Source: Gammaproteobacteria bacterium (GTDB lineage Bacteria > Pseudomonadota > Gammaproteobacteria > Pseudomonadales > Azotimanducaceae). From it: a stretch of 64,000 nt of DNA. A program made the position numbers and the translations under genes. The notes beneath the pieces were generated by a model, which made no database searches, had not been told where the DNA came from, and saw only the letters and a program-made list of their open reading frames with translations. Of this stretch, positions 1 through 64,000 are shown one piece after another. The stretch covers positions 1 through 64,000 of the forward strand of contig DUBB01000045.1 in NCBI GenBank assembly GCA_012960535.1, read 5' to 3'. Numbering within the stretch: position 1 is the first letter of the stretch; each line of letters starts with the position of its first letter.

Positions 1-717
1 TCTATCAAATAATGCGTGCAGCCGCTCCCAGTGGCGCTCTGCGCTTGCTTTGTGATAAATATCGCCCCTGCCTGGAAAAGCGAAGCCGTGTTCCGCACCT
101 GGGTACCACTCAAGTCGATAATTGATGTTAGTTTGATCGAGTTGATGCAGCAATTGTTCTATAGTTTCTTTGGGCGCATAAGAATCTATTTCGGCACAGG
201 CGAAATACATCTCGCCGGTAATACGTTCGGCACTCAGGTGAGGGGAATCGGATCGGCTGGTGACCAGGTTAGCACCGTAGATGGAGGCAGCGCATTGAAT
301 GCGGTCATTATACACAGCCGCTGCCTTAAAAACGAAAGGCCCACTCATGCAGTAACCCACCGCTCCGATCCGAGATGCATCTGCCTGCTCCAGCTGATCT
401 GCATAGTCCAGCAAAGCCTGTGTGTCTGCCATTATCAGCTCGAGCGACAGGTGCCGGGTCATCTCAAACATTGTCTTCATGCCGGATTCCGTTCTCTCAA
501 AGGTGAATTCTCTGGTTTTTCGGTAGTAGAGGTTGGGTAAGATCACGCAGTAACCGGTAGTGGCTATTCGCCGCGCCATATCGTGCAGTTCTTCTCTTTT
601 ACCGGGCGCATCCATGTAAAACAAAACGGTGGGGAAGGGGCCGTTTTCTTCAGGATGGGTGACAAAGGTATTCATATCACCGTGCTGGGTTTTGATATCG
701 ATGTGATGTTCTATCAT
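1..717 (-). CDS. Dienelactone hydrolase family protein, 3' end cut by window edge
   Basis: An open frame of 239 codons starts at an ATG at 715-717 and runs off the left edge without a stop. The translation shows the alpha/beta-hydrolase pattern of the dienelactone hydrolase family. The nucleophile elbow G-Y-C-M-S-G puts the catalytic Cys at about residue 123, an Asp lies near residue 178 (AEIDS), and a His near residue 210 (GAEHGFAFPG). Cys rather than Ser as nucleophile is typical of this family. Known members open lactone rings in chlorocatechol breakdown, but many have other ester or lactone substrates, so the substrate is not known here. Only a few C-terminal residues should be missing. 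The Rieske oxygenase and dehydrogenase nearby fit a catabolic setting, but are not in one operon with it. Confidence 0.88.
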   Translation of the reverse strand, partial: MIEHHIDIKTQHGDMNTFVTHPEENGPFPTVLFYMDAPGKREELHDMARRIATTGYCVILPNLYYRKTREFTFERTESGMKTMFEMTRHLSLELIMADTQALLDYADQLEQADASRIGAVGYCMSGPFVFKAAAVYNDRIQCAASIYGANLVTSRSDSPHLSAERITGEMYFACAEIDSYAPKETIEQLLHQLDQTNINYRLEWYPGAEHGFAFPGRGDIYHKASAERHWERLHALFDR

Positions 718-721
718 TTGC

Positions 722-748
722 AGTAGCCTTAATTTTAGTAGCCTTAAT
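722..748. repeat. Short direct repeat upstream of the hydrolase gene
   Basis: Two perfect copies of AGTAGCCTTAAT (722-733 and 737-748) at a 15-base period, directly upstream of the hydrolase start codon. One of several such short duplications in the window. Confidence 0.9.
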
Positions 749-840
749 GAATTGGGTTTGTCGCTAAAAATAGCTAACCAAGCAGCACTTTCAGAAGTGC
801 ATAGAAATCTGCTCCTCGGGTATTTATCGGTTCAATTGTC

Positions 841-2487
841 TTATTCCTGTGGCTCAGAATTGTCGAATTCGCCGGCAGACAGTCTTTGTATGTAGCGATG
901 ATATTCTTTTATGGCCTTGTAACCGAATAGCAGGGTGATCGACAGGCCGCTGATTAGAACCAGCCCGGTTCCCGTAGTTGTCACCGCATCGAGTTGTCTG
1001 TCAGTGGTAATAAAACCAAAAGTGGCGACAAAGGTAGCAAAGCAATAGGTTAATTTAAAGCTTAAAATCCCCTTACCTTTAAACAGGAAATAGACTGCTT
1101 GCTCGCCGTAGTAACCTTGTGCAATGATGGTCGAAATCGCAAAAAACCAGGCTGCTATTGTCACCAGGTAGATCCCTAACCAATCGTGGGTCTGATTAAA
1201 GGCATGCGCTGTCAGTGTGGCGCCGTTGTAGGATTTGAAAACGCCATTATCTCTAAAGCTGGGCGGGTGAAGGCTGGTTACGTTATTAAAAAGGGCTCTA
1301 TGTCCGTCAGCATCGGCGACGATTTCTCCGTGAACTCGAATTAATTCTCCATCATCGATGGTGACAGCGATAAACACGGGGGTGATGTTCTGTTCTGAGG
1401 AAAAATTAGCGATAGGAACAGGCGGAAGCTGCCATTGCGTGGTTGAAATTTCTTCGAATTCAGGCAATTCATTGATTAGTCCGTCCGCTGACTGGTTCCA
1501 GACACCCGAAGACAGAATGATCAGGCCAGTGATGGTGCACACAACCAAGGTGTCTATGAAAGGCTCCAGGCCAGCAACGATGCCTTCTCGAACCGGTTCG
1601 TCAGTTTTCGCTGCGCTGTGGGCGATAGCAGAGGAGCCCAGCCCGGCCTCAGAAGAGTATAAAGCTCGTTTCATGCCCCACAGCATTGCAGAGCCCATAG
1701 TACCACCCACGAAAGCACCACTTGCCTGGGTTGGATTGAACGCAGAAGCGATAATCATAGAAAAAATGGAAGGCAGCGACGCTATATTCAGCACCAGAAC
1801 GTAGGCGCCTGCAAGGAGATACATGACGCACATAACGGGTACGATGATCGATGTAACCTTGCCGATTCGCTTAATACCACCGATGATGACTAAGCCAACG
1901 GTGATTGACAGTATCGCCCCGACTAGCAGTCTCGGCCAACCAAAAAACGTATGGGTTACGTCGGCTACATTCCAAGCCTGGAACATATTACCACCAGTGA
2001 ACGAACCAATAATCGTTGCCAGGCAATATAGTGAACCGATCAGAAGCCCTAGCCTGGGAAGGCCTAGCTCTGCGAAAGCATGTTTAGAGACCCACATGGG
2101 CCCGCCCCTGGGGTTGGTCGGGTCGTCCAGGTTGCGATACATCATTGCCAAGGTCACCTCGATAACCTTGAGTGCCATTCCGAAAACACCAACAACCCAC
2201 ATCCAGAATAATGCCCCTGGGCCGCCAAGGGAAATTGCGATGGCGACGCCGCCTATATTGCCCAGGCCGACCGTTGATGACATTGCTGTAGAAAGTGCCT
2301 GGAAGTGGTTAATCGCGCCGGGATCACTGGGGTTATCGTAACGTCCCAGGGTAACCGGTAAACCATGGGTCAGGGCCCGGTACTGACATAAGCCGCTCCA
2401 GACCGTAAAAAGAATACCTGCTGCCAGAACAACGTAGAGCACATTGTCGTTCCACAGAAAACTATTGATGTTCTGAATTAGCTCCAT
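841..2487 (-). CDS. Alanine/glycine:cation symporter (AGCS family)
   Basis: A 548-residue polytopic membrane protein predicted to import alanine or glycine with sodium across the inner membrane. The first third carries the AGCS signature: GLCQYRALTHGLPVTLGRY, then the glycine-rich STVGLGNIGGVAIAISLGGPGA stretch, here broken up: STVGLGNIGG followed by VAIAISLGGPGA. FSTII-like and YYGEQAVYFLF motifs occur near the C-terminus (ISTIIAQGYYGEQA). The protein is longer than the usual roughly 450-480 residues. The extra length sits at about residues 335-430 between two membrane segments (after LIILSSGVW, before LTAHAF) and is hydrophilic. I chose the ATG at 2485-2487; a TTG nine bases upstream (2496) is also possible and neither has a clear ribosome site. 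The gene is divergent from the dehydrogenase gene. Substrate choice is inferred from the family only. Confidence 0.9.
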   Translation of the reverse strand: MELIQNINSFLWNDNVLYVVLAAGILFTVWSGLCQYRALTHGLPVTLGRYDNPSDPGAINHFQALSTAMSSTVGLGNIGGVAIAISLGGPGALFWMWVVGVFGMALKVIEVTLAMMYRNLDDPTNPRGGPMWVSKHAFAELGLPRLGLLIGSLYCLATIIGSFTGGNMFQAWNVADVTHTFFGWPRLLVGAILSITVGLVIIGGIKRIGKVTSIIVPVMCVMYLLAGAYVLVLNIASLPSIFSMIIASAFNPTQASGAFVGGTMGSAMLWGMKRALYSSEAGLGSSAIAHSAAKTDEPVREGIVAGLEPFIDTLVVCTITGLIILSSGVWNQSADGLINELPEFEEISTTQWQLPPVPIANFSSEQNITPVFIAVTIDDGELIRVHGEIVADADGHRALFNNVTSLHPPSFRDNGVFKSYNGATLTAHAFNQTHDWLGIYLVTIAAWFFAISTIIAQGYYGEQAVYFLFKGKGILSFKLTYCFATFVATFGFITTDRQLDAVTTTGTGLVLISGLSITLLFGYKAIKEYHRYIQRLSAGEFDNSEPQE

Positions 2488-2654
2488 TTGCTGCAATTTC
2501 CATACATTAGTGCATAGCCAGTGTAACAGTAATCTCCTTTATTCATGGTGACTGAGAGATGTTAATGGCGGTATGTTTTTTGCCAAAAAAGGCTAAATGA
2601 GTTTTTGTGCGATGATGAAGGTATTCATAATAAACCATGTGCAGGAGAAGCATT

Positions 2655-3449
2655 GTGAGACTTGAAAATAAAGTGGCCATTGTCACCGGTGCGGGCCAGA
2701 CGGCGGGGACAACCATTGGCAATGGTCGCGCGACTGCTATTTTGTTTGCCCGGCAGGGCGCAAAAGTGATGTTGGTGGATAGAGATGATGTCAGTGTTGA
2801 AGAAACCGCCGATCTGATTCGGGCCGAAGGCGGTGATTGCCTAACTAAGAGCATGGATGTAACCGATGCAAAAGCTTGCAAGGAGATGGCTGAGCATTGC
2901 CTTGCCTATTTTGGCCGTGTAGATATTCTGCATAATAATGTGGGTATTGGCGCGGGAGATCGTGGCGTGACCCATCTCAGCGAGGAAAACTGGGATAGAA
3001 TCATGGACGTTAATCTGAAAAGCATGTTTTTGACAGCCAAGTATTGCATTCCAGTCATGCGGGACCAGCAGTCGGGGGTAGTGATTAATATCTCTTCAGT
3101 CGCGGCTATTGCAGCGACCAGTATGCTGGCCTACAAAACCTCAAAAGCTGGGGTCGTTGCTTTGACCCAGCAGATTGCCAGTGCTAATGCTCGTTTTGGT
3201 ATCCGGGCAAACTGTATTTTACCGGGCCTGATGAATACACCTATGGCGATAGAGGGCTATTCTGCGCTGCGCGGAGTACCCAGAGAACAGGTTATTGCCG
3301 AAAGAGATGCCAGGGTGCCCCTGGGCGGGAAAATGGGCTCTGCCTGGGATGTGGCCCATGCCGCTTTATTCCTGGCCAGTGAAGAGGCAAGCTTCATTAC
3401 CGGCGTTAATCTGCCAGTAGATGGCGGGCAAAGCATTAAAGTGGGTTAG
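2655..3449 (+). CDS. Short-chain dehydrogenase/reductase (SDR)
   Basis: A 264-residue classical SDR, a soluble NAD(P)-dependent oxidoreductase. The N-terminal nucleotide-binding loop is an extended version of TGxxxGxG (TGAGQTAGTTIGNGRA, residues 11-26). HNNVG occupies the NNAG position (about 93-97). The catalytic tetrad is Asn120, Ser147, Tyr160 and Lys164, and the C-terminus has the usual ITGVNLPVDGG motif. I chose the GTG at 2655 over an upstream ATG at 2637: AGGAG lies seven bases before this GTG, and MRLENKVAIVTGAG is the usual family start. The substrate cannot be read from the sequence. The next gene downstream (230 bases away) is a Rieske oxygenase, so a joint role in degrading a cyclic compound is possible, but that is inference. 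Confidence 0.9.
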   Translation: MRLENKVAIVTGAGQTAGTTIGNGRATAILFARQGAKVMLVDRDDVSVEETADLIRAEGGDCLTKSMDVTDAKACKEMAEHCLAYFGRVDILHNNVGIGAGDRGVTHLSEENWDRIMDVNLKSMFLTAKYCIPVMRDQQSGVVINISSVAAIAATSMLAYKTSKAGVVALTQQIASANARFGIRANCILPGLMNTPMAIEGYSALRGVPREQVIAERDARVPLGGKMGSAWDVAHAALFLASEEASFITGVNLPVDGGQSIKVG

Positions 3450-3679
3450 TTCCAATGAGCGGTTTCATCCCGGACTGCAGTCGCTGCAGATTACCGGTTA
3501 CTATCGGTGCTGAATTAAATTGAACTTTGATTGCGTGTGTGGCCGGTTAGAATTGATTGATATCGTCCTGCCCAGGCGACAGTCAGTGATTGTAGATGCT
3601 ATGGCAGTCTCGCGGCGTCGAATTTGCTGTTGGTTGAAAATATGCGAAGATCGATGAATTACCGTTCAAGGGAGTTGGC

Positions 3680-4954
3680 ATGTCTACATCAGAAAGCTTC
3701 AAAGGCTTTGAGATTGACAAGCAAGGTAGGGCCTACGGCCATCCAATAGCCACAAGCGATGAGGAGTTGGTGCGGGTCGGGCCAGGTACCAAAGGTGGAG
3801 AATTGCTACGCCGTTATTGGCAACCTTTTGCATTGGCAGAGGAAGCCACCTCCAAGCCAAAACACGTGAAGATTTTGAGTGAGAACCTCATTCTTTTTCG
3901 TGACGGGGATGGCGAAGCTGGACTGCTATACCCTCGCTGTATGCATCGTGGTACAGACCTGATTTACGGGAAAGTTGAACAGCAGGGTATTCGTTGCTGC
4001 TATCACGGCTGGTTATTTGGTGTGCAGGGCCATTGCCTGGAAATACCCACAGAGAAGAATGAAAAACTTCGCAGCAACATACGTCAGCCATGGTATCCGG
4101 TAAGGGAAGAGTTTGGTTTGTTGTTTACCTACATGGGACCACCGGACCGGGAGCCGTTATTTCCAACTTTCTCTATTGCGGAAAATCTTGGGCCCAGTGA
4201 AACAGTAACAGCCTTTCGCTCAGATTCAGGACCGAATGGTCCACATCCAAAAATTGCCGCCAGCAGTGATTACAACTGGTGGCAGATGTATGACAACTGG
4301 ATGGATCCGTTTCACGTTTGTGTGCTACATTTTTCGATTAATGGGCCGCAGTTTTCGCCAAACCTGGGCATTATCCCCGAGGTGAAATTCGTGCAGACTA
4401 ACGATGGTGTGATATCGATTCAAAAACGGCGTATCCCAAATGGCCCGGTGCAGCAGCGCATCAGCCAGGTGATTATGCCGAACATGAATTGTACCGCTGG
4501 TGTGACTGACGAAGACCTCGGCCCAGCCGGTATTAGCTGGACTTTGCCTTTAGATGACACCAGTTATGTTCTTTTCGGCCTGACACGCATTGACAGGGAC
4601 AACCCGCCTAAGAGGCCTGCCATTCCAATGCTTGAGGACCATTGGGGGCCTGACCATGGCAAGCCATTTAGTGAATGGTCACTTGAGGATCACCAGGTAT
4701 GGCAGACAGATTATGTCGCTCAGAAAGGCCAGGGAGATATCAGCCTGCATAGTGAAGAGCATCTTATGGCCGGAGACAAGGGAACAGCGCTCTCGCGGCG
4801 TATGTTTAGGCAACTCGCAGAGCGGGTTGCCGAGGGTGAAGACCCGTTCGGCGCTGGAGCGAATGAGCCGTACCGAGTGGAAATTCTGGCAGGAAATGCA
4901 TTGCTGGATCCAGAAACGGGAGAATGTATTGCCGGCTATGCATCACGTACCTGA
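3680..4954 (+). CDS. Rieske non-haem iron oxygenase, large (alpha) subunit
   Basis: A 424-residue protein with an N-terminal Rieske [2Fe-2S] domain. The ligands are visible as Cys87-x-His89 and Cys106-x2-His109 (spacing C-x-H-x16-C-x2-H). A C-terminal ring-hydroxylating domain follows, whose mononuclear iron site is in DNWMDPFHVCVLH (Asn206, Asp209, His212, His217). Such enzymes hydroxylate or O-demethylate aromatic rings, using electrons from a separate reductase; none is encoded nearby. The length and the single-subunit layout resemble phthalate-dioxygenase-like or vanillate/LigX-like oxygenases rather than the two-subunit naphthalene type. The start is well supported by AAGGGAG about seven bases upstream. 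The substrate is unknown. Confidence 0.93.
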   Translation: MSTSESFKGFEIDKQGRAYGHPIATSDEELVRVGPGTKGGELLRRYWQPFALAEEATSKPKHVKILSENLILFRDGDGEAGLLYPRCMHRGTDLIYGKVEQQGIRCCYHGWLFGVQGHCLEIPTEKNEKLRSNIRQPWYPVREEFGLLFTYMGPPDREPLFPTFSIAENLGPSETVTAFRSDSGPNGPHPKIAASSDYNWWQMYDNWMDPFHVCVLHFSINGPQFSPNLGIIPEVKFVQTNDGVISIQKRRIPNGPVQQRISQVIMPNMNCTAGVTDEDLGPAGISWTLPLDDTSYVLFGLTRIDRDNPPKRPAIPMLEDHWGPDHGKPFSEWSLEDHQVWQTDYVAQKGQGDISLHSEEHLMAGDKGTALSRRMFRQLAERVAEGEDPFGAGANEPYRVEILAGNALLDPETGECIAGYASRT

Positions 4955-5377
4955 TCTCTGGCAGTGCTAAAGGCAGCAATCGATGGCCTACCCGGCTGAT
5001 CACTGTTGGGCAGGGTGTAGTTGAGGCGAGGGTGTCTTGCTTGCAGCTTTGGTTGATTCTTCATTCCGGTCGAAAACAAAAATGGGGCCATCCTGGTTGA
5101 GCGCAATTCGATCGCTCTTATTGGGTGGGTAGAACCTGGCTCTATTGGTGTTTAAAAAAATACTTTGTGATTCTTTCCTATCGAGCAGCCTTAGTTCAAG
5201 TTGTAGTACCCATATAAGATCTTTTAAAGCACGGGTGACTGATCGTGATCTGGTTCAGTAACCGCCTCAAAATCTTATTGGATGATGGTCGCGAGGTGAT
5301 CCCGAGCTGGGAAAAGAGTAAGATACTCAAGCAAGTATTTAAGGTTTAGCGACCCTTGTTCGGCATTAAAAAAAAGG
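4955..5377. other. 423-base stretch without an intact gene
   Basis: Holds a minus-strand open frame with protein-like composition but no start codon (5003-5254, listed separately). On the plus strand, partly beyond it, a short open frame of about 36 codons ends at the TAG near 5347 (...GREVIPSWEKSKILKQVFKV). Both look like broken remains. Base composition turns AT-rich from about 5345 into the next gene. No promoter or terminator is convincing. Confidence 0.5.
5003..5254 (-). pseudogene. Start-less open frame, probable gene remnant
   Basis: 84 codons lie open between a TGA at 5255-5257 and the TGA at 5000-5002, with no ATG, GTG or TTG. The translation contains RALKDLIWVLQLELRLLD, then NRARFYPPNKSDRIALNQ and GPIFVFDRNEES, which reads like real protein sequence rather than chance. 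I do not recognise the family. The missing start suggests that the 5' part was lost, possibly when the neighbouring AT-rich gene arrived. It could also be coincidence, since the frame is short. Confidence 0.35.
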
Positions 5378-6064
5378 ATGATAGACAGATTATATAGATT
5401 CCTATCTCAACCTTTTATAGTAATAATTGTAATGATTATTGCACCAATATTATCTATTGCTGATAGAAATTTTGGGTATTTTTTTGGTCTTTTTATAGCA
5501 TTATTTCTGCTATGGAAAAGTGGATGGAACTGGACAAAATTTGGGTTTGGGAAAAAGATAAGTTTAAGCACAATATTAAAAGGTCTATTACTTGCGATTA
5601 TCATATTTGTTATTGTTGACATCTGTATTCAACCATTCTTGGAAATCTATTTTGGTGAAATTGATTTAAGTTCGATAGATGATGTAAGAGGAGATTTTGC
5701 CAGCTTTTTTATTTTATTCTTAATAATGTGGGTATTTGCCGCATTTGGAGAAGAATTTTTATTCAGCGGTTACTATATGAAACATTTAGCTGAATTTATG
5801 GGGAATACTGACAAAACGTGGTTCGTATCAGCTATTGTACTATCTGTTTATTTTGGAGTTTCACACAACTATCAAGGAACATCTGGAATGATTGCTGTGG
5901 GATTAGCAAGTATTATATTCTTCTTTACATTTTACAGAAATAGAACAAATCTCGCTTTACTTGTTTTTAGTCACGGATTTTATGACACGATTGGTTTAAC
6001 TCTAATCTATCTAAATAAAGACCGGACATTTTATAATTGGGCTTTGAAACTTATAAGTAACTGA
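5378..6064 (+). CDS. CPBP-family intramembrane protease-like protein, AT-rich
   Basis: A 228-residue membrane protein with several hydrophobic segments and the CPBP (Abi/CAAX protease) motifs: Glu-Glu at 125-126 in FGEEFLFSGYY, FGVSH with His163, and SHGFYD with His199 and Asp203. In the family the first motif is normally EExxxR; here the Arg position is Ser130, so activity may be altered. Bacterial members are linked to bacteriocin self-immunity and prenyl-protein processing; the role here is unknown. The gene is strikingly AT-rich (poly-T and poly-A runs, ATA codons) compared with every neighbour, which suggests recent transfer. AAGG sits directly against the ATG, so the ribosome site is poor. 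The flanks hold broken frames and no partner gene. Confidence 0.8.
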   Translation: MIDRLYRFLSQPFIVIIVMIIAPILSIADRNFGYFFGLFIALFLLWKSGWNWTKFGFGKKISLSTILKGLLLAIIIFVIVDICIQPFLEIYFGEIDLSSIDDVRGDFASFFILFLIMWVFAAFGEEFLFSGYYMKHLAEFMGNTDKTWFVSAIVLSVYFGVSHNYQGTSGMIAVGLASIIFFFTFYRNRTNLALLVFSHGFYDTIGLTLIYLNKDRTFYNWALKLISN

Positions 6065-6118
6065 TAAAAAAACGCCACACAACTATGGCTTTAAATAATT
6101 GCTCGTTCTCGCCTACTT

Positions 6119-6142
6119 CTGAAAATCTTCGTGGATTTTCAG
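6119..6142 (+). terminator. Hairpin after the CPBP gene
   Basis: CTGAAAATC (6119-6127), six-base loop TTCGTG, GATTTTCAG (6134-6142): a perfect 9-bp stem 55 bases after the CPBP stop. It is followed by TTTG only, so it is a weak terminator at best; it may be a recombination or RNA-stability element. Confidence 0.35.
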
Positions 6143-6258
6143 TTTGATGTGTACTAGCGAAGTTAAGTGCTAGCCCACGCAACTACTCATAGCCGAACCG
6201 CTAAAACTTCATAGCACAAGATTACAGTACGAGTACAAGGCTGTTTGCCGCCGCGAGG

Positions 6259-6573
6259 ATGGTGTTAAAACGCAGTTATATTTCTGACCCAGAAAGACTC
6301 AAAGCCTTACCCAGCCTCCAGCGTAAAGGATTATGCATCGTTAAATTTAAAGCTGAAAATAAAGGTCGAAAGTGAACCCACCAGCACCTTTTCATGCTGG
6401 AAGATACCGTTAAAGAGTTAAAGGCCGATGGCGTCCCAATAAAACCAGCGGTCTCTAAAGTCCCAATAGAAGATTGGGTCGATCTGCTTGAAGCTGGTTG
6501 GAGGCCTATCAAAGAAACCCAGTTCTCTTACATTAAGGTGTCAACATCTTATAAGTATCCTATAGGATCATGA
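6259..6573 (+). pseudogene. Small gene split by an in-frame TGA, unknown product
   Basis: An ATG at 6259 opens 38 codons (MVLKRSYISDPERLKALP...) to a TGA at 6373-6375. The same frame then stays open for another 65 codons to a TGA at 6571-6573, with sequence such as LEDTVKELKADGVPIKPA and PIEDWVDLLEAGWRPI. The combined product would be about 104 residues of soluble, charged, protein-like sequence. An ATG at 6394-6396 could start a shorter second product. I do not recognise it. Either a nonsense mutation has killed a small gene, or only the second half is used. TGA readthrough as selenocysteine is very unlikely without a recognisable partner motif. Confidence 0.4.
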
Positions 6574-6899
6574 CACCATAGTGGGTCTAAGGTAGGTGGG
6601 AGGCGTCCTGTTTTTACTCGGAACGATTGTGGTATCTTTAGCAATGACACCCCTCCCATTTTTATAATTCTACATGAAAAGAATGTAGACCATAGCTATG
6701 ACACTACACAGCTTTCCAAAGCTGATACAGCCTGTTGTTTCATTGCTGCGTTACAACTCAAAAACTGCTCAAAATGTTAGAGGACGTGTATATATGGGGG
6801 TACGCAGGTGACCATGGGCCCCCTTGTACACTTATAGAGGTGGTCAAACATTTTGATGTCTTTTCAGGTTGTATAGTTGATGGGGATTTTGAAGGCACC

Positions 6900-7658
6900 T
6901 TAAGCAGACCGTGAATTCAGCAGCACCGAGGTTAGGCCAAATCCCATCAATGCCCAGACGATAACGGCGCCAGAAGGGAGATCCACCAGGGCGGATAATG
7001 CAAGGCCAAAGCCGTATCCCAGCAGGCCTATCGCAAAGGCAGCAACGAGTTTTTTCTTTCCTTTAAGTAACCGAGTCGCGAGCGCGGGAATAATGAGGCT
7101 GGCAAAAACCAGATAGATGCCAACTAGCTGAACTGACGCCGTCACGACGATGGCAAATAGTACGTAGAACCAGACCGTACCACGCTCGCGGGCATATCCA
7201 AACCATAACCCAAGCACCAGAGCGTACAGCAGAGCAACCGGTAAGAGTTGCTCGAATGTTACGAAGAGTATCTGCCCAACCAGAAGATCTCGCAAGTGTT
7301 CACCGCCGTGTGGATTACCAGCCAGCGCAATGACGCTTGCCGTGGCAGCCAGAACGAACAGTACCCCAATTAAAGCCTCCTGAATCTCAGCATATCTATG
7401 TTCCAGAGAATTCAGCATGAGGGCCGCCAGGATTGCTGCCCCTGTTGCGGCGAACTGGGTCGTCAATCCATGCATTGGCAGATCGAAATTTGCGGCGAGA
7501 ATAACGCCAAAACCGGCGACCTGAGCTACCGCTAGATCGATGAAGATGATGCCACGTTCCAGCACGCGCTGACCTAAAGGAATGTGGGTACTAAGCACCA
7601 GCAAACCAGCACAAAAGGCGGGCATCAATATGGATGCACTGAGCGACGCCCAATTCAA
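6900..7658 (-). CDS. znuB: Metal (zinc-type) ABC transporter permease
   Basis: A 252-residue integral membrane protein of the ABC-3 family (ZnuB/MntB/TroC), with about seven hydrophobic segments and the family stretches IFIDLAVAQVAGFGVILA near the N-terminus and LVGIYLVFASLIIPALATRL near residue 190. It would form the inner-membrane channel for zinc or manganese. It overlaps the 3' end of the substrate-binding protein gene by four bases, so the two are translationally coupled. No ATPase (ZnuC) gene is present on either side; a complete transporter would need one from elsewhere. The assignment to zinc rather than manganese rests on the porin and small protein upstream and is moderate. Confidence 0.88.
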   Translation of the reverse strand: MNWASLSASILMPAFCAGLLVLSTHIPLGQRVLERGIIFIDLAVAQVAGFGVILAANFDLPMHGLTTQFAATGAAILAALMLNSLEHRYAEIQEALIGVLFVLAATASVIALAGNPHGGEHLRDLLVGQILFVTFEQLLPVALLYALVLGLWFGYARERGTVWFYVLFAIVVTASVQLVGIYLVFASLIIPALATRLLKGKKKLVAAFAIGLLGYGFGLALSALVDLPSGAVIVWALMGFGLTSVLLNSRSA

Positions 7659-8548
7659 GTGGAAACCTTCAGCAGCATCTCTATGGTGCGATCGAAGACT
7701 TCGAACAGATCAGCAGTTCCACCTCCACCGACGGTGTAAGGTAGCTCGAGCATACGCGAGTTCAATCGTTGGGCCAGCCACTTTGAAGATCTGGCGCTTG
7801 AATAGGGTGTGCGCAATATAGCTATGGGCGGATTCACTGAATAAGCAGAAAGTAAACTAGCAAGATGGGCTGCGCTGGGTGGCAGGCCAGGCTTCGGTTC
7901 GAGGTCGGCAAGGCGATTTAACTTTAACCAGTCAATCAGGTACGAAAACGAAGTGTGATGAACCATGACCCGGATCCCTGTAAGGGGTTTTGCTGCCATA
8001 CGCCATCGGGCTGATGCTTTATCCCAGCGACTCAAAAAATCAGTTTGGTAAATGTTATAGTCGTTACTGTTGGCGGGATCCAGTTGAGCAAGTCGATCAC
8101 CTAGTACCTGCGCTATGCGGCGCACATTGGCCGGGTTTAAATGTACATGAGGATTGCCTTCAGGGTGAATATCACCTTGACGACGGTCAACGCTTTGCGG
8201 CACTTCGATTCTTCTAACGAGCATCGCCGCAAGAACGTGTCCTGGGCTACCGGGCTGAATCGCAGCATTGCCGGATCGTCGCAACAAAAGTGGTAACCAA
8301 CCGACTTCGAGTTGGGCACCTGAACACACGAGTAGATCAGCATCCCTAATGGCAGCGATCAGACTAGGCTTTGCTTGCAGGTAATGGGGATCCTGTGCTG
8401 CGGTGGATGCTGTGGTAATGCGAAGGTGTGAGCCACCAAGTTCAGACAACAAAGATTGCCATTCTGGTTCGCATACAAAAACATTCAGATCAGCCAATGC
8501 ACCCTGACAAAGCAGCAGCGTCATGAGAAAACTGCAAGTGATTTTCAT
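7655..8548 (-). CDS. znuA: Metal (zinc-type) ABC transporter substrate-binding protein
   Basis: A 297-residue cluster A-I periplasmic binding protein with a clear signal peptide (MKITCSFLMTLLLCQGALA). Likely metal ligands are the His of DPHYLQ, the His residues in NPHVHLNP and the HH of VMVHHTSF. It lacks the long His/Asp-rich loop of many ZnuA proteins; only IHPEGNPH remains. I chose the ATG at 8546-8548 because AGGTG lies just upstream and the signal peptide then begins correctly; a GTG at 8557 directly after the porin stop is the longer alternative. The porin stop codon overlaps the ribosome site, so the genes are one operon: small protein, porin, binding protein, permease. Confidence 0.88.
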   Translation of the reverse strand: MKITCSFLMTLLLCQGALADLNVFVCEPEWQSLLSELGGSHLRITTASTAAQDPHYLQAKPSLIAAIRDADLLVCSGAQLEVGWLPLLLRRSGNAAIQPGSPGHVLAAMLVRRIEVPQSVDRRQGDIHPEGNPHVHLNPANVRRIAQVLGDRLAQLDPANSNDYNIYQTDFLSRWDKASARWRMAAKPLTGIRVMVHHTSFSYLIDWLKLNRLADLEPKPGLPPSAAHLASLLSAYSVNPPIAILRTPYSSARSSKWLAQRLNSRMLELPYTVGGGGTADLFEVFDRTIEMLLKVST

Positions 8549-8557
8549 GTCTAGCAC

Positions 8558-9886
8558 CTAAAATCGATGAGCGCCGTGAGCGCCGATGTTGATGATATAT
8601 TCCAGAGACAACAGATCCTCGTCAAATGCAGACTTGTCCCTACTGTACTGCAGGCGGACTCGACTGAATTCGCTGTTAAGCCATTCCATCACAATGCTGT
8701 TACGGTACAAATCTCGCCCCATCGGATCCAGTTCGGTGTCGGTCACTCCGGTGTTATCTGCCTTGAGCTGGTCATAACGATATCCGAACTGCCAGCCCGT
8801 TCTAAACTGATAAATTCCCTGCAGGTACCAGCCAACCTGATCACCGCGATATTCGCTGCCATCGAACACACCTTTTTCATCGCGCGAGAAATACTCTCCC
8901 TGCAACTTAAAATTTCGTTGCCTAGGGTTTCCCAGGGGCGCCCATTTGATGACAAAGTCGAAACCAAACAGGTCACTGTCGCCATAAAATTCACCCGAAC
9001 TTATGTTTGATACCCGACCTACAACGTCCGTGCTTAGGTATGATACCCCGGCCTGCCACGAAGTGCTTATACCCATGTCGCCGCCGATCTTGCTGAACAA
9101 AGTCCAGGCGCCTTGCCCGTTTGCTGCACCGGCAGATGGAAAATGATTCCCGCGCAGTAGTTCACCGCCTACTTCTAGATAGAAAGCTGTTGGTGCTAAC
9201 CAACTGAGTTTAAAACCGTCATCCAGATACTGGCCACCAAGAAAAACCTCGTAAGCTATTGGACGATCCACGAATTCGTCACTATGGCTGTGAAAACTAT
9301 TCAAGTATCCCACGCTTGAGAAGAACCGACCTGCTGTCACGGTAAGTTGACGTGGTAAGGCGAGACTTTGGATATAAGCTTCTTCCAGTTCGATTGCTAC
9401 TTCTCCGTCTTCAAGGCCAAGCGCAACGGTTAGATTTGCAAAGAACTTATCGTCAGCATTGGCATTGAAGTTTATCTCTGTCTCGCCGAGCGCGAGGCCG
9501 TCATTAGATGGACCGCTTGCCTCACCCAGCTGAAACCCGGGTAGCGAATAGGTCCCAACCGAACCGAAATCGTGATAGCCACCGACTAAGGCTACTCCGA
9601 TGGACGGATTGAAATCACTCAATGCTGACGGAGAGTTTGACCCAGGGGCGGTTGCAACGTCCTCGGAAATCGTGATTGCTCTGCCAGCAATATCAGTTGC
9701 TTGTTGAACCTGTAATTCAGCTAATATGAGGCGTTTTTCAAGTTCTCCTATCCTGGCTTCATACTCGAGGCGCAACGCCAGTAGCTCTGACTTTATCTGC
9801 AGGAGCGCCGTCGAGTTGTCCGCGGCATAGGTAGAGCTCCAGCTAAGACAACTGATCACAATCATTAAACTATGTAGGTTTTTCAT
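8558..9886 (-). CDS. Outer-membrane porin-like protein with N-terminal coiled coil
   Basis: A 442-residue protein with signal peptide MKNLHSLMIVISCLSWSSTYA, a predicted coiled coil at about 27-60 (ELLALRLEYEARIGELEKRL and on), and then alternating, aromatic-bounded beta strands. It ends in ...INIGAHGAHRF with a C-terminal Phe, typical of outer-membrane barrels. The many acidic strands and the position before znuA/znuB-like genes match the porins that sit in Zur-controlled zinc operons of other gammaproteobacteria; that link is from memory of such operons and was not tested. I chose the ATG at 9886 because GGAGGAGAGG lies directly before it and the signal peptide starts there. The 37 extra upstream codons of the open frame have no such support. 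Confidence 0.75.
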   Translation of the reverse strand: MKNLHSLMIVISCLSWSSTYAADNSTALLQIKSELLALRLEYEARIGELEKRLILAELQVQQATDIAGRAITISEDVATAPGSNSPSALSDFNPSIGVALVGGYHDFGSVGTYSLPGFQLGEASGPSNDGLALGETEINFNANADDKFFANLTVALGLEDGEVAIELEEAYIQSLALPRQLTVTAGRFFSSVGYLNSFHSHSDEFVDRPIAYEVFLGGQYLDDGFKLSWLAPTAFYLEVGGELLRGNHFPSAGAANGQGAWTLFSKIGGDMGISTSWQAGVSYLSTDVVGRVSNISSGEFYGDSDLFGFDFVIKWAPLGNPRQRNFKLQGEYFSRDEKGVFDGSEYRGDQVGWYLQGIYQFRTGWQFGYRYDQLKADNTGVTDTELDPMGRDLYRNSIVMEWLNSEFSRVRLQYSRDKSAFDEDLLSLEYIINIGAHGAHRF

Positions 9887-9944
9887 CCTCTCCTCCCATG
9901 TAATAATCAGCTGATCGTAAAGAATCAGCATCGTAAAGGTCCAT

Positions 9945-10238
9945 CTAGGGAGTTGTCGGAGGCCCTCTACTGGGTGGCGATGGAGGAAAAGCATCAACTG
10001 TTCGGCGAACTGCTATGTTGGGTAGCGTCGGTGATGTTCGCTCAGCTCTGAAGTGAGATCGAATAGCTGGGTCCAGAGGCGTGTCAAAGGTATTTGATGC
10101 AATGCAAACAGTGCAAACTTTCGCCTCAGCAGACCAGGCGTGATTATCTATGTGAGCAAAGGCAATACTTTGGGCCAGCATCAATGCTAGAACCAACAGT
10201 CTAGTTTGATGTGCTTTTACACGAGCGAATCGATCCAT
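9945..10238 (-). CDS. Small secreted Cys/His-containing protein, DUF2946-like
   Basis: A 97-residue protein starting with a basic, hydrophobic leader (MDRFARVKAHQ, then LLVLALMLAQSIAFA). A short metal-ligand-like stretch follows (His29, His33, Cys42-x2-Cys45), then a proline-rich tail (PPSPPSRGPP). The C-x2-C after a leader resembles DUF2946-type small proteins that occur beside metal-uptake genes; similarity is by pattern only. It is the first gene of the zinc-type operon, 58 bases before the porin start. No good ribosome site is visible, and an open extension upstream overlaps the integrase remnant, so the start is uncertain. Confidence 0.55.
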   Translation of the reverse strand: MDRFARVKAHQTRLLVLALMLAQSIAFAHIDNHAWSAEAKVCTVCIASNTFDTPLDPAIRSHFRAERTSPTLPNIAVRRTVDAFPPSPPSRGPPTTP

Positions 10239-10278
10239 ATCATTCGATAAAATTGAGGAAACCACAATATACCATAGA

Positions 10279-11124
10279 CTAGGAATCAATATGAATGGTT
10301 CGCAGTCCGTGCGCAACAAAAGGGCAAACAAATGGGAGTCGACCTGGGTTGAATAGGTAAGACGACAAAGGATGCTGAACATCAACAACCAGATCATCTA
10401 CAAGCAAGCCAACGGCTTCTGAAAGCCTCATCCCAGTGTCGCTGATCAAAGCCACCAGCCAACGAATATCGTCATCTAAACGAACACATTCCTTTTGCAG
10501 CTGTTTTAGTTTTGCATTCTTTATAGGAAGTCGTTTTTTGTTAACTTCAGAGGGCAGATAAACGCCAGCAAATGCGTTCTTACACTCTAAACCCTGTTCT
10601 TTGATACTGAAATTAACAACCGCTTTTACAACGCCAAAGATCCTTTGCAATGATGTGTTACTTAATCCTTTATCAATTAACCACTGTCTGAATTTAGCCG
10701 CATCAGCGGTGCTATAACAATCCAAAGGCCGTGAACCCAGACAGGAAACAAGATAACAAATATTTCTTTTAGAGTGGCTAAAGAAGAGCTTTCCTTTTCC
10801 TTGGCCTTTAACCGATAGGTATAGGTCTAACGCCTCATCTATGGTTGGTGACTGTGAATCAAGCTGCTTTCTAGGAACTATTAACAGATGGGCTGCTGGA
10901 ACATCAACACGTTGTAACCGCAAACCCAACCAGTAGTCTTCGAGCTTTGCTGATAATGACCTTGAAGCGATCTTTGCCCGATGGGCTGACTTTGTACGCA
11001 GTGACTTAATAATCCTTGGTCTAGCGTAATAACTAGCTAAATCTTGGGGGATTGCTTTAGAAAAGTAATAAACACCACCTTTACGGTAGGTGTAAGAAGG
11101 ATGTTTGAGTGTCTTCAGTTTTGT
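10279..11124 (-). pseudogene. Decayed tyrosine recombinase (phage-type integrase)
   Basis: The frame is open from 11124 to the TAG at 10279-10281 but has no ATG near its 5' end; CTG at 11118 or an internal TTG at 10929 would be the only starts. The first 60 residues (KHPSYTYRKGGVYYFSKAIP...SLRTKSAHRAKIASR) match the N-terminal domain common in island integrases. A SAM-like core-binding part follows (about 90-180), then the start of the catalytic domain with the first active-site Arg in DTGMRLSEAVGL. The rest of the domain (second Arg, His, catalytic Tyr) is absent, and the tail after DDLVVDVQHP does not look like the family. It lies directly downstream of the 3' end of a tRNA gene, the usual integration site of such elements. 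It should be inactive. Confidence 0.85.
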
Positions 11125-11195
11125 CTACTCCAAATGGCCAGTTTCGGAAAATTCCTAGACTTTTCAAGGCAGTAAACAGTTTTAACAGTTGAATA

Positions 11196-11272
11196 TGGTG
11201 GGCCCAGAAGGACTCGAACCTTCGACCAATGGATTATGAGTCCACTGCTCTAACCAACTGAGCTATAGGCCC
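11196..11272 (-). tRNA. tRNA with CAT anticodon, probably tRNA-Ile2 (or tRNA-Met)
   Basis: A 77-base cloverleaf on the minus strand with encoded CCA. The acceptor stem pairs GGGCCTA with TGGGCCC (one G-T), the D arm is GCTC...GAGC, the anticodon stem is GTGGA/TCCAT with loop CTCATAA, and the T arm has GGTTCGAGTCC. The anticodon CAT could belong to elongator Met, or to the Ile2 tRNA whose C34 is modified to lysidine. The acceptor sequence and the TTGGTC variable region resemble gammaproteobacterial Ile2 more than Met, so I favour Ile2. Its 3' end abuts the decayed integrase. Confidence 0.95.
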
Positions 11273-11281
11273 GAGACACGC

Positions 11282-11309
11282 ATTCTACCGAAATTCAGCC
11301 AGGAATGAA
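11282..11309 (-). promoter_or_regulatory. Likely tRNA promoter
   Basis: On the minus strand TTCATT (11304-11309) and TAGAAT (11282-11287) are separated by 16 bases; the -10 box ends nine bases before the mature tRNA 5' end, as expected for a short leader. Confidence 0.5.
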
Positions 11310-11457
11310 GATTTTTTTGGAAGAACTGTCTTCAAGGTTGATCTGATCGAGCAACTTTCTTAACATCCCAGTTCTCGACTGAAGCAGTTTGCCAGGTACG
11401 GGTAATTTTCGAAGTTAATGCATTATCAAAGGACTTGATCCTGTGAGGACAGGTACC

Positions 11458-11910
11458 ATGAGAAATAACGCTGCCGCCGGCGTATCTTTTACTTTCCGTC
11501 TGGTGCGGGACCTAACAGCTTCACTCTGGCTGTTTCCCTGGAGTCAGGCCGGTAAATTCAGGGGGCTGCAGGGAATACTGGAGACTCGTTGTTGCCTCGG
11601 ACCAGCTGATTCCCCCAATAAAAACTATCTTGATTATCTTCTGAGTGGCCATCCATGGACTCATTTGCTGTTATGTCGCCATTTATCATTCTCGCCTGTA
11701 TGCCGGCACGGCGGTCAGCATGATGCCGTTATCCTGGAGGGGATAAAGAATTTTACGGTCAAGCAGAGCTTGTTGCTGATTGGGTATGGTGATCTGCCGG
11801 GGGCTTACAATAGCCGCACATTTAACCGCTTGGAATTACTGGCCAGGCGGTTTGTCAGTGAACCGGCTCCGCGGGTAAAACACTTTGTAAAACAGGTAAT
11901 AGGGAGGTGA
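11458..11910 (+). CDS. Hypothetical protein upstream of coaX
   Basis: A 150-residue open frame ending four bases before the coaX start, so the two could be co-transcribed; the coaX ribosome site (GGGAGGTG) overlaps its stop. The composition is unusual, with many Leu, Arg, Cys and His (ETRCCLGPADS, HPWTHLLLCRHLSF), and no domain, signal peptide or membrane segment is clear. In related genomes birA often precedes coaX, but this is not recognisably BirA. I chose the ATG at 11458; a GTG at 11443 is also open. It may be a lineage-specific protein or a chance frame over a decayed gene. Confidence 0.4.
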   Translation: MRNNAAAGVSFTFRLVRDLTASLWLFPWSQAGKFRGLQGILETRCCLGPADSPNKNYLDYLLSGHPWTHLLLCRHLSFSPVCRHGGQHDAVILEGIKNFTVKQSLLLIGYGDLPGAYNSRTFNRLELLARRFVSEPAPRVKHFVKQVIGR

Positions 11911-11914
11911 TGTC

Positions 11915-12688
11915 ATGATATTGTGCCTTGATGTCGGAAATACGCAGGTCTTTGGTGGGGTTTTTGATTCCGGTAATCTCATTTTTCAATTTCGGCGTAC
12001 ATCCCAGTTACGCAGCACGTCTGATGAGCTTGGCGTCTTTTTTCGGAGTGTACTGCGGGAAAATGAAGTAGAGCCTGCTGACCTTACCCAGATAGTCATT
12101 TGCTGCGTGGTGCCTGATCTCTTGTATTCCCTGCGTGCCTGCGCGCAGAAATATTTTCGCATTGAACCGCTGGTTCTGCGCCCTGGGGTTAAGACGGGGT
12201 TGAAGATTCAGTATCGTGACCCGAAGGAAGTGGGCGCTGACCGAATTGCTGATGCGGTCGGTGCGATCACTTTATTTCCTGATCGCAATTTAATTGTCGC
12301 TGACTTTGGTACCGCGACAACCGTTTGTGCAATCAGTAAAAACAAAGTTTTTATGGGCGGGAATATCCTGCCGGGCGTTCGTTTATCCATGGAAGCTCTG
12401 CAAATGCACACCGCACAGTTACCTTCTGTAGAAATTAAGCCGGTGCGTACAGCGTTGGGCACCAGCACTGTCGAGAGTATTCAGTCCGGGTTGTATTGGT
12501 CAAATGTGGGCATGCTCAAGGAAATAGTTTCAAAAATCACAGAACAGGAATTTTCCACCGAGTTGCCGCTCGTGGTGGGTACCGGCGGTTTTGTTCATCT
12601 TTTTGATCGTCAGAAGATCTTTGACCATGTTGTGGATGACTTAATCTTAGTGGGTTTGCTGGAAATCAACAGGTTAAACGCTCGATGA
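11915..12688 (+). CDS. coaX: Type III pantothenate kinase
   Basis: A 257-residue cytoplasmic kinase for the first step of coenzyme A synthesis (pantothenate to 4'-phosphopantothenate). The N-terminal phosphate loop LDVGNTQVFGG carries the essential Asp6. The central GADRIADAVGA and the ADFGTATTVCAI motif (second Asp and Thr-rich phosphate loop) are typical of the ASKHA-fold CoaX, followed by GGNILPGVRLSMEAL. Length is normal. A strong ribosome site (GGGAGGTG) precedes the ATG. Type III kinases need a monovalent cation and are not feedback-inhibited by CoA, as known for the family. Confidence 0.96.
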   Translation: MILCLDVGNTQVFGGVFDSGNLIFQFRRTSQLRSTSDELGVFFRSVLRENEVEPADLTQIVICCVVPDLLYSLRACAQKYFRIEPLVLRPGVKTGLKIQYRDPKEVGADRIADAVGAITLFPDRNLIVADFGTATTVCAISKNKVFMGGNILPGVRLSMEALQMHTAQLPSVEIKPVRTALGTSTVESIQSGLYWSNVGMLKEIVSKITEQEFSTELPLVVGTGGFVHLFDRQKIFDHVVDDLILVGLLEINRLNAR

Positions 12689-12702
12689 TCAGGAATAAGT
12701 AG

Positions 12703-12727
12703 GTTGCAACTCGAAGCAGAGTGCAAC
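12703..12727 (+). terminator. Hairpin after coaX, possible terminator
   Basis: GTTGCAACTC and GAGTGCAAC pair over nine bases with one bulged A around a GAAGCA loop, 15 bases after the coaX stop. No T-run follows, so factor-independent termination is doubtful. Confidence 0.4.
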
Positions 12728-12809
12728 AGATTGCACGCGTTTTGAAGGAGCTTGTAACCGAGTGAATCAGCTTTGAAGTAGGATGCAAGATCATTACACT
12801 GTGAGTCAG

Positions 12810-12904
12810 GAGCAAATCCACCTGAGGTGAGGGCTGAATCCCTAGCCGACGCCGCTGCCGTAAACGGCTGGCACCATCTGTAGGTAGGGGTATCTGATTT
12901 GCTC
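12810..12904 (+). ncRNA. Candidate structured RNA leader of the amidohydrolase gene
   Basis: GAGCAAATC (12810-12818) and GATTTGCTC (12896-12904) form a perfect 9-bp closing stem. Inside are CACCT-G-AGGTG (12819-12829, too tight a loop unless opened), AGGG-CTGAAT-CCCT (12830-12843) and GCCG-TAAA-CGGC (12857-12868, extendable by outer GCC/GGC). The structure ends 35 bases before the amidohydrolase GTG. GGGTA (12888-12892) inside it could instead pair with TACCC (12935-12939) between ribosome site and start codon, giving a possible switch. It matches no riboswitch class that I recognise. The pairing is seen; the function is inference. Confidence 0.45.
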
Positions 12905-12939
12905 AACGCGAAAATTTTCAGACGAAAAAGGAAATACCC

Positions 12940-14109
12940 GTGCTGTTGAGAAATGTAAAAATTTGGGATGGGGTCTCCGAAGAAATTTCCTCGGATTATG
13001 ATGCGATCCTGATTGAAAACGGCAGAGTCAAGCGACTCACCTCGGCAGATGAAAAAATCGCGGCTGTCGTCAGTCGAGACTATCAAGGTGCTTTTGTCGT
13101 GCCTGGGCTCATTGACGCGCATATCCATCTTTGTCTTGATCCAGCGGTCCAGGATCCTTTTGCCCACGGTAAAGTACCTGTTGAAGCACAGCTCCAGCAT
13201 ATGGCTGATCGTGCTGGGCAAATGGTCAGGGCTGGAATTACCTCCGCTCGTGATCTTGGTGGCGGCCGCTGGCTGGAATTGAAAATAAGAGATCGTATTA
13301 ACAGGGGTGAAATCCAGGGTCCTCGACTTCTGTGCGCGGGTCAGCCGATAACTTCAGTGCAGGGGCATTGCCACTTCTGGGGTGGAGAATGTTCAGACGT
13401 TGCGTCGGCTCAAACCGTGATTGATCGCCAGATTGAGGCAGGTGCAGACTTGATAAAAATTATGGCGACGGGTGGTAACATTACCCCAGACAGTAGGCCG
13501 GTAGATGCTCAATTTGATGAGCCAACTATGGTGGCCATTGTGGACAAGGCAAAAGCGAAGGGATTTCTGGTGGCTGCACACTGCCATGGGGTCGATGGAA
13601 TACATCATGCGGCTGTGGCCGGAGTCAATACAATAGAGCACTGTTCCTGGGTAGGGGGCAATGGTTGGGGCGCTAACTATGACGAAGGTGTCGCAGAGCT
13701 GATTGCCCAAAAGGGGATATGGGTATCGCCTACAGTTAATACCGGCTGGCGCAGGCACATAGGCAATGTGCGTACGGAGAAGGCGTTAAAAGAACGTTTT
13801 ACGAAGATGCGACTAGCAGGATGCCGCTTGATTGCATCTACCGATGCGGGAATTCCAAACGTGTGGCACCATCAGCTGAGTTCTGCAATGGCGGTTTTTG
13901 CGGTCGTTGCTGGATTAACCCCTGCTGAGACGCTGCGGGCTGCCACCAGTGATTGTGCAGATGCTATTGGCTTGAAAAATGAAACGGGACAGATCAGAGC
14001 AGGCCTGTCTGCTGACCTGCTTTTGTGTGATGGCAATCCCTTGCTCGACTTGACCACCTTGCAGCAGCCGGTGGAAGTATTTAGCCAGGGTATTGCACAA
14101 CTGAGCTAA
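12940..14109 (+). CDS. Amidohydrolase-family metal-dependent hydrolase (imidazolonepropionase/prolidase-like)
   Basis: A 389-residue protein of the amidohydrolase superfamily (COG1228-like). The metal-binding motifs appear in order: GLIDAHIHL with His61 and His63; TSARDLGG; the Lys of GADLIKIMATGG, probably the carboxylated bridging lysine; His residues of VAAHCHG and TIEHCSW; and the Asp of STDAGIPN. Such enzymes hydrolyse amide bonds in cyclic or N-blocked substrates such as Xaa-Pro dipeptides; the substrate here is unknown. There is no signal peptide, so it is probably cytoplasmic. The GTG start is supported by AAGGA at 12928-12932. A long structured leader precedes it, so regulation at the RNA level is possible. 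It stands alone on its strand, with 400 bases to the next gene. Confidence 0.88.
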   Translation: MLLRNVKIWDGVSEEISSDYDAILIENGRVKRLTSADEKIAAVVSRDYQGAFVVPGLIDAHIHLCLDPAVQDPFAHGKVPVEAQLQHMADRAGQMVRAGITSARDLGGGRWLELKIRDRINRGEIQGPRLLCAGQPITSVQGHCHFWGGECSDVASAQTVIDRQIEAGADLIKIMATGGNITPDSRPVDAQFDEPTMVAIVDKAKAKGFLVAAHCHGVDGIHHAAVAGVNTIEHCSWVGGNGWGANYDEGVAELIAQKGIWVSPTVNTGWRRHIGNVRTEKALKERFTKMRLAGCRLIASTDAGIPNVWHHQLSSAMAVFAVVAGLTPAETLRAATSDCADAIGLKNETGQIRAGLSADLLLCDGNPLLDLTTLQQPVEVFSQGIAQLS

Positions 14110-14510
14110 GGGCGTGCGGCAAGCAGATACGGTTCACCAATAGGCGACCCCTATTGATTATAGAAGCCGCAGGCCAATTGAGTTAGACCTGCTGCTGGCT
14201 CCTGAAATAAGAGGGCTTTTTAAGTCGTATTTATTGTTTATGGCCAATACTTGAAACTAGTGAAAACCCTGCTCTGTTGGCTGTTACTGGACTGGGAATT
14301 TGGATGTGGCCAAAAGGGCAGGCCATGAGAGATTTCAGGCAAAGGTTTACTGGAAACCCTGTTTTCCGAAAACTTAAGCAGTTACCGTATGTTGCCTGAT
14401 GCTATCCACAGTATAATCAGCCAGGTATTGGTTGTGCGTCAAGGCCTGTTAAGGCGTTTGGAAACCGGTGTGCACAGAATTATCTGATTTAAATGGGGAA
14501 AAGGTGGGTT
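14110..14510. other. 401-base intergenic stretch
   Basis: No gene, strong hairpin with T-run or recognisable operator was found. It probably holds the promoter of the DUF1499 gene. The DNA has several GGAAACC-like runs (near 14350 and 14459) of no clear meaning. Confidence 0.5.
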
Positions 14511-15257
14511 ATGAATGAAAGTAAAACAAGCAGCAAAGTTCTGCTGTTAACGGCTGTTTGCATGGTGATTATTATGGTTTTCAGTCCGCTTAGTTACCGG
14601 TTTGGGTGGGTGCCGTTGATTCCGTCTCTGGGTAGTCTGATGGTCGCTGTGCTCGGTTCGGCCCTGGTGTGGTTGTCTGGTCTGATATTGGTTTTTACAG
14701 CGGTGCGTCAAAAGCGAGCCTCGGATCGTAAGCTTTTGCTTCTCTCTATGGTGGTGGCAGCTGTACCCTTCGTCATTATGATTCCGCAGCTGGTGAAGGT
14801 GGGGGATGTTCCTCCCATACATGATATAACCACCGATACGGTGGAACCGCCTGAATTTAACCTGATGGTCAAGCGGCGTGTACATGCCATGAATGATCTT
14901 GTCTATGCTGATGCCGATCACACAGCAGAGGAAATGGCGGAATTGCAGATGGCATATTACCCGGATGTTCAGACTCTGGTCAGTGACCTGACGGCGATGC
15001 AAGCCCAGGCCAAAGCGCGAGCCGTTCTGGAGGCTATGGGCCTGGATATTGTATCTGCGCGAAGCGATAGTCTGATTGAGGCAACAGCAACGACTTTCTG
15101 GTTTGGCTTTAAAGATGATGTGGTGGTTCGCATTCGCGAAGAAGGCGCCAGATCAATTGTTGATGTGCGGTCGGTGTCAAGGGTGGGGCAGAGCGATCTG
15201 GGCGTCAATGCTGCTCGTATAATAGATTTTCTGGAGGCGTTTGGGGATGGCAAGTAG
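14511..15257 (+). CDS. DUF1499 family membrane protein
   Basis: A 248-residue protein with three predicted membrane segments in the first 100 residues (about 10-32, 40-65 and 75-95), then a soluble domain with the DUF1499 pattern: DVQTL near residue 150, ATATTFWFGFKDDVVVRI and the VDVRSVSRVGQSDLGVNAARI block near the C-terminus. The function of this family is unknown. I chose the ATG at 14511 because AAGGTGG lies just upstream; an ATG at 14493 in the same frame is less well placed. The gene converges on gatB with only 40 bases between stops and no clear terminator. Confidence 0.85.
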   Translation: MNESKTSSKVLLLTAVCMVIIMVFSPLSYRFGWVPLIPSLGSLMVAVLGSALVWLSGLILVFTAVRQKRASDRKLLLLSMVVAAVPFVIMIPQLVKVGDVPPIHDITTDTVEPPEFNLMVKRRVHAMNDLVYADADHTAEEMAELQMAYYPDVQTLVSDLTAMQAQAKARAVLEAMGLDIVSARSDSLIEATATTFWFGFKDDVVVRIREEGARSIVDVRSVSRVGQSDLGVNAARIIDFLEAFGDGK

Positions 15258-15267
15258 CGCCTGGCCT

Positions 15268-15297
15268 TTTATCAAGGCACAGATTATCAAGGCACAG
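15268..15297. repeat. 15-base tandem duplication at the gatB 3' end
   Basis: Two adjacent 15-base units sharing TATCAAGGCACAG (15270-15282 and 15285-15297; 14 of 15 positions equal), ending exactly at the gatB stop codon. Confidence 0.9.
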
Positions 15298-16752
15298 TCA
15301 GACGGTTTCCTGGAGCAGTCGCTTGATGATGTTATTAACCTCTTGAGGATTGGCCTTGCCTTGGGTCTGTTTCATGACCTGACCTACGAAAAACCCCATT
15401 AATTTATCCTTGCCGGATCGAAGTTGCTCCAGTTGCTTTGGGTTTGCCTTCAGGATATCAAAAATGAGGGGTTCGAGCGCTGACGGGTCGGATAGCTGAT
15501 GCAGGTCATGCTGCTCAATATAGGTTGCTGCTGAACTAGTTTCGCCGGTCCATAAAGCTGCGAAGACGTCCTTGGCTATTTTACCGGAGATGGTCCCGGC
15601 CTGAATCAGGGCCACCAGGTCACCTAGCTGAATTGCTGAAACTGGCGAGTCCGTAATACTGACAGCGTCTCTGTTCAGATGGCCGAGAAGTTCTACCTTT
15701 ATCCAGTTTGCAGAAAGAATCGGATCCTGTGAATTTTTTATCGTTGCTTCAAAGTAGTCAGCCAGATTGCGGTCATTAGCTAATAAAGCAGCATCAGTCG
15801 CCGCAAGGTTAAAATCTTCAATAAATCGCTGCTGCCTTTGTGTGGGTAGCTCCGGCATCTCAGCTTTTATTTTTGCAATGGTTTCATCGGTAATGATAAC
15901 GGGTAGCAGATCAGGCTCAGGAAAATAACGGTAATCTGTTGCTGTTTCCTTGCTGCGCATGGGTCTTGTTTCATCTTTGTTGTGGTCGTAAAGACGCGTT
16001 TCCTGCGCTACGCTCCGGCCTGCTTCAAGTCGATCTATCTGGCGGACAGTTTCATAGTAAATAGCTCGTTCCAGAAAACGAAACGAATTTAAATTCTTTG
16101 TTTCGGTTCTCACTCCCAGGGTGTCTGAATCTTCCCGTCGAACTGAAACATTGGCATCGAATCGAAGGGATCCTTGGGACATGTCACCATCGCATATATT
16201 CAGATAGGTGACTAATTGATGTATTTTTCTGGCGTAGGCGACTGCTTCAAAAGCTGATTTTATATCCGGCTCAGAGACTATTTCTAAAAGGGGCGTGCCT
16301 GCACGGTTAAGATCTATACCTGTATATCGATCAAAAGCTTCGTGGAGTGACTTGCCAGCATCTTCTTCCAGGTGAGCTCTGGTAATTCGAATTCGTTTTT
16401 CGGTACTATCCTCTAGGAGAATATCAATGTGACCACCAGACACAATGGGCAGGTCCATTTGCGTGATCTGGTATCCTTTGGGCAGGTCAGGATAGAAATA
16501 GTTTTTTCGATCAAAAGCCGAAACTCGGGATATGTCGGCTGAAACGCCCAGGCCAAACCGGACTGCCTTGGCGTAGACGGCTTCATTGACAACCGGCAAG
16601 ACGCCAGGGAGTGCCAGGTCAACTGCGCTGGCCTGGCTATTGGGTTCGCTGCCGAAAAGGGTGCTGGCGCCGGAAAATATTTTGCTTTTAGTATTTAGCT
16701 GGGCATGAATTTCCAGGCCAATATCAATCTGCCATCCAGTGGGAATATTCAT
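15298..16752 (-). CDS. gatB: Asp-tRNA(Asn)/Glu-tRNA(Gln) amidotransferase subunit B
   Basis: A 484-residue subunit of the GatCAB complex, which converts misacylated Asp-tRNA(Asn) or Glu-tRNA(Gln) to the correct amide form in the cytoplasm. The N-terminal kinase-like cradle shows [18 protein letters not shown], the [13 protein letters not shown] block and [17 protein letters not shown]. The C-terminal third is the YqeY-like tRNA-binding tail with [19 protein letters not shown]. Length is normal. It overlaps gatA by four bases, giving the operon gatC-gatA-gatB. With this complex the organism may lack AsnRS or GlnRS, which cannot be judged here. Confidence 0.98.
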
Positions 16753-18212
16753 AACAGGTTGCTCTGTGGCTGCTGTTGGTGCCAGTTAGTCTGTTGCTGA
16801 AACTGGTGAGCCACGCGGAGAAGTTTAGCTTCTTCCAGATAGTTGCCAATGAGTTGCAGTCCGACAGGCATGCCTTTGCTCAAGCCCACAGGAATGCTGA
16901 TAGCAGGTACACCTGCAAGGCTGGCGGCAATGGTATAAATGTCCTGGAGGTACATGGAGACAGGGTCGTTTGTTTTTGCTCCCAGTGGGAAAGCGGTTCC
17001 TGGCGCAGTGGGTCCAACGATGACATCCACCTGCTCGAATGCCGATACGAAGTCATTTTTGATCAGTCGCCTGAGTTGTTGAGCCTTGCGATAATAGGCA
17101 TCGTAATACCCTGCACTGAGAGCAAAAGCGCCCACCATAATCCTCTTTTTCACTTCGCTGCCAAAGCCCTCGCTGCGTGATCTCTTGTAGAGGTCTTCCA
17201 GATTCTCAGGGTCTTTGCAGCGATAACCATACCTGACACCATCATAGCGGGATAAATTGGCAGAACATTCGGCCGGTGCGATGACATAATAAGCGCTGAG
17301 ACTGAACTTAGTGTGAGGCAGCTCAATTTCTACAACTTCGGCACCCATCTTTGCTAGTTCTTTGATGCCATCCATAACCAGATTTTCGACTTCTGGTTCT
17401 AGCCCTTCTTTGAAATAGTCAGAGCAGATACCGACTTTCAGCCCGGCCAACGGCTCAGAAAGCGCAGCTGTAAACTCTGGCACAGCAAGATTCAGGCTGG
17501 TTGAATCCTTACTATCATGACCTGCCATGTGTTCTAGCAAAATGGCTGCATCTTCAGCTGTCCGTGTAAAGCATCCAGCCTGATCCAGGCTGGATGCAAA
17601 GGCAATCATTCCCCATCTTGATATTCGTCCATAGGTTGGCTTTAGGCCGGTTAGTCCACACATGGATGCAGGCTGCCGAATGGATCCCCCTGTGTCTGTT
17701 CCAGTGCTGGCTACACACAAACAAGCAGCCAGACTTGCAGCTGATCCGCCTGAAGATCCGCCGGGTACCTTCGTTTTATCCCAGGGGTTGTGCACCGGGC
17801 CAAAATAACTGGACTCATTGGAGGAGCCCATGGCAAATTCATCCATGTTAGTCTTGCCCAGTGTTACAGTGCCCGCGTGACGCAGTTTTTCTATGCAGGT
17901 GGATGTATAAGGTGCGATAAAGTTGGCTAACATCTTCGAACCTGCCGTGGTGCGGATATCTTCGATACAGAAAATATCTTTATGGGCCATGGGGATGCCA
18001 GTCAGCATGGTATGCTGTCCTTTAGCCAGCACTAGATCAGCGGCTTTGGCTTCCTCTATCGCGACTTCAGGCGTGATAGTGATAAAGCTATTGATCTCGC
18101 TGTCGTTCTCAGCAATTCTACTGAGGAAGTGCTGGGTTAACTCTGTTGCGGAAATCGCCTTATCCGTCAGCAGCTTATGTAGTTCCGTGATGGTGGCGTT
18201 ATTTAGGTTCAC
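16749..18212 (-). CDS. gatA: Asp-tRNA(Asn)/Glu-tRNA(Gln) amidotransferase subunit A
   Basis: A 487-residue amidase-signature enzyme that releases ammonia from glutamine for the GatCAB complex. The catalytic triad is visible as Lys78 (MAHKDIF), Ser153 in [10 protein letters not shown] and Ser177 in [16 protein letters not shown]. The rest follows the family ([21 protein letters not shown], broken here: [11 protein letters not shown] then [12 protein letters not shown]). Length is normal. It overlaps gatC and gatB by four bases on either side, so all three are translationally coupled, and the order CAB is the standard one. Confidence 0.98.
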
Positions 18213-18493
18213 TCGATAACCTTCGGTACCAGATAAAGGCCTTCTTTAAATAGAGGTGCTGCCTGACTGAACTTGGCTACCTGGTTGACCTCGGTGACTT
18301 TATCCGAGCGCAGCAGTTGTTCAGCTTCAAGTGGATGGGCTAACGGTTTTACGCCTTCACATTCAGCTGTATTCATGATTGCCACAAGTTCGAGAACTTC
18401 ATTGATTGCCCGCAGCGTGCTGTCCCGGCTTTCTGGATCCAGAGACAGCTGCGCTAAGTCGCCTAGGACGCCAAGCTCTTGCTTAGTTATCAT
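18209..18493 (-). CDS. gatC: Asp-tRNA(Asn)/Glu-tRNA(Gln) amidotransferase subunit C
   Basis: A 94-residue small subunit that wraps around the GatA-GatB interface and stabilises the complex. [21 protein letters not shown] at the start, the central [19 protein letters not shown] and [17 protein letters not shown] match GatC. I chose the ATG at 18491-18493, giving the usual length of about 95 residues; the open frame extends 24 codons further upstream without family similarity. It is the first gene of the gatCAB operon and divergent from mreB. Confidence 0.95.
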
Positions 18494-18583
18494 AGATAAA
18501 ATCCCAGATTTTGGTGGTTTAAAAACGTGAAATGCTAATGCTTCTGGAAAGGATCTGCAAATCAAAGCCCTAATATTAGCGTT

Positions 18584-18589
18584 ATTATA
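18584..18589 (-). promoter_or_regulatory. Possible -10 box of gatCAB
   Basis: TATAAT on the minus strand, about 90 bases upstream of gatC, in the 296-base divergent region shared with mreB. No good -35 box at the usual distance, so support is limited. Confidence 0.3.
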
Positions 18590-18762
18590 AACTAGTCTGG
18601 CTTCAGAACATCTGGGATTGTCCGTATTTGACTAAAAATATCTTCAATAACAGTGTCTTAAGGATGGTTTCCCTTGTACCTGGCGGCCTGTAAATGATAC
18701 AGTTCACTGCGAAGCAAGGCCGTTTTTGTAGTGGCTCTGCAGTAATTATCTAAGCTTGTTAA

Positions 18763-19827
<1,065 letters not shown>

Positions 19828-19898
19828 ATAATAGTTCCCTTGACATCGCTCGAGGCTCATATGATTAAGGCTTTTCTCAAGCTGAAACAGGTAGGGCG

Positions 19899-20765
19899 AT
19901 GAAACCTCTTTTTCAGAAACGCGTTGGTATTGGCGTTAAAGCCAGTGGGCTTATTTTTGCCTGCGTAATCCTTGTCAGTGTGGATGCTTCCACATTGTGG
20001 CTGAAATCCTTCAAGACGCTGGCAGGTACCGCATTGGAACCAGTGTTGATGATATCTCAGTGGCCGAATCAGGCAGCGGATAGTTTTTCTGTCTTTTTCA
20101 CGACTCGAAAGACGTTTAGGGATGAAATCGAGAGATTGAATTTACAGATATTAACGATGCGGACAAGCACCCAGAAAATGGCTGCACTATTGCAGGAAAA
20201 TAATCGCCTAAGGCAACTACTGGGTTCGTCTGAGCGAATTCAGGAAGCGGTCCTGATTACAGAAGTTATTGGGGTTGATCCTAACCCAAATCATGCTCGG
20301 ATCACCGTTGATAAAGGTACCAGCGACAACGTTGCCATTGGTCAGGCAGTTATTGATGACAGAGGTCTAGTAGGCAAGGTCGTAGCATCGACCCTGGGTA
20401 CCAGCACCATTTTACTGATCACGGACCAAACGCAGGCAGTGCCGGTCAGGTCTCTGAGAAGTGGTCTGCAATTGATTGTTGAAGGTGGCGGTGGGTTTGC
20501 CGATCTAGTGGGAAGACATGTGCCCGGTACGGCTGATTTAAGGGTGGGTGACACTTTGGTGACATCCGGCTTGGGACAGGTATTTCCCAATGGCTATCCA
20601 GTGGCTGTAGTGAGCCAGTTTGAACAGTCACAGGGTAATCCCTTCGCAACTATTCAGGCGAAACCATTAGCACATCTTTCTGCCAGGAGTCATGTGCTGA
20701 TTCTATTCTCGACCGCAGTAATGCCTGAAAATTATTCGAATGGAGCCGCCATCAATGGCCAGTGA
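19899..20765 (+). CDS. mreC: Rod shape-determining protein MreC
   Basis: A 288-residue inner-membrane protein linking MreB to periplasmic wall synthases. It has one N-terminal membrane segment (about 18-38), a coiled coil at roughly 65-105 (DEIERLNLQILTMRTSTQKM and on) and the two beta-barrel domains with the family stretch GLVGKVVASTLGTSTILLI and VPVRSLRSGLQLIVEG. AGGTAGGGCG precedes the ATG. Length is slightly short but normal. It overlaps the mreD start region. Confidence 0.96.
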   Translation: MKPLFQKRVGIGVKASGLIFACVILVSVDASTLWLKSFKTLAGTALEPVLMISQWPNQAADSFSVFFTTRKTFRDEIERLNLQILTMRTSTQKMAALLQENNRLRQLLGSSERIQEAVLITEVIGVDPNPNHARITVDKGTSDNVAIGQAVIDDRGLVGKVVASTLGTSTILLITDQTQAVPVRSLRSGLQLIVEGGGGFADLVGRHVPGTADLRVGDTLVTSGLGQVFPNGYPVAVVSQFEQSQGNPFATIQAKPLAHLSARSHVLILFSTAVMPENYSNGAAINGQ

Positions 20766-21255
20766 GGCTTCAAGCAAGGGCAGTTGGGTCATATTGAGCA
20801 GCCTCTTCATGGCGTTGATACTTACTATCCTGCCTTTGCCAGAGGGTGTGCCTATGGAAATGGGTTATCTCAGACCTGATTGGCTGGCTCTGGTGATAGT
20901 GTACTGGACGCTGGCGCTGCCAGACAGGGTTGGTCTGTTGACTGCTTTTTTTGTCGGCCTGCTAGCGGATGTCATCAGTGGTTCACTGCTGGGTTTGCAT
21001 GCTATGGGTTTGGTCATGGTGGCCAGTTTTGCTCTGGCCGCTTACCAGCGAATTCGAATGTTGGCAGTATGGCAACAGGCGACCATAGTCTTTCTTATTC
21101 TGACATTGCTTCAGATCGTTAGTGTGTTAATAACCGTACAGTTATCGGGCAGGGCGTTCAGTTGGCTGACCTTTCTGATTCCGCTGGTCAGTGCCCTCGT
21201 TTGGCCCTGGATCTTCCTAGGATTGAGAGCATTGCGAAGACGCTTTATTAACTGA
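20755..21255 (+). CDS. mreD: Rod shape-determining protein MreD
   Basis: A 166-residue integral membrane protein with five or six hydrophobic segments; it completes the MreBCD complex. The conserved early stretch is LPLPEGVPMEMGYLRPDW, then LTAFFVGLLADVISGSLLGL. I chose the ATG at 20755, overlapping the mreC stop, because GGAG lies at a usable distance; an in-frame ATG at 20740 is the alternative. It is translationally coupled to mreC. Confidence 0.93.
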   Translation: MASEASSKGSWVILSSLFMALILTILPLPEGVPMEMGYLRPDWLALVIVYWTLALPDRVGLLTAFFVGLLADVISGSLLGLHAMGLVMVASFALAAYQRIRMLAVWQQATIVFLILTLLQIVSVLITVQLSGRAFSWLTFLIPLVSALVWPWIFLGLRALRRRFIN

Positions 21256-21331
21256 ATCTATTGATCAAGTGCTACACATGGTTTTTTCAGCATGGTCATC
21301 GGTTATCCTGTCCTTTAGAGAGCAAGAGAAT

Positions 21332-21907
21332 ATGGTGGAATTAATACTGGCATCGGCTTCACCGCGACGCGCGGAACTCTTACAGCAAATTGGAATCAAA
21401 TTCAGGGTTGAAGCAGCGGCTATAGATGAATCCAGAAATGTTCAAGAGCAACCATTTGATCTAGTGACGAGACTGGCCGGCGAGAAAGCAAAAAGCAAAT
21501 TGCCTTGTAATGGTGTCGTGCTGGCGGCTGATACCATTGTACTCGACGATGATGCTATTTTGGGTAAACCGACGGACAGAGATCATGCTGTTGATATGCT
21601 GAGAAGATTAGCGAACAGGACCCACAGAGTGGTAACAGCAATCTGTCTAACCGATAACTCTCGTACAGTTACAGACGTAGTATCGACGCTTGTAACTCTG
21701 AGGCCCATTACTCAGGCTGAAGCCGAATTCTACTGGGAGTCAGGTGAGCCACTGGATAAGGCTGGAGGGTTTGCAATTCAGGGGCTCGGGGCTGTTTTTG
21801 TGAAGAATATCCAGGGAAGTTACAGTAATGTGGTTGGTCTGCCATTGTTCGAAACGGCTGCAATGCTGGATAGTTTTGGAATTCAGACACTCAATGCCAC
21901 ACTATAG
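21332..21907 (+). CDS. maf: Maf-like nucleotide pyrophosphatase (dTTP/UTP type)
   Basis: A 191-residue Maf/YhdE-type house-cleaning enzyme that hydrolyses dTTP, UTP and modified nucleotides. Visible motifs are LILASASPRRAELLQQIG at the N-terminus, the AADTIV block near residue 68 with the catalytic Asp, GKP and AGGFAIQGLGAVFVKNIQGSY with NVVGLPLFE at the C-terminus. I chose the ATG at 21332; the open frame extends 21 codons upstream without family similarity. The position between mreD and rng is conserved in gammaproteobacteria. Confidence 0.95.
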   Translation: MVELILASASPRRAELLQQIGIKFRVEAAAIDESRNVQEQPFDLVTRLAGEKAKSKLPCNGVVLAADTIVLDDDAILGKPTDRDHAVDMLRRLANRTHRVVTAICLTDNSRTVTDVVSTLVTLRPITQAEAEFYWESGEPLDKAGGFAIQGLGAVFVKNIQGSYSNVVGLPLFETAAMLDSFGIQTLNATL

Positions 21908-21949
21908 AAAAGAAAAAGAAAGAAAGAGAGAAAGAGAAAGAGAAAGAAG
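21906..21949 (+). repeat. 44-base pure purine tract after maf
   Basis: The tract starts inside the maf stop codon and contains only A and G, rich in GAAA and GAGAAA units, up to T at 21950. It separates maf from rng. Such tracts can slip in replication and, on the RNA, are unstructured. Confidence 0.9.
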
Positions 21950-22031
21950 TAAGATTCGCTCTGGCGGTATGCCCGAGTTCTTGTAGACAGATATTGTAGG
22001 CTGGTCTCTGGGTTAACAAAATGGTCATGCT

Positions 22032-23507
22032 ATGACGAAAGAAATACTCATAAATTCCTCGCCGGCAGAGTGCCGTATCGCGCTAGTTGAAGATCGTGTG
22101 CTTCAGGAGGTATTGATTGAGAGGCGTCATGTTGAATCGATGGTGGGTAATATATATAAAGGCACGGTTCAGCGGGTTATCAGGGGAATGCAGAGTGCTT
22201 TTGTATCGATTGAAGCGAATCGAAATGCGTTTCTTCATGTAACCGATATTGCCATGGAATTGGATCCGGACCAGAATGCTGACCGGTTGGATGGCCGCAT
22301 AGAGGAGAGAACCAGGCAGGGGGAACAGTTGCTGTTACAGGTAACCAAGGAGCCCACGGACAGTAAAGCAGCAAGAGTGACCACGCGTATCACGCTGGCA
22401 TCGCGTTATCTGGTGATGACAACGGGAACAACACAAGTTCGCGTATCTCTCAAGATTGAAGATGAAAATGAGCGAGAGCGTCTCAAAGATCTTATAACGA
22501 TTTGCCAAGGTGACTTTTCTGCCGGGTTTATTGCCCGGACCGCCGCAGACGGCGTTGAACTGGATAGTTTGCAACGGGATGCGGGTTTATTGAAAGCCAG
22601 ATGGCAAGATATTACGCGACGGTTCCGTCTCGAATCGTCAGGTTCCTTACTTCATCGGGAGTTACCAGTTCTGCTGAAAGTACTGCGCGATATTGTCTCC
22701 GACGATCTAACGAGCATAACAGTTGATGATGATCGGGCACTGGTGGAAGTGCAGGATTTTTTGGCTGATTTTTTACCAGATCAACTGGGTTGCCTAACAC
22801 GAGCCACTTCAGGACAGAATCTTTTCGATCGATATGGCCTGGAAGCGCAAATTCAAGCCGCATTAGAACCGCGGGTGGCTTTGAATTCAGGTGGTTATCT
22901 GGTTATCGAGCAGACAGAGGCCATGACCACAATAGATGTCAATACGGGATCTTACCTTGGAAGCAGGCATCTGTCAGAAACCATTTTCCGGACCAATCTG
23001 GAAGCCGCCGAGGCTATACCAAAGCAGCTTAGATTACGAAACGTAGGTGGCATTGTTGTTGTCGATTTTATTGACATGAAGACAGAGGATGACAAGCAGG
23101 AATTACTTGACTGCCTTCATGCCGGGTTATTAGAAGACCCTATTCCTTGTGGCCTTTCGCCGGTTTCAACCCTGGGTCTGGTAGAAATTACTAGGAAGAG
23201 GTCAGGTAAAAGTCTACAGATGATGCTTTCCCAGCCTTGCTTGCATTGTCACGGGCTGGGTCTCGTTAATTCAACTGATGCCCTTGCAGCAGCGGTGTTT
23301 CGTGAGGTTTACCTGCGAAGGCGTGAATTTGAAAACTCAAGTTGTTTGGTCTTAGCAGGACAGAAATTAGTCGATAGGCTACACACTGGCTACCACAAGG
23401 AAGTGCAGGCGATGCACCGGGATCATGCTGTTGTTTTGAAGTTAAGCGTGAGCTCTGAGCTGTGCGAGGATGAGTTCCGGTTAATCCAGTCTGCAGAGGT
23501 GCAATAG
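22032..23507 (+). CDS. rng: Ribonuclease G
   Basis: A 491-residue RNase E/G-family endoribonuclease that matures the 5' end of 16S rRNA and degrades some mRNAs. It has an N-terminal S1 domain (about 35-125; GNIYKGTVQRVIRGMQSAFV with FLHVTDI), the DNase I-like catalytic block with the magnesium-binding Asp in TTIDVNTGSYLGSR near residue 300, VVDFIDM with a second Asp, and the zinc-link cysteines in CLHCHGLG near residue 405. It lacks the long C-terminal scaffold of RNase E. The ribosome site is weak. It lies six bases before yhdP. Confidence 0.97.
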   Translation: MTKEILINSSPAECRIALVEDRVLQEVLIERRHVESMVGNIYKGTVQRVIRGMQSAFVSIEANRNAFLHVTDIAMELDPDQNADRLDGRIEERTRQGEQLLLQVTKEPTDSKAARVTTRITLASRYLVMTTGTTQVRVSLKIEDENERERLKDLITICQGDFSAGFIARTAADGVELDSLQRDAGLLKARWQDITRRFRLESSGSLLHRELPVLLKVLRDIVSDDLTSITVDDDRALVEVQDFLADFLPDQLGCLTRATSGQNLFDRYGLEAQIQAALEPRVALNSGGYLVIEQTEAMTTIDVNTGSYLGSRHLSETIFRTNLEAAEAIPKQLRLRNVGGIVVVDFIDMKTEDDKQELLDCLHAGLLEDPIPCGLSPVSTLGLVEITRKRSGKSLQMMLSQPCLHCHGLGLVNSTDALAAAVFREVYLRRREFENSSCLVLAGQKLVDRLHTGYHKEVQAMHRDHAVVLKLSVSSELCEDEFRLIQSAEVQ

Positions 23508-23513
23508 GCCTTT

Positions 23514-26500
23514 ATGACCAGACAAGTTTTTTCCAGATTATTCCAGGTCCTGGCCTTTTCGGTACTGCTTTTGTTGGCTTCCTACGTCACGCTGGGAAGG
23601 CTTGCCATAGGTTTGGTGAGTTACTTTCAAGTCGAAGTGGAGGATCAGATTTCAAAGACTCTGGGTGTGGGTTTTAGAACACGATCCATAACGGGGCAGT
23701 GGAACATACTGGACCCTACCATCGTACTGGTGGGGCTTTCTCTGGGCGGGGCTGAAAATGCGGCTATTTCGGCGCAGCGTGTAGAGTTGAAGTTAAGTTC
23801 GTGGCGGTCGTTAACAGAATTTTTCCCTGTACTCAGTAGAGTGGTAGTCAACGCTGTTTCATTGCAGATAAGCAGGAAGGAAGATGGTTCCTGGGGTATC
23901 TCGGGAATCCAGGGAACTCGCTCCCAGGGTTTGTCCGATTTTACGAGGTTGCTGTCTTATGCAGATGTCCTGCAGATATCAGACCTGGAAGTTAAGATTG
24001 ATACGGGCCAGGGTATTTTCTTGTTTACCACTGCTGGGTCGAAAACAGGTATTGAAATCAGTGCAGATGAAGACGGCGGTGTATTTGATGCAGCGCTGCA
24101 ACTGGCAAACGAGGCAGCATCAGGACAGCGCGGGCCACCGGCGAAGATGTTTTTGTCAGGTTCCTTCCAGGGTGAACTGAGCCCGATCAGTTCTGCTTCA
24201 GTGAGCGCTTTTGTCAGCCTTGAAAATCTAAGACTGGCAACGGCTTATAGCAGCTTCAGAGAAGATAACAGGACGGCAGATGCCGTGTTAGCAGGTCAGG
24301 CCTGGTTGCAATTAGATAAAGGCGGCATTGCATCACAGGTTAAACTTTCCGTAACGGACCTGAACCTGACAGGTAAGGGAAGTTCTGTGCTTTCGACTGG
24401 GTTTGCAGTATCGGGCAATATGGCAGATGGAACTGCCTCGGTCCTGGTTCCGGAAATGTCTGTTATTGGTTCTGGTGAGGCGATTAGAATAAAAGGATTG
24501 TCCCTGGCCGTTGAGGAAACATCTCAGGGAAGTTTTGAAGTTGCTGCAGTCCTGCCTTCTCTGAGGCTGGATAATCGCATTTTACCGCTGCTATTTGATT
24601 TGCAGTCTGAAGAGGGTAACCAGAGTCAATCCGGTAACCGGTTAAGTGCTATGGAGCCTGTTGCTTTATTAACTGACCTGGGTCTTTTTGTTGATTCCGG
24701 AAGCATCAAGAACTCACTCAGGTTTATGGCAAATGTGGATAACCTGCAGCTGAGACCTGAGTACGGCGTGCCTGGGTTACAGGGAATTAAAGGTTTTGTG
24801 AGTTTGGGCCTGGAATCAGGTTTCTTTGACTTGCAGAGTGGCCAGAGCCAGATTCATTTTCCGACTGTTTATGAACTGCCCTGGCAACTGGATACCAGTT
24901 CTGGGCGGTTAGCTTATCGTATTCATGATCACGGCATGCAGATTGTTTCCGGACCACTGACAGTGACATCGGGTGAACTGGTGGCCAGGGGTAAGTTATT
25001 GATCGATATGCAGCAAGAGAAATTGATGCGGACCTGGGGCCTGTCAGTGGGACTGCAGGATGCCAGTTTAATAGGGCTGGAGCCCTTCATTCCGCTTACT
25101 GTTCCGGAAGAAACAAGAAATTGGATATCGACCGCTATTCGTTCTGGTGTGGCTGGTAAGGCCGGCTTGGTGATTCATGGTTCGATTGACAGATCTGCTG
25201 CTAAAGTAGAAAAGAGCTATGAAATCCAGTTTGAAACAATGGATGCCGTGCTCAAATATCAGCCTCTCTGGCCAGAAATCGCAGGGCTCCAGGGAACCGT
25301 GTATATCAGTAATCGAGGCGTTTTTGCTGACGGGCTTAAAGGAGAGGTATTCAATACAGCAGTTAAGGATCTGTCATTGAGAATCCACCAGGGGGATGAT
25401 AACCCGCCAGAATGGGTTGAAATATCTGCCGATTTATATGGACCTTTTGCCGACCTTTTTAAGGCTTTTCAGGAGACACCGCTTCGAGATAGCATTTCAC
25501 GGGCTGCTGATAATTGGACCGGTCATGGTTTCATGAAAGCCGGCATTGAGGTCTCAGTCGGCATAGGTGCATCCGCAGGGGCGCCGCCTCGGGTTGATAC
25601 AGTAGTTGAACTCGCCGAAGTTCAGTTCGACTTAACCGATATTGACCTTGTTATTGAGGATTTGAGTGGCTCGTTCAGATATCAGTCAGATGCTGGATTA
25701 ACCAGTGAATACTTCTCTTGCGACTTGTTTGATGGACCTGCGACAGGTCATATTGGAACTAATCAGTTGGGTCAGTCCGGTGCTTTTCTGGTTTCCCTAG
25801 GCGGGTCTTCAGAGGTTGTGCAAATAAATAAGTGGCTCGAGTTGCCGCTGCTCAAGTTCATTCAGGGCACCACTGATTACCAGGCCATATTGACGCTGCC
25901 GTATGGTGGCAGGGATAACAGGCCGATGATTGAGGTATCAAGCCAATTAGTGGGTATTAACATTGACATGCCGCCACCTATTGGCAAGATCACAGCTGAT
26001 ACGCAACGTGAATTTAAGTATCAACAGGTGCTTGGCCCTGATCCGTTAATAGCTAGTTTTTCGTTGGAGCAAAGTGTGACCGGTAACCTGAAATTGATGA
26101 ACGGATCTGTGGTTGGTGGTCGCATTAATCTGGGTGAGTTCAAGAATGAAGCCAGTGCTTTTGATGCGATTCGAGTGACCGGTTCTTTGCCCTTTCTATC
26201 CTTGTCGGAGTGGGATCTTTTTTTTGAGGAATTGGAAAAGAAAACGGATCTGTCGGTACAGTCAGAAATAAGAAGCCATTTGAAGTCCATCGATGTAATG
26301 GTCGATAAATTAAATATCTATGAATTTGAGTTAGATAATATTGCGGTAAAGATCACACCGCTTGAAGAGGCCTGGAGGGTCACGCTGGAGAACGAACAGA
26401 TACTCGGTGAATTCGTCGATTTTGATGATGAACTGGAACCGTTGGATGTCCGGCTCAGTTACTTGCGCCTTCAATCAGACCCAGCGGATGCCGGCCTGGA

Positions 26501-27404
26501 TCCATTATCATCGGTTTCACCGGAAATGTTTGTTCCACTTCGTTTTCAGTCCGAACAGGTGGTTTATGATAATGAAGATTATGGGTCCTGGTCTTTTTTA
26601 TTTTCTCCCAGCGAAACCGGTGGGGATATAAAGGAATTAAGCGCGCGGGTTAAAGGTATGGAAATTGATTTACCTGAAACCTTTCAATGGACCAATATTC
26701 CTGGCCAGGAAACCACCACTTTTATTGGGGATATTCGAGTTCCTGAACTCGGTGACAGTCTTGAAGCATGGGGTTATGCGGCAGGATTAGAAGGTCAGGG
26801 GTTTAATTTTCAATCCAGATTGAAATGGCCGGGTTCGCCATTAAATGTGGGTATTGAGAATTTGGGTGGGCAATTGAGCTTCAAGGGGGGTAAAGGTCGT
26901 ATTGTCCAGGTTGAAGCCAACAGCGGTCCCCTTAAATTACTGGGCATATTCGATTTTGCTGAAATAGCGAAAAGATTCAGGCTGGATTTTACTGGATTGT
27001 TGGCTGAGGGCCATTCCTTTAATTCCGTTGCCGGTGGGGTAACTTTGTATGATGGCAGTATTGATGTAACAGAACCGATTGTCATTGTAGGTGCAGGCAG
27101 TCAATTTACGCTGGCGGGGAATCTGGACCTGGTCAGTGAAAAGATTGACACCGATCTGATCGTAACATTACCGGTGAACAAGAATCTTCCCTGGTACGCG
27201 GCTTATACCGCTTTTGCAACAGGCCCTATTACTGCCGCAGGTGTTTTTTTGGCCCAGAAAATTTTCAAGAAACAGATTCGGGACATGACCAGTTTAAAAT
27301 ACGAAATCTTGGGGACCTTGGAGGAACCCGAGGTGAATTTCGTATCGATGTTCGATGCCTCAGTTCGAGCATTGCCTGAGCAGAGCGCGGAAACCCAACA
27401 GTGA
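23514..27404 (+). CDS. yhdP: YhdP/AsmA-like intermembrane phospholipid transport protein
   Basis: A very large (1296-residue) protein of the DUF3971/AsmA-like family, anchored by one N-terminal membrane segment (about 8-32, VLAFSVLLLLASYVTLGRL). A long beta-rich repeat region would form a hydrophobic groove across the periplasm. The C-terminus holds the AsmA-2-like part, including LDLVSEKIDTDLIVTLPVNK and PITAAGVFLAQKIF. In E. coli YhdP, with TamB and YdbH, moves phospholipids to the outer membrane. The size and the position between rng and the nitrilase gene agree with the family. The mla genes often found in this chromosomal block are absent from the window, which may put more weight on this protein; that is inference. 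Confidence 0.95.
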   Translation: MTRQVFSRLFQVLAFSVLLLLASYVTLGRLAIGLVSYFQVEVEDQISKTLGVGFRTRSITGQWNILDPTIVLVGLSLGGAENAAISAQRVELKLSSWRSLTEFFPVLSRVVVNAVSLQISRKEDGSWGISGIQGTRSQGLSDFTRLLSYADVLQISDLEVKIDTGQGIFLFTTAGSKTGIEISADEDGGVFDAALQLANEAASGQRGPPAKMFLSGSFQGELSPISSASVSAFVSLENLRLATAYSSFREDNRTADAVLAGQAWLQLDKGGIASQVKLSVTDLNLTGKGSSVLSTGFAVSGNMADGTASVLVPEMSVIGSGEAIRIKGLSLAVEETSQGSFEVAAVLPSLRLDNRILPLLFDLQSEEGNQSQSGNRLSAMEPVALLTDLGLFVDSGSIKNSLRFMANVDNLQLRPEYGVPGLQGIKGFVSLGLESGFFDLQSGQSQIHFPTVYELPWQLDTSSGRLAYRIHDHGMQIVSGPLTVTSGELVARGKLLIDMQQEKLMRTWGLSVGLQDASLIGLEPFIPLTVPEETRNWISTAIRSGVAGKAGLVIHGSIDRSAAKVEKSYEIQFETMDAVLKYQPLWPEIAGLQGTVYISNRGVFADGLKGEVFNTAVKDLSLRIHQGDDNPPEWVEISADLYGPFADLFKAFQETPLRDSISRAADNWTGHGFMKAGIEVSVGIGASAGAPPRVDTVVELAEVQFDLTDIDLVIEDLSGSFRYQSDAGLTSEYFSCDLFDGPATGHIGTNQLGQSGAFLVSLGGSSEVVQINKWLELPLLKFIQGTTDYQAILTLPYGGRDNRPMIEVSSQLVGINIDMPPPIGKITADTQREFKYQQVLGPDPLIASFSLEQSVTGNLKLMNGSVVGGRINLGEFKNEASAFDAIRVTGSLPFLSLSEWDLFFEELEKKTDLSVQSEIRSHLKSIDVMVDKLNIYEFELDNIAVKITPLEEAWRVTLENEQILGEFVDFDDELEPLDVRLSYLRLQSDPADAGLDPLSSVSPEMFVPLRFQSEQVVYDNEDYGSWSFLFSPSETGGDIKELSARVKGMEIDLPETFQWTNIPGQETTTFIGDIRVPELGDSLEAWGYAAGLEGQGFNFQSRLKWPGSPLNVGIENLGGQLSFKGGKGRIVQVEANSGPLKLLGIFDFAEIAKRFRLDFTGLLAEGHSFNSVAGGVTLYDGSIDVTEPIVIVGAGSQFTLAGNLDLVSEKIDTDLIVTLPVNKNLPWYAAYTAFATGPITAAGVFLAQKIFKKQIRDMTSLKYEILGTLEEPEVNFVSMFDASVRALPEQSAETQQ

Positions 27405-28234
27405 GCCTTTCGCGCATAGCAGTAGTGCAGATGACCAGCAGTATTGAGGTAGAAACCAATTTACAGAAACTGGTTGTGTTGTTTGAAGCGTTGCAAGGAG
27501 AGTCGGTGGTCGCTGTTTTTTTGCCCGAGAACTTTGCGGCTCTGGGTACAACTCAGGCATTAGAAATTGGCCTCGGTGAACAGTCAGGGAATAGCCGAAT
27601 CCGGACTTTCCTTGCAGATCAGGCAATTGCTCTGGACTCGTGGATATTCGCTGGAACAATCCCCATGGCGAGTCGACCCGATGGCGAGCCAGTAGGTGAG
27701 GGCCGGGTTAGAGCTGCATCCCTGGTAATTGATCAATGCGGACAGCAGATTGCGCGTTACGACAAAATTCATATGTTTGATGTTGATGTTGACGATAAGC
27801 AACGTCGATATCGAGAATCGGATCGTTTTGAACCCGGTGATGCACTCGAAGTTGTCAATTCCCCTCTCGGCCAGGTTGGATTGAGTGTTTGTTACGATGT
27901 TCGTTTCCCTGAAATGTATCGTCGGCTAGTCCTGGCAGGGGCAGAAATTCTTGCCGTGCCCTCTGCCTTCACCCGGGTAACCGGCCAAGCTCATTATCGG
28001 GTGCTGATGCAGGCCAGGGCGATAGAGAACTTCTGTTTTGTGGTGGCGGCATGCCAGGTTGGTTATCACGATTCTGGAAGGGAAACATATGGCCATAGCA
28101 TGGTCGTTAATCCCTGGGGTAAGGTTATTGCGGAACTGCAGGACCAGGAAGGTATTTTATTTGCCGATATTGATCTGGAAGAAGTAAATGATTCAAGGAT
28201 GCAGGTGCCAGCCTGGCATATGAGAACGCCTTAA
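27401..28234 (+). CDS. Carbon-nitrogen hydrolase (Nit family, deaminated-glutathione-amidase-like)
   Basis: A 277-residue nitrilase-superfamily enzyme. The catalytic triad is visible: Glu in FLPENFAALG near residue 45, Lys in RYDKIHMFDVDV near residue 122, and Cys in VGLSVCYDVRFPEMYR near residue 163. The DVDV and RFPE motifs are those of Nit1/Nit2-type amidases that repair deaminated glutathione. The GTG start overlaps the yhdP stop (GTGA), so it is coupled to yhdP. In related genomes tldD follows; here yjgA follows on the other strand and the two TAA stops share the palindrome TTAA. Confidence 0.93.
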   Translation: MSLSRIAVVQMTSSIEVETNLQKLVVLFEALQGESVVAVFLPENFAALGTTQALEIGLGEQSGNSRIRTFLADQAIALDSWIFAGTIPMASRPDGEPVGEGRVRAASLVIDQCGQQIARYDKIHMFDVDVDDKQRRYRESDRFEPGDALEVVNSPLGQVGLSVCYDVRFPEMYRRLVLAGAEILAVPSAFTRVTGQAHYRVLMQARAIENFCFVVAACQVGYHDSGRETYGHSMVVNPWGKVIAELQDQEGILFADIDLEEVNDSRMQVPAWHMRTP

Positions 28235-28764
28235 GCCAAGTCATCCAAAGTTTTCAGGTATTGAAATATTTTCCTGAATGAGGAGGGAGGTATGGCGGGA
28301 TCTGTTTCGCGCAGCAGTGCTTCTCTGCCAGCTTCTTGGACCAGGCGCCGAAGTGCCTGTCTATCGAAATTTGGATAGTCCACAGCGATCTGAGCAAGGG
28401 TCGCTGTTTCATCACTGAGCAGTCCATCGCGCCAGGATTCAAGCCGTTTCATTTTGAGTAAATGAGACCGGCTAGAACTGTCATAACGTTCGATAATGCG
28501 GATAACAGGGTCAAGGTCGACATTACGGAGTTGCTTACCAATATACTGAAGCTGCCTTTTCCGGGCATTACCCTTAGTGATTTTCCGATATTCTTTGATT
28601 GCGGTGAGTAATGCCGGGTAACGTAGCGGAATGAGTTGCTCATCTGTAAGTTCACATAGTTTTTCACCCAGAGATCGAATTTTTCCAACTTCTTTTTTTC
28701 GCTGGGTCTTGCTCGTTAAGGATTCTTCGTGGTTGGCTTCTGGTCTATTGTTTTTTTTACGCAT
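28231..28764 (-). CDS. darP: Ribosome-associated protein DarP (YjgA, DUF615)
   Basis: A 177-residue basic, helical protein that in E. coli binds late 50S precursors and helps complete the peptidyl transferase centre. Family sequence is clear in SKTQRKKEVGKIRSLGEKL, RKRQLQYIGKQLRNVD and LVQEAGREALLRE. Its start overlaps the 3' end of mgtE by eight bases, so it may be co-transcribed from the ptsN-rapZ-ptsO-mgtE side. The usual neighbours tldD and pmbA are absent on both sides. Confidence 0.95.
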   Translation of the reverse strand: MRKKNNRPEANHEESLTSKTQRKKEVGKIRSLGEKLCELTDEQLIPLRYPALLTAIKEYRKITKGNARKRQLQYIGKQLRNVDLDPVIRIIERYDSSSRSHLLKMKRLESWRDGLLSDETATLAQIAVDYPNFDRQALRRLVQEAGREALLRETDPAIPPSSFRKIFQYLKTLDDLA

Positions 28765-30103
28765 AAAAGTAAGTCGCTAGACCAAGGAAGGATAATAAGC
28801 CGACGACATCGGTGATCGTTGTTAAAACCACTGTGCCGGCTATGGCGGGGTCAATACCTAGAGACTTTAGAATACCGGGTAATAATGCACCGCTCAGAGC
28901 CGCTACCACGAGATTAATGACAAGGGCGAAAGCAATGATGGCGCCGAGCCTAATATCGTCAAAAACACTAGCGGTTACTATGGCCACGAGTAGGGACCAG
29001 AACAAGCCATTTAGACCGGCTACTGCCAATTCTCTGCGTAGTAACCAAGCGGTGTTGCTCGCATTCAGCGTGCCCTGTGCCATATTGCGAATAACCAGCG
29101 TTAGCGTCTGGCTACCGGCAACCCCCCCCATGCTGGCAACAATTGGCATCAGGATTGCCAGGGCAATTACCTTTTGTATGGTATCTTCAAATAGATTGAT
29201 CACTGCAGACGCGATAAAAGCAGTGATCAGATTGGCGCCCAGCCAGAGCGCTCGGCTGCGAGTGGTCTTCATAATTGGGGCAAAAGGATCGCTGTCTTCG
29301 TTCAGACCTGCCCTGCCAAGAATGGAATGGTCAGCTTCGTCGAGGATAACATCGACGATGTCATCGATGGTGATACGACCCACCAATAGACCCTGTTGGT
29401 TGATCACTGCCGCAGATATTAGATCATATCTTTCAAATAGCCGGGCTACGTCTGTTTCAGACATATCAGCGGGGATGCCGTCTACAGATGTTTTCATGCA
29501 GTCTGCAACGGAAGTCGCAGGATCGGATATTAATACGGTAGTGAGCGGAAGAACGCCGATATACTTTCCTTGATTGTCAACAACGAAAACCTTGTCAGTG
29601 GTGTGCGGCAGGATATCGTGTCGTCTTAGATATCGAAGGACTACGTCGATCGTCACCCGCGGGCGAACCGATATAACCTGGGTATCCATGAGGCCGCCAG
29701 CGGTGTCTTCATCATAAATGAGAAGGTTCTCGACTCTTTCCCGGTCCAGGCTATCGAGCACCTTGAGGACTTCTAAGGTCAATCGATCTGGCAGACCCTG
29801 AATAATATCGGTTAAATCATCGTCAGCGCTGACTCTTTCTATAACATGTGCAATTTCTTCGGCTGTTTTGTCTGCGAGAAGATCAGCCAGAATTTCCTGA
29901 TCAAAGTAGCGTATGATTTCGCCCTGTAGCGTTTCATCGAAAAACTCCCAGAGTACGCGTCGCTCCTTGGGTGGTGAGGATGACAGAAGTGTGGCTACAT
30001 CTGCAGCGGGAAGAGACTCTACTAGGCCTCTGATTTTATAGAGAGTGCCGCTTTCTATGAAGTCGTGGAGTAGCTCGGCGGGTAAATAGGGGGAAGTAGT
30101 CAC
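28757..30103 (-). CDS. mgtE: Magnesium transporter MgtE
   Basis: A 448-residue magnesium channel. The cytoplasmic N-domain (helical repeats, LPAADVATLLSSSPPKERR) is followed by two CBS domains (about 120-240; DEDTAGGLMDTQVISV marks the entry) that sense magnesium. Five membrane helices follow, with the pore motif around MPIVASMGGVAGSQTLTL. I chose the GTG at 30103, four bases after the ptsO stop, giving the usual length; a longer frame starts inside ptsO. The position after ptsO matches several marine gammaproteobacteria. Magnesium-bound CBS domains close the channel, as known for the family. Confidence 0.95.
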   Translation of the reverse strand: MTTSPYLPAELLHDFIESGTLYKIRGLVESLPAADVATLLSSSPPKERRVLWEFFDETLQGEIIRYFDQEILADLLADKTAEEIAHVIERVSADDDLTDIIQGLPDRLTLEVLKVLDSLDRERVENLLIYDEDTAGGLMDTQVISVRPRVTIDVVLRYLRRHDILPHTTDKVFVVDNQGKYIGVLPLTTVLISDPATSVADCMKTSVDGIPADMSETDVARLFERYDLISAAVINQQGLLVGRITIDDIVDVILDEADHSILGRAGLNEDSDPFAPIMKTTRSRALWLGANLITAFIASAVINLFEDTIQKVIALAILMPIVASMGGVAGSQTLTLVIRNMAQGTLNASNTAWLLRRELAVAGLNGLFWSLLVAIVTASVFDDIRLGAIIAFALVINLVVAALSGALLPGILKSLGIDPAIAGTVVLTTITDVVGLLSFLGLATYFYA

Positions 30104-30107
30104 GACG

Positions 30108-30389
30108 CTATTCTTCTTCTTCCCCAAATCCGTTTTCGACCAGACAAACAATGGTTTTCATCGCCAGTACTTCATCTTCACCAGAAACCTGGACATTTAT
30201 CTTGCTGTGGAACGAAGCCTGTAGCAGGAGCAGTGACATAATATTTTTGCCATTTGCTTTAGCATATTGACTTGTAATACGGATATCAGACTGGAATTTC
30301 GATGCTGTTTTAGCCAATACTGAGGCCGATCTGGCATGGAGTCCTCGTCGGTTGGCGATGGTGACGGATCTGTTAAGCATTGGCTTCAT
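30108..30389 (-). CDS. ptsO: Phosphocarrier protein NPr (nitrogen PTS HPr)
   Basis: A 93-residue HPr-fold carrier of the nitrogen phosphotransferase system, passing phosphate from EINtr (PtsP, not in the window) to EIIANtr (PtsN). The phosphorylated His is His18 in IANRRGLHARSASVL, and NGKNIMSLLLLQAS matches the regulatory-serine region. The start overlaps the 3' end of rapZ by 17 bases; an ATG three codons later is possible. It is part of the operon with ptsN and rapZ downstream of rpoN. Confidence 0.96.
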   Translation of the reverse strand: MKPMLNRSVTIANRRGLHARSASVLAKTASKFQSDIRITSQYAKANGKNIMSLLLLQASFHSKINVQVSGEDEVLAMKTIVCLVENGFGEEEE

Positions 30390-31257
30390 TAGTAATTGCC
30401 TCTTCAGGCTTTAATTCTCGGTGCCTTACTTGCGCCTGCTTTTTGTTCTGGCTGAAGTGAGCGTGTAATTTTTCAGCGATATAGACACTGCGATGCTGTC
30501 CTCCTGTGCAGCCGATAGCGATGGTCAGATAGCTTCTGTTGCTTGCTTCCAGGCTCGGCAGCCAGGTGCTAACAAAACCTTGAATATCGCCTGTCATCTT
30601 TACGACATCTTCTTGCTGATCCAAAAATTTGATAACTTCCTGGTCTAGACCCGTCAATGCACGCAGGTGTGGAACCCAATGAGGATTGGGCAGGCACCGA
30701 ACGTCAAATACGAAATCTGCGTCTATTGGAACACCTGACTTAAAGGCAAAAGACTGAAAGGACATCTCGAATGTATGATCGGAAAAGGCGACCCGAGAAC
30801 TGACCAGGTCGCGAAGTTCATGAATGGTCATGTTGGTGGTGTCGATTTTTAGTGAAGCCAGGGAAGAGATGCCATCTAACAGTTGACTCTCAAGTTCCAG
30901 TGCTTCGCGTAAGCCGGTTTTGCCGGAGGTCAAAGGGTGTTTTCTTCGGGTCTCACTAAACCTTTTGACCAGTGTTGGGCTGTCAGAATCGAGATAGATC
31001 ACTTTCGCTGTTATCCCCGCAGTGCGCAGCTGATCAAACTTAGTAGGAAACTCCTGCAGATCGGCTGCAATATTGCGGGCATCGATGCTTACCGCAATAT
31101 TGGTCGTTTTGCCCAGTCCTGCGGCCTTACCAACTAATTCCGGGATGAGAGAAGCTGGCAGGTTATCGATACAATAATAGTCGAGATCTTCCAGAATATG
31201 CAGTGCTGTACTTTTTCCAGACCCTGAACGACCACTGATAATAATAAAACTAGCCAT
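30373..31257 (-). CDS. rapZ: RNase adapter protein RapZ
   Basis: A 294-residue protein with an N-terminal P-loop (GRSGSGKS, residues 9-16) and a C-terminal domain holding IAIGCTGGQHRSVYIAEKL. In E. coli RapZ binds glucosamine-6-phosphate and the small RNA GlmZ, and directs RNase E to it, so controlling glmS and cell-wall precursor supply; whether GlmZ exists here is unknown. Its place between ptsN and ptsO is the conserved one. Confidence 0.97.
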   Translation of the reverse strand: MASFIIISGRSGSGKSTALHILEDLDYYCIDNLPASLIPELVGKAAGLGKTTNIAVSIDARNIAADLQEFPTKFDQLRTAGITAKVIYLDSDSPTLVKRFSETRRKHPLTSGKTGLREALELESQLLDGISSLASLKIDTTNMTIHELRDLVSSRVAFSDHTFEMSFQSFAFKSGVPIDADFVFDVRCLPNPHWVPHLRALTGLDQEVIKFLDQQEDVVKMTGDIQGFVSTWLPSLEASNRSYLTIAIGCTGGQHRSVYIAEKLHAHFSQNKKQAQVRHRELKPEEAITNEANA

Positions 31258-31337
31258 GAGCGGATACCAATTAGGTCCCGGTATATTATAGTTGGGATTC
31301 TCGTGTCAATACTACTTTTGTTTTTGATCGCCTGATT

Positions 31338-31811
31338 TCAGGTATTTGAGGCGGCTTTAGATGGGTCAGATATGGCTGCTAAGTAAAGACTTTCTGAATC
31401 ACTGGCGGCGAGGATTCGTGAGTGAAATGATGGATTCTCGAAATTCTGAACTAGCATGGAAAGAACTTCCAAGTGCACTTTAGTTTCATGTTCTGGAACA
31501 ATTAACACGAATAACGCAGACACTGGTAGGCCATCTATGGCGTCGAATTCTATGGGCGACTGCAAGGTAATCAGCGAGCCAATAATTGCATTACAGCCTG
31601 TCATCCTACAGTGTGGAATAGCAATTCCTTTCCCCAATCCTGTAGGACTGACTTTTTCTCTGGCAATGAGTTGGCTATAGAGCGCACTTTCTTCCAGTCT
31701 GGGATCATTACTGGCGATGAGTTCTGCTGCTTTTTCAATTGCCCTTTTCTTGCTGCTCACTGCTATGCGGCAATGAGTTCTAGAAGGCGATAATATCGAC
31801 GCTATTTTCAT
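31338..31811 (-). CDS. ptsN: Nitrogen regulatory IIA protein (EIIANtr)
   Basis: A 157-residue PTS EIIA type-2 domain. The phosphorylated His is His67 in GLGKGIAIPHCRM. The remainder (SLITLQSPIEFDAIDGLPV, LFVLIVPEHETKVHLEVLSML) follows the family. As the end acceptor of the PtsP-PtsO-PtsN relay it regulates potassium uptake and other processes according to nitrogen state. It lies downstream of hpf after a 303-base gap, longer than usual, suggesting its own promoter. Confidence 0.96.
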   Translation of the reverse strand: MKIASILSPSRTHCRIAVSSKKRAIEKAAELIASNDPRLEESALYSQLIAREKVSPTGLGKGIAIPHCRMTGCNAIIGSLITLQSPIEFDAIDGLPVSALFVLIVPEHETKVHLEVLSMLVQNFENPSFHSRILAASDSESLYLAAISDPSKAASNT

Positions 31812-32114
31812 GCTAGCGTGAGGCTGAACCTGAATGTAGAGAATTAACAGTATATCAACCCTGTTGCTGAGTTACAGCCCAAGCTGAGATAATTTGTTAA
31901 CGAAACGTTAAAAATTGTACTTTCCTGGTTTGCTGGCAGACGTCTTCGGGTAAACCACGATACTTTGAATGCTTTACCATTGGGGGGGCATCGGCAGGCT
32001 TAATAGTGAACTTTTTAGTTAAATAGCCTGTTAGTTAAGTAGTCTGGTCATTGTTACCACACCCAGGAATTGTCCGAGATGTCTTTGTCAGAGCAGGGTA
32101 TTCGGCAACCTCAG
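31812..32114. other. 303-base gap between hpf and ptsN
   Basis: No gene. Contains a small perfect hairpin TTAACG-AAA-CGTTAA (31897-31911), a run of seven G (near 31982) and a 16-base tandem duplication (32015-32046). On the minus strand it should hold the ptsN promoter, which I could not pin down. Confidence 0.5.
32015..32046. repeat. 16-base imperfect tandem duplication
   Basis: TTAGTTAAATAGCCTG (32015-32030) is followed directly by TTAGTTAAGTAGTCTG (32031-32046), 14 of 16 positions equal. Confidence 0.85.
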
Positions 32115-32417
32115 TTAATTGCGCAGGTGTCGCTTACCGATTTTCTTGTCTCTCAGTTTAATGATTTGCCGGTCCAGTTTTGCGATCATCAGATCGATGG
32201 ATTTGTATAGATTCTTGGATTCCGCTTCGGCATATATTTCACCGCCGGATATGTGGACCTTTGTTTCTGCCTTTTGTCGCCCCTTTTCGACGCTGAGAAT
32301 TACCACGGTATTAATAATGTTCTGAAAGTGGTGTTCCAGTTTGAGAAGTTTTGTTTTTACATAGAGTTCCAGCGAATCACTGATTTGGAGATGATGACCA
32401 CTGACATGGATCTGCAT
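32115..32417 (-). CDS. hpf: Ribosome hibernation promoting factor (short HPF)
   Basis: A 100-residue protein of the short HPF/YfiA type that binds the small ribosomal subunit and promotes 100S dimers in stationary phase. MQIHVSGHHLQISDSLELYV, the central LEHHFQNIINTVVILSVEKG and AEAESKNLYKSIDLMIAKLDRQ (in two parts) fit the family. It lacks the long C-terminal extension. It follows rpoN, the conserved order, and may be sigma-54 or growth-phase regulated as in relatives. Confidence 0.96.
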   Translation of the reverse strand: MQIHVSGHHLQISDSLELYVKTKLLKLEHHFQNIINTVVILSVEKGRQKAETKVHISGGEIYAEAESKNLYKSIDLMIAKLDRQIIKLRDKKIGKRHLRN

Positions 32418-32540
32418 AAAGACCTCCTTTGCAAGATATTCCAGGCCCGTTTGACGTTTCAGGCCGTCAAATGGTTTGACTCCATAATAAGTCGTTAGTT
32501 CCAGAAGCGGGCTAAATTATTGAAACGATACGGATCGTAA

Positions 32541-34112
32541 TCAGACTAATTGTTTGCGTTCGTTGGATGGTGGAATCATTAAAGACTCGCGATATTTGGC
32601 GATGGTACGGCGAGCCACTTTTACATTTTTCTGTGACAGCAGGTTTGCAATTTTGCTGTCTGAAAGTGGTTTTCTGACGCTCTCGTCGGCGATCAGACGC
32701 TTAATGAGTGCTCTGATTGCAGTTGAAGAAACTTCCCCGCCAGAGTTCGTGCTGACGTGAGATGAAAAAAAGTACTTAAGCTCGAAGACCCCGAGTGGAG
32801 TGTCTATATATTTTTGGGTTGTTACTCGAGAAATGGTGGATTCATGGAGTCCTACTTCTTCTGCAATATCATGTAAAACCAGAGGTTTCATGGCTTCTTC
32901 TCCATGTTCCAGAAACCCCCTTTGTACCTCAACAATTTTAGTGGCCACTCGGAGCAAGGTATCGTTACGTTGCTGCAGGCTTTTGATGAACCATTTAGCT
33001 TCTTGCATCTGGTCTTTTAAATAATGTTGATCTGGGCTGTTGTCGCTTCTTTTAATCAGAGCTGAATACTCAGGATTAACTCGGATCCGTGGGTTTATCG
33101 ACGGATTGAGTTCAACGGTCCAGCGACCGTTTATTTTTCGGACCATTACATCCGGAATGACATACTGCACTTCTCTTGCCGTGAAACCTGCACCAGGTTT
33201 GGGGTTCAGCGACTGGATCAGTTTGATGACTGCCTGCAATTCAGTTTCTGTTAAATGGGCTTTTTTTGACAGTAGGGTGAAATCCCTTGAAGCAAGGCTG
33301 GTTATATATTCGTTAACAATAACGATAGCGTCGCTTTTCATCGGTGTTGATTCGGGTAAGGCCCTTAGTTGTATCAGTAGGCATTCCTGCAAATTTGCGG
33401 CAGCAATACCCAGTGGGTCAAGGTGTTGGATCAGGTGAAGCACGGCTTCAATCTGGTCAAGCTCGAGCCCCCATTGGGGTGGTGCACTTTCCAAAATTTC
33501 CAGCAGGTCCAGCTCAAGCATGCCTTCTTCGTCCAGACCGTCGACCAGGTGATGCGCAATAAAAAGGTCCTGGTCTGTCAAGTTGAGGAGGTTGATCTGT
33601 TCCATTAGGTGACTGTGAATAGTTTCACCACTGGAATTTCTCGATGCAAAATCATCGTCTTCGTTGCTGTAATAGGTTTCGCCGCTGCCAATTGGTAATT
33701 GATCGTAGATATCTTCCCATACGCTATCGATGGGCAGGTCGTCAGTTAACACTTCGCTGGTGAGTTCCTCGGAAGTATCTGAAACCAGGTCGCCATCAGT
33801 TTCTGAATTATGTGTTTCGACGGGCTCATCGGCTGTCTGAGGGTTACTATCATCTGCTTTGACTAGACCCACTTCAGCATTAGCGTTTTCTTCAGCTGAG
33901 ATGGTAGGAGGTTCCAGTTGTGGGGTCTCATCCTTAGCATCATCATGACTATCGTCTATTTCTTCGAGCATGAGATTGGAATCCAGCGCTTCCTGAATTT
34001 CCTGTTGGAGGTCCAGGGTAGACAGTTGCAGTAATTTTATCGCTTGCTGCAGCTGGGGTGTCATTCTCAGTTGCTGGCCAAGTCTCAGTGCAAGAGTGGG
34101 TTTCATAGACAT
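32541..34112 (-). CDS. rpoN: RNA polymerase sigma-54 factor
   Basis: A 523-residue sigma factor for enhancer-dependent promoters (nitrogen, motility and others). Region I is Gln/Leu-rich (RLGQQLRMTPQLQQAIKLLQ), region II is long and acidic (about 50-150), the core-binding part includes LDPLGIAAANLQECL, and the C-terminal RpoN box is ARRTIAKYRESLMIPPS near residue 500. An ATG two codons later (34106) is an alternative start. The 246 bases between lptB and rpoN leave room for its own promoter. Confidence 0.98.
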   Translation of the reverse strand: MSMKPTLALRLGQQLRMTPQLQQAIKLLQLSTLDLQQEIQEALDSNLMLEEIDDSHDDAKDETPQLEPPTISAEENANAEVGLVKADDSNPQTADEPVETHNSETDGDLVSDTSEELTSEVLTDDLPIDSVWEDIYDQLPIGSGETYYSNEDDDFASRNSSGETIHSHLMEQINLLNLTDQDLFIAHHLVDGLDEEGMLELDLLEILESAPPQWGLELDQIEAVLHLIQHLDPLGIAAANLQECLLIQLRALPESTPMKSDAIVIVNEYITSLASRDFTLLSKKAHLTETELQAVIKLIQSLNPKPGAGFTAREVQYVIPDVMVRKINGRWTVELNPSINPRIRVNPEYSALIKRSDNSPDQHYLKDQMQEAKWFIKSLQQRNDTLLRVATKIVEVQRGFLEHGEEAMKPLVLHDIAEEVGLHESTISRVTTQKYIDTPLGVFELKYFFSSHVSTNSGGEVSSTAIRALIKRLIADESVRKPLSDSKIANLLSQKNVKVARRTIAKYRESLMIPPSNERKQLV

Positions 34113-34259
34113 GAATTAATGATACTTGTCTCATTGTTGGAATGAAACTTGCTTTATTAGTTTTTTTGCTGGTTATTGGCCGCATTGTCGTGTTATGAGG
34201 TAACCCATAACCTGATATGTTCAAGCCTTTAGCTGGATTGTCCAGATGCGTTTAACTGT

Positions 34260-34275
34260 GCCAGGAAAGCCTGGC
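34260..34275. terminator. Hairpin between lptB and rpoN
   Basis: GCCAGG-AAAG-CCTGGC, a perfect 6-bp stem about 85 bases after the lptB stop in the direction of transcription; no T-run, so only a weak candidate. A second small repeat GTTATG...CATAAC lies at about 34193-34210. Confidence 0.3.
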
Positions 34276-34358
34276 TAGCCAATACTAGGATTTTTTATGG
34301 ATTGTGGAATGTAGATGAATTTAGCTGGCAGAGCGATTTGGATTTAGAACGGGTTTTA

Positions 34359-35093
34359 TCAGAACCTAAAATTTTCCCCTAGATATACCGCTTTCACCAG
34401 ATCATTTTCGAGTACTTGTTGACTGCTGCCTTCTGCAATGATGGTTCCTTCATTAACAATAAAAGCCCGGCTACATATATCCAGAGTTTCTCTTACGTTG
34501 TGGTCAGTGATTAAAATTCCAATATTTTGAACAGCTAGATAGTTGATTATTGACTTAATGTCGTTCACCGAAATCGGATCGACACCAGCAAAAGGTTCAT
34601 CCAGAAGCACAAACTTTGGCTCGGTGGCCAGTGCCCTGGCAATCTCAACACGTCGCCGCTCTCCGCCGCTGAGAGACAGTCCTATGCTGTCTCTTACGTG
34701 TTCCAGGTTAAATTCTGTCAGCAGCGATTCTGTTTTGTCCAGACGTGCTGATTTTGTTAAGTCGGTTACCGCTTCCAGAATAGCCAGAATATTCTCGCAG
34801 ACGGATAACTTCCGGAAGATACTGGCTTCCTGGGGCAGGTACCCTAAGCCGGCCTTTGCTCGCCTGTGCATAGGTAAGGTTGATATATCACTGCCGTTAA
34901 GGTGAATGGAACCATGGTCTGACTGAATTAATCCGGCAATCATATAAAAACAGGTAGTTTTGCCAGCACCATTTGGTCCCAGTAAGCCGACTACCTCACC
35001 AGATTTTACTGAAAGGGAGATATCTCTAACTGCCACTTTACTTTGGTATTGCTTTCTAAGATTTTTGGCAATGAGGTATTGATCAGGAGGCAA
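34359..35093 (-). CDS. lptB: LPS export ABC transporter ATP-binding protein LptB
   Basis: A 244-residue ABC ATPase that powers LPS extraction from the inner membrane with LptF/LptG (not in the window). Walker A is GPNGAGKTT (residues 39-47), the signature [15 protein letters not shown] lies near residue 140, and Walker B is [30 protein letters not shown] follows. It starts directly at the lptA stop, so LptA and LptB are co-transcribed. Confidence 0.98.
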
Positions 35094-35621
35094 TTAGGGC
35101 TTTCCGGGTTTAGGATTTATAGTCAGGTTTATTCTACTGTCTGCGCCGTCTTTGCTATGAACCGCAAGCAAGCCTTTGGGCAGGTCGTAGGATAGATTAT
35201 CACCCTCGTATCGGTCCAGTCCCTGGGTGAGTGACGCCTGGCCGCTTATTTCCAGTTTTTCCAGGTTTACGTTATAGCGGATCAACTCGCCCTGGGCCAA
35301 TATGTTGCCTTTTGTACCCTGAGTTGCCTGTTCAAACCGGGCATGACCTGTCGTTTCATCGATGGATTTTGCAACGATGGTTGAAGGCCTCAGCGCTTGG
35401 CTTTCGATGAGAATTTCATCTGCGGTTATTCTTAAACTACCTTGTTCTATAATGACATTACCTCGGTAAACTGATGTTCCTTCCAATTCACTGACAGTGG
35501 CGCTATCGGCTTGTATGGTGATTGGTAGGTCAGTTTCCTGGCGGGCATGTAGGCTCACTGTGGCAAACAGTACGCAAAAGGCTGACAATGTTCGAAGAGA
35601 TTTAGGTTGCATTATCTTCAC
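35094..35621 (-). CDS. lptA: LPS transport periplasmic protein LptA
   Basis: A 175-residue periplasmic bridge protein that carries LPS between LptC and LptD. A signal peptide (KSLRTLSAFCVLFATVSLHA) precedes the OstA/jelly-roll fold: PITIQADSATVSELEGTSVY, GNVIIEQGSLRITADEI and YDLPKGLLAVHS. It lies 142 bases after lptC, although the two genes usually overlap; this gap may hold an extra promoter (a TATACT-like box is visible at about 35699 on the minus strand). Confidence 0.95.
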   Translation of the reverse strand: MKIMQPKSLRTLSAFCVLFATVSLHARQETDLPITIQADSATVSELEGTSVYRGNVIIEQGSLRITADEILIESQALRPSTIVAKSIDETTGHARFEQATQGTKGNILAQGELIRYNVNLEKLEISGQASLTQGLDRYEGDNLSYDLPKGLLAVHSKDGADSRINLTINPKPGKP

Positions 35622-35763
35622 TGTAGATTAGGCCCTAAGAGTTTAACATGTTATACAATAAATGCGGTGGTGGCTGCGGTCTCGCCAAAATAACAGTATA
35701 GCCTAATCGTGCAGGAACAGATGACCCGGTAGGGTTTTGATCGGTGTAACTTGTGTCGGATAA

Positions 35764-36399
35764 TCAGGTTTCGTTTGAAACAGCAGCGGCGAAGATCGTC
35801 GTCACCACTCTTTGATTCTGCGACGACTGTAACTTGAAAAGACCGATATCAAAACGTGCTTGCATTCCGCCCGCAGTAGTCTCACTGTTTGCATTAGATA
35901 TAACGACTTTCTGATCACATTCTACCAGGTGCTGGCCTGGATATACGATCAGATTCTCAGTCTTGAAACTTAGAGTTTGATGGTTCCCACCAAACCTTTC
36001 TGCCTGAACCCCATCCCACAATTCAACGACTTCTTCACGATATTTTGAAAGAGACAGGAGTCGGCCATTTTCTGAAGCTATGTTCCAGGGCTGGCTGTTA
36101 TGCAGGGAATAAAGCCTAACATTAGGTTGTTTCAAGGTCGTGACATCGGTGAGAGGATAGTGAGTGAATTTATCTGCGGCTATAACAGAGTCGAGGTTCC
36201 CCTGATGGTTGAATTGGCTTATAGACGCATTGAGAAGGTATAAGTCGGGTTGATTACCAAAAACCAGTTCACGCTCCCTTGACTGGTCTTCTGAATTTAG
36301 TATCCAGTGTAGAAGTAGACCCGAAGTGAGTACAAAGGCACTAAAAAGCAGGCCACTGCCTAGTTTGATTTTCTGTATTATACCCCTCAGCCCCGGCAT
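35764..36399 (-). CDS. lptC: LPS export protein LptC
   Basis: A 211-residue bitopic protein with one N-terminal membrane helix (about 15-35) and a periplasmic domain that receives LPS from LptB2FG and hands it to LptA. Family stretches are PDLYLLNASISQFNHQGNLD and YPGQHLVECDQKVVI. In relatives kdsC and kdsD lie immediately upstream in the same operon; here lptC is the first gene and is divergent from ibaG. Confidence 0.9.
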   Translation of the reverse strand: MPGLRGIIQKIKLGSGLLFSAFVLTSGLLLHWILNSEDQSRERELVFGNQPDLYLLNASISQFNHQGNLDSVIAADKFTHYPLTDVTTLKQPNVRLYSLHNSQPWNIASENGRLLSLSKYREEVVELWDGVQAERFGGNHQTLSFKTENLIVYPGQHLVECDQKVVISNANSETTAGGMQARFDIGLFKLQSSQNQRVVTTIFAAAVSNET

Positions 36400-36626
36400 C
36401 GAGGGTGACTGCAGCAGGTCAGGTTGCTCGTTGCGTTGACGTTGTGGTTGGTTGATGTTGTTAGCCTCAAAGGAGCTGTGTCAGTTAGTCCTGTTATGAT
36501 AAAGCGCTTACCACCTTGGCTGCAAGGTAAGGCGCGAATGCGGAGATCCCTGGTTTTCCGACCTTTTCCGGATATTTTCGGCGGGTCACCGTGCTATCAT
36601 AGGGCTTTGCCCTGATAAGACACGTT

Positions 36627-38128
<1,502 letters not shown>

Positions 38129-38143
38129 GTAAGCATTGAACTC

Positions 38144-38773
38144 ATGAAGAAACCCATTGTAATTGCTCTGACCAAAGGTCGCCCTTTGCAGCAACTCATC
38201 GACTTGTTAGCTCGGTTGGATATTCGCTCTGAATATGACCTGAGTCAGTCTCGTAAGCTGGTTTTTCCAACCAATGATCGCCATGTTCAGTTGATGGTGT
38301 TGCGCGGTATGGATGTTGCGACTTATGTGCAACATGGTATTGCTGACGTTGGTATGCTGGGCAAGGATGTCCTGTTGGAATATGGTGGTGATGGTTTTTA
38401 TGAACCGATCGATCTTGATATCGTGAAATGTAGGATCGTGGTTGCCGGTTTGGTTGAGGAGCAGCCTCTACCTCGCAGAATTAAGGTTGCAACCAAGTTT
38501 GTCGAGGTAACAAAGCGGTTTTATGCTCAAAAGGGTGTGCAAGCCGATATCATCAAACTGTCGGGGGCAATGGAGCTGGCGCCGTTGATGGGGCTTGCTC
38601 ATCGAATCGTCGATATCGTTGAGACGGGAGATACATTGCGAGCCAATGGATTGGAAGAAAAGGAATTGGTTACCGAGGTTTCCGCGAGATTAATCGTTAA
38701 TAAAGGCTCATTGAAAACCAAGTATCGGGATGTTCAGGGTATCATTCAGCGATTAGCTGAGCTGAGCTCATGA
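38144..38773 (+). CDS. hisG: ATP phosphoribosyltransferase, short form
   Basis: A 209-residue short-type HisG catalysing the first step of histidine synthesis. IALTKGRPLQQLIDLLARL, GIADVGMLGKDVL and the VDIVETGDTLRANGL phosphate loop are typical. Short HisG lacks the C-terminal regulatory domain and normally needs HisZ for activity; hisZ is not in the window. It overlaps hisD by four bases. Confidence 0.97.
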   Translation: MKKPIVIALTKGRPLQQLIDLLARLDIRSEYDLSQSRKLVFPTNDRHVQLMVLRGMDVATYVQHGIADVGMLGKDVLLEYGGDGFYEPIDLDIVKCRIVVAGLVEEQPLPRRIKVATKFVEVTKRFYAQKGVQADIIKLSGAMELAPLMGLAHRIVDIVETGDTLRANGLEEKELVTEVSARLIVNKGSLKTKYRDVQGIIQRLAELSS

Positions 38774-40077
38774 TATCGATATTGAAAAGCAGCAGTTCTG
38801 AATTCATGGCAAGACTTGACGCTTATTTAGCGTTGCCGAGCAAGGATACTGACCAGGTGCAATCCCAGGTTCGCGATATTATCAGCGACGTTGAAAAACA
38901 CGGTGATGATGCTCTGCTGAAATACACTCGGAAATACGATGGTCTCGAGGTTGGTTCCGCCAAGGAGCTGATTGTTTCTGATGAGGCTATCAGGGCAGCC
39001 CCGGCACAGCTTGAAAGAGAAGTTAGCCAGGCTTTGCAACGAAGTATCGAAAGAGTAAGGGAATACCATCTAAGACAAAAGGCAGTGCTGGCAGATACAG
39101 ACTGGAGTTACCAGGACTCGTTTGGCAATCAGTTGGGTCAGCGCGTGCGCCCCATCAGGAAAGTCGGCATCTATGCACCGGGAGGTAAAGCGGCTTACCC
39201 ATCAACTATTATTATGACAGCCATTCCTGCAATGGTAGCAGGGGTCAAGGAAATTTGTCTTGCAGTACCATCGCGAACAGGCACGCTGGACCCCATTTTG
39301 CTGGCCGCAGCTCATTACACCGGTATTTCGCGGGTCTACACAATGGGAGGTGCTCAGGCTATAGCGGCGCTGGCGTATGGAACTAGCACTATTTCAAAAG
39401 TCGATAAAATATGTGGGCCCGGTAATCTCTATGTAGCGACGGCCAAACAACAGGTTTTTGGGCAGGTTGGTATCGATATGATTGCCGGCCCTTCCGAAGT
39501 TTTGATTGTGGCAGATGAAACAGCCAATGTAGACTGGCTGGTGGCTGATATGCTTGCCCAGGCCGAACATGATGAATTGGCCCAAGCCATCGTTGTATCT
39601 CAGTCTGAGAAGGTTCTCACTGAAATTAATGCTCGCTTATCGGCTGCCATAGCTCAATCTCAACGGATGGCTATTGTCCAGACCTCTATCCGTAATCGGG
39701 GTTTACTAATTCACGCCCAGTCTGCCAGTGAACTCTCTGACATCGTTAATAAAATAGCACCTGAGCATCTTGAACTGGCGGTAAGTCAGCCAGAACAGTT
39801 GCTGCAATCAATTGACAATGCCGGTGCTGTATTTGTTGGCCAGTATAGTCCTGAGGTAGTGGGTGATTATGCTGCGGGTCCCAGTCATGTTTTACCGACC
39901 GGGGGCACGGCACGGTTTGCTTCTGTGCTCGGTGTTTATGATTTTCAAGTCAGAAGCTCGCTGATTCATTGCTCGCCATCGGGTGTGCTGCCCCTGGCAA
40001 AAGATGCCGCTATTCTTGCTGAACAAGAAGGCCTGTTTGGCCATGCGAAATCCGCCCACATCAGACTTCAGGGCTAG
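38770..40077 (+). CDS. hisD: Histidinol dehydrogenase
   Basis: A 435-residue zinc- and NAD-dependent enzyme for the last two steps of histidine synthesis (histidinol to histidine). Family motifs: GIYAPGGKAAYPSTIIM, the GPGNLYVATAKQQVFG block, AGPSEVLIVAD, LAQAEHDELAQA with metal and substrate His residues, and PEHLELA. It is translationally coupled to hisG (ATGA). hisC, which usually follows, is absent; zapE begins 13 bases after the stop. Confidence 0.98.
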   Translation: MISILKSSSSEFMARLDAYLALPSKDTDQVQSQVRDIISDVEKHGDDALLKYTRKYDGLEVGSAKELIVSDEAIRAAPAQLEREVSQALQRSIERVREYHLRQKAVLADTDWSYQDSFGNQLGQRVRPIRKVGIYAPGGKAAYPSTIIMTAIPAMVAGVKEICLAVPSRTGTLDPILLAAAHYTGISRVYTMGGAQAIAALAYGTSTISKVDKICGPGNLYVATAKQQVFGQVGIDMIAGPSEVLIVADETANVDWLVADMLAQAEHDELAQAIVVSQSEKVLTEINARLSAAIAQSQRMAIVQTSIRNRGLLIHAQSASELSDIVNKIAPEHLELAVSQPEQLLQSIDNAGAVFVGQYSPEVVGDYAAGPSHVLPTGGTARFASVLGVYDFQVRSSLIHCSPSGVLPLAKDAAILAEQEGLFGHAKSAHIRLQG

Positions 40078-40089
40078 TTTGTAATAGTC

Positions 40090-41178
40090 ATGCAAGATGG
40101 CTTGATAAAGCAATACAGGCGTGCGACCGCTTCAGGTTATTTGCAACCGGACCCGGCCCAGTTGGCGGTAGTTAAAAGGTTGCAGTCGTTGACAGAGACA
40201 TTTCTGGCGTCACTTGTGCCTATTCCTTTCTATAAACGCTGGCCCGGCCAAGCCAGGGCCCGTGTGCATGGAATTTATCTATGGGGTGGTGTTGGTTGCG
40301 GCAAGACGTTTCTTATGGATATGTTTTTTGAACAATTGCCGTACCGAAAGAAGATTCGAACCCATTTTTATCGTTTCATGAAGCGAATTCATCAGGAACT
40401 AACCCGCCTCCAGGGCGTTGTAAATCCACTGGATAAAGTGGCCTCCGAACTGGCATTGGAATATGAAATAATATGTTTCGACGAATTCTTTGTAAGTGAT
40501 ATCACGGACGCAATGATACTAGCAGGTATTCTTGAGGGGCTTTTTAGTCGCGGTGTTGTTCTGGTAGCGACTTCTAATGTCGCCCCGGCAGCGTTGTATC
40601 AGGAAGGATTGCAGAGGGGTAAGTTTTTACCGGCGATCGCGCTGCTCGAGAAGTATACCGAGGTAGTGAACCTCGATAGCGTCATAGACTACCGGCTGAG
40701 GGCATTACAGAGTGCTTCATTATACCATTCGCCTTTGGGCGCGGATTCAGAAAGTCGTTTGACTAAAGCATTTCAGTCTTTGAGCCCGGATCGGGTGACC
40801 CCTGGCGCCGAAATTGAAATTGAAGGCAGGGCCATAAAAACAAGATCTTTGGCAGCCAATATGGTTTGGTTCGATTTTGCCGAATTGTGTGACGGCCCTA
40901 GAAGTACTCGAGACTACGTTGAATTATCAAAGCTGTTTCAAACAGTTCTGATCAGCAACGTGCCTGTTTTTGGGTTGAAAATGGAAGATCAGGCGCGCCG
41001 GTTTATCGGCCTAATAGATGAGTTTTATGATCGCAATGTGAAGCTGGTTTTATCAGCCGAGCAGCCCATTGTGAACCTGTATCAGGGTAGTCGGTTAGCA
41101 TTTGAATTTCGCCGAACTGAAAGTCGATTGCAGGAGATGCAATCAACTGCCTATTTGAGTAGGGAACATCGGGCCTGA
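40090..41178 (+). CDS. zapE: Cell division ATPase ZapE (AFG1 family)
   Basis: A 362-residue AFG1-type P-loop ATPase that in E. coli associates with the Z ring under stress. Walker A is GGVGCGKT (residues 66-73), Walker B is IICFDEFFVSD near residue 133, and the sensor stretch VLVATSNVAP follows. Length is normal. It sits between hisD and the rplM operon; rplM has its own strong promoter. Confidence 0.95.
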   Translation: MQDGLIKQYRRATASGYLQPDPAQLAVVKRLQSLTETFLASLVPIPFYKRWPGQARARVHGIYLWGGVGCGKTFLMDMFFEQLPYRKKIRTHFYRFMKRIHQELTRLQGVVNPLDKVASELALEYEIICFDEFFVSDITDAMILAGILEGLFSRGVVLVATSNVAPAALYQEGLQRGKFLPAIALLEKYTEVVNLDSVIDYRLRALQSASLYHSPLGADSESRLTKAFQSLSPDRVTPGAEIEIEGRAIKTRSLAANMVWFDFAELCDGPRSTRDYVELSKLFQTVLISNVPVFGLKMEDQARRFIGLIDEFYDRNVKLVLSAEQPIVNLYQGSRLAFEFRRTESRLQEMQSTAYLSREHRA

Positions 41179-41225
41179 TTGATTGTGCATCGAATATTTT
41201 ATCTGTAATCGGTTACCCTCGGCTC

Positions 41226-41254
41226 TTGCTAAAAATGGCTTGTTTGGGTAGAAT
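41226..41254 (+). promoter_or_regulatory. Promoter of rplM-rpsI
   Basis: TTGCTA (41226-41231), a 17-base spacer and TAGAAT (41249-41254), about 54 bases before rplM. Both boxes are close to the sigma-70 consensus. The leader contains a GC-rich CCGGCCGG run (about 41279-41286). Confidence 0.7.
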
Positions 41255-41307
41255 TCGCGTCTCGAAAATTCCGACTACCCGGCCGGATAAAGCAAGAAGG
41301 CAACAGC

Positions 41308-41736
41308 ATGAAAACGGTCAGTGCAAACAAACAAACGGTCTCCAGAAAATGGTACATCGTCGATGCAGAAGATAAGACATTGGGTCGTATGAGCACGGAG
41401 ATAGCCAATCGGTTAAGGGGCAAACACAAAGCTGAATATACGCCTCATGTTGATACGGGTGATTACGTGATCGTTGTCAATGCAGAGAAGGTAAAGGTAA
41501 CAGGCAATAAATTTACTGATAAGACTTATTACCATCATAGTGGTTTCCCTGGTGGCATAAAGTCCATTACTTTCGAAAAGTTAATCGATAGAGCGCCGGA
41601 AAGAATTATTGAAATGGCAGTAAAAGGTATGATGCCGTCAAACAAATTAAGCAGGGCGATGTTAACAAAGCTGAAAGTGTATGCTGGATCAACTCATCCA
41701 CACGAAGCTCAGCAACCACAAACACTCGAAATATAA
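41308..41736 (+). CDS. rplM: 50S ribosomal protein L13
   Basis: A 142-residue ribosomal protein needed early in 50S assembly. [39 protein letters not shown] and the [19 protein letters not shown] block are textbook L13. Ten bases separate it from rpsI; together they form the conserved L13-S9 operon with its own promoter upstream. Confidence 0.99.
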
Positions 41737-41746
41737 CGGATAAGAG

Positions 41747-42133
41747 ATGAATCAATACTACGGAACGGGTCGACGCAAAACTGCTCAAGCACGGGTTTTT
41801 ATGACTTCTGGAAAGGGTGGTATAGAAGTGAATAATAAATCACTGGACCAGTATTTCGGGCGTGAAACCGCTCGCATGGTAGTCAGGCAGCCACTAGAGT
41901 TAGTTGATCTGATGGATAAATTTACTATCAGAGTAACCGTAAAAGGTGGCGGCGGATTTGGTCAGGCAGGTGCTATACGACATGGTATTACGCGGGCTTT
42001 ACTCGACTATGATGAGACACTGAGACCAACTCTAAGAAAGGCAGGTTTTGTAACACGAGATGCTCGAATGGTGGAAAGGAAGAAAGTGGGGCTGCGAAAA
42101 GCACGCAAGCGGCCACAGTACTCCAAGCGCTAA
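41747..42133 (+). CDS. rpsI: 30S ribosomal protein S9
   Basis: A 128-residue ribosomal protein whose C-terminal tail ([11 protein letters not shown]) reaches the P-site t[22 protein letters not shown] and [20 protein letters not shown] confirm the family. A strong terminator follows its stop. Confidence 0.99.
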
Positions 42134-42153
42134 TCTGGTTGTTAGGTTGACTA

Positions 42154-42178
42154 AAAGCGAGGATATTTTCCTCGCTTT
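42154..42178 (+). terminator. Rho-independent terminator of rplM-rpsI
   Basis: AAAGCGAGGA (42154-42163), a 5-base loop and TCCTCGCTTT (42169-42178), a perfect 10-bp stem starting 20 bases after the rpsI stop; a short T-run forms the end of the stem. Confidence 0.78.
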
Positions 42179-42180
42179 GT

Positions 42181-42260
42181 CACATCTGGATGCCAAGTTT
42201 GTAATTGTTGAAAGCCATTTTTTAATGGCTGTGGTAGAATCGGCGAGCCTGTCAGATGTG
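42181..42260 (+). other. Nested inverted repeats in the petA leader
   Basis: CACATCTG (42181-42188) and CAGATGTG (42253-42260) are perfect 8-base complements and enclose the hairpin AGCCATT-TTTT-AATGGCT (about 42212-42229). The structure fills the space between the rpsI terminator and the petA start region. A TAGAAT box lies inside at 42235-42240, so it could act as DNA (operator) or RNA. Confidence 0.5.
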
Positions 42261-42320
42261 GTTGGTGTTGAGCAATAATGATAGATCATACCTTTGTGAA
42301 ATTAACGATGGAGAGCTGTT

Positions 42321-42920
42321 GTGAGTGATAACGAGGTCAACCCGGCGAGGAGAAATTTTCTGTTAAAAGTGACCGGCGTTGTCGGCGCTGGCGGGGTGGC
42401 GGGCCTGGCTGTTCCTTTCGTTGGTTCCTGGAACCCAAGTGCTAAGGCGTTGGCAGCCGGTGCACCCGTTAAGATAGATATTAGTAAGCTGTCCGTCGGA
42501 GAAATTCTAGGCCCGATTCCTGCCTGGAGGGACAAACCGATATTTATAGTAAAACGTTCTGAGCAGATGTTGGAAAAACTCAATGCTAAAAACGAACGTT
42601 TAGCCGATCCTTCATCGGAGAGAGTGCAACAACCTACTTACGCTAAGAATGAAACCAGATCTATCAGGCCGGATGTCTTAGTGCTGGTTGGGCTTTGCAC
42701 CCATCTAAGCTGTTCCCCAAAATTCAGGCCTGCTATTGCCCCACAGGAATTTGATCCGGAATGGGTGGGGGGGTTTTACTGTCCCTGCCATGGCTCCAAG
42801 TTTGATCTGGCGGGTCGAGTTTATGCCGGCGTGCCTGCGCCGTCTAACCTGGAGGTGCCTCCGCATTTTTACGAATCGGACGAGGTAGTGGTAATTGGTA
42901 TTGATGAGGAGGTTGTCTGA
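42321..42920 (+). CDS. petA: Ubiquinol-cytochrome c reductase iron-sulfur subunit
   Basis: A 199-residue Rieske protein of the cytochrome bc1 complex. A twin-arginine export signal (PARRNFLLKVTG) and one membrane anchor (about 17-34) precede the [2Fe-2S] domain. Cluster ligands are Cys126, His128, Cys154 and His157, with the disulfide Cys131 and Cys156 (CTHLSC and CPCHGSKFD). The GTG start has GGAGAG upstream. It overlaps petB by one base. Confidence 0.97.
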   Translation: MSDNEVNPARRNFLLKVTGVVGAGGVAGLAVPFVGSWNPSAKALAAGAPVKIDISKLSVGEILGPIPAWRDKPIFIVKRSEQMLEKLNAKNERLADPSSERVQQPTYAKNETRSIRPDVLVLVGLCTHLSCSPKFRPAIAPQEFDPEWVGGFYCPCHGSKFDLAGRVYAGVPAPSNLEVPPHFYESDEVVVIGIDEEVV

Positions 42921-44173
42921 TGTCAGCAATTCAGGAGTCATTCAGGAATGTTATGTCCTGGATAGATGATCGCTTACCGGTAACCGAAGCTTACGAAAAG
43001 CACCTTGCCAAGTACTATGCGCCAAAGAATTTAAATCTCTGGTATTACTTTGGCATTTTCGCGTTTGTGATACTGGCGAATCAACTTCTAACGGGCATCT
43101 GGCTCACCATGAGTTACGTCCCTACCGGGGACGGTGCTTTTGCATCGATTGAATATATAATGCGCGACGTGGAGTATGGCTGGATGCTTCGCTATATGCA
43201 CTCTACTGGAGCGTCGGCATTTTTTGTCGTTGTTTATCTGCATATGTTCAGAGGGTTGATGTACGGCTCTTATCAGAACCCGCGCGAATTAATCTGGATT
43301 CTCGGGATGCTGGTTTATGTGGCGCTGATGGCTGAGGGTTTCTTCGGGTATATCCTACCCTGGGGCAATATGTCTTTTTGGGGAGGGCAGGTCATTGTTT
43401 CATTGGTCGGAGCCATCCCCATTATTGGTGATAGCCTGGCTGTATGGGTTCGAGGCGATTTTAACATGTCTGGGGTAACCCTGAGCCGGTTTTTTGCGCT
43501 GCATGTGGTTTTAGTACCACTGCTGCTTTTAGTGCTTGTTGTATTACACGTGCTGGCCCTCCATGAAATAGGATCAAATAATCCTGATGGCGTAGATATC
43601 AAAGCTAAAACAGATGACCAGGGAAAACCACTGGATGGCATACCTTTTCATCCTTATCTGACGGTCGGTAAGTTACCGCAGATCATTATATTCCTGTTTC
43701 TGTTTGCTGCGGTTATCTTCTTTTATCCTGATGGTGGGGGTTATCTGATAGAACACCCTAATTACGAACCTGCAAATCCGTTGAAAACGCCGGAACTGAT
43801 AGCGCCGGTGTGGTACTACACACCGTTTTACTCGATGCTTAGAGCGGCAACGTATCCGCTATTTGGTATGGACGCGAAGTTCTGGGGGATGGTGACTATG
43901 TTTGGCGCTATTGTCGTTCCCTTCATTCTTCCCTGGCTTGATAAATCACCGGTCAAGTCGATTCGTTATAAAGGCCTGGGGAGTAAACTATTCCTGGCCT
44001 TTTTCGTTATTGCGTTTTGCATCCTGGGTTATTTAGGCACAGTACACCCAACCCCCGTTAAGACATTGATGGCGCAGGCATGCACGGCTATCTATTTTTC
44101 TTATTTTCTTCTTATGCCATGGTATACAAGCGTAGAGAAAACAAAACCTGTACCAGAACGAGTGCCCCACTAA
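42920..44173 (+). CDS. petB: Cytochrome b of the bc1 complex
   Basis: A 417-residue integral membrane protein with eight helices that oxidises ubiquinol and carries two b haems. Paired haem His residues lie in RYMHSTGASAF with VVVYLHMFRG, and in FFALHVV with VLHVLALHEIG. The quinol-site motif is PVWY (IAPVWYYTPFY), the form usual in gamma- and betaproteobacteria, rather than PEWY. Length is normal. Its TAA overlaps the petC ATG. Confidence 0.98.
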   Translation: MSAIQESFRNVMSWIDDRLPVTEAYEKHLAKYYAPKNLNLWYYFGIFAFVILANQLLTGIWLTMSYVPTGDGAFASIEYIMRDVEYGWMLRYMHSTGASAFFVVVYLHMFRGLMYGSYQNPRELIWILGMLVYVALMAEGFFGYILPWGNMSFWGGQVIVSLVGAIPIIGDSLAVWVRGDFNMSGVTLSRFFALHVVLVPLLLLVLVVLHVLALHEIGSNNPDGVDIKAKTDDQGKPLDGIPFHPYLTVGKLPQIIIFLFLFAAVIFFYPDGGGYLIEHPNYEPANPLKTPELIAPVWYYTPFYSMLRAATYPLFGMDAKFWGMVTMFGAIVVPFILPWLDKSPVKSIRYKGLGSKLFLAFFVIAFCILGYLGTVHPTPVKTLMAQACTAIYFSYFLLMPWYTSVEKTKPVPERVPH

Positions 44174-44988
44174 TGCGTTTTCTAAAGATATTTTTGCTAC
44201 TGCTTTTCCCGATTACAGTAGCGGCTTCTGAAGCCGGCTTTCCGCTTTACGAAATGGTGCCGGACCTGCGGGATAAGGCATCCTTGCAGCGTGGAGCGAA
44301 AACCTTCATGAACTATTGTATTGGTTGTCATACTCTGAAATACCAGAGATATAAGAGGACAGCAGAAGATCTTGGCATTTCGGAATCATTGATGTTGGAG
44401 CACCTCGTTTTTGATCCTAATACCAGGATAGGTGATTTGATAGTCAACCCGCTGAGCACGGATAACGCCAAGAGCTGGTTCGGTGCCATTCCACCCGATC
44501 TCACCTTATATACAAAATTGAAAGGCTCACCGAATTACCTATATACCTATTTACTGACTTTCTATGAGGATCCTTCTCGACCTTTTGGCGCCAACAATCT
44601 GGTATACGAGAATGTAGGGATGCCCCATGCGCTATTGGAATTGCAAGGCGTTCAGCAACGTAAGGATTGTAAGGAAGTAGCCAGGTTCAACCCAAACGGT
44701 AGCGCAATGCGAAACCCGGTGACTTTTGAATACCTTACCCGTACGTTATGCGGGGATGAGCTGATTGAAAGCGGAATAAGCCCGCTTGAATTGGTGCAGG
44801 GTAGTGGCGAGCTTTCTGATGAAGCCTATCGGAAGGTGATTTACGATTTAACTAATTTCCTATATTACATGGGAGACCCCTCGCAGCTGGAACGCGAAAG
44901 AATTGGCGGCTGGGTCTTGTTATTTTTAGCGTTCTTTTTCGTGCCAGCTTATCTTTTAGGGCGTGAATATAAAAAAGCATTTCACTAA
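44173..44988 (+). CDS. petC: Cytochrome c1 of the bc1 complex
   Basis: A 271-residue membrane-anchored c-type cytochrome with signal peptide MRFLKIFLLLLFPITVAAS, the haem-binding C-x2-C-H (Cys49, Cys52, His53 in NYCIGCHTL) and a C-terminal membrane anchor (WVLLFLAFFFVPAYLLG). It passes electrons from the Rieske protein to soluble cytochrome c. I chose the ATG at 44173, which overlaps the petB stop (TAATG); the open frame reaches upstream to 44080 without a signal peptide. Confidence 0.97.
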   Translation: MRFLKIFLLLLFPITVAASEAGFPLYEMVPDLRDKASLQRGAKTFMNYCIGCHTLKYQRYKRTAEDLGISESLMLEHLVFDPNTRIGDLIVNPLSTDNAKSWFGAIPPDLTLYTKLKGSPNYLYTYLLTFYEDPSRPFGANNLVYENVGMPHALLELQGVQQRKDCKEVARFNPNGSAMRNPVTFEYLTRTLCGDELIESGISPLELVQGSGELSDEAYRKVIYDLTNFLYYMGDPSQLERERIGGWVLLFLAFFFVPAYLLGREYKKAFH

Positions 44989-45018
44989 ATTCAGCGCGTA
45001 ATACAATAGGGAGAGAGC

Positions 45019-45651
45019 ATGGGCGTTATTGCGAAACATTCATCGATGGTTTTTTATTCCGATGGAAACGATCACTACAGTCAGAGGGTCCGGTTGGTAC
45101 TTGCAGAGAAGGGTGTTGCTGTTGATGTGATCAATGTTGATAAAGGTAATGTCCCGGAAGACCTGATTGACTTAAATCCTTACAATACTTTGCCTACCCT
45201 GGTCGATAGAGAACTTGTGCTTTATGAAAGTATGGTCATTATGGAGTATCTGGATGAGCGGTTCCCGCATCCACCGTTATTGCCGGTTTACCCAGTGGCT
45301 AGAGCTCAGAGTCGATTATACGTTTATCGAATAGAAAAAGATTGGTGCGGGTTAGCCGATACTATTATCGCAAAAAGATCAAAAGACTCTGTAATCGATC
45401 GTGCCCGAAAAGAGCTAAGGGAGGGGTTGATTACAATCGCGCCTATTTTCTCTGAGAAAGAATATTTCATGAGTGATGAGTTTACGCTGGTAGACTGCTG
45501 TTTTGTGCCTTTACTGTGGAGATTGCCTTTGCTGGGAATCGAACTGCCACCCAAAATGGGTAAACCGTTAACGGACTATATGAATAGAATGTTCAAGCGA
45601 GAAGCCTTTCAGGAAAGTCTGTCCGAGGCCGAAATGGATATGCGCGACTAG
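45019..45651 (+). CDS. sspA: Stringent starvation protein A
   Basis: A 210-residue glutathione-S-transferase-fold protein that binds RNA polymerase and alters stress transcription, without GST activity in known members. The thioredoxin-like half has [20 protein letters not shown] and [38 protein letters not shown] is a conserved SspA stretch. GGGAGAGAG precedes the ATG. sspA after petABC is the standard order in beta/gammaproteobacteria. Confidence 0.96.
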
Positions 45652-45659
45652 GCGCTTTT

Positions 45660-46112
45660 ATGAAAATAAGTTCACGGGTTCCTTATCTGTTGCAACCATT
45701 GCAGGAATGGTTGCTCGATAATGACATGACGCCCTATTTGATTGTAAACACCCTTATTCCTGAAGTCATTTTCCCTGCAGGATTTGCCCAACCGGATGGC
45801 AGGATTATTTTCAACGTTAGTCCGAATGCCGTTCGAAATCTCACTATTGAGAAGGACTATGTTTTGTTTGATAGCCGCTTTTCAGGTTCTCCATTTGAGG
45901 TATACGTGCCCATGAGGGCTGTTCTGGCCCTGGTTAGTAAAGAGACTGGAGATGGCATGTGGTTCCCTGAAAACGACTATTCGCCTGATGCTCAAAAGCA
46001 GTCAGAAACATCTGATACACAGCCCGAGATTAAGCCCGAGATTAAGCCCGAGATTAAGAAAGATGGGGCAGCACAAAAGGGCAAGAAGCCAACCTTTACC
46101 ATTGTTAAGTAG
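45660..46112 (+). CDS. sspB: ClpXP protease specificity-enhancing factor SspB
   Basis: A 150-residue adaptor that brings ssrA-tagged proteins to ClpXP. The substrate-binding fold spans about 1-105 (PYLLQPLQEWLLDNDMTPYL, FVLFDSRFSG-like FDSRFSGSPFEVYVPM). A flexible linker carries three PEIK repeats, and the C-terminal ClpX-docking tail KKPTFTIVK corresponds to RPALRVVK of E. coli. It follows sspA after eight bases and ends one base from the convergent dolP stop. Confidence 0.95.
   Translation: MKISSRVPYLLQPLQEWLLDNDMTPYLIVNTLIPEVIFPAGFAQPDGRIIFNVSPNAVRNLTIEKDYVLFDSRFSGSPFEVYVPMRAVLALVSKETGDGMWFPENDYSPDAQKQSETSDTQPEIKPEIKPEIKKDGAAQKGKKPTFTIVK
46023..46058 (+). repeat. Three tandem 12-base repeats in the sspB linker
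   Basis: CCCGAGATTAAG occurs three times in a row, perfectly, encoding (PEIK)3 in the linker before the ClpX-docking tail. Copy changes would alter linker length in frame. Confidence 0.95.
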
Positions 46113-46113
46113 G

Positions 46114-46659
46114 TTAGTTCAGGTATTCGAACGCCTGGACAATTTTTTGTACGCCAAAGGATTCCCGGGTTAAATCTATGGCAAGTTTGGCTTCATCTCG
46201 GGTGAGTAAGCCCATCAGATAAACAACACCATTTTCTACTACTACTTTGATTCTGTTTGCATCGACCTGGTTGTCGAAAGTCATTTTAGTTTTAATCTTG
46301 GTTTTCAGAAGTGAGTCGCTGGTCCTTACCAGTAACGACGTCGGCCCTGCGATCTGCAACTCATTGTGTACCTTTGAGACATGCCGAATCTGGTTGGCTA
46401 TCTTGCTGGCCTGGTCGAACAACGCCTGGTTGTCAATTTGTCCCGTTAGAAGAGCGACACCGTTAAAGACGCTGATTTCAATATGCGCTTTTCCAAAAGC
46501 TTCATTTGCAGCATTCAGGTTCTTTTTGATGAGGACGGCCGTATTGCGATCATCAAGTTTAGTACCGAACGTCCTTTTGCCGGTATCATCTTGTGCTGGC
46601 CCAACGCTTGAGCAGGCACTGACAAGCATCAGTGAAAACAGCAACAAAATATTCCGCAT
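46114..46659 (-). CDS. dolP: Outer-membrane lipoprotein DolP (YraP), two BON domains
   Basis: A 181-residue lipoprotein with lipobox LVSAC (Cys16) and two BON domains (about 45-110: IEISVFNGVALLTGQI; about 115-180: IKVVVENGVVYLMGLL). In E. coli DolP supports outer-membrane integrity and BAM function at division sites. It lies next to yraN; the gene usually between them (diaA/gmhA) is missing. Confidence 0.94.
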   Translation of the reverse strand: MRNILLLFSLMLVSACSSVGPAQDDTGKRTFGTKLDDRNTAVLIKKNLNAANEAFGKAHIEISVFNGVALLTGQIDNQALFDQASKIANQIRHVSKVHNELQIAGPTSLLVRTSDSLLKTKIKTKMTFDNQVDANRIKVVVENGVVYLMGLLTRDEAKLAIDLTRESFGVQKIVQAFEYLN

Positions 46660-46695
46660 TGTTTAACCCTCCAGAAATGTCTATCTTGCCAGTCC

Positions 46696-47064
46696 TCAGC
46701 CGAGAATCAAGCTTTCGCCGTTGAAACTGTTTTTCATCCAGCTTATTTGTTTGCTGATGCTGATGATATCAAACCGAACTGGCGCAGTCTGGTAGCAGGG
46801 GTGTTCTTGTAGGAATTGTGTTGCAGTGGTTAGGATTTTTCGAACTTTGTGAGGAGTGACTGCTTCCGCGGGTTTTCCGTAGCGATTGGTTGTTCGAGAT
46901 TTAACCTCAGCAAAAACCAGGGTGTCATGATCAAAGTAGATTAAGTCAATCTCGCCGAAACGGCGACGATAATTTCGACAGATTATTTTGCAGCCGTGGT
47001 CGAGAAGATAGTTTTCTGCTTTAGCTTCGCCTATATCCCCCAGGGTCTTTGTGTTAACGCTCAA
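46696..47064 (-). CDS. yraN: UPF0102 family protein YraN
   Basis: A 122-residue protein with a predicted PD-(D/E)xK nuclease-like fold: GEAKAENYLLDHGCKII, RRRFGEIDLIYFD and LVFAEVKSR form the putative active site (Glu, Asp, ExK). Its function is not established. It overlaps the end of lpoA by four bases, so it is coupled to it, as in most gammaproteobacteria. Confidence 0.93.
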   Translation of the reverse strand: MSVNTKTLGDIGEAKAENYLLDHGCKIICRNYRRRFGEIDLIYFDHDTLVFAEVKSRTTNRYGKPAEAVTPHKVRKILTTATQFLQEHPCYQTAPVRFDIISISKQISWMKNSFNGESLILG

Positions 47065-48971
47065 ATAGGGTCCGTGACCATGGGAAGGGCAGACACTTTA
47101 CCGTTAGCATATTGACCCCACATCAGCTCTCGAACGAAGTTTTGTTTTTTTATGGTGAGTTTGCCCGTGCCTCCGAAAAATGCCGAATTCGGCAGGTCTC
47201 TTAGTTGTTTGAGTCGGGGGAGAACGTTATAGGCATCAACACCAAGCGCATAGATCGATGAGAGCTGCTGGGCTGACTGGGGCCACAGGGTCTGAATTCT
47301 ATCTCGGAAAGCATCAGCAGGGGCTAATTTCCAGGGGATGTCGCAGAATCTAATGCCGTTTAAGTCGATATTGTTAATGCGATTGTCACCCGATTCATAA
47401 GTCAGCGAGGTACCGTATACCGGCAGGTCGTCAGCATAATAAAATGCCAGGGATGGATTAATCTGCCTGGCCTGCTTGGAGTTGGCCAGTAGTATCACCA
47501 CATCTATGTCTTGTCGCCTCTGTGGCTTGAATTCGAAACTACTACCAATGATCCTTTTTAACTCAGCCGCTCTGTTCATGCTTTGATCAACTAACAGTAA
47601 TCCCTGAATAAATTTGTTGTAATTCTCATCTTCGGCGAATCGGGACTCTCCTGCTATCAGGCCATTGTTTTGTGTCCAGGTCTCCTTGAAAGCACGAGCT
47701 GTTCGATCACCCCATTCGTTGTTCGGTGCAATAATGAGAGCATGCCGGTGTCCTTCAAGCCTGCTCTGCTTTGCTATTTGAATGGCTTCGTCTTCAGGCG
47801 CCAGAGACAGATGGTATAGGTTCGGGTTTGTCACGGAGTTGCCAGTCCGGTTTAAACGATTCAGGGCCAGCACTGGCACAGGGAGTCTTAGCTTATTCAG
47901 TGAGGCGACTTTTTGTTTGTTGAGGGGCCCTATAATCAGGTCAGCACCCTCCCGCGCGACTCTGTTGATCAGCGCCTGGATCGACTCTCCTTTTTCAGTG
48001 TCATATATTCTTATCTTGGACCTGGATTGCTGCTCATAGTGGGCAGCCAGAATGCCATTTTGAATGGCCTGGCCGATACTTCTTAATCTGCCGCTTTGAG
48101 GCAGCAATACAGCTATTTCATCCGGCTGACCAGCAACCACAGTATCGAGAAGCTTTAGACTTTCGGGCATGGTTTGTGCTGCCGGATGCCCAGCCCATAA
48201 TTTTCGCCAGTCTGTGAGTGCTCTTAGCTGCTGGGATGGTTTGTTCTGGAACTGTTTGGTCATTGCGGCCAGAGACAGCCAGCCACGAAGTTCGTTACTG
48301 ACAGCTTTTTTTGCGTAGGCAACCAGTAAGGGCGCGGGTAGTTCGATCAATGTACTGAATATCTTTTCCCGGTTTACCTTGCTTTGGGTTTTGCTAAGGA
48401 GATGATCAATGAGAACTCTTTCCCTAGCACTGGCAATGAGACGCTGGTTTGCAGCATAGGCATCGGCTCTCAGTGTGCTAATTTTGATTTGATTATCTAG
48501 ATCAAGAGTTATGCCGCGGAAACTGTTTTTATTGAGCAGGTTGAGGGCGTCGTTTGGGCTGCCATTGAGTAATAGCAATTGACTTTTGGTGAGCAGATAA
48601 TCAACCCTGGACTGGCCGGTCAACCTTGGTACCAGAATGGAGGCTATTATTCTTCTTGCCTGTTCGAGGTCGCCGGTATTAATTGCTAGTCTTGCTGCTG
48701 TTGCCCTTAGCTGACTGGCTTCAGGTTCCTGGGCGATGTTAGCGCGCCTGAGTGCTTCTGAGACATTTTTTATGGGCGCTTTTCGCTGCCCCTCGACTGT
48801 TTTTGGGCGCTGATCTGGCAGACCGGTTGGTGGTGTGCTCTCACAGGCAGATAGCAGTATTAAAAAACAGCCTAGGATTGCCCAGAGCGCACAGGCGGGT
48901 GTGTCCGAAAAGTGGGCTGTTAACTGTTCGGGCGTACGCGCTACGGCCTTGGTCTGGGTATTATTCAACAA
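47061..48971 (-). CDS. lpoA: Penicillin-binding protein activator LpoA
   Basis: A 636-residue outer-membrane lipoprotein that activates the class A peptidoglycan synthase PBP1a. After an extended N-terminal tail comes the lipobox LLSAC (Cys43), a helical TPR-like domain (about 70-260), then a periplasmic-binding-protein-like domain (about 285-630; IAVLLPQSGRLRSIGQAIQNG, DLIIGPLNKQKVASL). Only a TTG (48971) fits as start and no ribosome site is clear, so the N-terminus is uncertain. Divergent from rsmI. Confidence 0.93.
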   Translation of the reverse strand: MLNNTQTKAVARTPEQLTAHFSDTPACALWAILGCFLILLSACESTPPTGLPDQRPKTVEGQRKAPIKNVSEALRRANIAQEPEASQLRATAARLAINTGDLEQARRIIASILVPRLTGQSRVDYLLTKSQLLLLNGSPNDALNLLNKNSFRGITLDLDNQIKISTLRADAYAANQRLIASARERVLIDHLLSKTQSKVNREKIFSTLIELPAPLLVAYAKKAVSNELRGWLSLAAMTKQFQNKPSQQLRALTDWRKLWAGHPAAQTMPESLKLLDTVVAGQPDEIAVLLPQSGRLRSIGQAIQNGILAAHYEQQSRSKIRIYDTEKGESIQALINRVAREGADLIIGPLNKQKVASLNKLRLPVPVLALNRLNRTGNSVTNPNLYHLSLAPEDEAIQIAKQSRLEGHRHALIIAPNNEWGDRTARAFKETWTQNNGLIAGESRFAEDENYNKFIQGLLLVDQSMNRAAELKRIIGSSFEFKPQRRQDIDVVILLANSKQARQINPSLAFYYADDLPVYGTSLTYESGDNRINNIDLNGIRFCDIPWKLAPADAFRDRIQTLWPQSAQQLSSIYALGVDAYNVLPRLKQLRDLPNSAFFGGTGKLTIKKQNFVRELMWGQYANGKVSALPMVTDPI

Positions 48972-49102
48972 TTGATGCTCAATTACTTTGCTGTTAGAGC
49001 TAATAGTATTTCATATGGATGGCCGGTTCACCTTTAATCATTTAACCTAGCAGGTGGTCAGTGAAAACTGAACTTGTCCGAAGTTATCTCTATACGGGTG
49101 AA

Positions 49103-49933
49103 ATGTCTATGAGCAAGCTCTATATAGTAGCCACGCCGATCGGTAATCTTAAAGATATGACTGAACGTGCCATTGAAACCTTACGATCGGTGGATTGGAT
49201 TGCGGCTGAAGATACAAGACGCAGTAAAAAATTATTAGTGCACTTTGATCTAAAGGCACGAATGCGCTCTTATCATGATCACAATGAACGACAAGTTTCA
49301 GAACAACTGGTTGCAAAAATGCTCGCCGGTGAATCGGTTGCTTTGGTTTCAGATGCTGGCACGCCTTTGATCTCAGATCCAGGTTATCGAATTGTTCGTT
49401 TGGCTCGAGAGGCAGGTATTGACGTGATTCCGATACCGGGAGCATCAGCCATGCTAGCGGCTTTATCGGTATCAGGGCTCGCTACTGATCGTTTTGTGTT
49501 TATGGGGTTTCTTAAGAAGAAGGCCCGGAAAAAACAATTGCAGTCTTTGCTGCGAGAGTCAGGGACGGTCATTATCTATGAAGCACCCCATCGAGTGAGC
49601 GAGTTGATGGACGATATGCTGGCAGTCCTAGGCGCTGACAGAACCGTCGTGGTTGCCAGGGAGTTGACCAAGCGCTATGAACAGGTAATTTCCGGGAGCG
49701 TGGCTGAACAAAGGGCTAATTTAAAGGACGGTACCATTCCTGAAAAGGGCGAGTTTGTGATATTACTCGAAGGCATGACCGTGGATTATGATGAGCATCG
49801 TGCTGATGAAGTATTGCAGTTCTTGTTAAAGGAAGTCGCCGTCAGTAAAGCCGTTATGCTTGCGGCAAAAGTGACCGGGGTATCGAAGAATGAGCTTTAT
49901 CAAAGGGCGCTTGCAATCAAAGATGTTTCTTGA
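49103..49933 (+). CDS. rsmI: 16S rRNA (cytidine-1402 2'-O) methyltransferase
   Basis: A 276-residue tetrapyrrole-methylase-fold enzyme that 2'-O-methylates C1402 in the 30S decoding centre. MSKLYIVATPIGNLKDMTERA, AEDTRRSKKLL, LVSDAGTPLISDPGYRIV and IPIPGASAMLAALSVSGL are diagnostic. I chose the ATG at 49103 with GGGTGAA upstream; a GTG at 49061 falls in a small hairpin (49058-49071). Divergent from lpoA and followed at once by rnpB. Confidence 0.97.
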   Translation: MSMSKLYIVATPIGNLKDMTERAIETLRSVDWIAAEDTRRSKKLLVHFDLKARMRSYHDHNERQVSEQLVAKMLAGESVALVSDAGTPLISDPGYRIVRLAREAGIDVIPIPGASAMLAALSVSGLATDRFVFMGFLKKKARKKQLQSLLRESGTVIIYEAPHRVSELMDDMLAVLGADRTVVVARELTKRYEQVISGSVAEQRANLKDGTIPEKGEFVILLEGMTVDYDEHRADEVLQFLLKEVAVSKAVMLAAKVTGVSKNELYQRALAIKDVS

Positions 49934-49958
49934 GTCGCTAGTCGCTAGGCGCTAAGCT
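49930..49958 (+). promoter_or_regulatory. Likely rnpB promoter with repeat spacer
   Basis: TTGAGT (49930-49935), 17 bases, TAAGCT (49953-49958), seven bases before the inferred RNA start. It overlaps the rsmI stop. The spacer consists largely of a 7-base tandem repeat. Confidence 0.5.
49934..49954. repeat. 7-base tandem repeat, three copies
   Basis: GTCGCTA, GTCGCTA and GGCGCTA in a row (one mismatch in the third copy), directly after the rsmI stop and inside the likely rnpB promoter. Confidence 0.9.
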
Positions 49959-49965
49959 TGTTAAT

Positions 49966-50298
49966 GGGAGTTAGCCAGGTAATCGCTGCTTAGGCAGAGG
50001 AAAGTCCGGGCTCCACAGGGCAGGGTGCCAGGTAACGCCTGGGAGGCGCGAGCCTATGGCAAGTGCAGCAGAAAGTATACCGCCTGCGAGAGCAGGTAAG
50101 GGTGAAATGGTGTGGTAAGAGCGCACCGCATCGTTGGCAACAGCGGTGGCAAGGTAAACCCCACCTGGAGCAAGACCAAATAGGAACCCAGATGCTGCTG
50201 CCCGTAGTTGGGTTCGGGTAGGTCGCTATAGGTGCTTGGTGACAAGCATCACAGATGAATGATTACCCTAGACAGAACCCGGCTTACTGCTAACTCCC
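49966..50298 (+). ncRNA. rnpB: RNase P RNA (class A)
   Basis: The catalytic RNA that removes tRNA 5' leaders. The universal core is unmistakable: GAGGAAAGTCCGGGCTCC near the 5' end, CAGGGTGCCAGGTAACGCC, GGTAAGGGTGAAA-like AGGTAAGGGTGAAATGG, GGAGCAAGACCAAATAGG and ACAGAACCCGGCTTA near the 3' end. P1 pairs GGGAGTTAGC with GCTAACTCCC, which sets the ends; P2 pairs GGTAATC with GATTACC. P3 is very short (CTGC/GCAG). T-rich sequence (TTTTT, then a run of eight T) follows within 25 bases and should end transcription. Ends are inferred from P1, to within a base or two. Confidence 0.97.
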
Positions 50299-50477
50299 GG
50301 TTTTTAAAATATTTTTTTTATAACTAAATAGTCTAAAAACTCTCTCTTCTAACAAATCACATTAACTACGCCTATCATCTCTCTGTTAATCAATGGGATA
50401 GTTGATTAACGAGCGTCATCCTAAAGCATCCATCGCTAAGCCATTGTGAAATATAGACAAATTCTTTAATTCCCTGC

Positions 50478-50506
50478 TTGACATAGTTCCGTCCCGTTTT
50501 TAAGGT
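50478..50506 (+). promoter_or_regulatory. Promoter of mraZ and the dcw cluster
   Basis: A perfect TTGACA (50478-50483), a 17-base spacer and a weak TAAGGT (50501-50506). It lies directly upstream of the MraZ repeats, as in E. coli Pmra. Confidence 0.65.
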
Positions 50507-50511
50507 TCGTT

Positions 50512-50546
50512 GTGAGGAAATGTGGGTAAAAGTGGATAAATGTGGG
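50512..50546 (+). promoter_or_regulatory. MraZ operator: four phased GTGRR repeats
   Basis: GTGAG (50512), GTGGG (50522), GTGGA (50532) and GTGGG (50542), each ten bases apart with AT-rich spacers. Direct TGGG-type repeats with 5-base spacers are the known MraZ binding pattern, so MraZ is expected to repress its own operon here. Confidence 0.75.
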
Positions 50547-50608
50547 GTTATTCTTTCATCGTGTGTGAAAAATTCGATGGCTAAGAAGACTGTGACTAAG
50601 GAAGCCGT

Positions 50609-51061
50609 GTGTTTAGAGGTGTAAATCAAGTCAATATGGATGCGAAGGGACGCCTGACCATTCCTACTCGTTATCGGGAGCAGATTCTGCAGTCCTGTAA
50701 TGGCGAGATTGTGGTCACGATTGATACCGAGGAGAAGTGTCTGTTGATCTATCCACAACCGGCCTGGGAAGACATTCAGAGAAAGGTAGAATCTTTGCCC
50801 AGTTTCAATGTGGCAGGCAGACGGGTACAACGCCTCCTGATTGGCCACGCCACTGATATACCGATGGATGGCAGCGGCAGAATACTGATTACACCACCGT
50901 TACGAGAATATGCCCGACTGGAAAAAAAAACGGTGCTGCTCGGTCAGGGTAATAAACTGGAATTATGGGATGAACAGATTTGGGCAGAACGCCGAGATGC
51001 CTGGTTGGAAGCTCAGCCTGAGCAGGATGTTCCTGATGAATTACTGACGTTGTCTCTGTAA
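50609..51061 (+). CDS. mraZ: Transcriptional regulator MraZ
   Basis: A 150-residue AbrB-like ring-forming DNA-binding protein that represses the dcw operon from its start. The two half-domains begin FRGVNQVNMDAKGRLTIPTRYRE and, later, IPMDGSGRILITPPLREYA, each with the conserved DxxGR motif. The GTG start has AAGGA upstream. It heads the cluster; a phased operator lies just before the gene. Confidence 0.97.
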   Translation: MFRGVNQVNMDAKGRLTIPTRYREQILQSCNGEIVVTIDTEEKCLLIYPQPAWEDIQRKVESLPSFNVAGRRVQRLLIGHATDIPMDGSGRILITPPLREYARLEKKTVLLGQGNKLELWDEQIWAERRDAWLEAQPEQDVPDELLTLSL

Positions 51062-51072
51062 AAGGTGAGGTT

Positions 51073-51990
51073 ATGGAGCATGTACCTGTTCTATTAACGG
51101 AGGCGGTCGAGGCGTTGGTGCAGGATGCAGATGGAACTTATGTGGACTGTACCTTTGGCCGAGGAGGCCATAGCGCAAGGATAATTGAGCAGTTATCCAA
51201 CAAAGGGCGATTGATGGTTTTAGATAAAGATCCAGATGCTATTGCCGTAGCGCATCAACTCTATGCTGATGATTCCCGGGTGTCTGTTGTACACGGGGCT
51301 TTTGCTGAACTGGGCAGCTTGCTCGCGGTCAGCGGGTTTGGGCCAGTGGATGGAATTTTGATGGATTTGGGGGTTTCCTCAGTCCAATTGGATTCGCCGC
51401 GAAGAGGGTTTAGTTTTCAAAAGGATGGGCCGCTGGATATGCGGATGGATAATTCAAAGGGAGAAAGTGCAGCTAAATGGCTGAATGCAGCTTCTCTAAA
51501 TGAAATAGCAAAAGTACTCAAAACGCTTGGAGAGGAAAGGTTTGCCAGGAAAATAGCGGCAGCAATTGTCAGGCAGCGAGCGGTTAAACCACTTGAAACC
51601 ACCCTCGAATTGGCGGATCTTGTCGCCTCTACAATTCCCAGAAGAGAGAAAAACAAACATCCTGCGACGCGGACTTTTCAGGCCATTCGCCTCCAGGTTA
51701 ATCAGGAGTTGGCGGAATTGCAGGCCTGCCTTGGTCAGGTACTTGAACTACTGTGCGAAAAAGGTCGGCTTGTGGTAATCAGCTTTCATTCCTTGGAAGA
51801 CAGAATTGTAAAGCGATTCATTCGAGATCTCGAGAAAAACGACCCCTATCCAAGTCGCCTGCCGATAACCAGTGACCAGATAGTCAAGCCCGTTAGGTCG
51901 TTGGGCAAAAGCGTTGCTAAACAGGCCGAAATACTGGTCAATCCACGGTCCAGGAGCGCCGTCATGCGAGTGATGGAAAAAATCATATGA
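51073..51990 (+). CDS. rsmH: 16S rRNA (cytosine-1402 N4) methyltransferase RsmH
   Basis: A 305-residue SAM-dependent methyltransferase (MraW) that N4-methylates C1402, the same nucleotide that RsmI (encoded 1 kb upstream) modifies. HVPVLLTEAVEAL, the SAM site YVDCTFGRGGHSARI, DGILMDLGVSSVQLDSPRRG and VVISFHSLEDRIVKRFI are diagnostic. It overlaps ftsL by four bases. Confidence 0.98.
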   Translation: MEHVPVLLTEAVEALVQDADGTYVDCTFGRGGHSARIIEQLSNKGRLMVLDKDPDAIAVAHQLYADDSRVSVVHGAFAELGSLLAVSGFGPVDGILMDLGVSSVQLDSPRRGFSFQKDGPLDMRMDNSKGESAAKWLNAASLNEIAKVLKTLGEERFARKIAAAIVRQRAVKPLETTLELADLVASTIPRREKNKHPATRTFQAIRLQVNQELAELQACLGQVLELLCEKGRLVVISFHSLEDRIVKRFIRDLEKNDPYPSRLPITSDQIVKPVRSLGKSVAKQAEILVNPRSRSAVMRVMEKII

Positions 51991-52334
51991 AAGAGCCCGT
52001 ATCCGCTACTGTATTTTTTCGCTGGCTGGTCGGTGCTGCACAGATACGTATTTTGGCTATCACCTTCATAGCCCTTTTTTCAAGCTTCGCAGTGATTTAC
52101 GTATCTCACCAGACAAGGGCTCTCTATGGCGCGCTGCAGGTGGGGCAGGACACTGCAGACGATCTGGATAGCGAATACGAGCAGCTTCTGTTAGAGCAAA
52201 GTGCCTGGGCAGGGTACAACCGAATCGATCAGCTAGCCAGGGAAGAGTTAGGCATGTCGTCGCCGGGCAGAGGTAGGCTCGTTTTAATGCGCAGCGCCTA
52301 TGACATTTTTTCCGTAGAAGAAGACAGGCCGTGA
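51987..52334 (+). CDS. ftsL: Cell division protein FtsL
   Basis: A 115-residue bitopic protein with a membrane helix at about 23-44 and a periplasmic leucine-zipper-like coiled coil (HQTRALYGALQVGQDTADDL and on), ending in the conserved RIDQLAREELGMSSPG. It forms the FtsQLB complex with FtsB and FtsQ and helps activate FtsW-FtsI. It overlaps both rsmH and ftsI by four bases. Confidence 0.93.
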   Translation: MKEPVSATVFFRWLVGAAQIRILAITFIALFSSFAVIYVSHQTRALYGALQVGQDTADDLDSEYEQLLLEQSAWAGYNRIDQLAREELGMSSPGRGRLVLMRSAYDIFSVEEDRP

Positions 52335-53986
52335 ATAGCAGCCTTCGAATTCATATCGCCATTATAGTTTTTGGTCTATTGGTGGCAGTGGTTGGCGCTA
52401 AGCTGATTTATCTGGAAGTAACGCAGAGAGATTTTCTACAAGACGAAGGGGATGCCAGAACCGTAAGAATGGAAAGGATCAATGCCCATAGAGGCATGAT
52501 TCTGGATCGTCGTGGCAGCCCTCTTGCAGTGAGTTCTCCTGTTGTGTCGCTATGGGCTAATCCATCGGAATTACCCGAGGAGGCAGCTGCTCTAGCGCAG
52601 TTAGCAGAGGGTCTTGGCGTTTCTGTGGAGCGATTTCAAGAGAAAATGAACCGTGCTAAGGATAGGAATTTTGTCTATCTACGACGTCACGCTCGGCCTC
52701 AGAAAGCGGATGCAATCCTGAATTTGGGCTTGTCCGGAGTCTATAGTGAAAAAGAATATCATCGATTCTATCCTTCGGGAGAAGTGACGGCGCATGTGGT
52801 TGGTTTTACTGATATTGATGATAGTGGCCAGGAAGGGTTAGAACTATCTTATGAAAATTGGTTGTCAGGGCAGGAAGGCAAGAAAAAAGTTTTAAAAAAT
52901 CTTTATGGAGAGGTGGTTAGAGACATTATGCCTGTGACCGAAGCCATTCCGGGTAAGGATTTGCATTTATCAATCGACCAGCGGCTCCAGTTTCTTGCTT
53001 ATAGGGAGCTGAAATCCGCTATTTACCAATATAAGGCGCTGTCTGGTTCCTTTGTGCTTCTGGATGTCAGCAATGGTGAGGTGCTGGCCATGGTTAACCA
53101 GCCTTCTTACAACCCTAATAACCGGGTAAGGTTAGATTTAGCTTCAATCCGTAATCGATCCGTTACAGATGTATTCGAGCCAGGTTCGACCGTTAAACCA
53201 TTTACAGTTGCGGTCGCACTGCAAAGCCCGCAGTTCTCAGCCGAATCTGTTATTGATACCAGCCCCGGTTTTATGACGGTTGGCGACGCGACCATTCGGG
53301 ATCCGAAGAACCAGGGCCTACTCGATCTCGGTGGTGTTCTGGCCTATTCAAGTCAGGTTGGAATTAGTCGTTTAGCCCTGCAGTTGAATGAATACGATAT
53401 ATGGGATTTATTTCGAAGAGTCGGATTTGGGCAGGCGTCAGGCGTGGGATACCCTGGTGAAAGCAGTGGTTTCTTGCCGAACCGCAGACGCTGGAAAGAA
53501 ATAGAAAGGGTTACTTTTGCTTATGGCTATGGCCTGACTGTGACGCCATTGCAGCTGGCATCGGCTTACATGACTATTGCCAGTGGCGGTATTAAGCGAG
53601 ATGTAACGCTATTAAATTCAGGATCAACTTTAGGAGAACGGATTCTTCCGGAGGCAGTGGCCCGTCAGTTACTGGTTATGCTGGGTCGGGTGGTGTCTGA
53701 AGGTACCGGCAAGAGAGCGGCAGTAGATACTTATGCTGTGGCTGGGAAAACGGGTACAGCCCGAAAAATTGGCAAGAATGGCTACGATGATTCTCGGCAC
53801 ATCGCCTTTTTTGCAGGTATCGCTCCCCTTGATCAGCCTAGATTTGTTGGCGTTGTCATCATTAATGAACCGAAAACCAGCAGGGTTGGCGGCGGGGCCA
53901 TTGCGGCGCCGATATTTTCTCGAGTCATGTCTAATGTCTTGCGTTTGCTCAATGTGCCGCCTACTAACACCAGAGAGGCTGTATAG
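52331..53986 (+). CDS. ftsI: Peptidoglycan transpeptidase FtsI (PBP3)
   Basis: A 551-residue septal class B penicillin-binding protein with an N-terminal membrane helix (about 8-28), the non-penicillin-binding domain (NAHRGMILDRRGSPLA) and the transpeptidase domain. The nucleophile is Ser286 in EPGSTVKP with Lys289, and the third motif is Lys473-Thr-Gly-Thr. The second motif, normally SxN (SSN in E. coli PBP3), reads Ser340-Ser341-Gln342 (AYSSQVGIS). The rest, including the ERVTFAYGYGLTVTPLQLA block, is normal, so the enzyme should be active with an altered active-site edge. Coupled to ftsL and followed directly by murE. Confidence 0.97.
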   Translation: MNSSLRIHIAIIVFGLLVAVVGAKLIYLEVTQRDFLQDEGDARTVRMERINAHRGMILDRRGSPLAVSSPVVSLWANPSELPEEAAALAQLAEGLGVSVERFQEKMNRAKDRNFVYLRRHARPQKADAILNLGLSGVYSEKEYHRFYPSGEVTAHVVGFTDIDDSGQEGLELSYENWLSGQEGKKKVLKNLYGEVVRDIMPVTEAIPGKDLHLSIDQRLQFLAYRELKSAIYQYKALSGSFVLLDVSNGEVLAMVNQPSYNPNNRVRLDLASIRNRSVTDVFEPGSTVKPFTVAVALQSPQFSAESVIDTSPGFMTVGDATIRDPKNQGLLDLGGVLAYSSQVGISRLALQLNEYDIWDLFRRVGFGQASGVGYPGESSGFLPNRRRWKEIERVTFAYGYGLTVTPLQLASAYMTIASGGIKRDVTLLNSGSTLGERILPEAVARQLLVMLGRVVSEGTGKRAAVDTYAVAGKTGTARKIGKNGYDDSRHIAFFAGIAPLDQPRFVGVVIINEPKTSRVGGGAIAAPIFSRVMSNVLRLLNVPPTNTREAV

Positions 53987-55438
53987 ATGAAGCCTCTTCA
54001 GCAAATTCTGCCAGAAGTTGGGTCAGCAGAAGTGGTGATTCATGGTATTGCCATGGATAGTCGGCAAGTGAAACCTGGGGATCTTTTTATTGCAGTCAAC
54101 GGCGCTATCAGTGATGGCCAGTGTTTTATACAGGATGCTATTGAAAACGGTGCGACGGCAGTTGTTAGGTCGCCTGCAGGTGCTGGATCCTTACGCAACA
54201 GCGTGCCGGTATTTGAGATTGAAGATCTATCGGAAAAAGTGGGTGAAATCGCGAGTCGTTTTTTTGATGAACCCTCTCAGTCCTTGGTGGTTATTGCGGT
54301 CACCGGGACCAATGGTAAGACGACTGTTACCTCCATGATAGCAGAGGCTATGAGTTCATTGGGTCGTTCTTGTGGTGTGATCGGCACATTAGGGTTTGGC
54401 AGGTCGATAAGGCAATTAACTGAAACGGGATTGACCACGCCAGATCCGGTCAACTTGCAACGGCAGCTTGCCCATCTATATCAGCAGGAGTGCCAGTGCG
54501 TTGCGCTTGAGGCTTCATCACATGGGTTGATCCAGGGGCGCCTCAATGGCACCCGGGTTTCAGCTTCCATCCTGACCAACCTTACGCAGGATCATCTTGA
54601 CTTTCACGGTGATATGGAGCGCTATCGCCGTGCCAAGGAACTGCTGTTCGAGTTGCCCGGATTACAGCTAAGAGTGGTTAATCTTGATGACGATCTTGGT
54701 AAGGCTCTTGCCAGACGATACCGAGCTGAACGAATACTGAGTTTTAGCCTGGATGAGTCCGCAGGCGCGAATATTTATTCCAGGCGTGCAAGTTTCAGTA
54801 CAACAGGCATGCGCGCTGAATTAGTAACACCTCGCGGCTCTGCGGATTTCAGCAGTGCCCTGCTTGGCCCACATAATCTCAGTAATTTGCTCGCAGCGGC
54901 AGCTGTTCTGCATTGGCAAGGATACGGTGCCGAGGAAATCGCGGGCGCGCTTTCTTCTCTAAAGGCGGTGCCAGGGAGAATGGAGGTCATCAACATTGAT
55001 GAGCGCGTATCTGCAGTCATAGATTTTGCCCACAGTGCGGACGCTTTGTTGAATGCGCTGACAACCCTGCGACAACACAAGCCGGAAAAACTAATTTGCG
55101 TGTTTGGTTGTGGTGGCGATCGCGATTCAGGCAAGCGCCAGCAGATGGGTGCTGTTGCTGCTTCGCTGGCGGATGTGATTGTACTGACCAATGACAATCC
55201 TCGCAGCGAATCTCCGCAACTAATAGTTGATGAGATTCTCAGAGGTATTTCGGATGATACGCCGGTAGAAATTGAACTGGATCGTGGCAAAGCTATCAAT
55301 CGGGGTATAGAAATGTTGGCCGGTGGTGGCGTTGTTTTGATAGCGGGTAAAGGTCATGAAAATTACCAGGAGGTGAATCGTGAGCGGATTCATTTTAATG
55401 ACAGAGAGACAGTACTTAATTATATCGCAGCAAACTGA
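53987..55438 (+). CDS. murE: UDP-MurNAc-tripeptide synthetase MurE
   Basis: A 483-residue Mur ligase adding the third amino acid to UDP-MurNAc-Ala-Glu. The ATP site is GTNGKTT (107-113). The DNPR motif (LTNDNPRSESP, near residue 405) indicates meso-diaminopimelate as substrate. It starts directly at the ftsI stop. In relatives murF and mraY follow; here murD begins 14 bases after the stop. Confidence 0.98.
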   Translation: MKPLQQILPEVGSAEVVIHGIAMDSRQVKPGDLFIAVNGAISDGQCFIQDAIENGATAVVRSPAGAGSLRNSVPVFEIEDLSEKVGEIASRFFDEPSQSLVVIAVTGTNGKTTVTSMIAEAMSSLGRSCGVIGTLGFGRSIRQLTETGLTTPDPVNLQRQLAHLYQQECQCVALEASSHGLIQGRLNGTRVSASILTNLTQDHLDFHGDMERYRRAKELLFELPGLQLRVVNLDDDLGKALARRYRAERILSFSLDESAGANIYSRRASFSTTGMRAELVTPRGSADFSSALLGPHNLSNLLAAAAVLHWQGYGAEEIAGALSSLKAVPGRMEVINIDERVSAVIDFAHSADALLNALTTLRQHKPEKLICVFGCGGDRDSGKRQQMGAVAASLADVIVLTNDNPRSESPQLIVDEILRGISDDTPVEIELDRGKAINRGIEMLAGGGVVLIAGKGHENYQEVNRERIHFNDRETVLNYIAAN

Positions 55439-55451
55439 TGGGTGAAGTCAA

Positions 55452-56780
55452 GTGTCCAATGGGAGACAGAAGGTGATAGTTGGTTTGGGGCAAACCGGAT
55501 TATCGTTGGCCAGGCACCTTGCTGAACGAGGCAAGCCTTTTTGTGTGGCGGATGATTATCCCGAGCCAGAAGCTTTGGCTCAGCTGCAGGCTATTTCGCC
55601 TTTAACCCCGGTAATCTCTATAGACCAAATTGATCCTGCGGCAACTCAGCAATTACTGTTAAGCCCTGGCGTTCCGTTGTCTTTACCCGGTATCCAGGAT
55701 TGTTTGTCCAAGGGTATTGAAGTAACAGGCGACGTCGCTTTATTTTCCAGTCAGGTAAAAGCCCCGGTAGTAGCCGTAACCGGATCTAATGGAAAGAGCA
55801 CGGTAACCTCGATGTTAGGTGCCTTTGCCTCGGCCCAGTTACCGCGGGTGGCGGTGGCAGGCAACATAGGTATTGCCTGCCTGGATGTTTTAGCCGATGA
55901 AGTGGATTATTACATTCTCGAACTGTCCAGTTATCAGCTTGATCTGGTGACAGCCATGCCGCTCGAAGTCGCTGGACTGCTGAATCTGAGCCCAGATCAC
56001 CTCGATCGTTACTCATCCGCGGAAGCCTATTTTCAGGCCAAGCTGAGTATCTTTGATAATGCCCGGACAGCGGTTATCAGTGAGCAACTGCTCGATCAGG
56101 GTTATACCCCAAATTGCGATCGCGTTGTGGTGTTTGGGGATAGTCCGCCTGGTGATAGCGGTCATTATGGCCTTACCCATAGTGGGCAAGCGTCCTGGCT
56201 GATGAAAGGCGCTGATGTGCTCATGGATTGTGCGGAATTGCAGGTATTGGGCCGGCATAATCAGTTGAATGCTTTAGCTGCACTTGCCATGGGGGATGCC
56301 ATGGGACTCGATCTTGCTCTGATGGTTGAGACCTTGCGCAACTTTAAAGGCTTGCCGCATCGCTGTGAACTGATCTGCGAAAAAGACGGTGTGAAATGGA
56401 TAAACGATTCGAAGGCAACCAATGTAGCGGCGACCCTGTCGGCGGTAGATGCCCTACCCTCGCAGGGCGGTCTGATTCTAATATTAGGCGGTGAAGCTAA
56501 AGGTGCGGATTTTTCAGCATTGCAGTCAGCCTTGTCCGGTAAAGTGAAAAAAGTTCTACTGCTCGGAGAAGCCAGAGATATCATCGCCAAGTCATTGGAT
56601 GAAAAGATCGAATGGGAAAAACAAACCGGCTATGAAACTGCTGTAGCCAGAGCCATTGAACTGGCCGATGCCGGTGATATCGTGATGCTGTCACCGGCGT
56701 GTTCAAGCCTTGACATGTTCTCCAGTTATATTGAAAGAGGAGCATTTTTCACTCAGCTGGTCAGAGAGGCTCTGCTATGA
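55452..56780 (+). CDS. murD: UDP-MurNAc-L-alanine:D-glutamate ligase MurD
   Basis: A 442-residue Mur ligase adding D-Glu. IVGLGQTGLSLARHLAERG is the N-terminal UDP-binding part, GSNGKSTVTSMLG the ATP loop (near residue 112), and WINDSKATNVAATLSA the conserved central block. The GTG start has GGGTGA six bases upstream. It overlaps ftsW by four bases. Confidence 0.98.
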   Translation: MSNGRQKVIVGLGQTGLSLARHLAERGKPFCVADDYPEPEALAQLQAISPLTPVISIDQIDPAATQQLLLSPGVPLSLPGIQDCLSKGIEVTGDVALFSSQVKAPVVAVTGSNGKSTVTSMLGAFASAQLPRVAVAGNIGIACLDVLADEVDYYILELSSYQLDLVTAMPLEVAGLLNLSPDHLDRYSSAEAYFQAKLSIFDNARTAVISEQLLDQGYTPNCDRVVVFGDSPPGDSGHYGLTHSGQASWLMKGADVLMDCAELQVLGRHNQLNALAALAMGDAMGLDLALMVETLRNFKGLPHRCELICEKDGVKWINDSKATNVAATLSAVDALPSQGGLILILGGEAKGADFSALQSALSGKVKKVLLLGEARDIIAKSLDEKIEWEKQTGYETAVARAIELADAGDIVMLSPACSSLDMFSSYIERGAFFTQLVREALL

Positions 56781-57964
56781 ATATCATGGCACGAAATTTA
56801 CGCCAGGATGATCAAGCCTGCCCGGCCGACTTGTTTATTCTGGGTTCGAGCGCCCTGTTATTGCTGATCGGTTGGGTTATGGTTACTTCTGCCTCCAGCG
56901 AAATAGCAGCCAGAAATTTCGGAAATCCTTTTTGGTATACCGGCAGGCATGGCCTCTACATTTTTATCGGACTGCTTACAGGTGCTCTTGCGCTCATGCT
57001 GCCCATCAGAGTATGGCAGCGTTCTGGTTGGGCTCTATTGCTGCTGAGTTTCTTTCTATTGGTGACTGTATTGGTTCCTGGTCTTGGCCGGGAGGTAAAT
57101 GGGGCCGTTCGCTGGATTCCGCTGGGACTTTTCAATCTGCAGGGTTCGGAATTCGTCAAGTTGTTTTCGGTTGTTTTCTTCGCGGCCTACGTTGTCAATC
57201 CAGACAATCGAGTCAATGATAGTTTCGTTTGCTTCGCCAAGCCGCTGGCTCTTATCAGCCTACTGCTGGTTCTACTGCTGGTACAGCCGGACTTCGGAGC
57301 TACAGTCGTTATTATCACGGCTGTTATTGGTGTTTTATTCTTCTCGGGCGCGCCCATGAGGTTTTTTGCGCCTACAGTCCTTTCCGGAAGTGCCATTGTG
57401 GCCTTATTGGTTGTGATGAAGCCCTACCGACTCGCACGGATACTGACTTTTACCGATCCGTGGAAGCATCCGTTTGATGGCGGCTATCAGTTGACTCAGG
57501 CCCTGATAGCCTTCGGCCGGGGTGAGTGGTTCGGTCTGGGGCTGGGTAATAGCGTTCAGAAACTGTTTTTCCTACCTGAGGCCCACACCGATTTTTTGTT
57601 TTCCATTATTGCTGAAGAGCTGGGTATTGTCGGTGGGTTTGTGATCTTAGCGGGATTTTCAGTACTGGTAATCAAGACGCTGCTGCTAGGCAAGCGAGCC
57701 TACCAGATCGAATTGCCGTTTCATGGTGGTTTGGCAACGGGAATCGGCGTGTTGTTTGGAACCCAGGCACTGATCAACTTAGGTGTCAACTTAGGACTGC
57801 TGCCCACCAAAGGGCTGACCCTGCCGTTGATGAGTTATGGCGGTAACAGCTTGATCGTAAGTTGCCTTTTAGTGGCTCTGCTGTTGCGCATCGATATGGA
57901 AGTAAAGCACCAGATGAAAATTTACCCAGCAGCAAGGAGGAACCTTCGTGATGCTCGCAGATAG
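56777..57964 (+). CDS. ftsW: Septal peptidoglycan glycosyltransferase FtsW
   Basis: A 395-residue SEDS-family membrane protein with about ten helices that polymerises septal glycan together with FtsI. Family blocks: [33 protein letters not shown] (with the catalytic-loop Asp further on in [17 protein letters not shown]) and [13 protein letters not shown]. It overlaps murD by four bases at its start and murC by 17 bases at its end; murG, usual between ftsW and murC, is absent. Confidence 0.98.
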
Positions 57965-59399
57965 ACTTGCTGATCAGAGAGAAGTTCCCGAAATGCGGCG
58001 TATCCGCAGGATACATTTTGTTGGTATTGGTGGCTCGGGTATGTGTGGCATAGCAGAAGTCCTATGCAACCAGGGGTATGAAATTACCGGCTCGGATCTA
58101 AAACGATCGGAGATCACAGAGCGATTGATTGGTCTGGGTGTTCGAATCAATTTCGGGCATGCCAGACAGCACGTACAAGGCTCGGACGTAGTGGTGGTAT
58201 CAACTGCGGTTGCCGGTCAAAATATAGAAGTTCAAGAAGCCCAGGAAAAGCGGATTCCGATTATTCGCAGAGCAGAGATGCTCGCCGAATTGATGCGTTA
58301 TCGTCATGGTATCGCTGTTGCTGGAACGCATGGTAAGACGACCACGACCAGCCTGATTGCCTCTGTTTTAGCTGAAGCTGATCTAGACCCTACGTTTATT
58401 ATCGGCGGACTGCTAAACAGTGCTGCGAGCAATGCTCGACTGGGAAGCAGTCGCTATATGGTTGCCGAAGCTGATGAAAGCGATGCGTCGTTCCTGCATT
58501 TGCAGCCTCTAGTGGCGGTTTTGACTAATGTTGATAGGGATCACCTTTCCAATTACGACGGTAGTTTTGCCAAACTGAAAGAAGCATTTCTGACCTTTGT
58601 CCATAATTTGCCTTTTTATGGTTTGCTGATCGCTTGCCAGGATGATCCCATTGTGGCGTCCATGTTGCCTTCCGTAACACGGCCGATACTGACCTATGGA
58701 TTTTCAGAAGAAGCTGACTTTCTGGCCTATGACTGGCATCAAGATGGTGCAGTTTCAGATTTCAGAGTACGCCGGAAGGGCTTTCAAGACGATCTCACGA
58801 TCTCATTAAACATGCCTGGACGACATAATGTTCTGAACGCGCTCGCGGCGGTTGCTGTCGCGTCCGACGAAGGTATTGATGATCTCAGTATACAACGCGG
58901 TCTGGCACAGTTTTCCGGTGTAGGTCGTCGCTTTGAAATCCATGGTTATTTTCAGATTGGTGATGGCCAGTTACTGCTGGTTGATGATTATGGGCATCAT
59001 CCCAATGAAGTAAAGGCAACTATCGATGCGGTGAAGACGGGTTGGCCCGACTCGCGCCTGGTGATGATCTATCAGCCGCACCGCTTTACCAGAACCTTTG
59101 AGTTGTTTGACCAGTTCGTTGAAGTCCTGCAACAGGTTGATCTACTAGTGCTGACAGAGGTCTATGGGGCAGGGGAAGAAAAAATTCCAGGGGCTACGGG
59201 TGAAGACCTGTTTAGACGTCTCCGCTTGCGTATGGCGGACAAAGTTTTGCTGGTGCCTGACATTCAGGATGTGCCCGCGTTACTGCAGGGGCTGTTGCAA
59301 CCCCAGGATGTGGTATTAACCCAAGGTGCCGGTGATACCGCTAAATTAGCGATTAACCTGAAGACTAACTGGAACGACTTGGTAGGAGAGAAGAACTGA
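57948..59399 (+). CDS. murC: UDP-MurNAc:L-alanine ligase MurC
   Basis: A 483-residue Mur ligase adding L-Ala, the first residue of the stem peptide. [18 protein letters not shown] is the UDP-binding loop, [14 protein letters not shown] the ATP site (near residue 125), and [17 protein letters not shown] a conserved C-terminal block. A perfect AAGGAGG (57934-57940) precedes the GTG by seven bases; an ATG follows one codon later. The gene begins inside ftsW and its stop overlaps the ftsQ start (TGATG); ddlB is absent. Confidence 0.98.
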
Positions 59400-60151
59400 T
59401 GAAACAGCTTAGAACATTGAGTTTCATGCAATCCGGCAATTGCCTGCTGAAAGCGCTGTTTTTGAGTGTTTTATCCTGGAGCACTGTCGGACTGGCCTAT
59501 GGAGACGGAGATATTCAGTTTCTGGTCATCAGTGGGGACCTGACCGAACAGCAGAAGCAGGCCGTAAAAGTCATGTTGGTAAAGGCTGGAGATTCGTTAG
59601 CCGATATTGTCAAGGTAAAACGAGATCTTGAAAACTCGGATTGGATTGCGACCACAGACGTAACTTATCGATGGCCGGATGAGCTGTATCTCGAGGTGAC
59701 GCCGGAGAAACCTATCGCTTACTGGAATAATCAGGCCTTTATAAATGATCACGGTAAGATTTTTAGTTCCGAATATATTATCGCAGGGAATTTACCCCAG
59801 TTGTATGGTCAGAACGAAGCGGTTGGTGAAGTGATGAGGTATTACCACGAGGTTACCCGAGCGCTTTCTTCGACCGATCAGACAGTTAAAACCCTGCGGG
59901 TGAATGGACGTGGATCGGTTGAATTCGAATTGTCTGATGGCTGGCGGATATTGCTGGGTAATGTTGAAGTTGGTCAGCGTCTGCAGCGGGCTTTTAAGGT
60001 CATGTCTCGTTTAAGGAACATGAGTGAGAGGCAAGCCATGGTGCGAATAGATGCCCGTTATTCGGATGGTGTGGCCATCAATGGATCTATTCTTACCAGA
60101 GATACCTTAATCAGTGTAAATCAAAACACAAATGCGAGTAACGAACTATGA
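59399..60151 (+). CDS. ftsQ: Cell division protein FtsQ
   Basis: A 250-residue bitopic division protein. After a short cytoplasmic tail and a membrane helix (about 14-34) comes the POTRA domain (IQFLVISGDLTEQQKQAVK; FxVxG-like start) and the FtsQ domain with WPDELYLEVTPEKPIAYWN, LPQLYGQNEAVGEVM and the late SDGWRILLGNVEVGQRLQR block (in two parts). The cytoplasmic tail is shorter than in E. coli. Coupled to murC and ftsA. Confidence 0.93.
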   Translation: MKQLRTLSFMQSGNCLLKALFLSVLSWSTVGLAYGDGDIQFLVISGDLTEQQKQAVKVMLVKAGDSLADIVKVKRDLENSDWIATTDVTYRWPDELYLEVTPEKPIAYWNNQAFINDHGKIFSSEYIIAGNLPQLYGQNEAVGEVMRYYHEVTRALSSTDQTVKTLRVNGRGSVEFELSDGWRILLGNVEVGQRLQRAFKVMSRLRNMSERQAMVRIDARYSDGVAINGSILTRDTLISVNQNTNASNEL

Positions 60152-61377
60152 ATGTTTCTAATCAGCAGCGCATGATCGTTGGCTTGGATATTGGTACTTC
60201 TAAAGTTGTTGCCATAGTAGGAGAAATTAATCCGGAAGGCACTTTGGAAATAATCGGGATTGGCAGCCATTCGTCCCGTGGTTTAAAAAAAGGCGTGGTT
60301 ATCAATATTGATTCGACCGTACAGTCCATACAACGGGCGGTTGAGGAAGCAGAACTTATGGCGGGATGTCAGATACATTCAGTCTATGCAGGTATAGCAG
60401 GAAATCACATCAGGAGTCTGAATTCTCACGGAATTGTGGCCATTCGAGATCGCGAGGTCTTCCAGCCTGATATTGAACGTGTCATAGATGCTGCCCAGGC
60501 GGTTGCTATACCGGCTGATCAGAAAATATTGCATATCCTGCCGCAGGAATACGTCATCGATAATCAGGAAGGGGTGAAAGAGCCCCTGGGGATGTCTGGC
60601 GTCCGGCTAGAGGCGAAGGTACATTTAGTGACCTGTGCTGTCAACGCTGCTCAGAACATTGAAAAGTGCATACGACAATGTGGTTTGGAGGTTGACGATA
60701 TTATCCTTGAGCAACTGGCATCAAGCCATGCTGTACTGACCGAAGACGAAAAGGAACTGGGCGTTTGTCTAGTTGATATCGGTGGCGGTACTTCTGATAT
60801 TGCCATCTATACCGAGGGTGCTATCAGGCATACAGCGGTCATTCCAATTGCCGGCGATCAGGTGACAAATGACGTTGCCATGGCATTACGAACGCCCACC
60901 CCTCACGCGGAAGAGATAAAGATAAAATACGCGTGCGCGCTGGCTTCTCTTGCCGGTGAGAACGAAACCATCCAGGTACCGAGCGTGGGTGATCGACAAG
61001 ACCGTTCGCTTTCCAGACAGGCTCTGGCTGAGGTGGTTGAACCTCGGTACGAGGAATTGTTTAACCTCATTCAGGCTGAATTGCGTCGCAGTGGTTTTGA
61101 ACATCTGATAGCGGCTGGAATTGTACTAACAGGCGGCACTTCGAAAATGGAGGGTGTTGTGGAACTTGCCGAAGAAATATTCCATATGCCAGTGAGCATT
61201 GGCAAACCAAGGTGCTTTTCCGGTCTGGCAGACATTGTTAGAAATCCAATATATGCAACTGCAGTTGGCTTGTTGCAATACGGGTCCTCTCAAGCGCCTG
61301 GTTTGGGGCGGGTCAAATCAAAAATAGATAGTGAGTCATTGGTTGGCAGAGTCAAGCAATGGTTCATGGGTAATTGA
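60148..61377 (+). CDS. ftsA: Cell division protein FtsA
   Basis: A 409-residue actin-like protein that tethers FtsZ to the membrane. MIVGLDIGTSKVVAIVGEI is phosphate-1, VDIGGGTSDIAIY phosphate-2 and GIVLTGGTSKMEGVVEL the adenosine motif; the C-terminal amphipathic membrane helix is GRVKQWFMGN. It overlaps ftsQ by four bases and precedes ftsZ by 41 bases. Confidence 0.98.
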   Translation: MNVSNQQRMIVGLDIGTSKVVAIVGEINPEGTLEIIGIGSHSSRGLKKGVVINIDSTVQSIQRAVEEAELMAGCQIHSVYAGIAGNHIRSLNSHGIVAIRDREVFQPDIERVIDAAQAVAIPADQKILHILPQEYVIDNQEGVKEPLGMSGVRLEAKVHLVTCAVNAAQNIEKCIRQCGLEVDDIILEQLASSHAVLTEDEKELGVCLVDIGGGTSDIAIYTEGAIRHTAVIPIAGDQVTNDVAMALRTPTPHAEEIKIKYACALASLAGENETIQVPSVGDRQDRSLSRQALAEVVEPRYEELFNLIQAELRRSGFEHLIAAGIVLTGGTSKMEGVVELAEEIFHMPVSIGKPRCFSGLADIVRNPIYATAVGLLQYGSSQAPGLGRVKSKIDSESLVGRVKQWFMGN

Positions 61378-61418
61378 TAACTAAATATTTAATATTTCTG
61401 TAAAACGGAGGAAGTCAC

Positions 61419-62576
61419 ATGTTTGAATTAGTCGATAGTAAACCACAGCACGCGGTAATTAAGGTTATCGGAGTGGGCGGCGGCGGTGGTAACGCTGTGC
61501 AGCACATGGTCGATCATCATGTTGAGGGAGTTGATTTCATCTGTGCAAACACAGATGCGCAGGCCCTGCAGAGATTAACGGCCAGAACGCTACTGCAACT
61601 GGGGACAGACCTTACCAAGGGGCTGGGAGCAGGCGCCAACCCAAGCGTTGGTAAAGACGCAGCGCTTGAGGACAGAGAACGAATATCTGAAGTACTTTAT
61701 GGTGCCGATATGGTCTTCATTACGGCCGGCATGGGCGGCGGGACGGGAACAGGTGCTGCTCCCATAGTGGCCAGTATTGCTAAAGAAATGGGTATATTGA
61801 CGGTCGCGGTGGTGACCAAGCCTTTCCCCTTTGAAGGTCGCAAGAGAATGCAGATCGCAGAAGCTGGGATTTCTGAACTGGCAGAATATGTCGATTCCCT
61901 GATTACGGTGCCGAATGAAAAGCTGATGACCATTATGGGTCAGGATGCACCCTTGTTAGAGGCTTTTGCAGCTGTTGATAACGTGTTGCTGGGAGCCGTG
62001 CAAGGGATAGCGGATTTGATTATAAGACCTGGGATTATCAATGTTGACTTTGCCGATGTGCGTACGGTGATGTCTGAGATGGGGATGGCTATGATGGGTA
62101 GTGGCCTGGCAATTGGTGCAGACCGAGCCAGTAAAGCTGCGGAAGCGGCTGTAAGAAGTCCATTGCTCGAAGATGTTGATTTCAATGGTGCTCGAGGGAT
62201 ATTGGTTAATATTGCGGCCGGGATTGATATTACCCTAACTGAGTTTTCTCAGGTAGGGGCAACGATCGAGGAATTTGCTTCTGAAAATGCAACGGTGGTG
62301 ATTGGTACCGTAATTGATCCGGAGATGGGTGAAGAAATGCGAGTCACTGTAGTCGCTACCGGCCTAGGCCTGGCTCTGGAAGAACGGAACACCCTGGAGC
62401 TGGCCGAGAAGGTCAGGCGGAAGATCGCTGGTGATGGGGATTATGGAGAATTTGATACGCCGACTGTGATTCGAAATGCGCCTGCCAGTAGTGAAGCTCA
62501 CGAAGAGCGGTTGGGCAGAGCAAGGGATCTCGAATACTTAGATATCCCTGCTTTTCTGCGAAGACAAGCGGATTAA
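61419..62576 (+). CDS. ftsZ: Cell division protein FtsZ
   Basis: A 385-residue tubulin-like GTPase that builds the division ring. Visible are IGVGGGGGNAVQHMV, the tubulin signature GGGTGTG (106-112), the T7-loop NVDFADVRTVM and the C-terminal FtsA/ZipA-binding peptide YLDIPAFLRRQ. The linker before that peptide is short, as in E. coli. GGAGG precedes the ATG. A hairpin terminator follows. Confidence 0.99.
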   Translation: MFELVDSKPQHAVIKVIGVGGGGGNAVQHMVDHHVEGVDFICANTDAQALQRLTARTLLQLGTDLTKGLGAGANPSVGKDAALEDRERISEVLYGADMVFITAGMGGGTGTGAAPIVASIAKEMGILTVAVVTKPFPFEGRKRMQIAEAGISELAEYVDSLITVPNEKLMTIMGQDAPLLEAFAAVDNVLLGAVQGIADLIIRPGIINVDFADVRTVMSEMGMAMMGSGLAIGADRASKAAEAAVRSPLLEDVDFNGARGILVNIAAGIDITLTEFSQVGATIEEFASENATVVIGTVIDPEMGEEMRVTVVATGLGLALEERNTLELAEKVRRKIAGDGDYGEFDTPTVIRNAPASSEAHEERLGRARDLEYLDIPAFLRRQAD

Positions 62577-62583
62577 ACCTTAA

Positions 62584-62603
62584 TTAGACAATATTAGACA
62601 ATA
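62584..62603. repeat. 10-base tandem duplication after ftsZ
   Basis: ATTAGACAAT twice in direct succession, 8 bases after the ftsZ stop. Confidence 0.92.
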
Positions 62604-62626
62604 GAGGAGAAAATGGCCTAAATCAG

Positions 62627-62669
62627 GAGAAAAGTTAATAATCATTCAGAAAAATGCAACTTTTCTCCA
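62627..62669 (+). terminator. Terminator-like hairpin between ftsZ and lpxC
   Basis: GGAGAAAAGTT (62627-62637) and AACTTTTCTCC (62659-62669) form a perfect 11-bp stem with a 21-base loop, followed by ATTTTTG. It could end dcw transcription or attenuate readthrough into lpxC. Confidence 0.6.
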
Positions 62670-62755
62670 TTTTTGTAGTCATAGTTACCCTACAAAGCTA
62701 TTTCTATCAGCATTGATTTGGTAAAATCTGCGACCGCTGTGCGGGTGACGAGATT

Positions 62756-63685
62756 ATGATTAGGCAAAAAACACTAAAAAATGTGATACGAGCGACGGGT
62801 ATTGGTTTACATACCGGCGAGAAAGTTTATTTAACTTTGCGACCTGCACCCGTTAATACCGGCATCGTATTTATTAGGTCTGACCTGACAAAGGCGATTG
62901 AAATCAAAGCCTGTAACGAATCCGTAGTAGACACTACGCTGGCAACCACAGTAGGCAAGAGTGATGTTCGAATTTCAACAGTAGAACATGTTTTGGCGGC
63001 TTTATCTGGGTTAGCTATCGATAATCTCTATGTGGAGGTGAGCGGTCCTGAAATGCCGATCATGGATGGTAGTGCAGCAACCTTCGTTTTTCTCATTCAG
63101 TCAGCAGGGATAGAAGAGCAAGCCGCGCTTAAGCGATTTATCCGCATAAAGAAACCGATTCATGTCACGGGTGAAAATAGCAGCCGGGACTTTGGGCAGT
63201 CCGTCTCTTTAACCCCTTATAACGGTTTTAAATTAGCTCATACTATTGTTTATGACAATGCGGTCATTAAGCGACAGCAAGCCTGCGTAGATTTTGCAAA
63301 TACGTCATTTGTTAAATCCATCAGTCGAGCAAGAACATTTGGACTTATGCAAGAGTTTGAACAGTTAAGAGAGATGAACCTTGCCCAGGGAGGCAGTCTC
63401 GATAACGCAATTGTTGTAGATGAGTTTAGGATATTAAATGATGATGGCCTGCGTCTTGATGATGAATTTGTGCGTCATAAGATTTTGGATGCACTAGGCG
63501 ACTTGTACCTGCTTGGTCACAGCATCATCGGAGAATTTGTAGGCTATAAGTCTGGCCATAGTGAAAATCATGCCCTTCGGTGTGCATTGCTGGCCGACAA
63601 GGACGCATGGGAAATAGTCAGTTTCCCGGACCGGCAGAAGGCGCCACTCGCATACGCCCGCCTGGCTGGATTAGAGTACGCTTAA
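62756..63685 (+). CDS. lpxC: UDP-3-O-acyl-N-acetylglucosamine deacetylase
   Basis: A 309-residue zinc enzyme catalysing the committed step of lipid A synthesis. Zinc ligands are His78 ([10 protein letters not shown]), His241 and Asp245 ([13 protein letters not shown]); the catalytic His268 is in [25 protein letters not shown] is the usual N-terminus. It follows ftsZ in the conserved order but after a 179-base gap with a hairpin, and a TAAAAT box (62722-62727) may be part of its own promoter. Confidence 0.98.
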
Positions 63686-63700
63686 GGCAACCCAGACCTA

Positions 63701-63724
63701 TCAATGATTCTTTCAATGATTCTT
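63701..63724. repeat. 12-base tandem duplication at the dciA 3' end
   Basis: TCAATGATTCTT twice in direct succession (63701-63712, 63713-63724). The second copy contains the end of the dciA gene, so the last codons and stop are duplicated beyond the stop. Confidence 0.92.
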
Positions 63725-64000
63725 TGCAAAACGTTGCAGCGCCTGCTTGAGTTGGTTGTCTTCAATACAGTCTGCAGTAGCAATAATGAGCGACTTACTG
63801 TCCGCCGATAACTGCCTGGCAACGCCAGTTTTTTCTTGGGGTTCACCGGTCTCGGGTAGGACTGAGACTTTCACCTGCGTCAGCTCGCTATCAGGGATGG
63901 ATTGATGTAGAAATTCCAGTAAAACTCTCTGTCGATAGCGGATTTCGGTAGCGATTACCGCGCTGGTTACAAGCAGGTGGATGTGCGCATCTTTGATAGA
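63713..64000 (-). CDS. dciA: DciA/DUF721 family protein, 5' part cut by window edge
   Basis: A minus-strand frame of 95 residues plus TGA, open to the right edge. The start is outside the window. The visible part shows the DUF721 pattern AHIHLLVTSAVIATEIRYRQ, VLLEFLHQSIPDSELTQVKV and a C-terminal helix (QALQRFAKNH). DciA is the ancestral bacterial helicase loader/regulator that acts on DnaB at replication initiation, in species lacking DnaC. The position after lpxC and before secA, on the opposite strand, is the conserved one in Pseudomonas-like genomes. Confidence 0.75.
   Translation of the reverse strand, partial: SIKDAHIHLLVTSAVIATEIRYRQRVLLEFLHQSIPDSELTQVKVSVLPETGEPQEKTGVARQLSADSKSLIIATADCIEDNQLKQALQRFAKNH

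Follow-up and report, generated by a model that had tools for sequence, protein, structure and literature searches.

Which enzymes complete lipid II in a bacterium whose dcw cluster holds no murF, mraY, murG or ddlB? In the window (the whole 64,000-nucleotide stretch of DNA analysed here), the run ftsI-murE-murD-ftsW-murC-ftsQ-ftsA-ftsZ occupies positions 52331 to 62576, and the four genes that lie between murE and ftsQ in the complete gammaproteobacterial set are absent from it. A sequence-only reading of this DNA had proposed that the gap is old and that the missing enzymes are encoded elsewhere or replaced by unusual ones. We consider it highly likely that the lipid II enzymes have been displaced throughout a clade, MurF, MurG and Ddl, and in part of the family MraY, having given way to foreign or divergent versions.

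The dcw locus in the window

All features described here lie on the forward strand. An array like a MraZ box, with a GTGG(G/A) repeat every 10 bases and three in all (50522-50546), precedes mraZ (50609-51061), and rsmH (mraW; 51073-51990), ftsL (51987-52334) and ftsI (52331-53986) follow. At the other end are ftsA (60148-61377), ftsZ (61419-62576) and lpxC (62756-63685). The genes mraZ, ftsL, ftsA, ftsZ and lpxC were assigned from their open reading frames and the gene order of sister loci, and rsmH and ftsI from their reading frames and control trees. All six retained cluster genes placed in such trees, a set that left out ftsL, ftsW, ftsQ, ftsA, ftsZ and lpxC, fell on the gammaproteobacterial side, murE among them.

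Four of the genes that flank the gap are full length, as had been claimed, and exceed their NCBIfam cut-offs: murE (53987-55438; TIGR01085, 511.6 bits, cut-off 257.3), murD (55452-56780; TIGR01087, 384.2 bits, cut-off 211.95), ftsW (56777-57964; TIGR02614, 393 bits, cut-off 337.5) and murC (57948-59399; TIGR01082, 551.4 bits, cut-off 335.1). FtsQ (59399-60151; 250 aa) exceeds the cut-off of the Pfam FtsQ_DivIB_C model (61.8 bits, cut-off 21) but falls short with the POTRA model (20.5 bits, cut-off 23) and with the FtsQ model of NCBIfam (82 bits, cut-off 366). The murE gene ends with TGA at 55438 and murD starts with GTG at 55452, which bears out the 13-base junction (55439-55451) from which murF and mraY are absent. 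Similarly, murC ends and ftsQ starts at 59399, in the TGATG overlap described for the point where ddlB is absent. The 17-base overlap reported for ftsW and murC, between which murG is absent, applies to the longest murC frame (GTG at 57948); an ATG at 57951 would give 14 bases. If murC instead began at the ATG at 57993, the two genes would stand 28 bases apart, so whether they overlap, and by how much, depends on the start codon chosen for murC.

It had also been suggested that relocated lipid II genes would escape MraZ control. Only at the level of DNA is this plausible: the repeat array stands before mraZ, and the 300 bases upstream of each of the four genes outside the cluster showed no such array, although murF has a single GTGGG there.

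MurF, MurG and Ddl encoded outside the cluster

A search of the window's genome detected MurF, MurG, Ddl and an MraY-like protein, all encoded outside the cluster, the four unlinked genes being spread over three contigs. MurF scores 310 bits against the TIGR01143 cut-off of 288.6 (the MurF of one relative, at 265.7 bits, is below it), and Ddl scores 292.1 bits against the TIGR01205 cut-off of 245.65. MurG reaches 371.7 bits with NF009102 (cut-off 339), a cut-off that two of three relatives also pass (359.8 and 347.7 bits; the third has 308.6), whereas four control MurGs (E. coli, one from the same order and two non-gammaproteobacterial) matched TIGR01133 only, at E 1e-60.

Simple relocation of the native genes followed by fast divergence would agree with the presence of all four families elsewhere in the genome, and long branches could mislead the trees. 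However, MurF groups with non-gammaproteobacterial Pseudomonadota (support 100/99), and MurG with PRK12446-type MurGs of Anoxybacillus, Cytobacillus and Legionella adelaidensis (100/100), to which it is 48% (Anoxybacillus) and 46% (L. adelaidensis) identical, against 29% for E. coli. Furthermore, a gammaproteobacterial placement was rejected for both (AU test, p 0.0004 for MurF and 2.5e-6 for MurG), the MraY-like protein belongs to a distinct divergent subfamily, and relatives of the latter with the same residue signature occur on two human-gut scaffolds. Thus, we regard relocation of all four genes as unlikely and the genes as displaced rather than moved, which is also what the phrase 'unusual enzymes' had anticipated. 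For Ddl alone, represented by the single sequence from the window's genome, the gammaproteobacterial placement was rejected marginally (p 0.043); we infer a foreign origin, and relocation is possible in this one case. A murG-M20 peptidase gene pair in common with L. adelaidensis was considered and dropped, since the two M20 genes show no significant similarity (blastp E 2).

A divergent MraY-like protein

The MraY-like protein of the window's genome, here MraY-D (contig C42, 13409-14455), is the sole PF00953 protein in that genome (97.1 bits, gathering threshold 27), and so the only candidate for its lipid I synthase. MraY-D is about 30% identical to canonical MraY, and the protein of the window's genome scores 109.8-110.6 bits with TIGR00445, below the equivalog cut-off of 192.05, which none of 43 clade genomes tested reached. 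In a set of 115 genomes from the same order, the cut-offs for murF and for mraY were each exceeded in 113; a whole MraY match below the cut-off occurred in the window's genome alone. MraY-D was not found elsewhere in the phylum, where no match exceeded 123.5 bits in 397 other genomes.

Of 206 family genomes, most of them drafts in many contigs, 55 carry MraY-D (51 whole, 4 fragments), 131 gave a distant match only (nine of these were read individually) and 20 gave none. Canonical MraY was found in none of the 55 MraY-D genomes by a search that was positive in five of five canonical controls. Fifteen of the 20 genomes with no match were put through a canonical MraY/MurD search: 12 yielded MurD without any MraY, against 7.9 +/- 2.5 expected from incompleteness, two (G201 and G213) yielded nothing, and G328 (62% complete) yielded a fragment of 95 residues that is 46% like canonical MraY, which counts against the reading favoured here. 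Genomes in which neither form of MraY was detected include G334, G322, G192 and G208.

The predicted model of one relative (L025; pLDDT 73.1, pTM 0.77, with residues 284-349 largely poorly predicted) matched 5ckr best (Z 32.2, rmsd 3.0, 312 residues aligned). Nine MraY structures matched it at Z 31.2-32.2 and DPAGT1 at 25.7-27.8, although one solved MraY, 5jnq, did no better than DPAGT1 (Z 26.6). Sequence searches of solved structures with MraY-D returned MraYs only. D117 and D118 are catalytic aspartates of MraY. Both are kept in 47 of 47 MraY-D, as are D265, N190, D193, D196, N255 and H324, so that all eight catalytic or substrate positions, a set picked after the alignment had been seen, are conserved; D265 is named as essential in PMC6606608. 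Elsewhere the pocket differs. Loop E reads HDH instead of HHH in 47 of 47 MraY-D, and K70, T75, F262, Q305, A321 and H325 are changed, so that the uridine pocket and that of Loop E are both altered, with no K at K70 and K121, F262 replaced by L or M, and Q305 by K.

Since MraY-D lies below TIGR00445, has HDH for HHH and is changed at these six residues, its substrate could differ, and it might be a WecA-like transferase for another polymer, the true MraY lying in an unsequenced part of the genome. The changed pockets would fit such a role, and some clade genomes hold extra weak MraY-model matches that are presumably WecA-like. However, the two MraY forms are mutually exclusive in the 55 genomes above, both the structure-sequence searches and the best fold matches lead to MraYs, and MraY-D falls on the MraY side of a tree with two WecA-like proteins as the root; we therefore find this explanation quite improbable. 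Because of mutual exclusion with the canonical enzyme, the MraY fold, the catalytic residues and its position as only candidate, MraY-D most likely makes lipid I, as judged from sequences and a predicted model.

Origin of the probable replacements

Could the replacements have arrived jointly, as one mobile cassette? An Anoxybacillus plasmid does hold murF, a VanG-like ligase and a PRK12446-type murG within 7 kb, and its MurG is close kin of the family MurG. A joint arrival is nevertheless very unlikely, as the family MurF does not group with the plasmid MurF and the genes are spread over three contigs in the window's genome. Searches for MraY-D relatives gave 21 pattern matches on viral contigs, none of them a relative, and the 10 listed of 42 plasmid records were at 26-32% identity, the level of canonical MraY. 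The WecA-like PF00953 proteins of about 547 aa were rejected as a source, as the two read sit apart in the tree, one of them by an exosortase-like gene.

In the family tree, genomes without a cluster mraY fill clade A and recur at four separate points of clade B (G186; G210; G300 with G301; G221 with G222), which requires at least four changes. G237, which has MraY-D and no MurD match, was left out of this count because its cluster could not be placed. In a tree of MraY-D alone, clades A and B split at 100/100. In rooted trees, where the deep positions depend on long branches, the clade-B proteins are not one group: G186 and G237 branch off first, and that of G186 even falls beside the gut proteins (82/41). 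Either this speaks against plain vertical descent or the root is misplaced.

The same gap in sister genomes

The dcw locus was read in 41 of the 55 MraY-D genomes (40 fetched and that of the window); of the other 14, eight have an unfetched MurD match and six have no MurD match. All 50 sister clusters with murE that were fetched from genomes carrying MraY-D or no MraY show the identical murE-murD join (a 51st fetched locus starts at murD), including contigs of 0.56, 1.5 and 2.5 Mb (G198, G334 and G310), and in two species murE and murD are fused in a single open frame, 921 codons long in G309 and 925 in G310. An assembly artefact, in which the missing genes really lie between the junctions or the cluster is chimeric, can practically be dismissed on these grounds, even though the window's genome is a draft in 53 contigs, with a completeness of 93.6%. 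The gap is real and old, as first proposed, and the tight junctions hold throughout the sister loci read, where murD-ftsW and murC-ftsQ spacing is most often -4. In G300, murE is split in two (by a frame break or a gap in the draft sequence), with no mraY ahead of murD. The bacterial family is known, where named in this analysis, from environmental DNA.

The sequence-only reading had placed the losses at separate points. They were not one event: none of the 60 family clusters read contains murF, murG or ddlB, whereas mraY persists, in the order murE-mraY-murD, in all nine clusters read from relatives with canonical mraY, which likewise have no murF, murG or ddlB in the cluster.

For the displacement that we favour, the family ancestor would have gained foreign or divergent MurF, MurG and Ddl genes elsewhere in the chromosome, and the native murF, murG and ddlB would then have been lost from the cluster, in that presumed order. 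Part of the family would also have lost native mraY, with MraY-D taking over. The ancestor may have held both MraYs, each line losing one; transfer between lines is the alternative. In the resulting pathway, MurC, MurD and MurE from the cluster would make UDP-MurNAc-tripeptide, and the unlinked Ddl, MurF, MraY-D and MurG would complete lipid II, MraY-D presumably transferring phospho-MurNAc-pentapeptide to undecaprenyl phosphate.

Comparison with known systems

Canonical MraY (TIGR00445; Aquifex, Hydrogenivirga and E. coli structures) shares with MraY-D the fold over most of its length and the eight residues, and fills the gap between MurF and MurG as MraY-D would; MraY-D differs in its low identity, its score below the cut-off, its HDH motif and its location outside the dcw cluster. 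The WecA-like PF00953 proteins belong to the same superfamily, but lie across a branch length of 1.3 and in another gene setting. According to PMC8092295, MglA can stand in for MurG in Kitasatospora and S. coelicolor, and is likewise a distant homologue outside dcw able to replace an essential dcw enzyme. However, as described there, it concerns MurG only, in genomes that also hold a dcw murG, whereas here the displacement is complete and covers four steps; the PRK12446-type MurG (NF009102) occurs in a gammaproteobacterial family instead of, not beside, the dcw murG. The archaeal pseudomurein MraY-like protein (PMC11915815) is another MraY-like family member in a wall pathway, but MraY-D scores 25.6 bits with its model, against a cut-off of 450.

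To our knowledge, MraY is commonly regarded as universal and irreplaceable. In a study of dcw evolution (PMC8871954), no other tree agreed with the species tree as well as that of MraY. A family that has swapped MraY for a form of such low identity, the two forms never coinciding in the genomes searched, would demonstrate that MraY is replaceable, and pairs of canonical and divergent MraY form a natural series in which to ask what residues the enzyme cannot do without. Results from inhibitors of the canonical pocket may not apply to all bacteria, and annotation by TIGR00445 or dcw position labels such genomes as MraY-less. A search confined to open-licence literature found no published description of the displacement or of MraY-D.

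A bolder reading, which we hold to be rather doubtful, is that MraY-D forms a second class of lipid I synthases, equal in function to canonical MraY but with its nucleotide and Loop E pocket rebuilt, and that the two were exchanged repeatedly in the course of evolution. If so, the changed pocket could render the enzyme insensitive to natural MraY inhibitors or to lysis proteins of phages. Selection of this kind on the lipid II steps would account for the swap of all four pentapeptide-stage enzymes and the retention of MurC, MurD and MurE. As a candidate cause, inhibitor-driven change was rejected: changes affect 8 of 14 inhibitor-contact positions and 44 of the 86 conserved columns that make no such contact (p 0.78, no enrichment). 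A TM9/Loop E hot spot (14 of 19 changed against 38 of 81, p 0.043) was post hoc and is not relied on. At MraY positions 170, 172, 186 and 291, which we take to be further sites of phage protein E, MraY-D differs. The equivalent of E. coli F288, named for the protein E site in PMC11812184, is F in 47 of 47 MraY-D.

Location of the missing genes and probable order of losses

The window spans bases 1 to 64,000 of contig C45 (69,941 bases), part of a draft genome of 4.24 Mb in 53 contigs (93.6% complete), and its cluster reads mraZ-rsmH-ftsL-ftsI-murE-murD-ftsW-murC-ftsQ-ftsA-ftsZ-lpxC. MurE, MurD, FtsW and MurC are full length, and the FtsQ is a weak one by profile models. The tight junctions described in the sequence-only reading stand as claimed, with the reserve that the ftsW-murC overlap hinges on the choice of murC start. 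In the same genome, murF (C42:26533-27762) scores 310 bits against a cut-off of 288.6 and ddl (C40:40111-41022) 292 bits against 245.65; murG (C27:76393-77436) falls below the cut-off of TIGR01133 (239 bits, cut-off 250.25) but passes that of NF009102 (371.7, cut-off 339). The sole PF00953 protein, of 349 aa (C42:13409-14455), reaches 110 of the 192 bits that the mraY model sets as its cut-off, and we term this divergent form MraY-D. The settings of two of these genes were the same in all four genomes of the family Azotimanducaceae that were read: murG directly follows an hda-like gene, and murF adjoins or is near a moaA-like gene (one gene lies between them in the window's genome), these names having been assigned on sight or from similarity to neighbouring genes in the window's genome.

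Among 115 genomes of the order Pseudomonadales, the family's four murF genes score 265.7 to 310.1, the lowest of all whole murF genes (next 336.9), and no whole murG apart from the family's four falls under the cut-off (221 to 239, against 304 to 378 elsewhere; murG is split in two further genomes). The window's genome alone has a whole MraY match under the cut-off, G053 having a contig-end piece only. In 22 clusters from other families of the order, tblastn found mraY, murF and murG in every case and ddlB in 21; a simple gene picker, which missed some genes in overlapping frames, found all four in 17. Second MurF-like matches occur in three genomes of other families (G073:C1:3076129-3077304, G078:C7:184626-185918 and G100:C34:41986-43059), two of them in frames of more than 1,000 aa.

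We read 60 clusters from family genomes: 40 with MraY-D, 11 in which no MraY was found, and nine with canonical MraY, the ordinary form described by TIGR00445. Within the stretch read, murF, murG and ddlB are absent from all 60. Of the 51 clusters in the first two groups, 50 have murE adjoining murD and one begins at murD; the order murE-mraY-murD is found in all nine canonical genomes. This implies an early loss of murF, murG and ddlB, and a later or repeated loss of mraY. In two sister species, murE and murD form a single open frame (genome G310, locus L139 4556-7330, 925 codons; genome G309, locus L146 4575-7337, 921 codons), which probably encodes a MurE-MurD fusion protein, formed where murF and mraY were lost.

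Nature of MraY-D

Each search of solved-structure sequences with MraY-D returned five distinct chains, all of them MraYs. For a relative's MraY-D, the predicted model, in which much of the last 65 residues is poorly predicted, matched nine MraY entries with Z of 31.2-32.2 (best rmsd 3.0, 312 aligned), compared with 28.1 for 4j72, 25.7-27.8 for human DPAGT1 and 26.6 for the MraY 5jnq. Where at least 95% of 43 canonical sequences share one residue (100 columns), MraY-D keeps it in 47 columns and has another majority residue in 52. Eight positions picked for catalysis or substrate (D117, D118, N190, D193, D196, N255, D265 and H324) are all kept, which differs from the rest with p 0.002, for a set picked after the table was seen. 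The HHH motif is HDH in 47 of 47 MraY-D sequences, K121 aligns to a gap, and K70 to a gap or, in another alignment, to S. All 47 differ at L195, F262, Q305 and H325, and also at A321, where the alignment is uncertain; T75 is changed in nearly all, G186 keeping the T. Excerpts of PMC6606608 give inhibitor-binding roles to K70, T75, D193, L195, F262, Q305, A321 and H325. As a set, the inhibitor contacts (8 of 14 changed) are altered no more than other conserved columns (p 0.78), so that resistance of MraY-D to inhibitors would be a guess.

Distribution and history of MraY-D

MraY-D was found in 55 of 206 family genomes (51 whole, four as pieces), with a distant match only in 131 and no match in 20. 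A scan of GTDB 220 contigs gave 42 MraY-D loci, all from metagenome-assembled genomes, 68-96% identical where whole and labelled Pseudomonadales, Gammaproteobacteria, Proteobacteria, SAR86 cluster, K189A or OM182. The TIGR00445 cut-off was passed by none of 43 clade genomes; 42 gave a low match, and the 43rd holds a contig-end gene piece only. When 75 genomes were searched jointly with canonical MraY from a relative and MurD from the window, canonical MraY was found in none of the 55 MraY-D genomes and in all five canonical controls. At G328:C94:3396-3677 lies a fragment of 95 residues that is 46% like canonical MraY; G328 is a genome without MraY-D and belongs to the same genus as the window, and the other members of that genus yielded MraY-D alone or no MraY. 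In G334, G322, G192, G208 and eight further family genomes, MurD was found and MraY of neither kind. Incompleteness would predict 7.9 +/- 2.5 such genomes against the 12 observed, and mraY is absent from all 11 clusters read among them; a third MraY form may exist in these 12.

Outside the family, no MraY-D relatives were found on viral contigs or among 397 further genomes drawn from the phylum, and plasmid matches reached the level of canonical MraY only. Two human-faeces scaffolds encode proteins 38% and 36% identical to MraY-D (L174 280-1242 and L175 3548-4612). These share the signature K73, C191, V195, L262, R269, K305, D325 and R328 and join the MraY-D clade (branch supports 100/99), and thus the MraY-D subfamily extends beyond Azotimanducaceae. 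Both scaffolds are deposited as 'Bacteriophage sp.', have bacterial-looking gene content, and show no dcw genes beside the MraY-D relatives.

A family tree of six joined cluster proteins, made by a quick method, contains clade A (46 rows, none with cluster mraY) and clade B (15 rows: nine canonical, five MraY-D and one with none found). Clade B rows without cluster mraY stand at four places, requiring at least four changes: G186 at the base, G210 at an open fork, G300 and G301 beside canonical G299, and G221 and G222 beside canonical G223. Clades A and B appear again in an MraY-D-only tree (100/100; bootstrap not fully settled). An ancestor with both MraYs, one or the other then being lost in each line, fits this history. 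Against such an ancestor counts the fact that, in trees rooted with canonical MraY, the clade B MraY-D do not form one group, G186 and G237 branching first; with the gut proteins added, G186 falls beside them weakly (82/41). Long-branch attraction at the root, or transfer, could account for these odd positions. MraY-D sits in the rooted tree on a long branch of its own, outside canonical MraY, that of Aquifex included. A hemF-like gene lies within about 8 kb of the MraY-D gene in 30 of 39 clade A loci (three of the 42 were left out), and therefore the gene is an old resident of clade A.

Relationships of MurF, MurG and Ddl

The four family MurF sequences group with non-gammaproteobacterial Pseudomonadota (100/99), the four MurG sequences with those of Anoxybacillus, Cytobacillus and Legionella adelaidensis (100/100), and the single Ddl tested falls outside gammaproteobacterial Ddl (100/100). 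Tests of a placement with Gammaproteobacteria gave p 0.0004 for MurF and 2.5e-6 for MurG, both rejections, and a marginal p 0.043 for Ddl; MurF and MurG thus have a probable foreign origin, and Ddl a possible one. The family controls murE, murD, murC, ftsI, rsmH and canonical mraY fell on the gammaproteobacterial side, as did a few non-gammaproteobacterial rows, one in the tree of murD and two in that of murC; support was weak for some controls (murE 82, murC 93/83), and family rows were not always one group. An Anoxybacillus amylolyticus plasmid (L179, NZ_CP015440.1) carries alternative wall-precursor genes: within 7 kb (752-7068) lie murF, the gene of a VanG-like D-Ala ligase and a murG of PRK12446 type, near a circular bacteriocin gene. 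The gammaproteobacterium Legionella adelaidensis likewise encodes a PRK12446-type MurG, 46% identical to that of the window's genome, at 5992-7062 of a plasmid record (L178) that contains core genes such as nadC and mreC.

Proposed pathway

Cluster-encoded MurC, MurD and MurE would build the precursor as far as the tripeptide, D-Ala-D-Ala would be added by the unlinked Ddl and MurF, MraY-D would form lipid I, and the PRK12446-type MurG would convert it to lipid II. The pathway is likely to be ordinary in outcome, with parts replaced. In one open-licence library, judged from search listings, we found no publication describing the replacement of a bacterial MraY or a second form of it. As the nearest tested precedent for a replaced wall enzyme, MglA can take over from MurG in Kitasatospora and S. 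coelicolor (PMC8092295).
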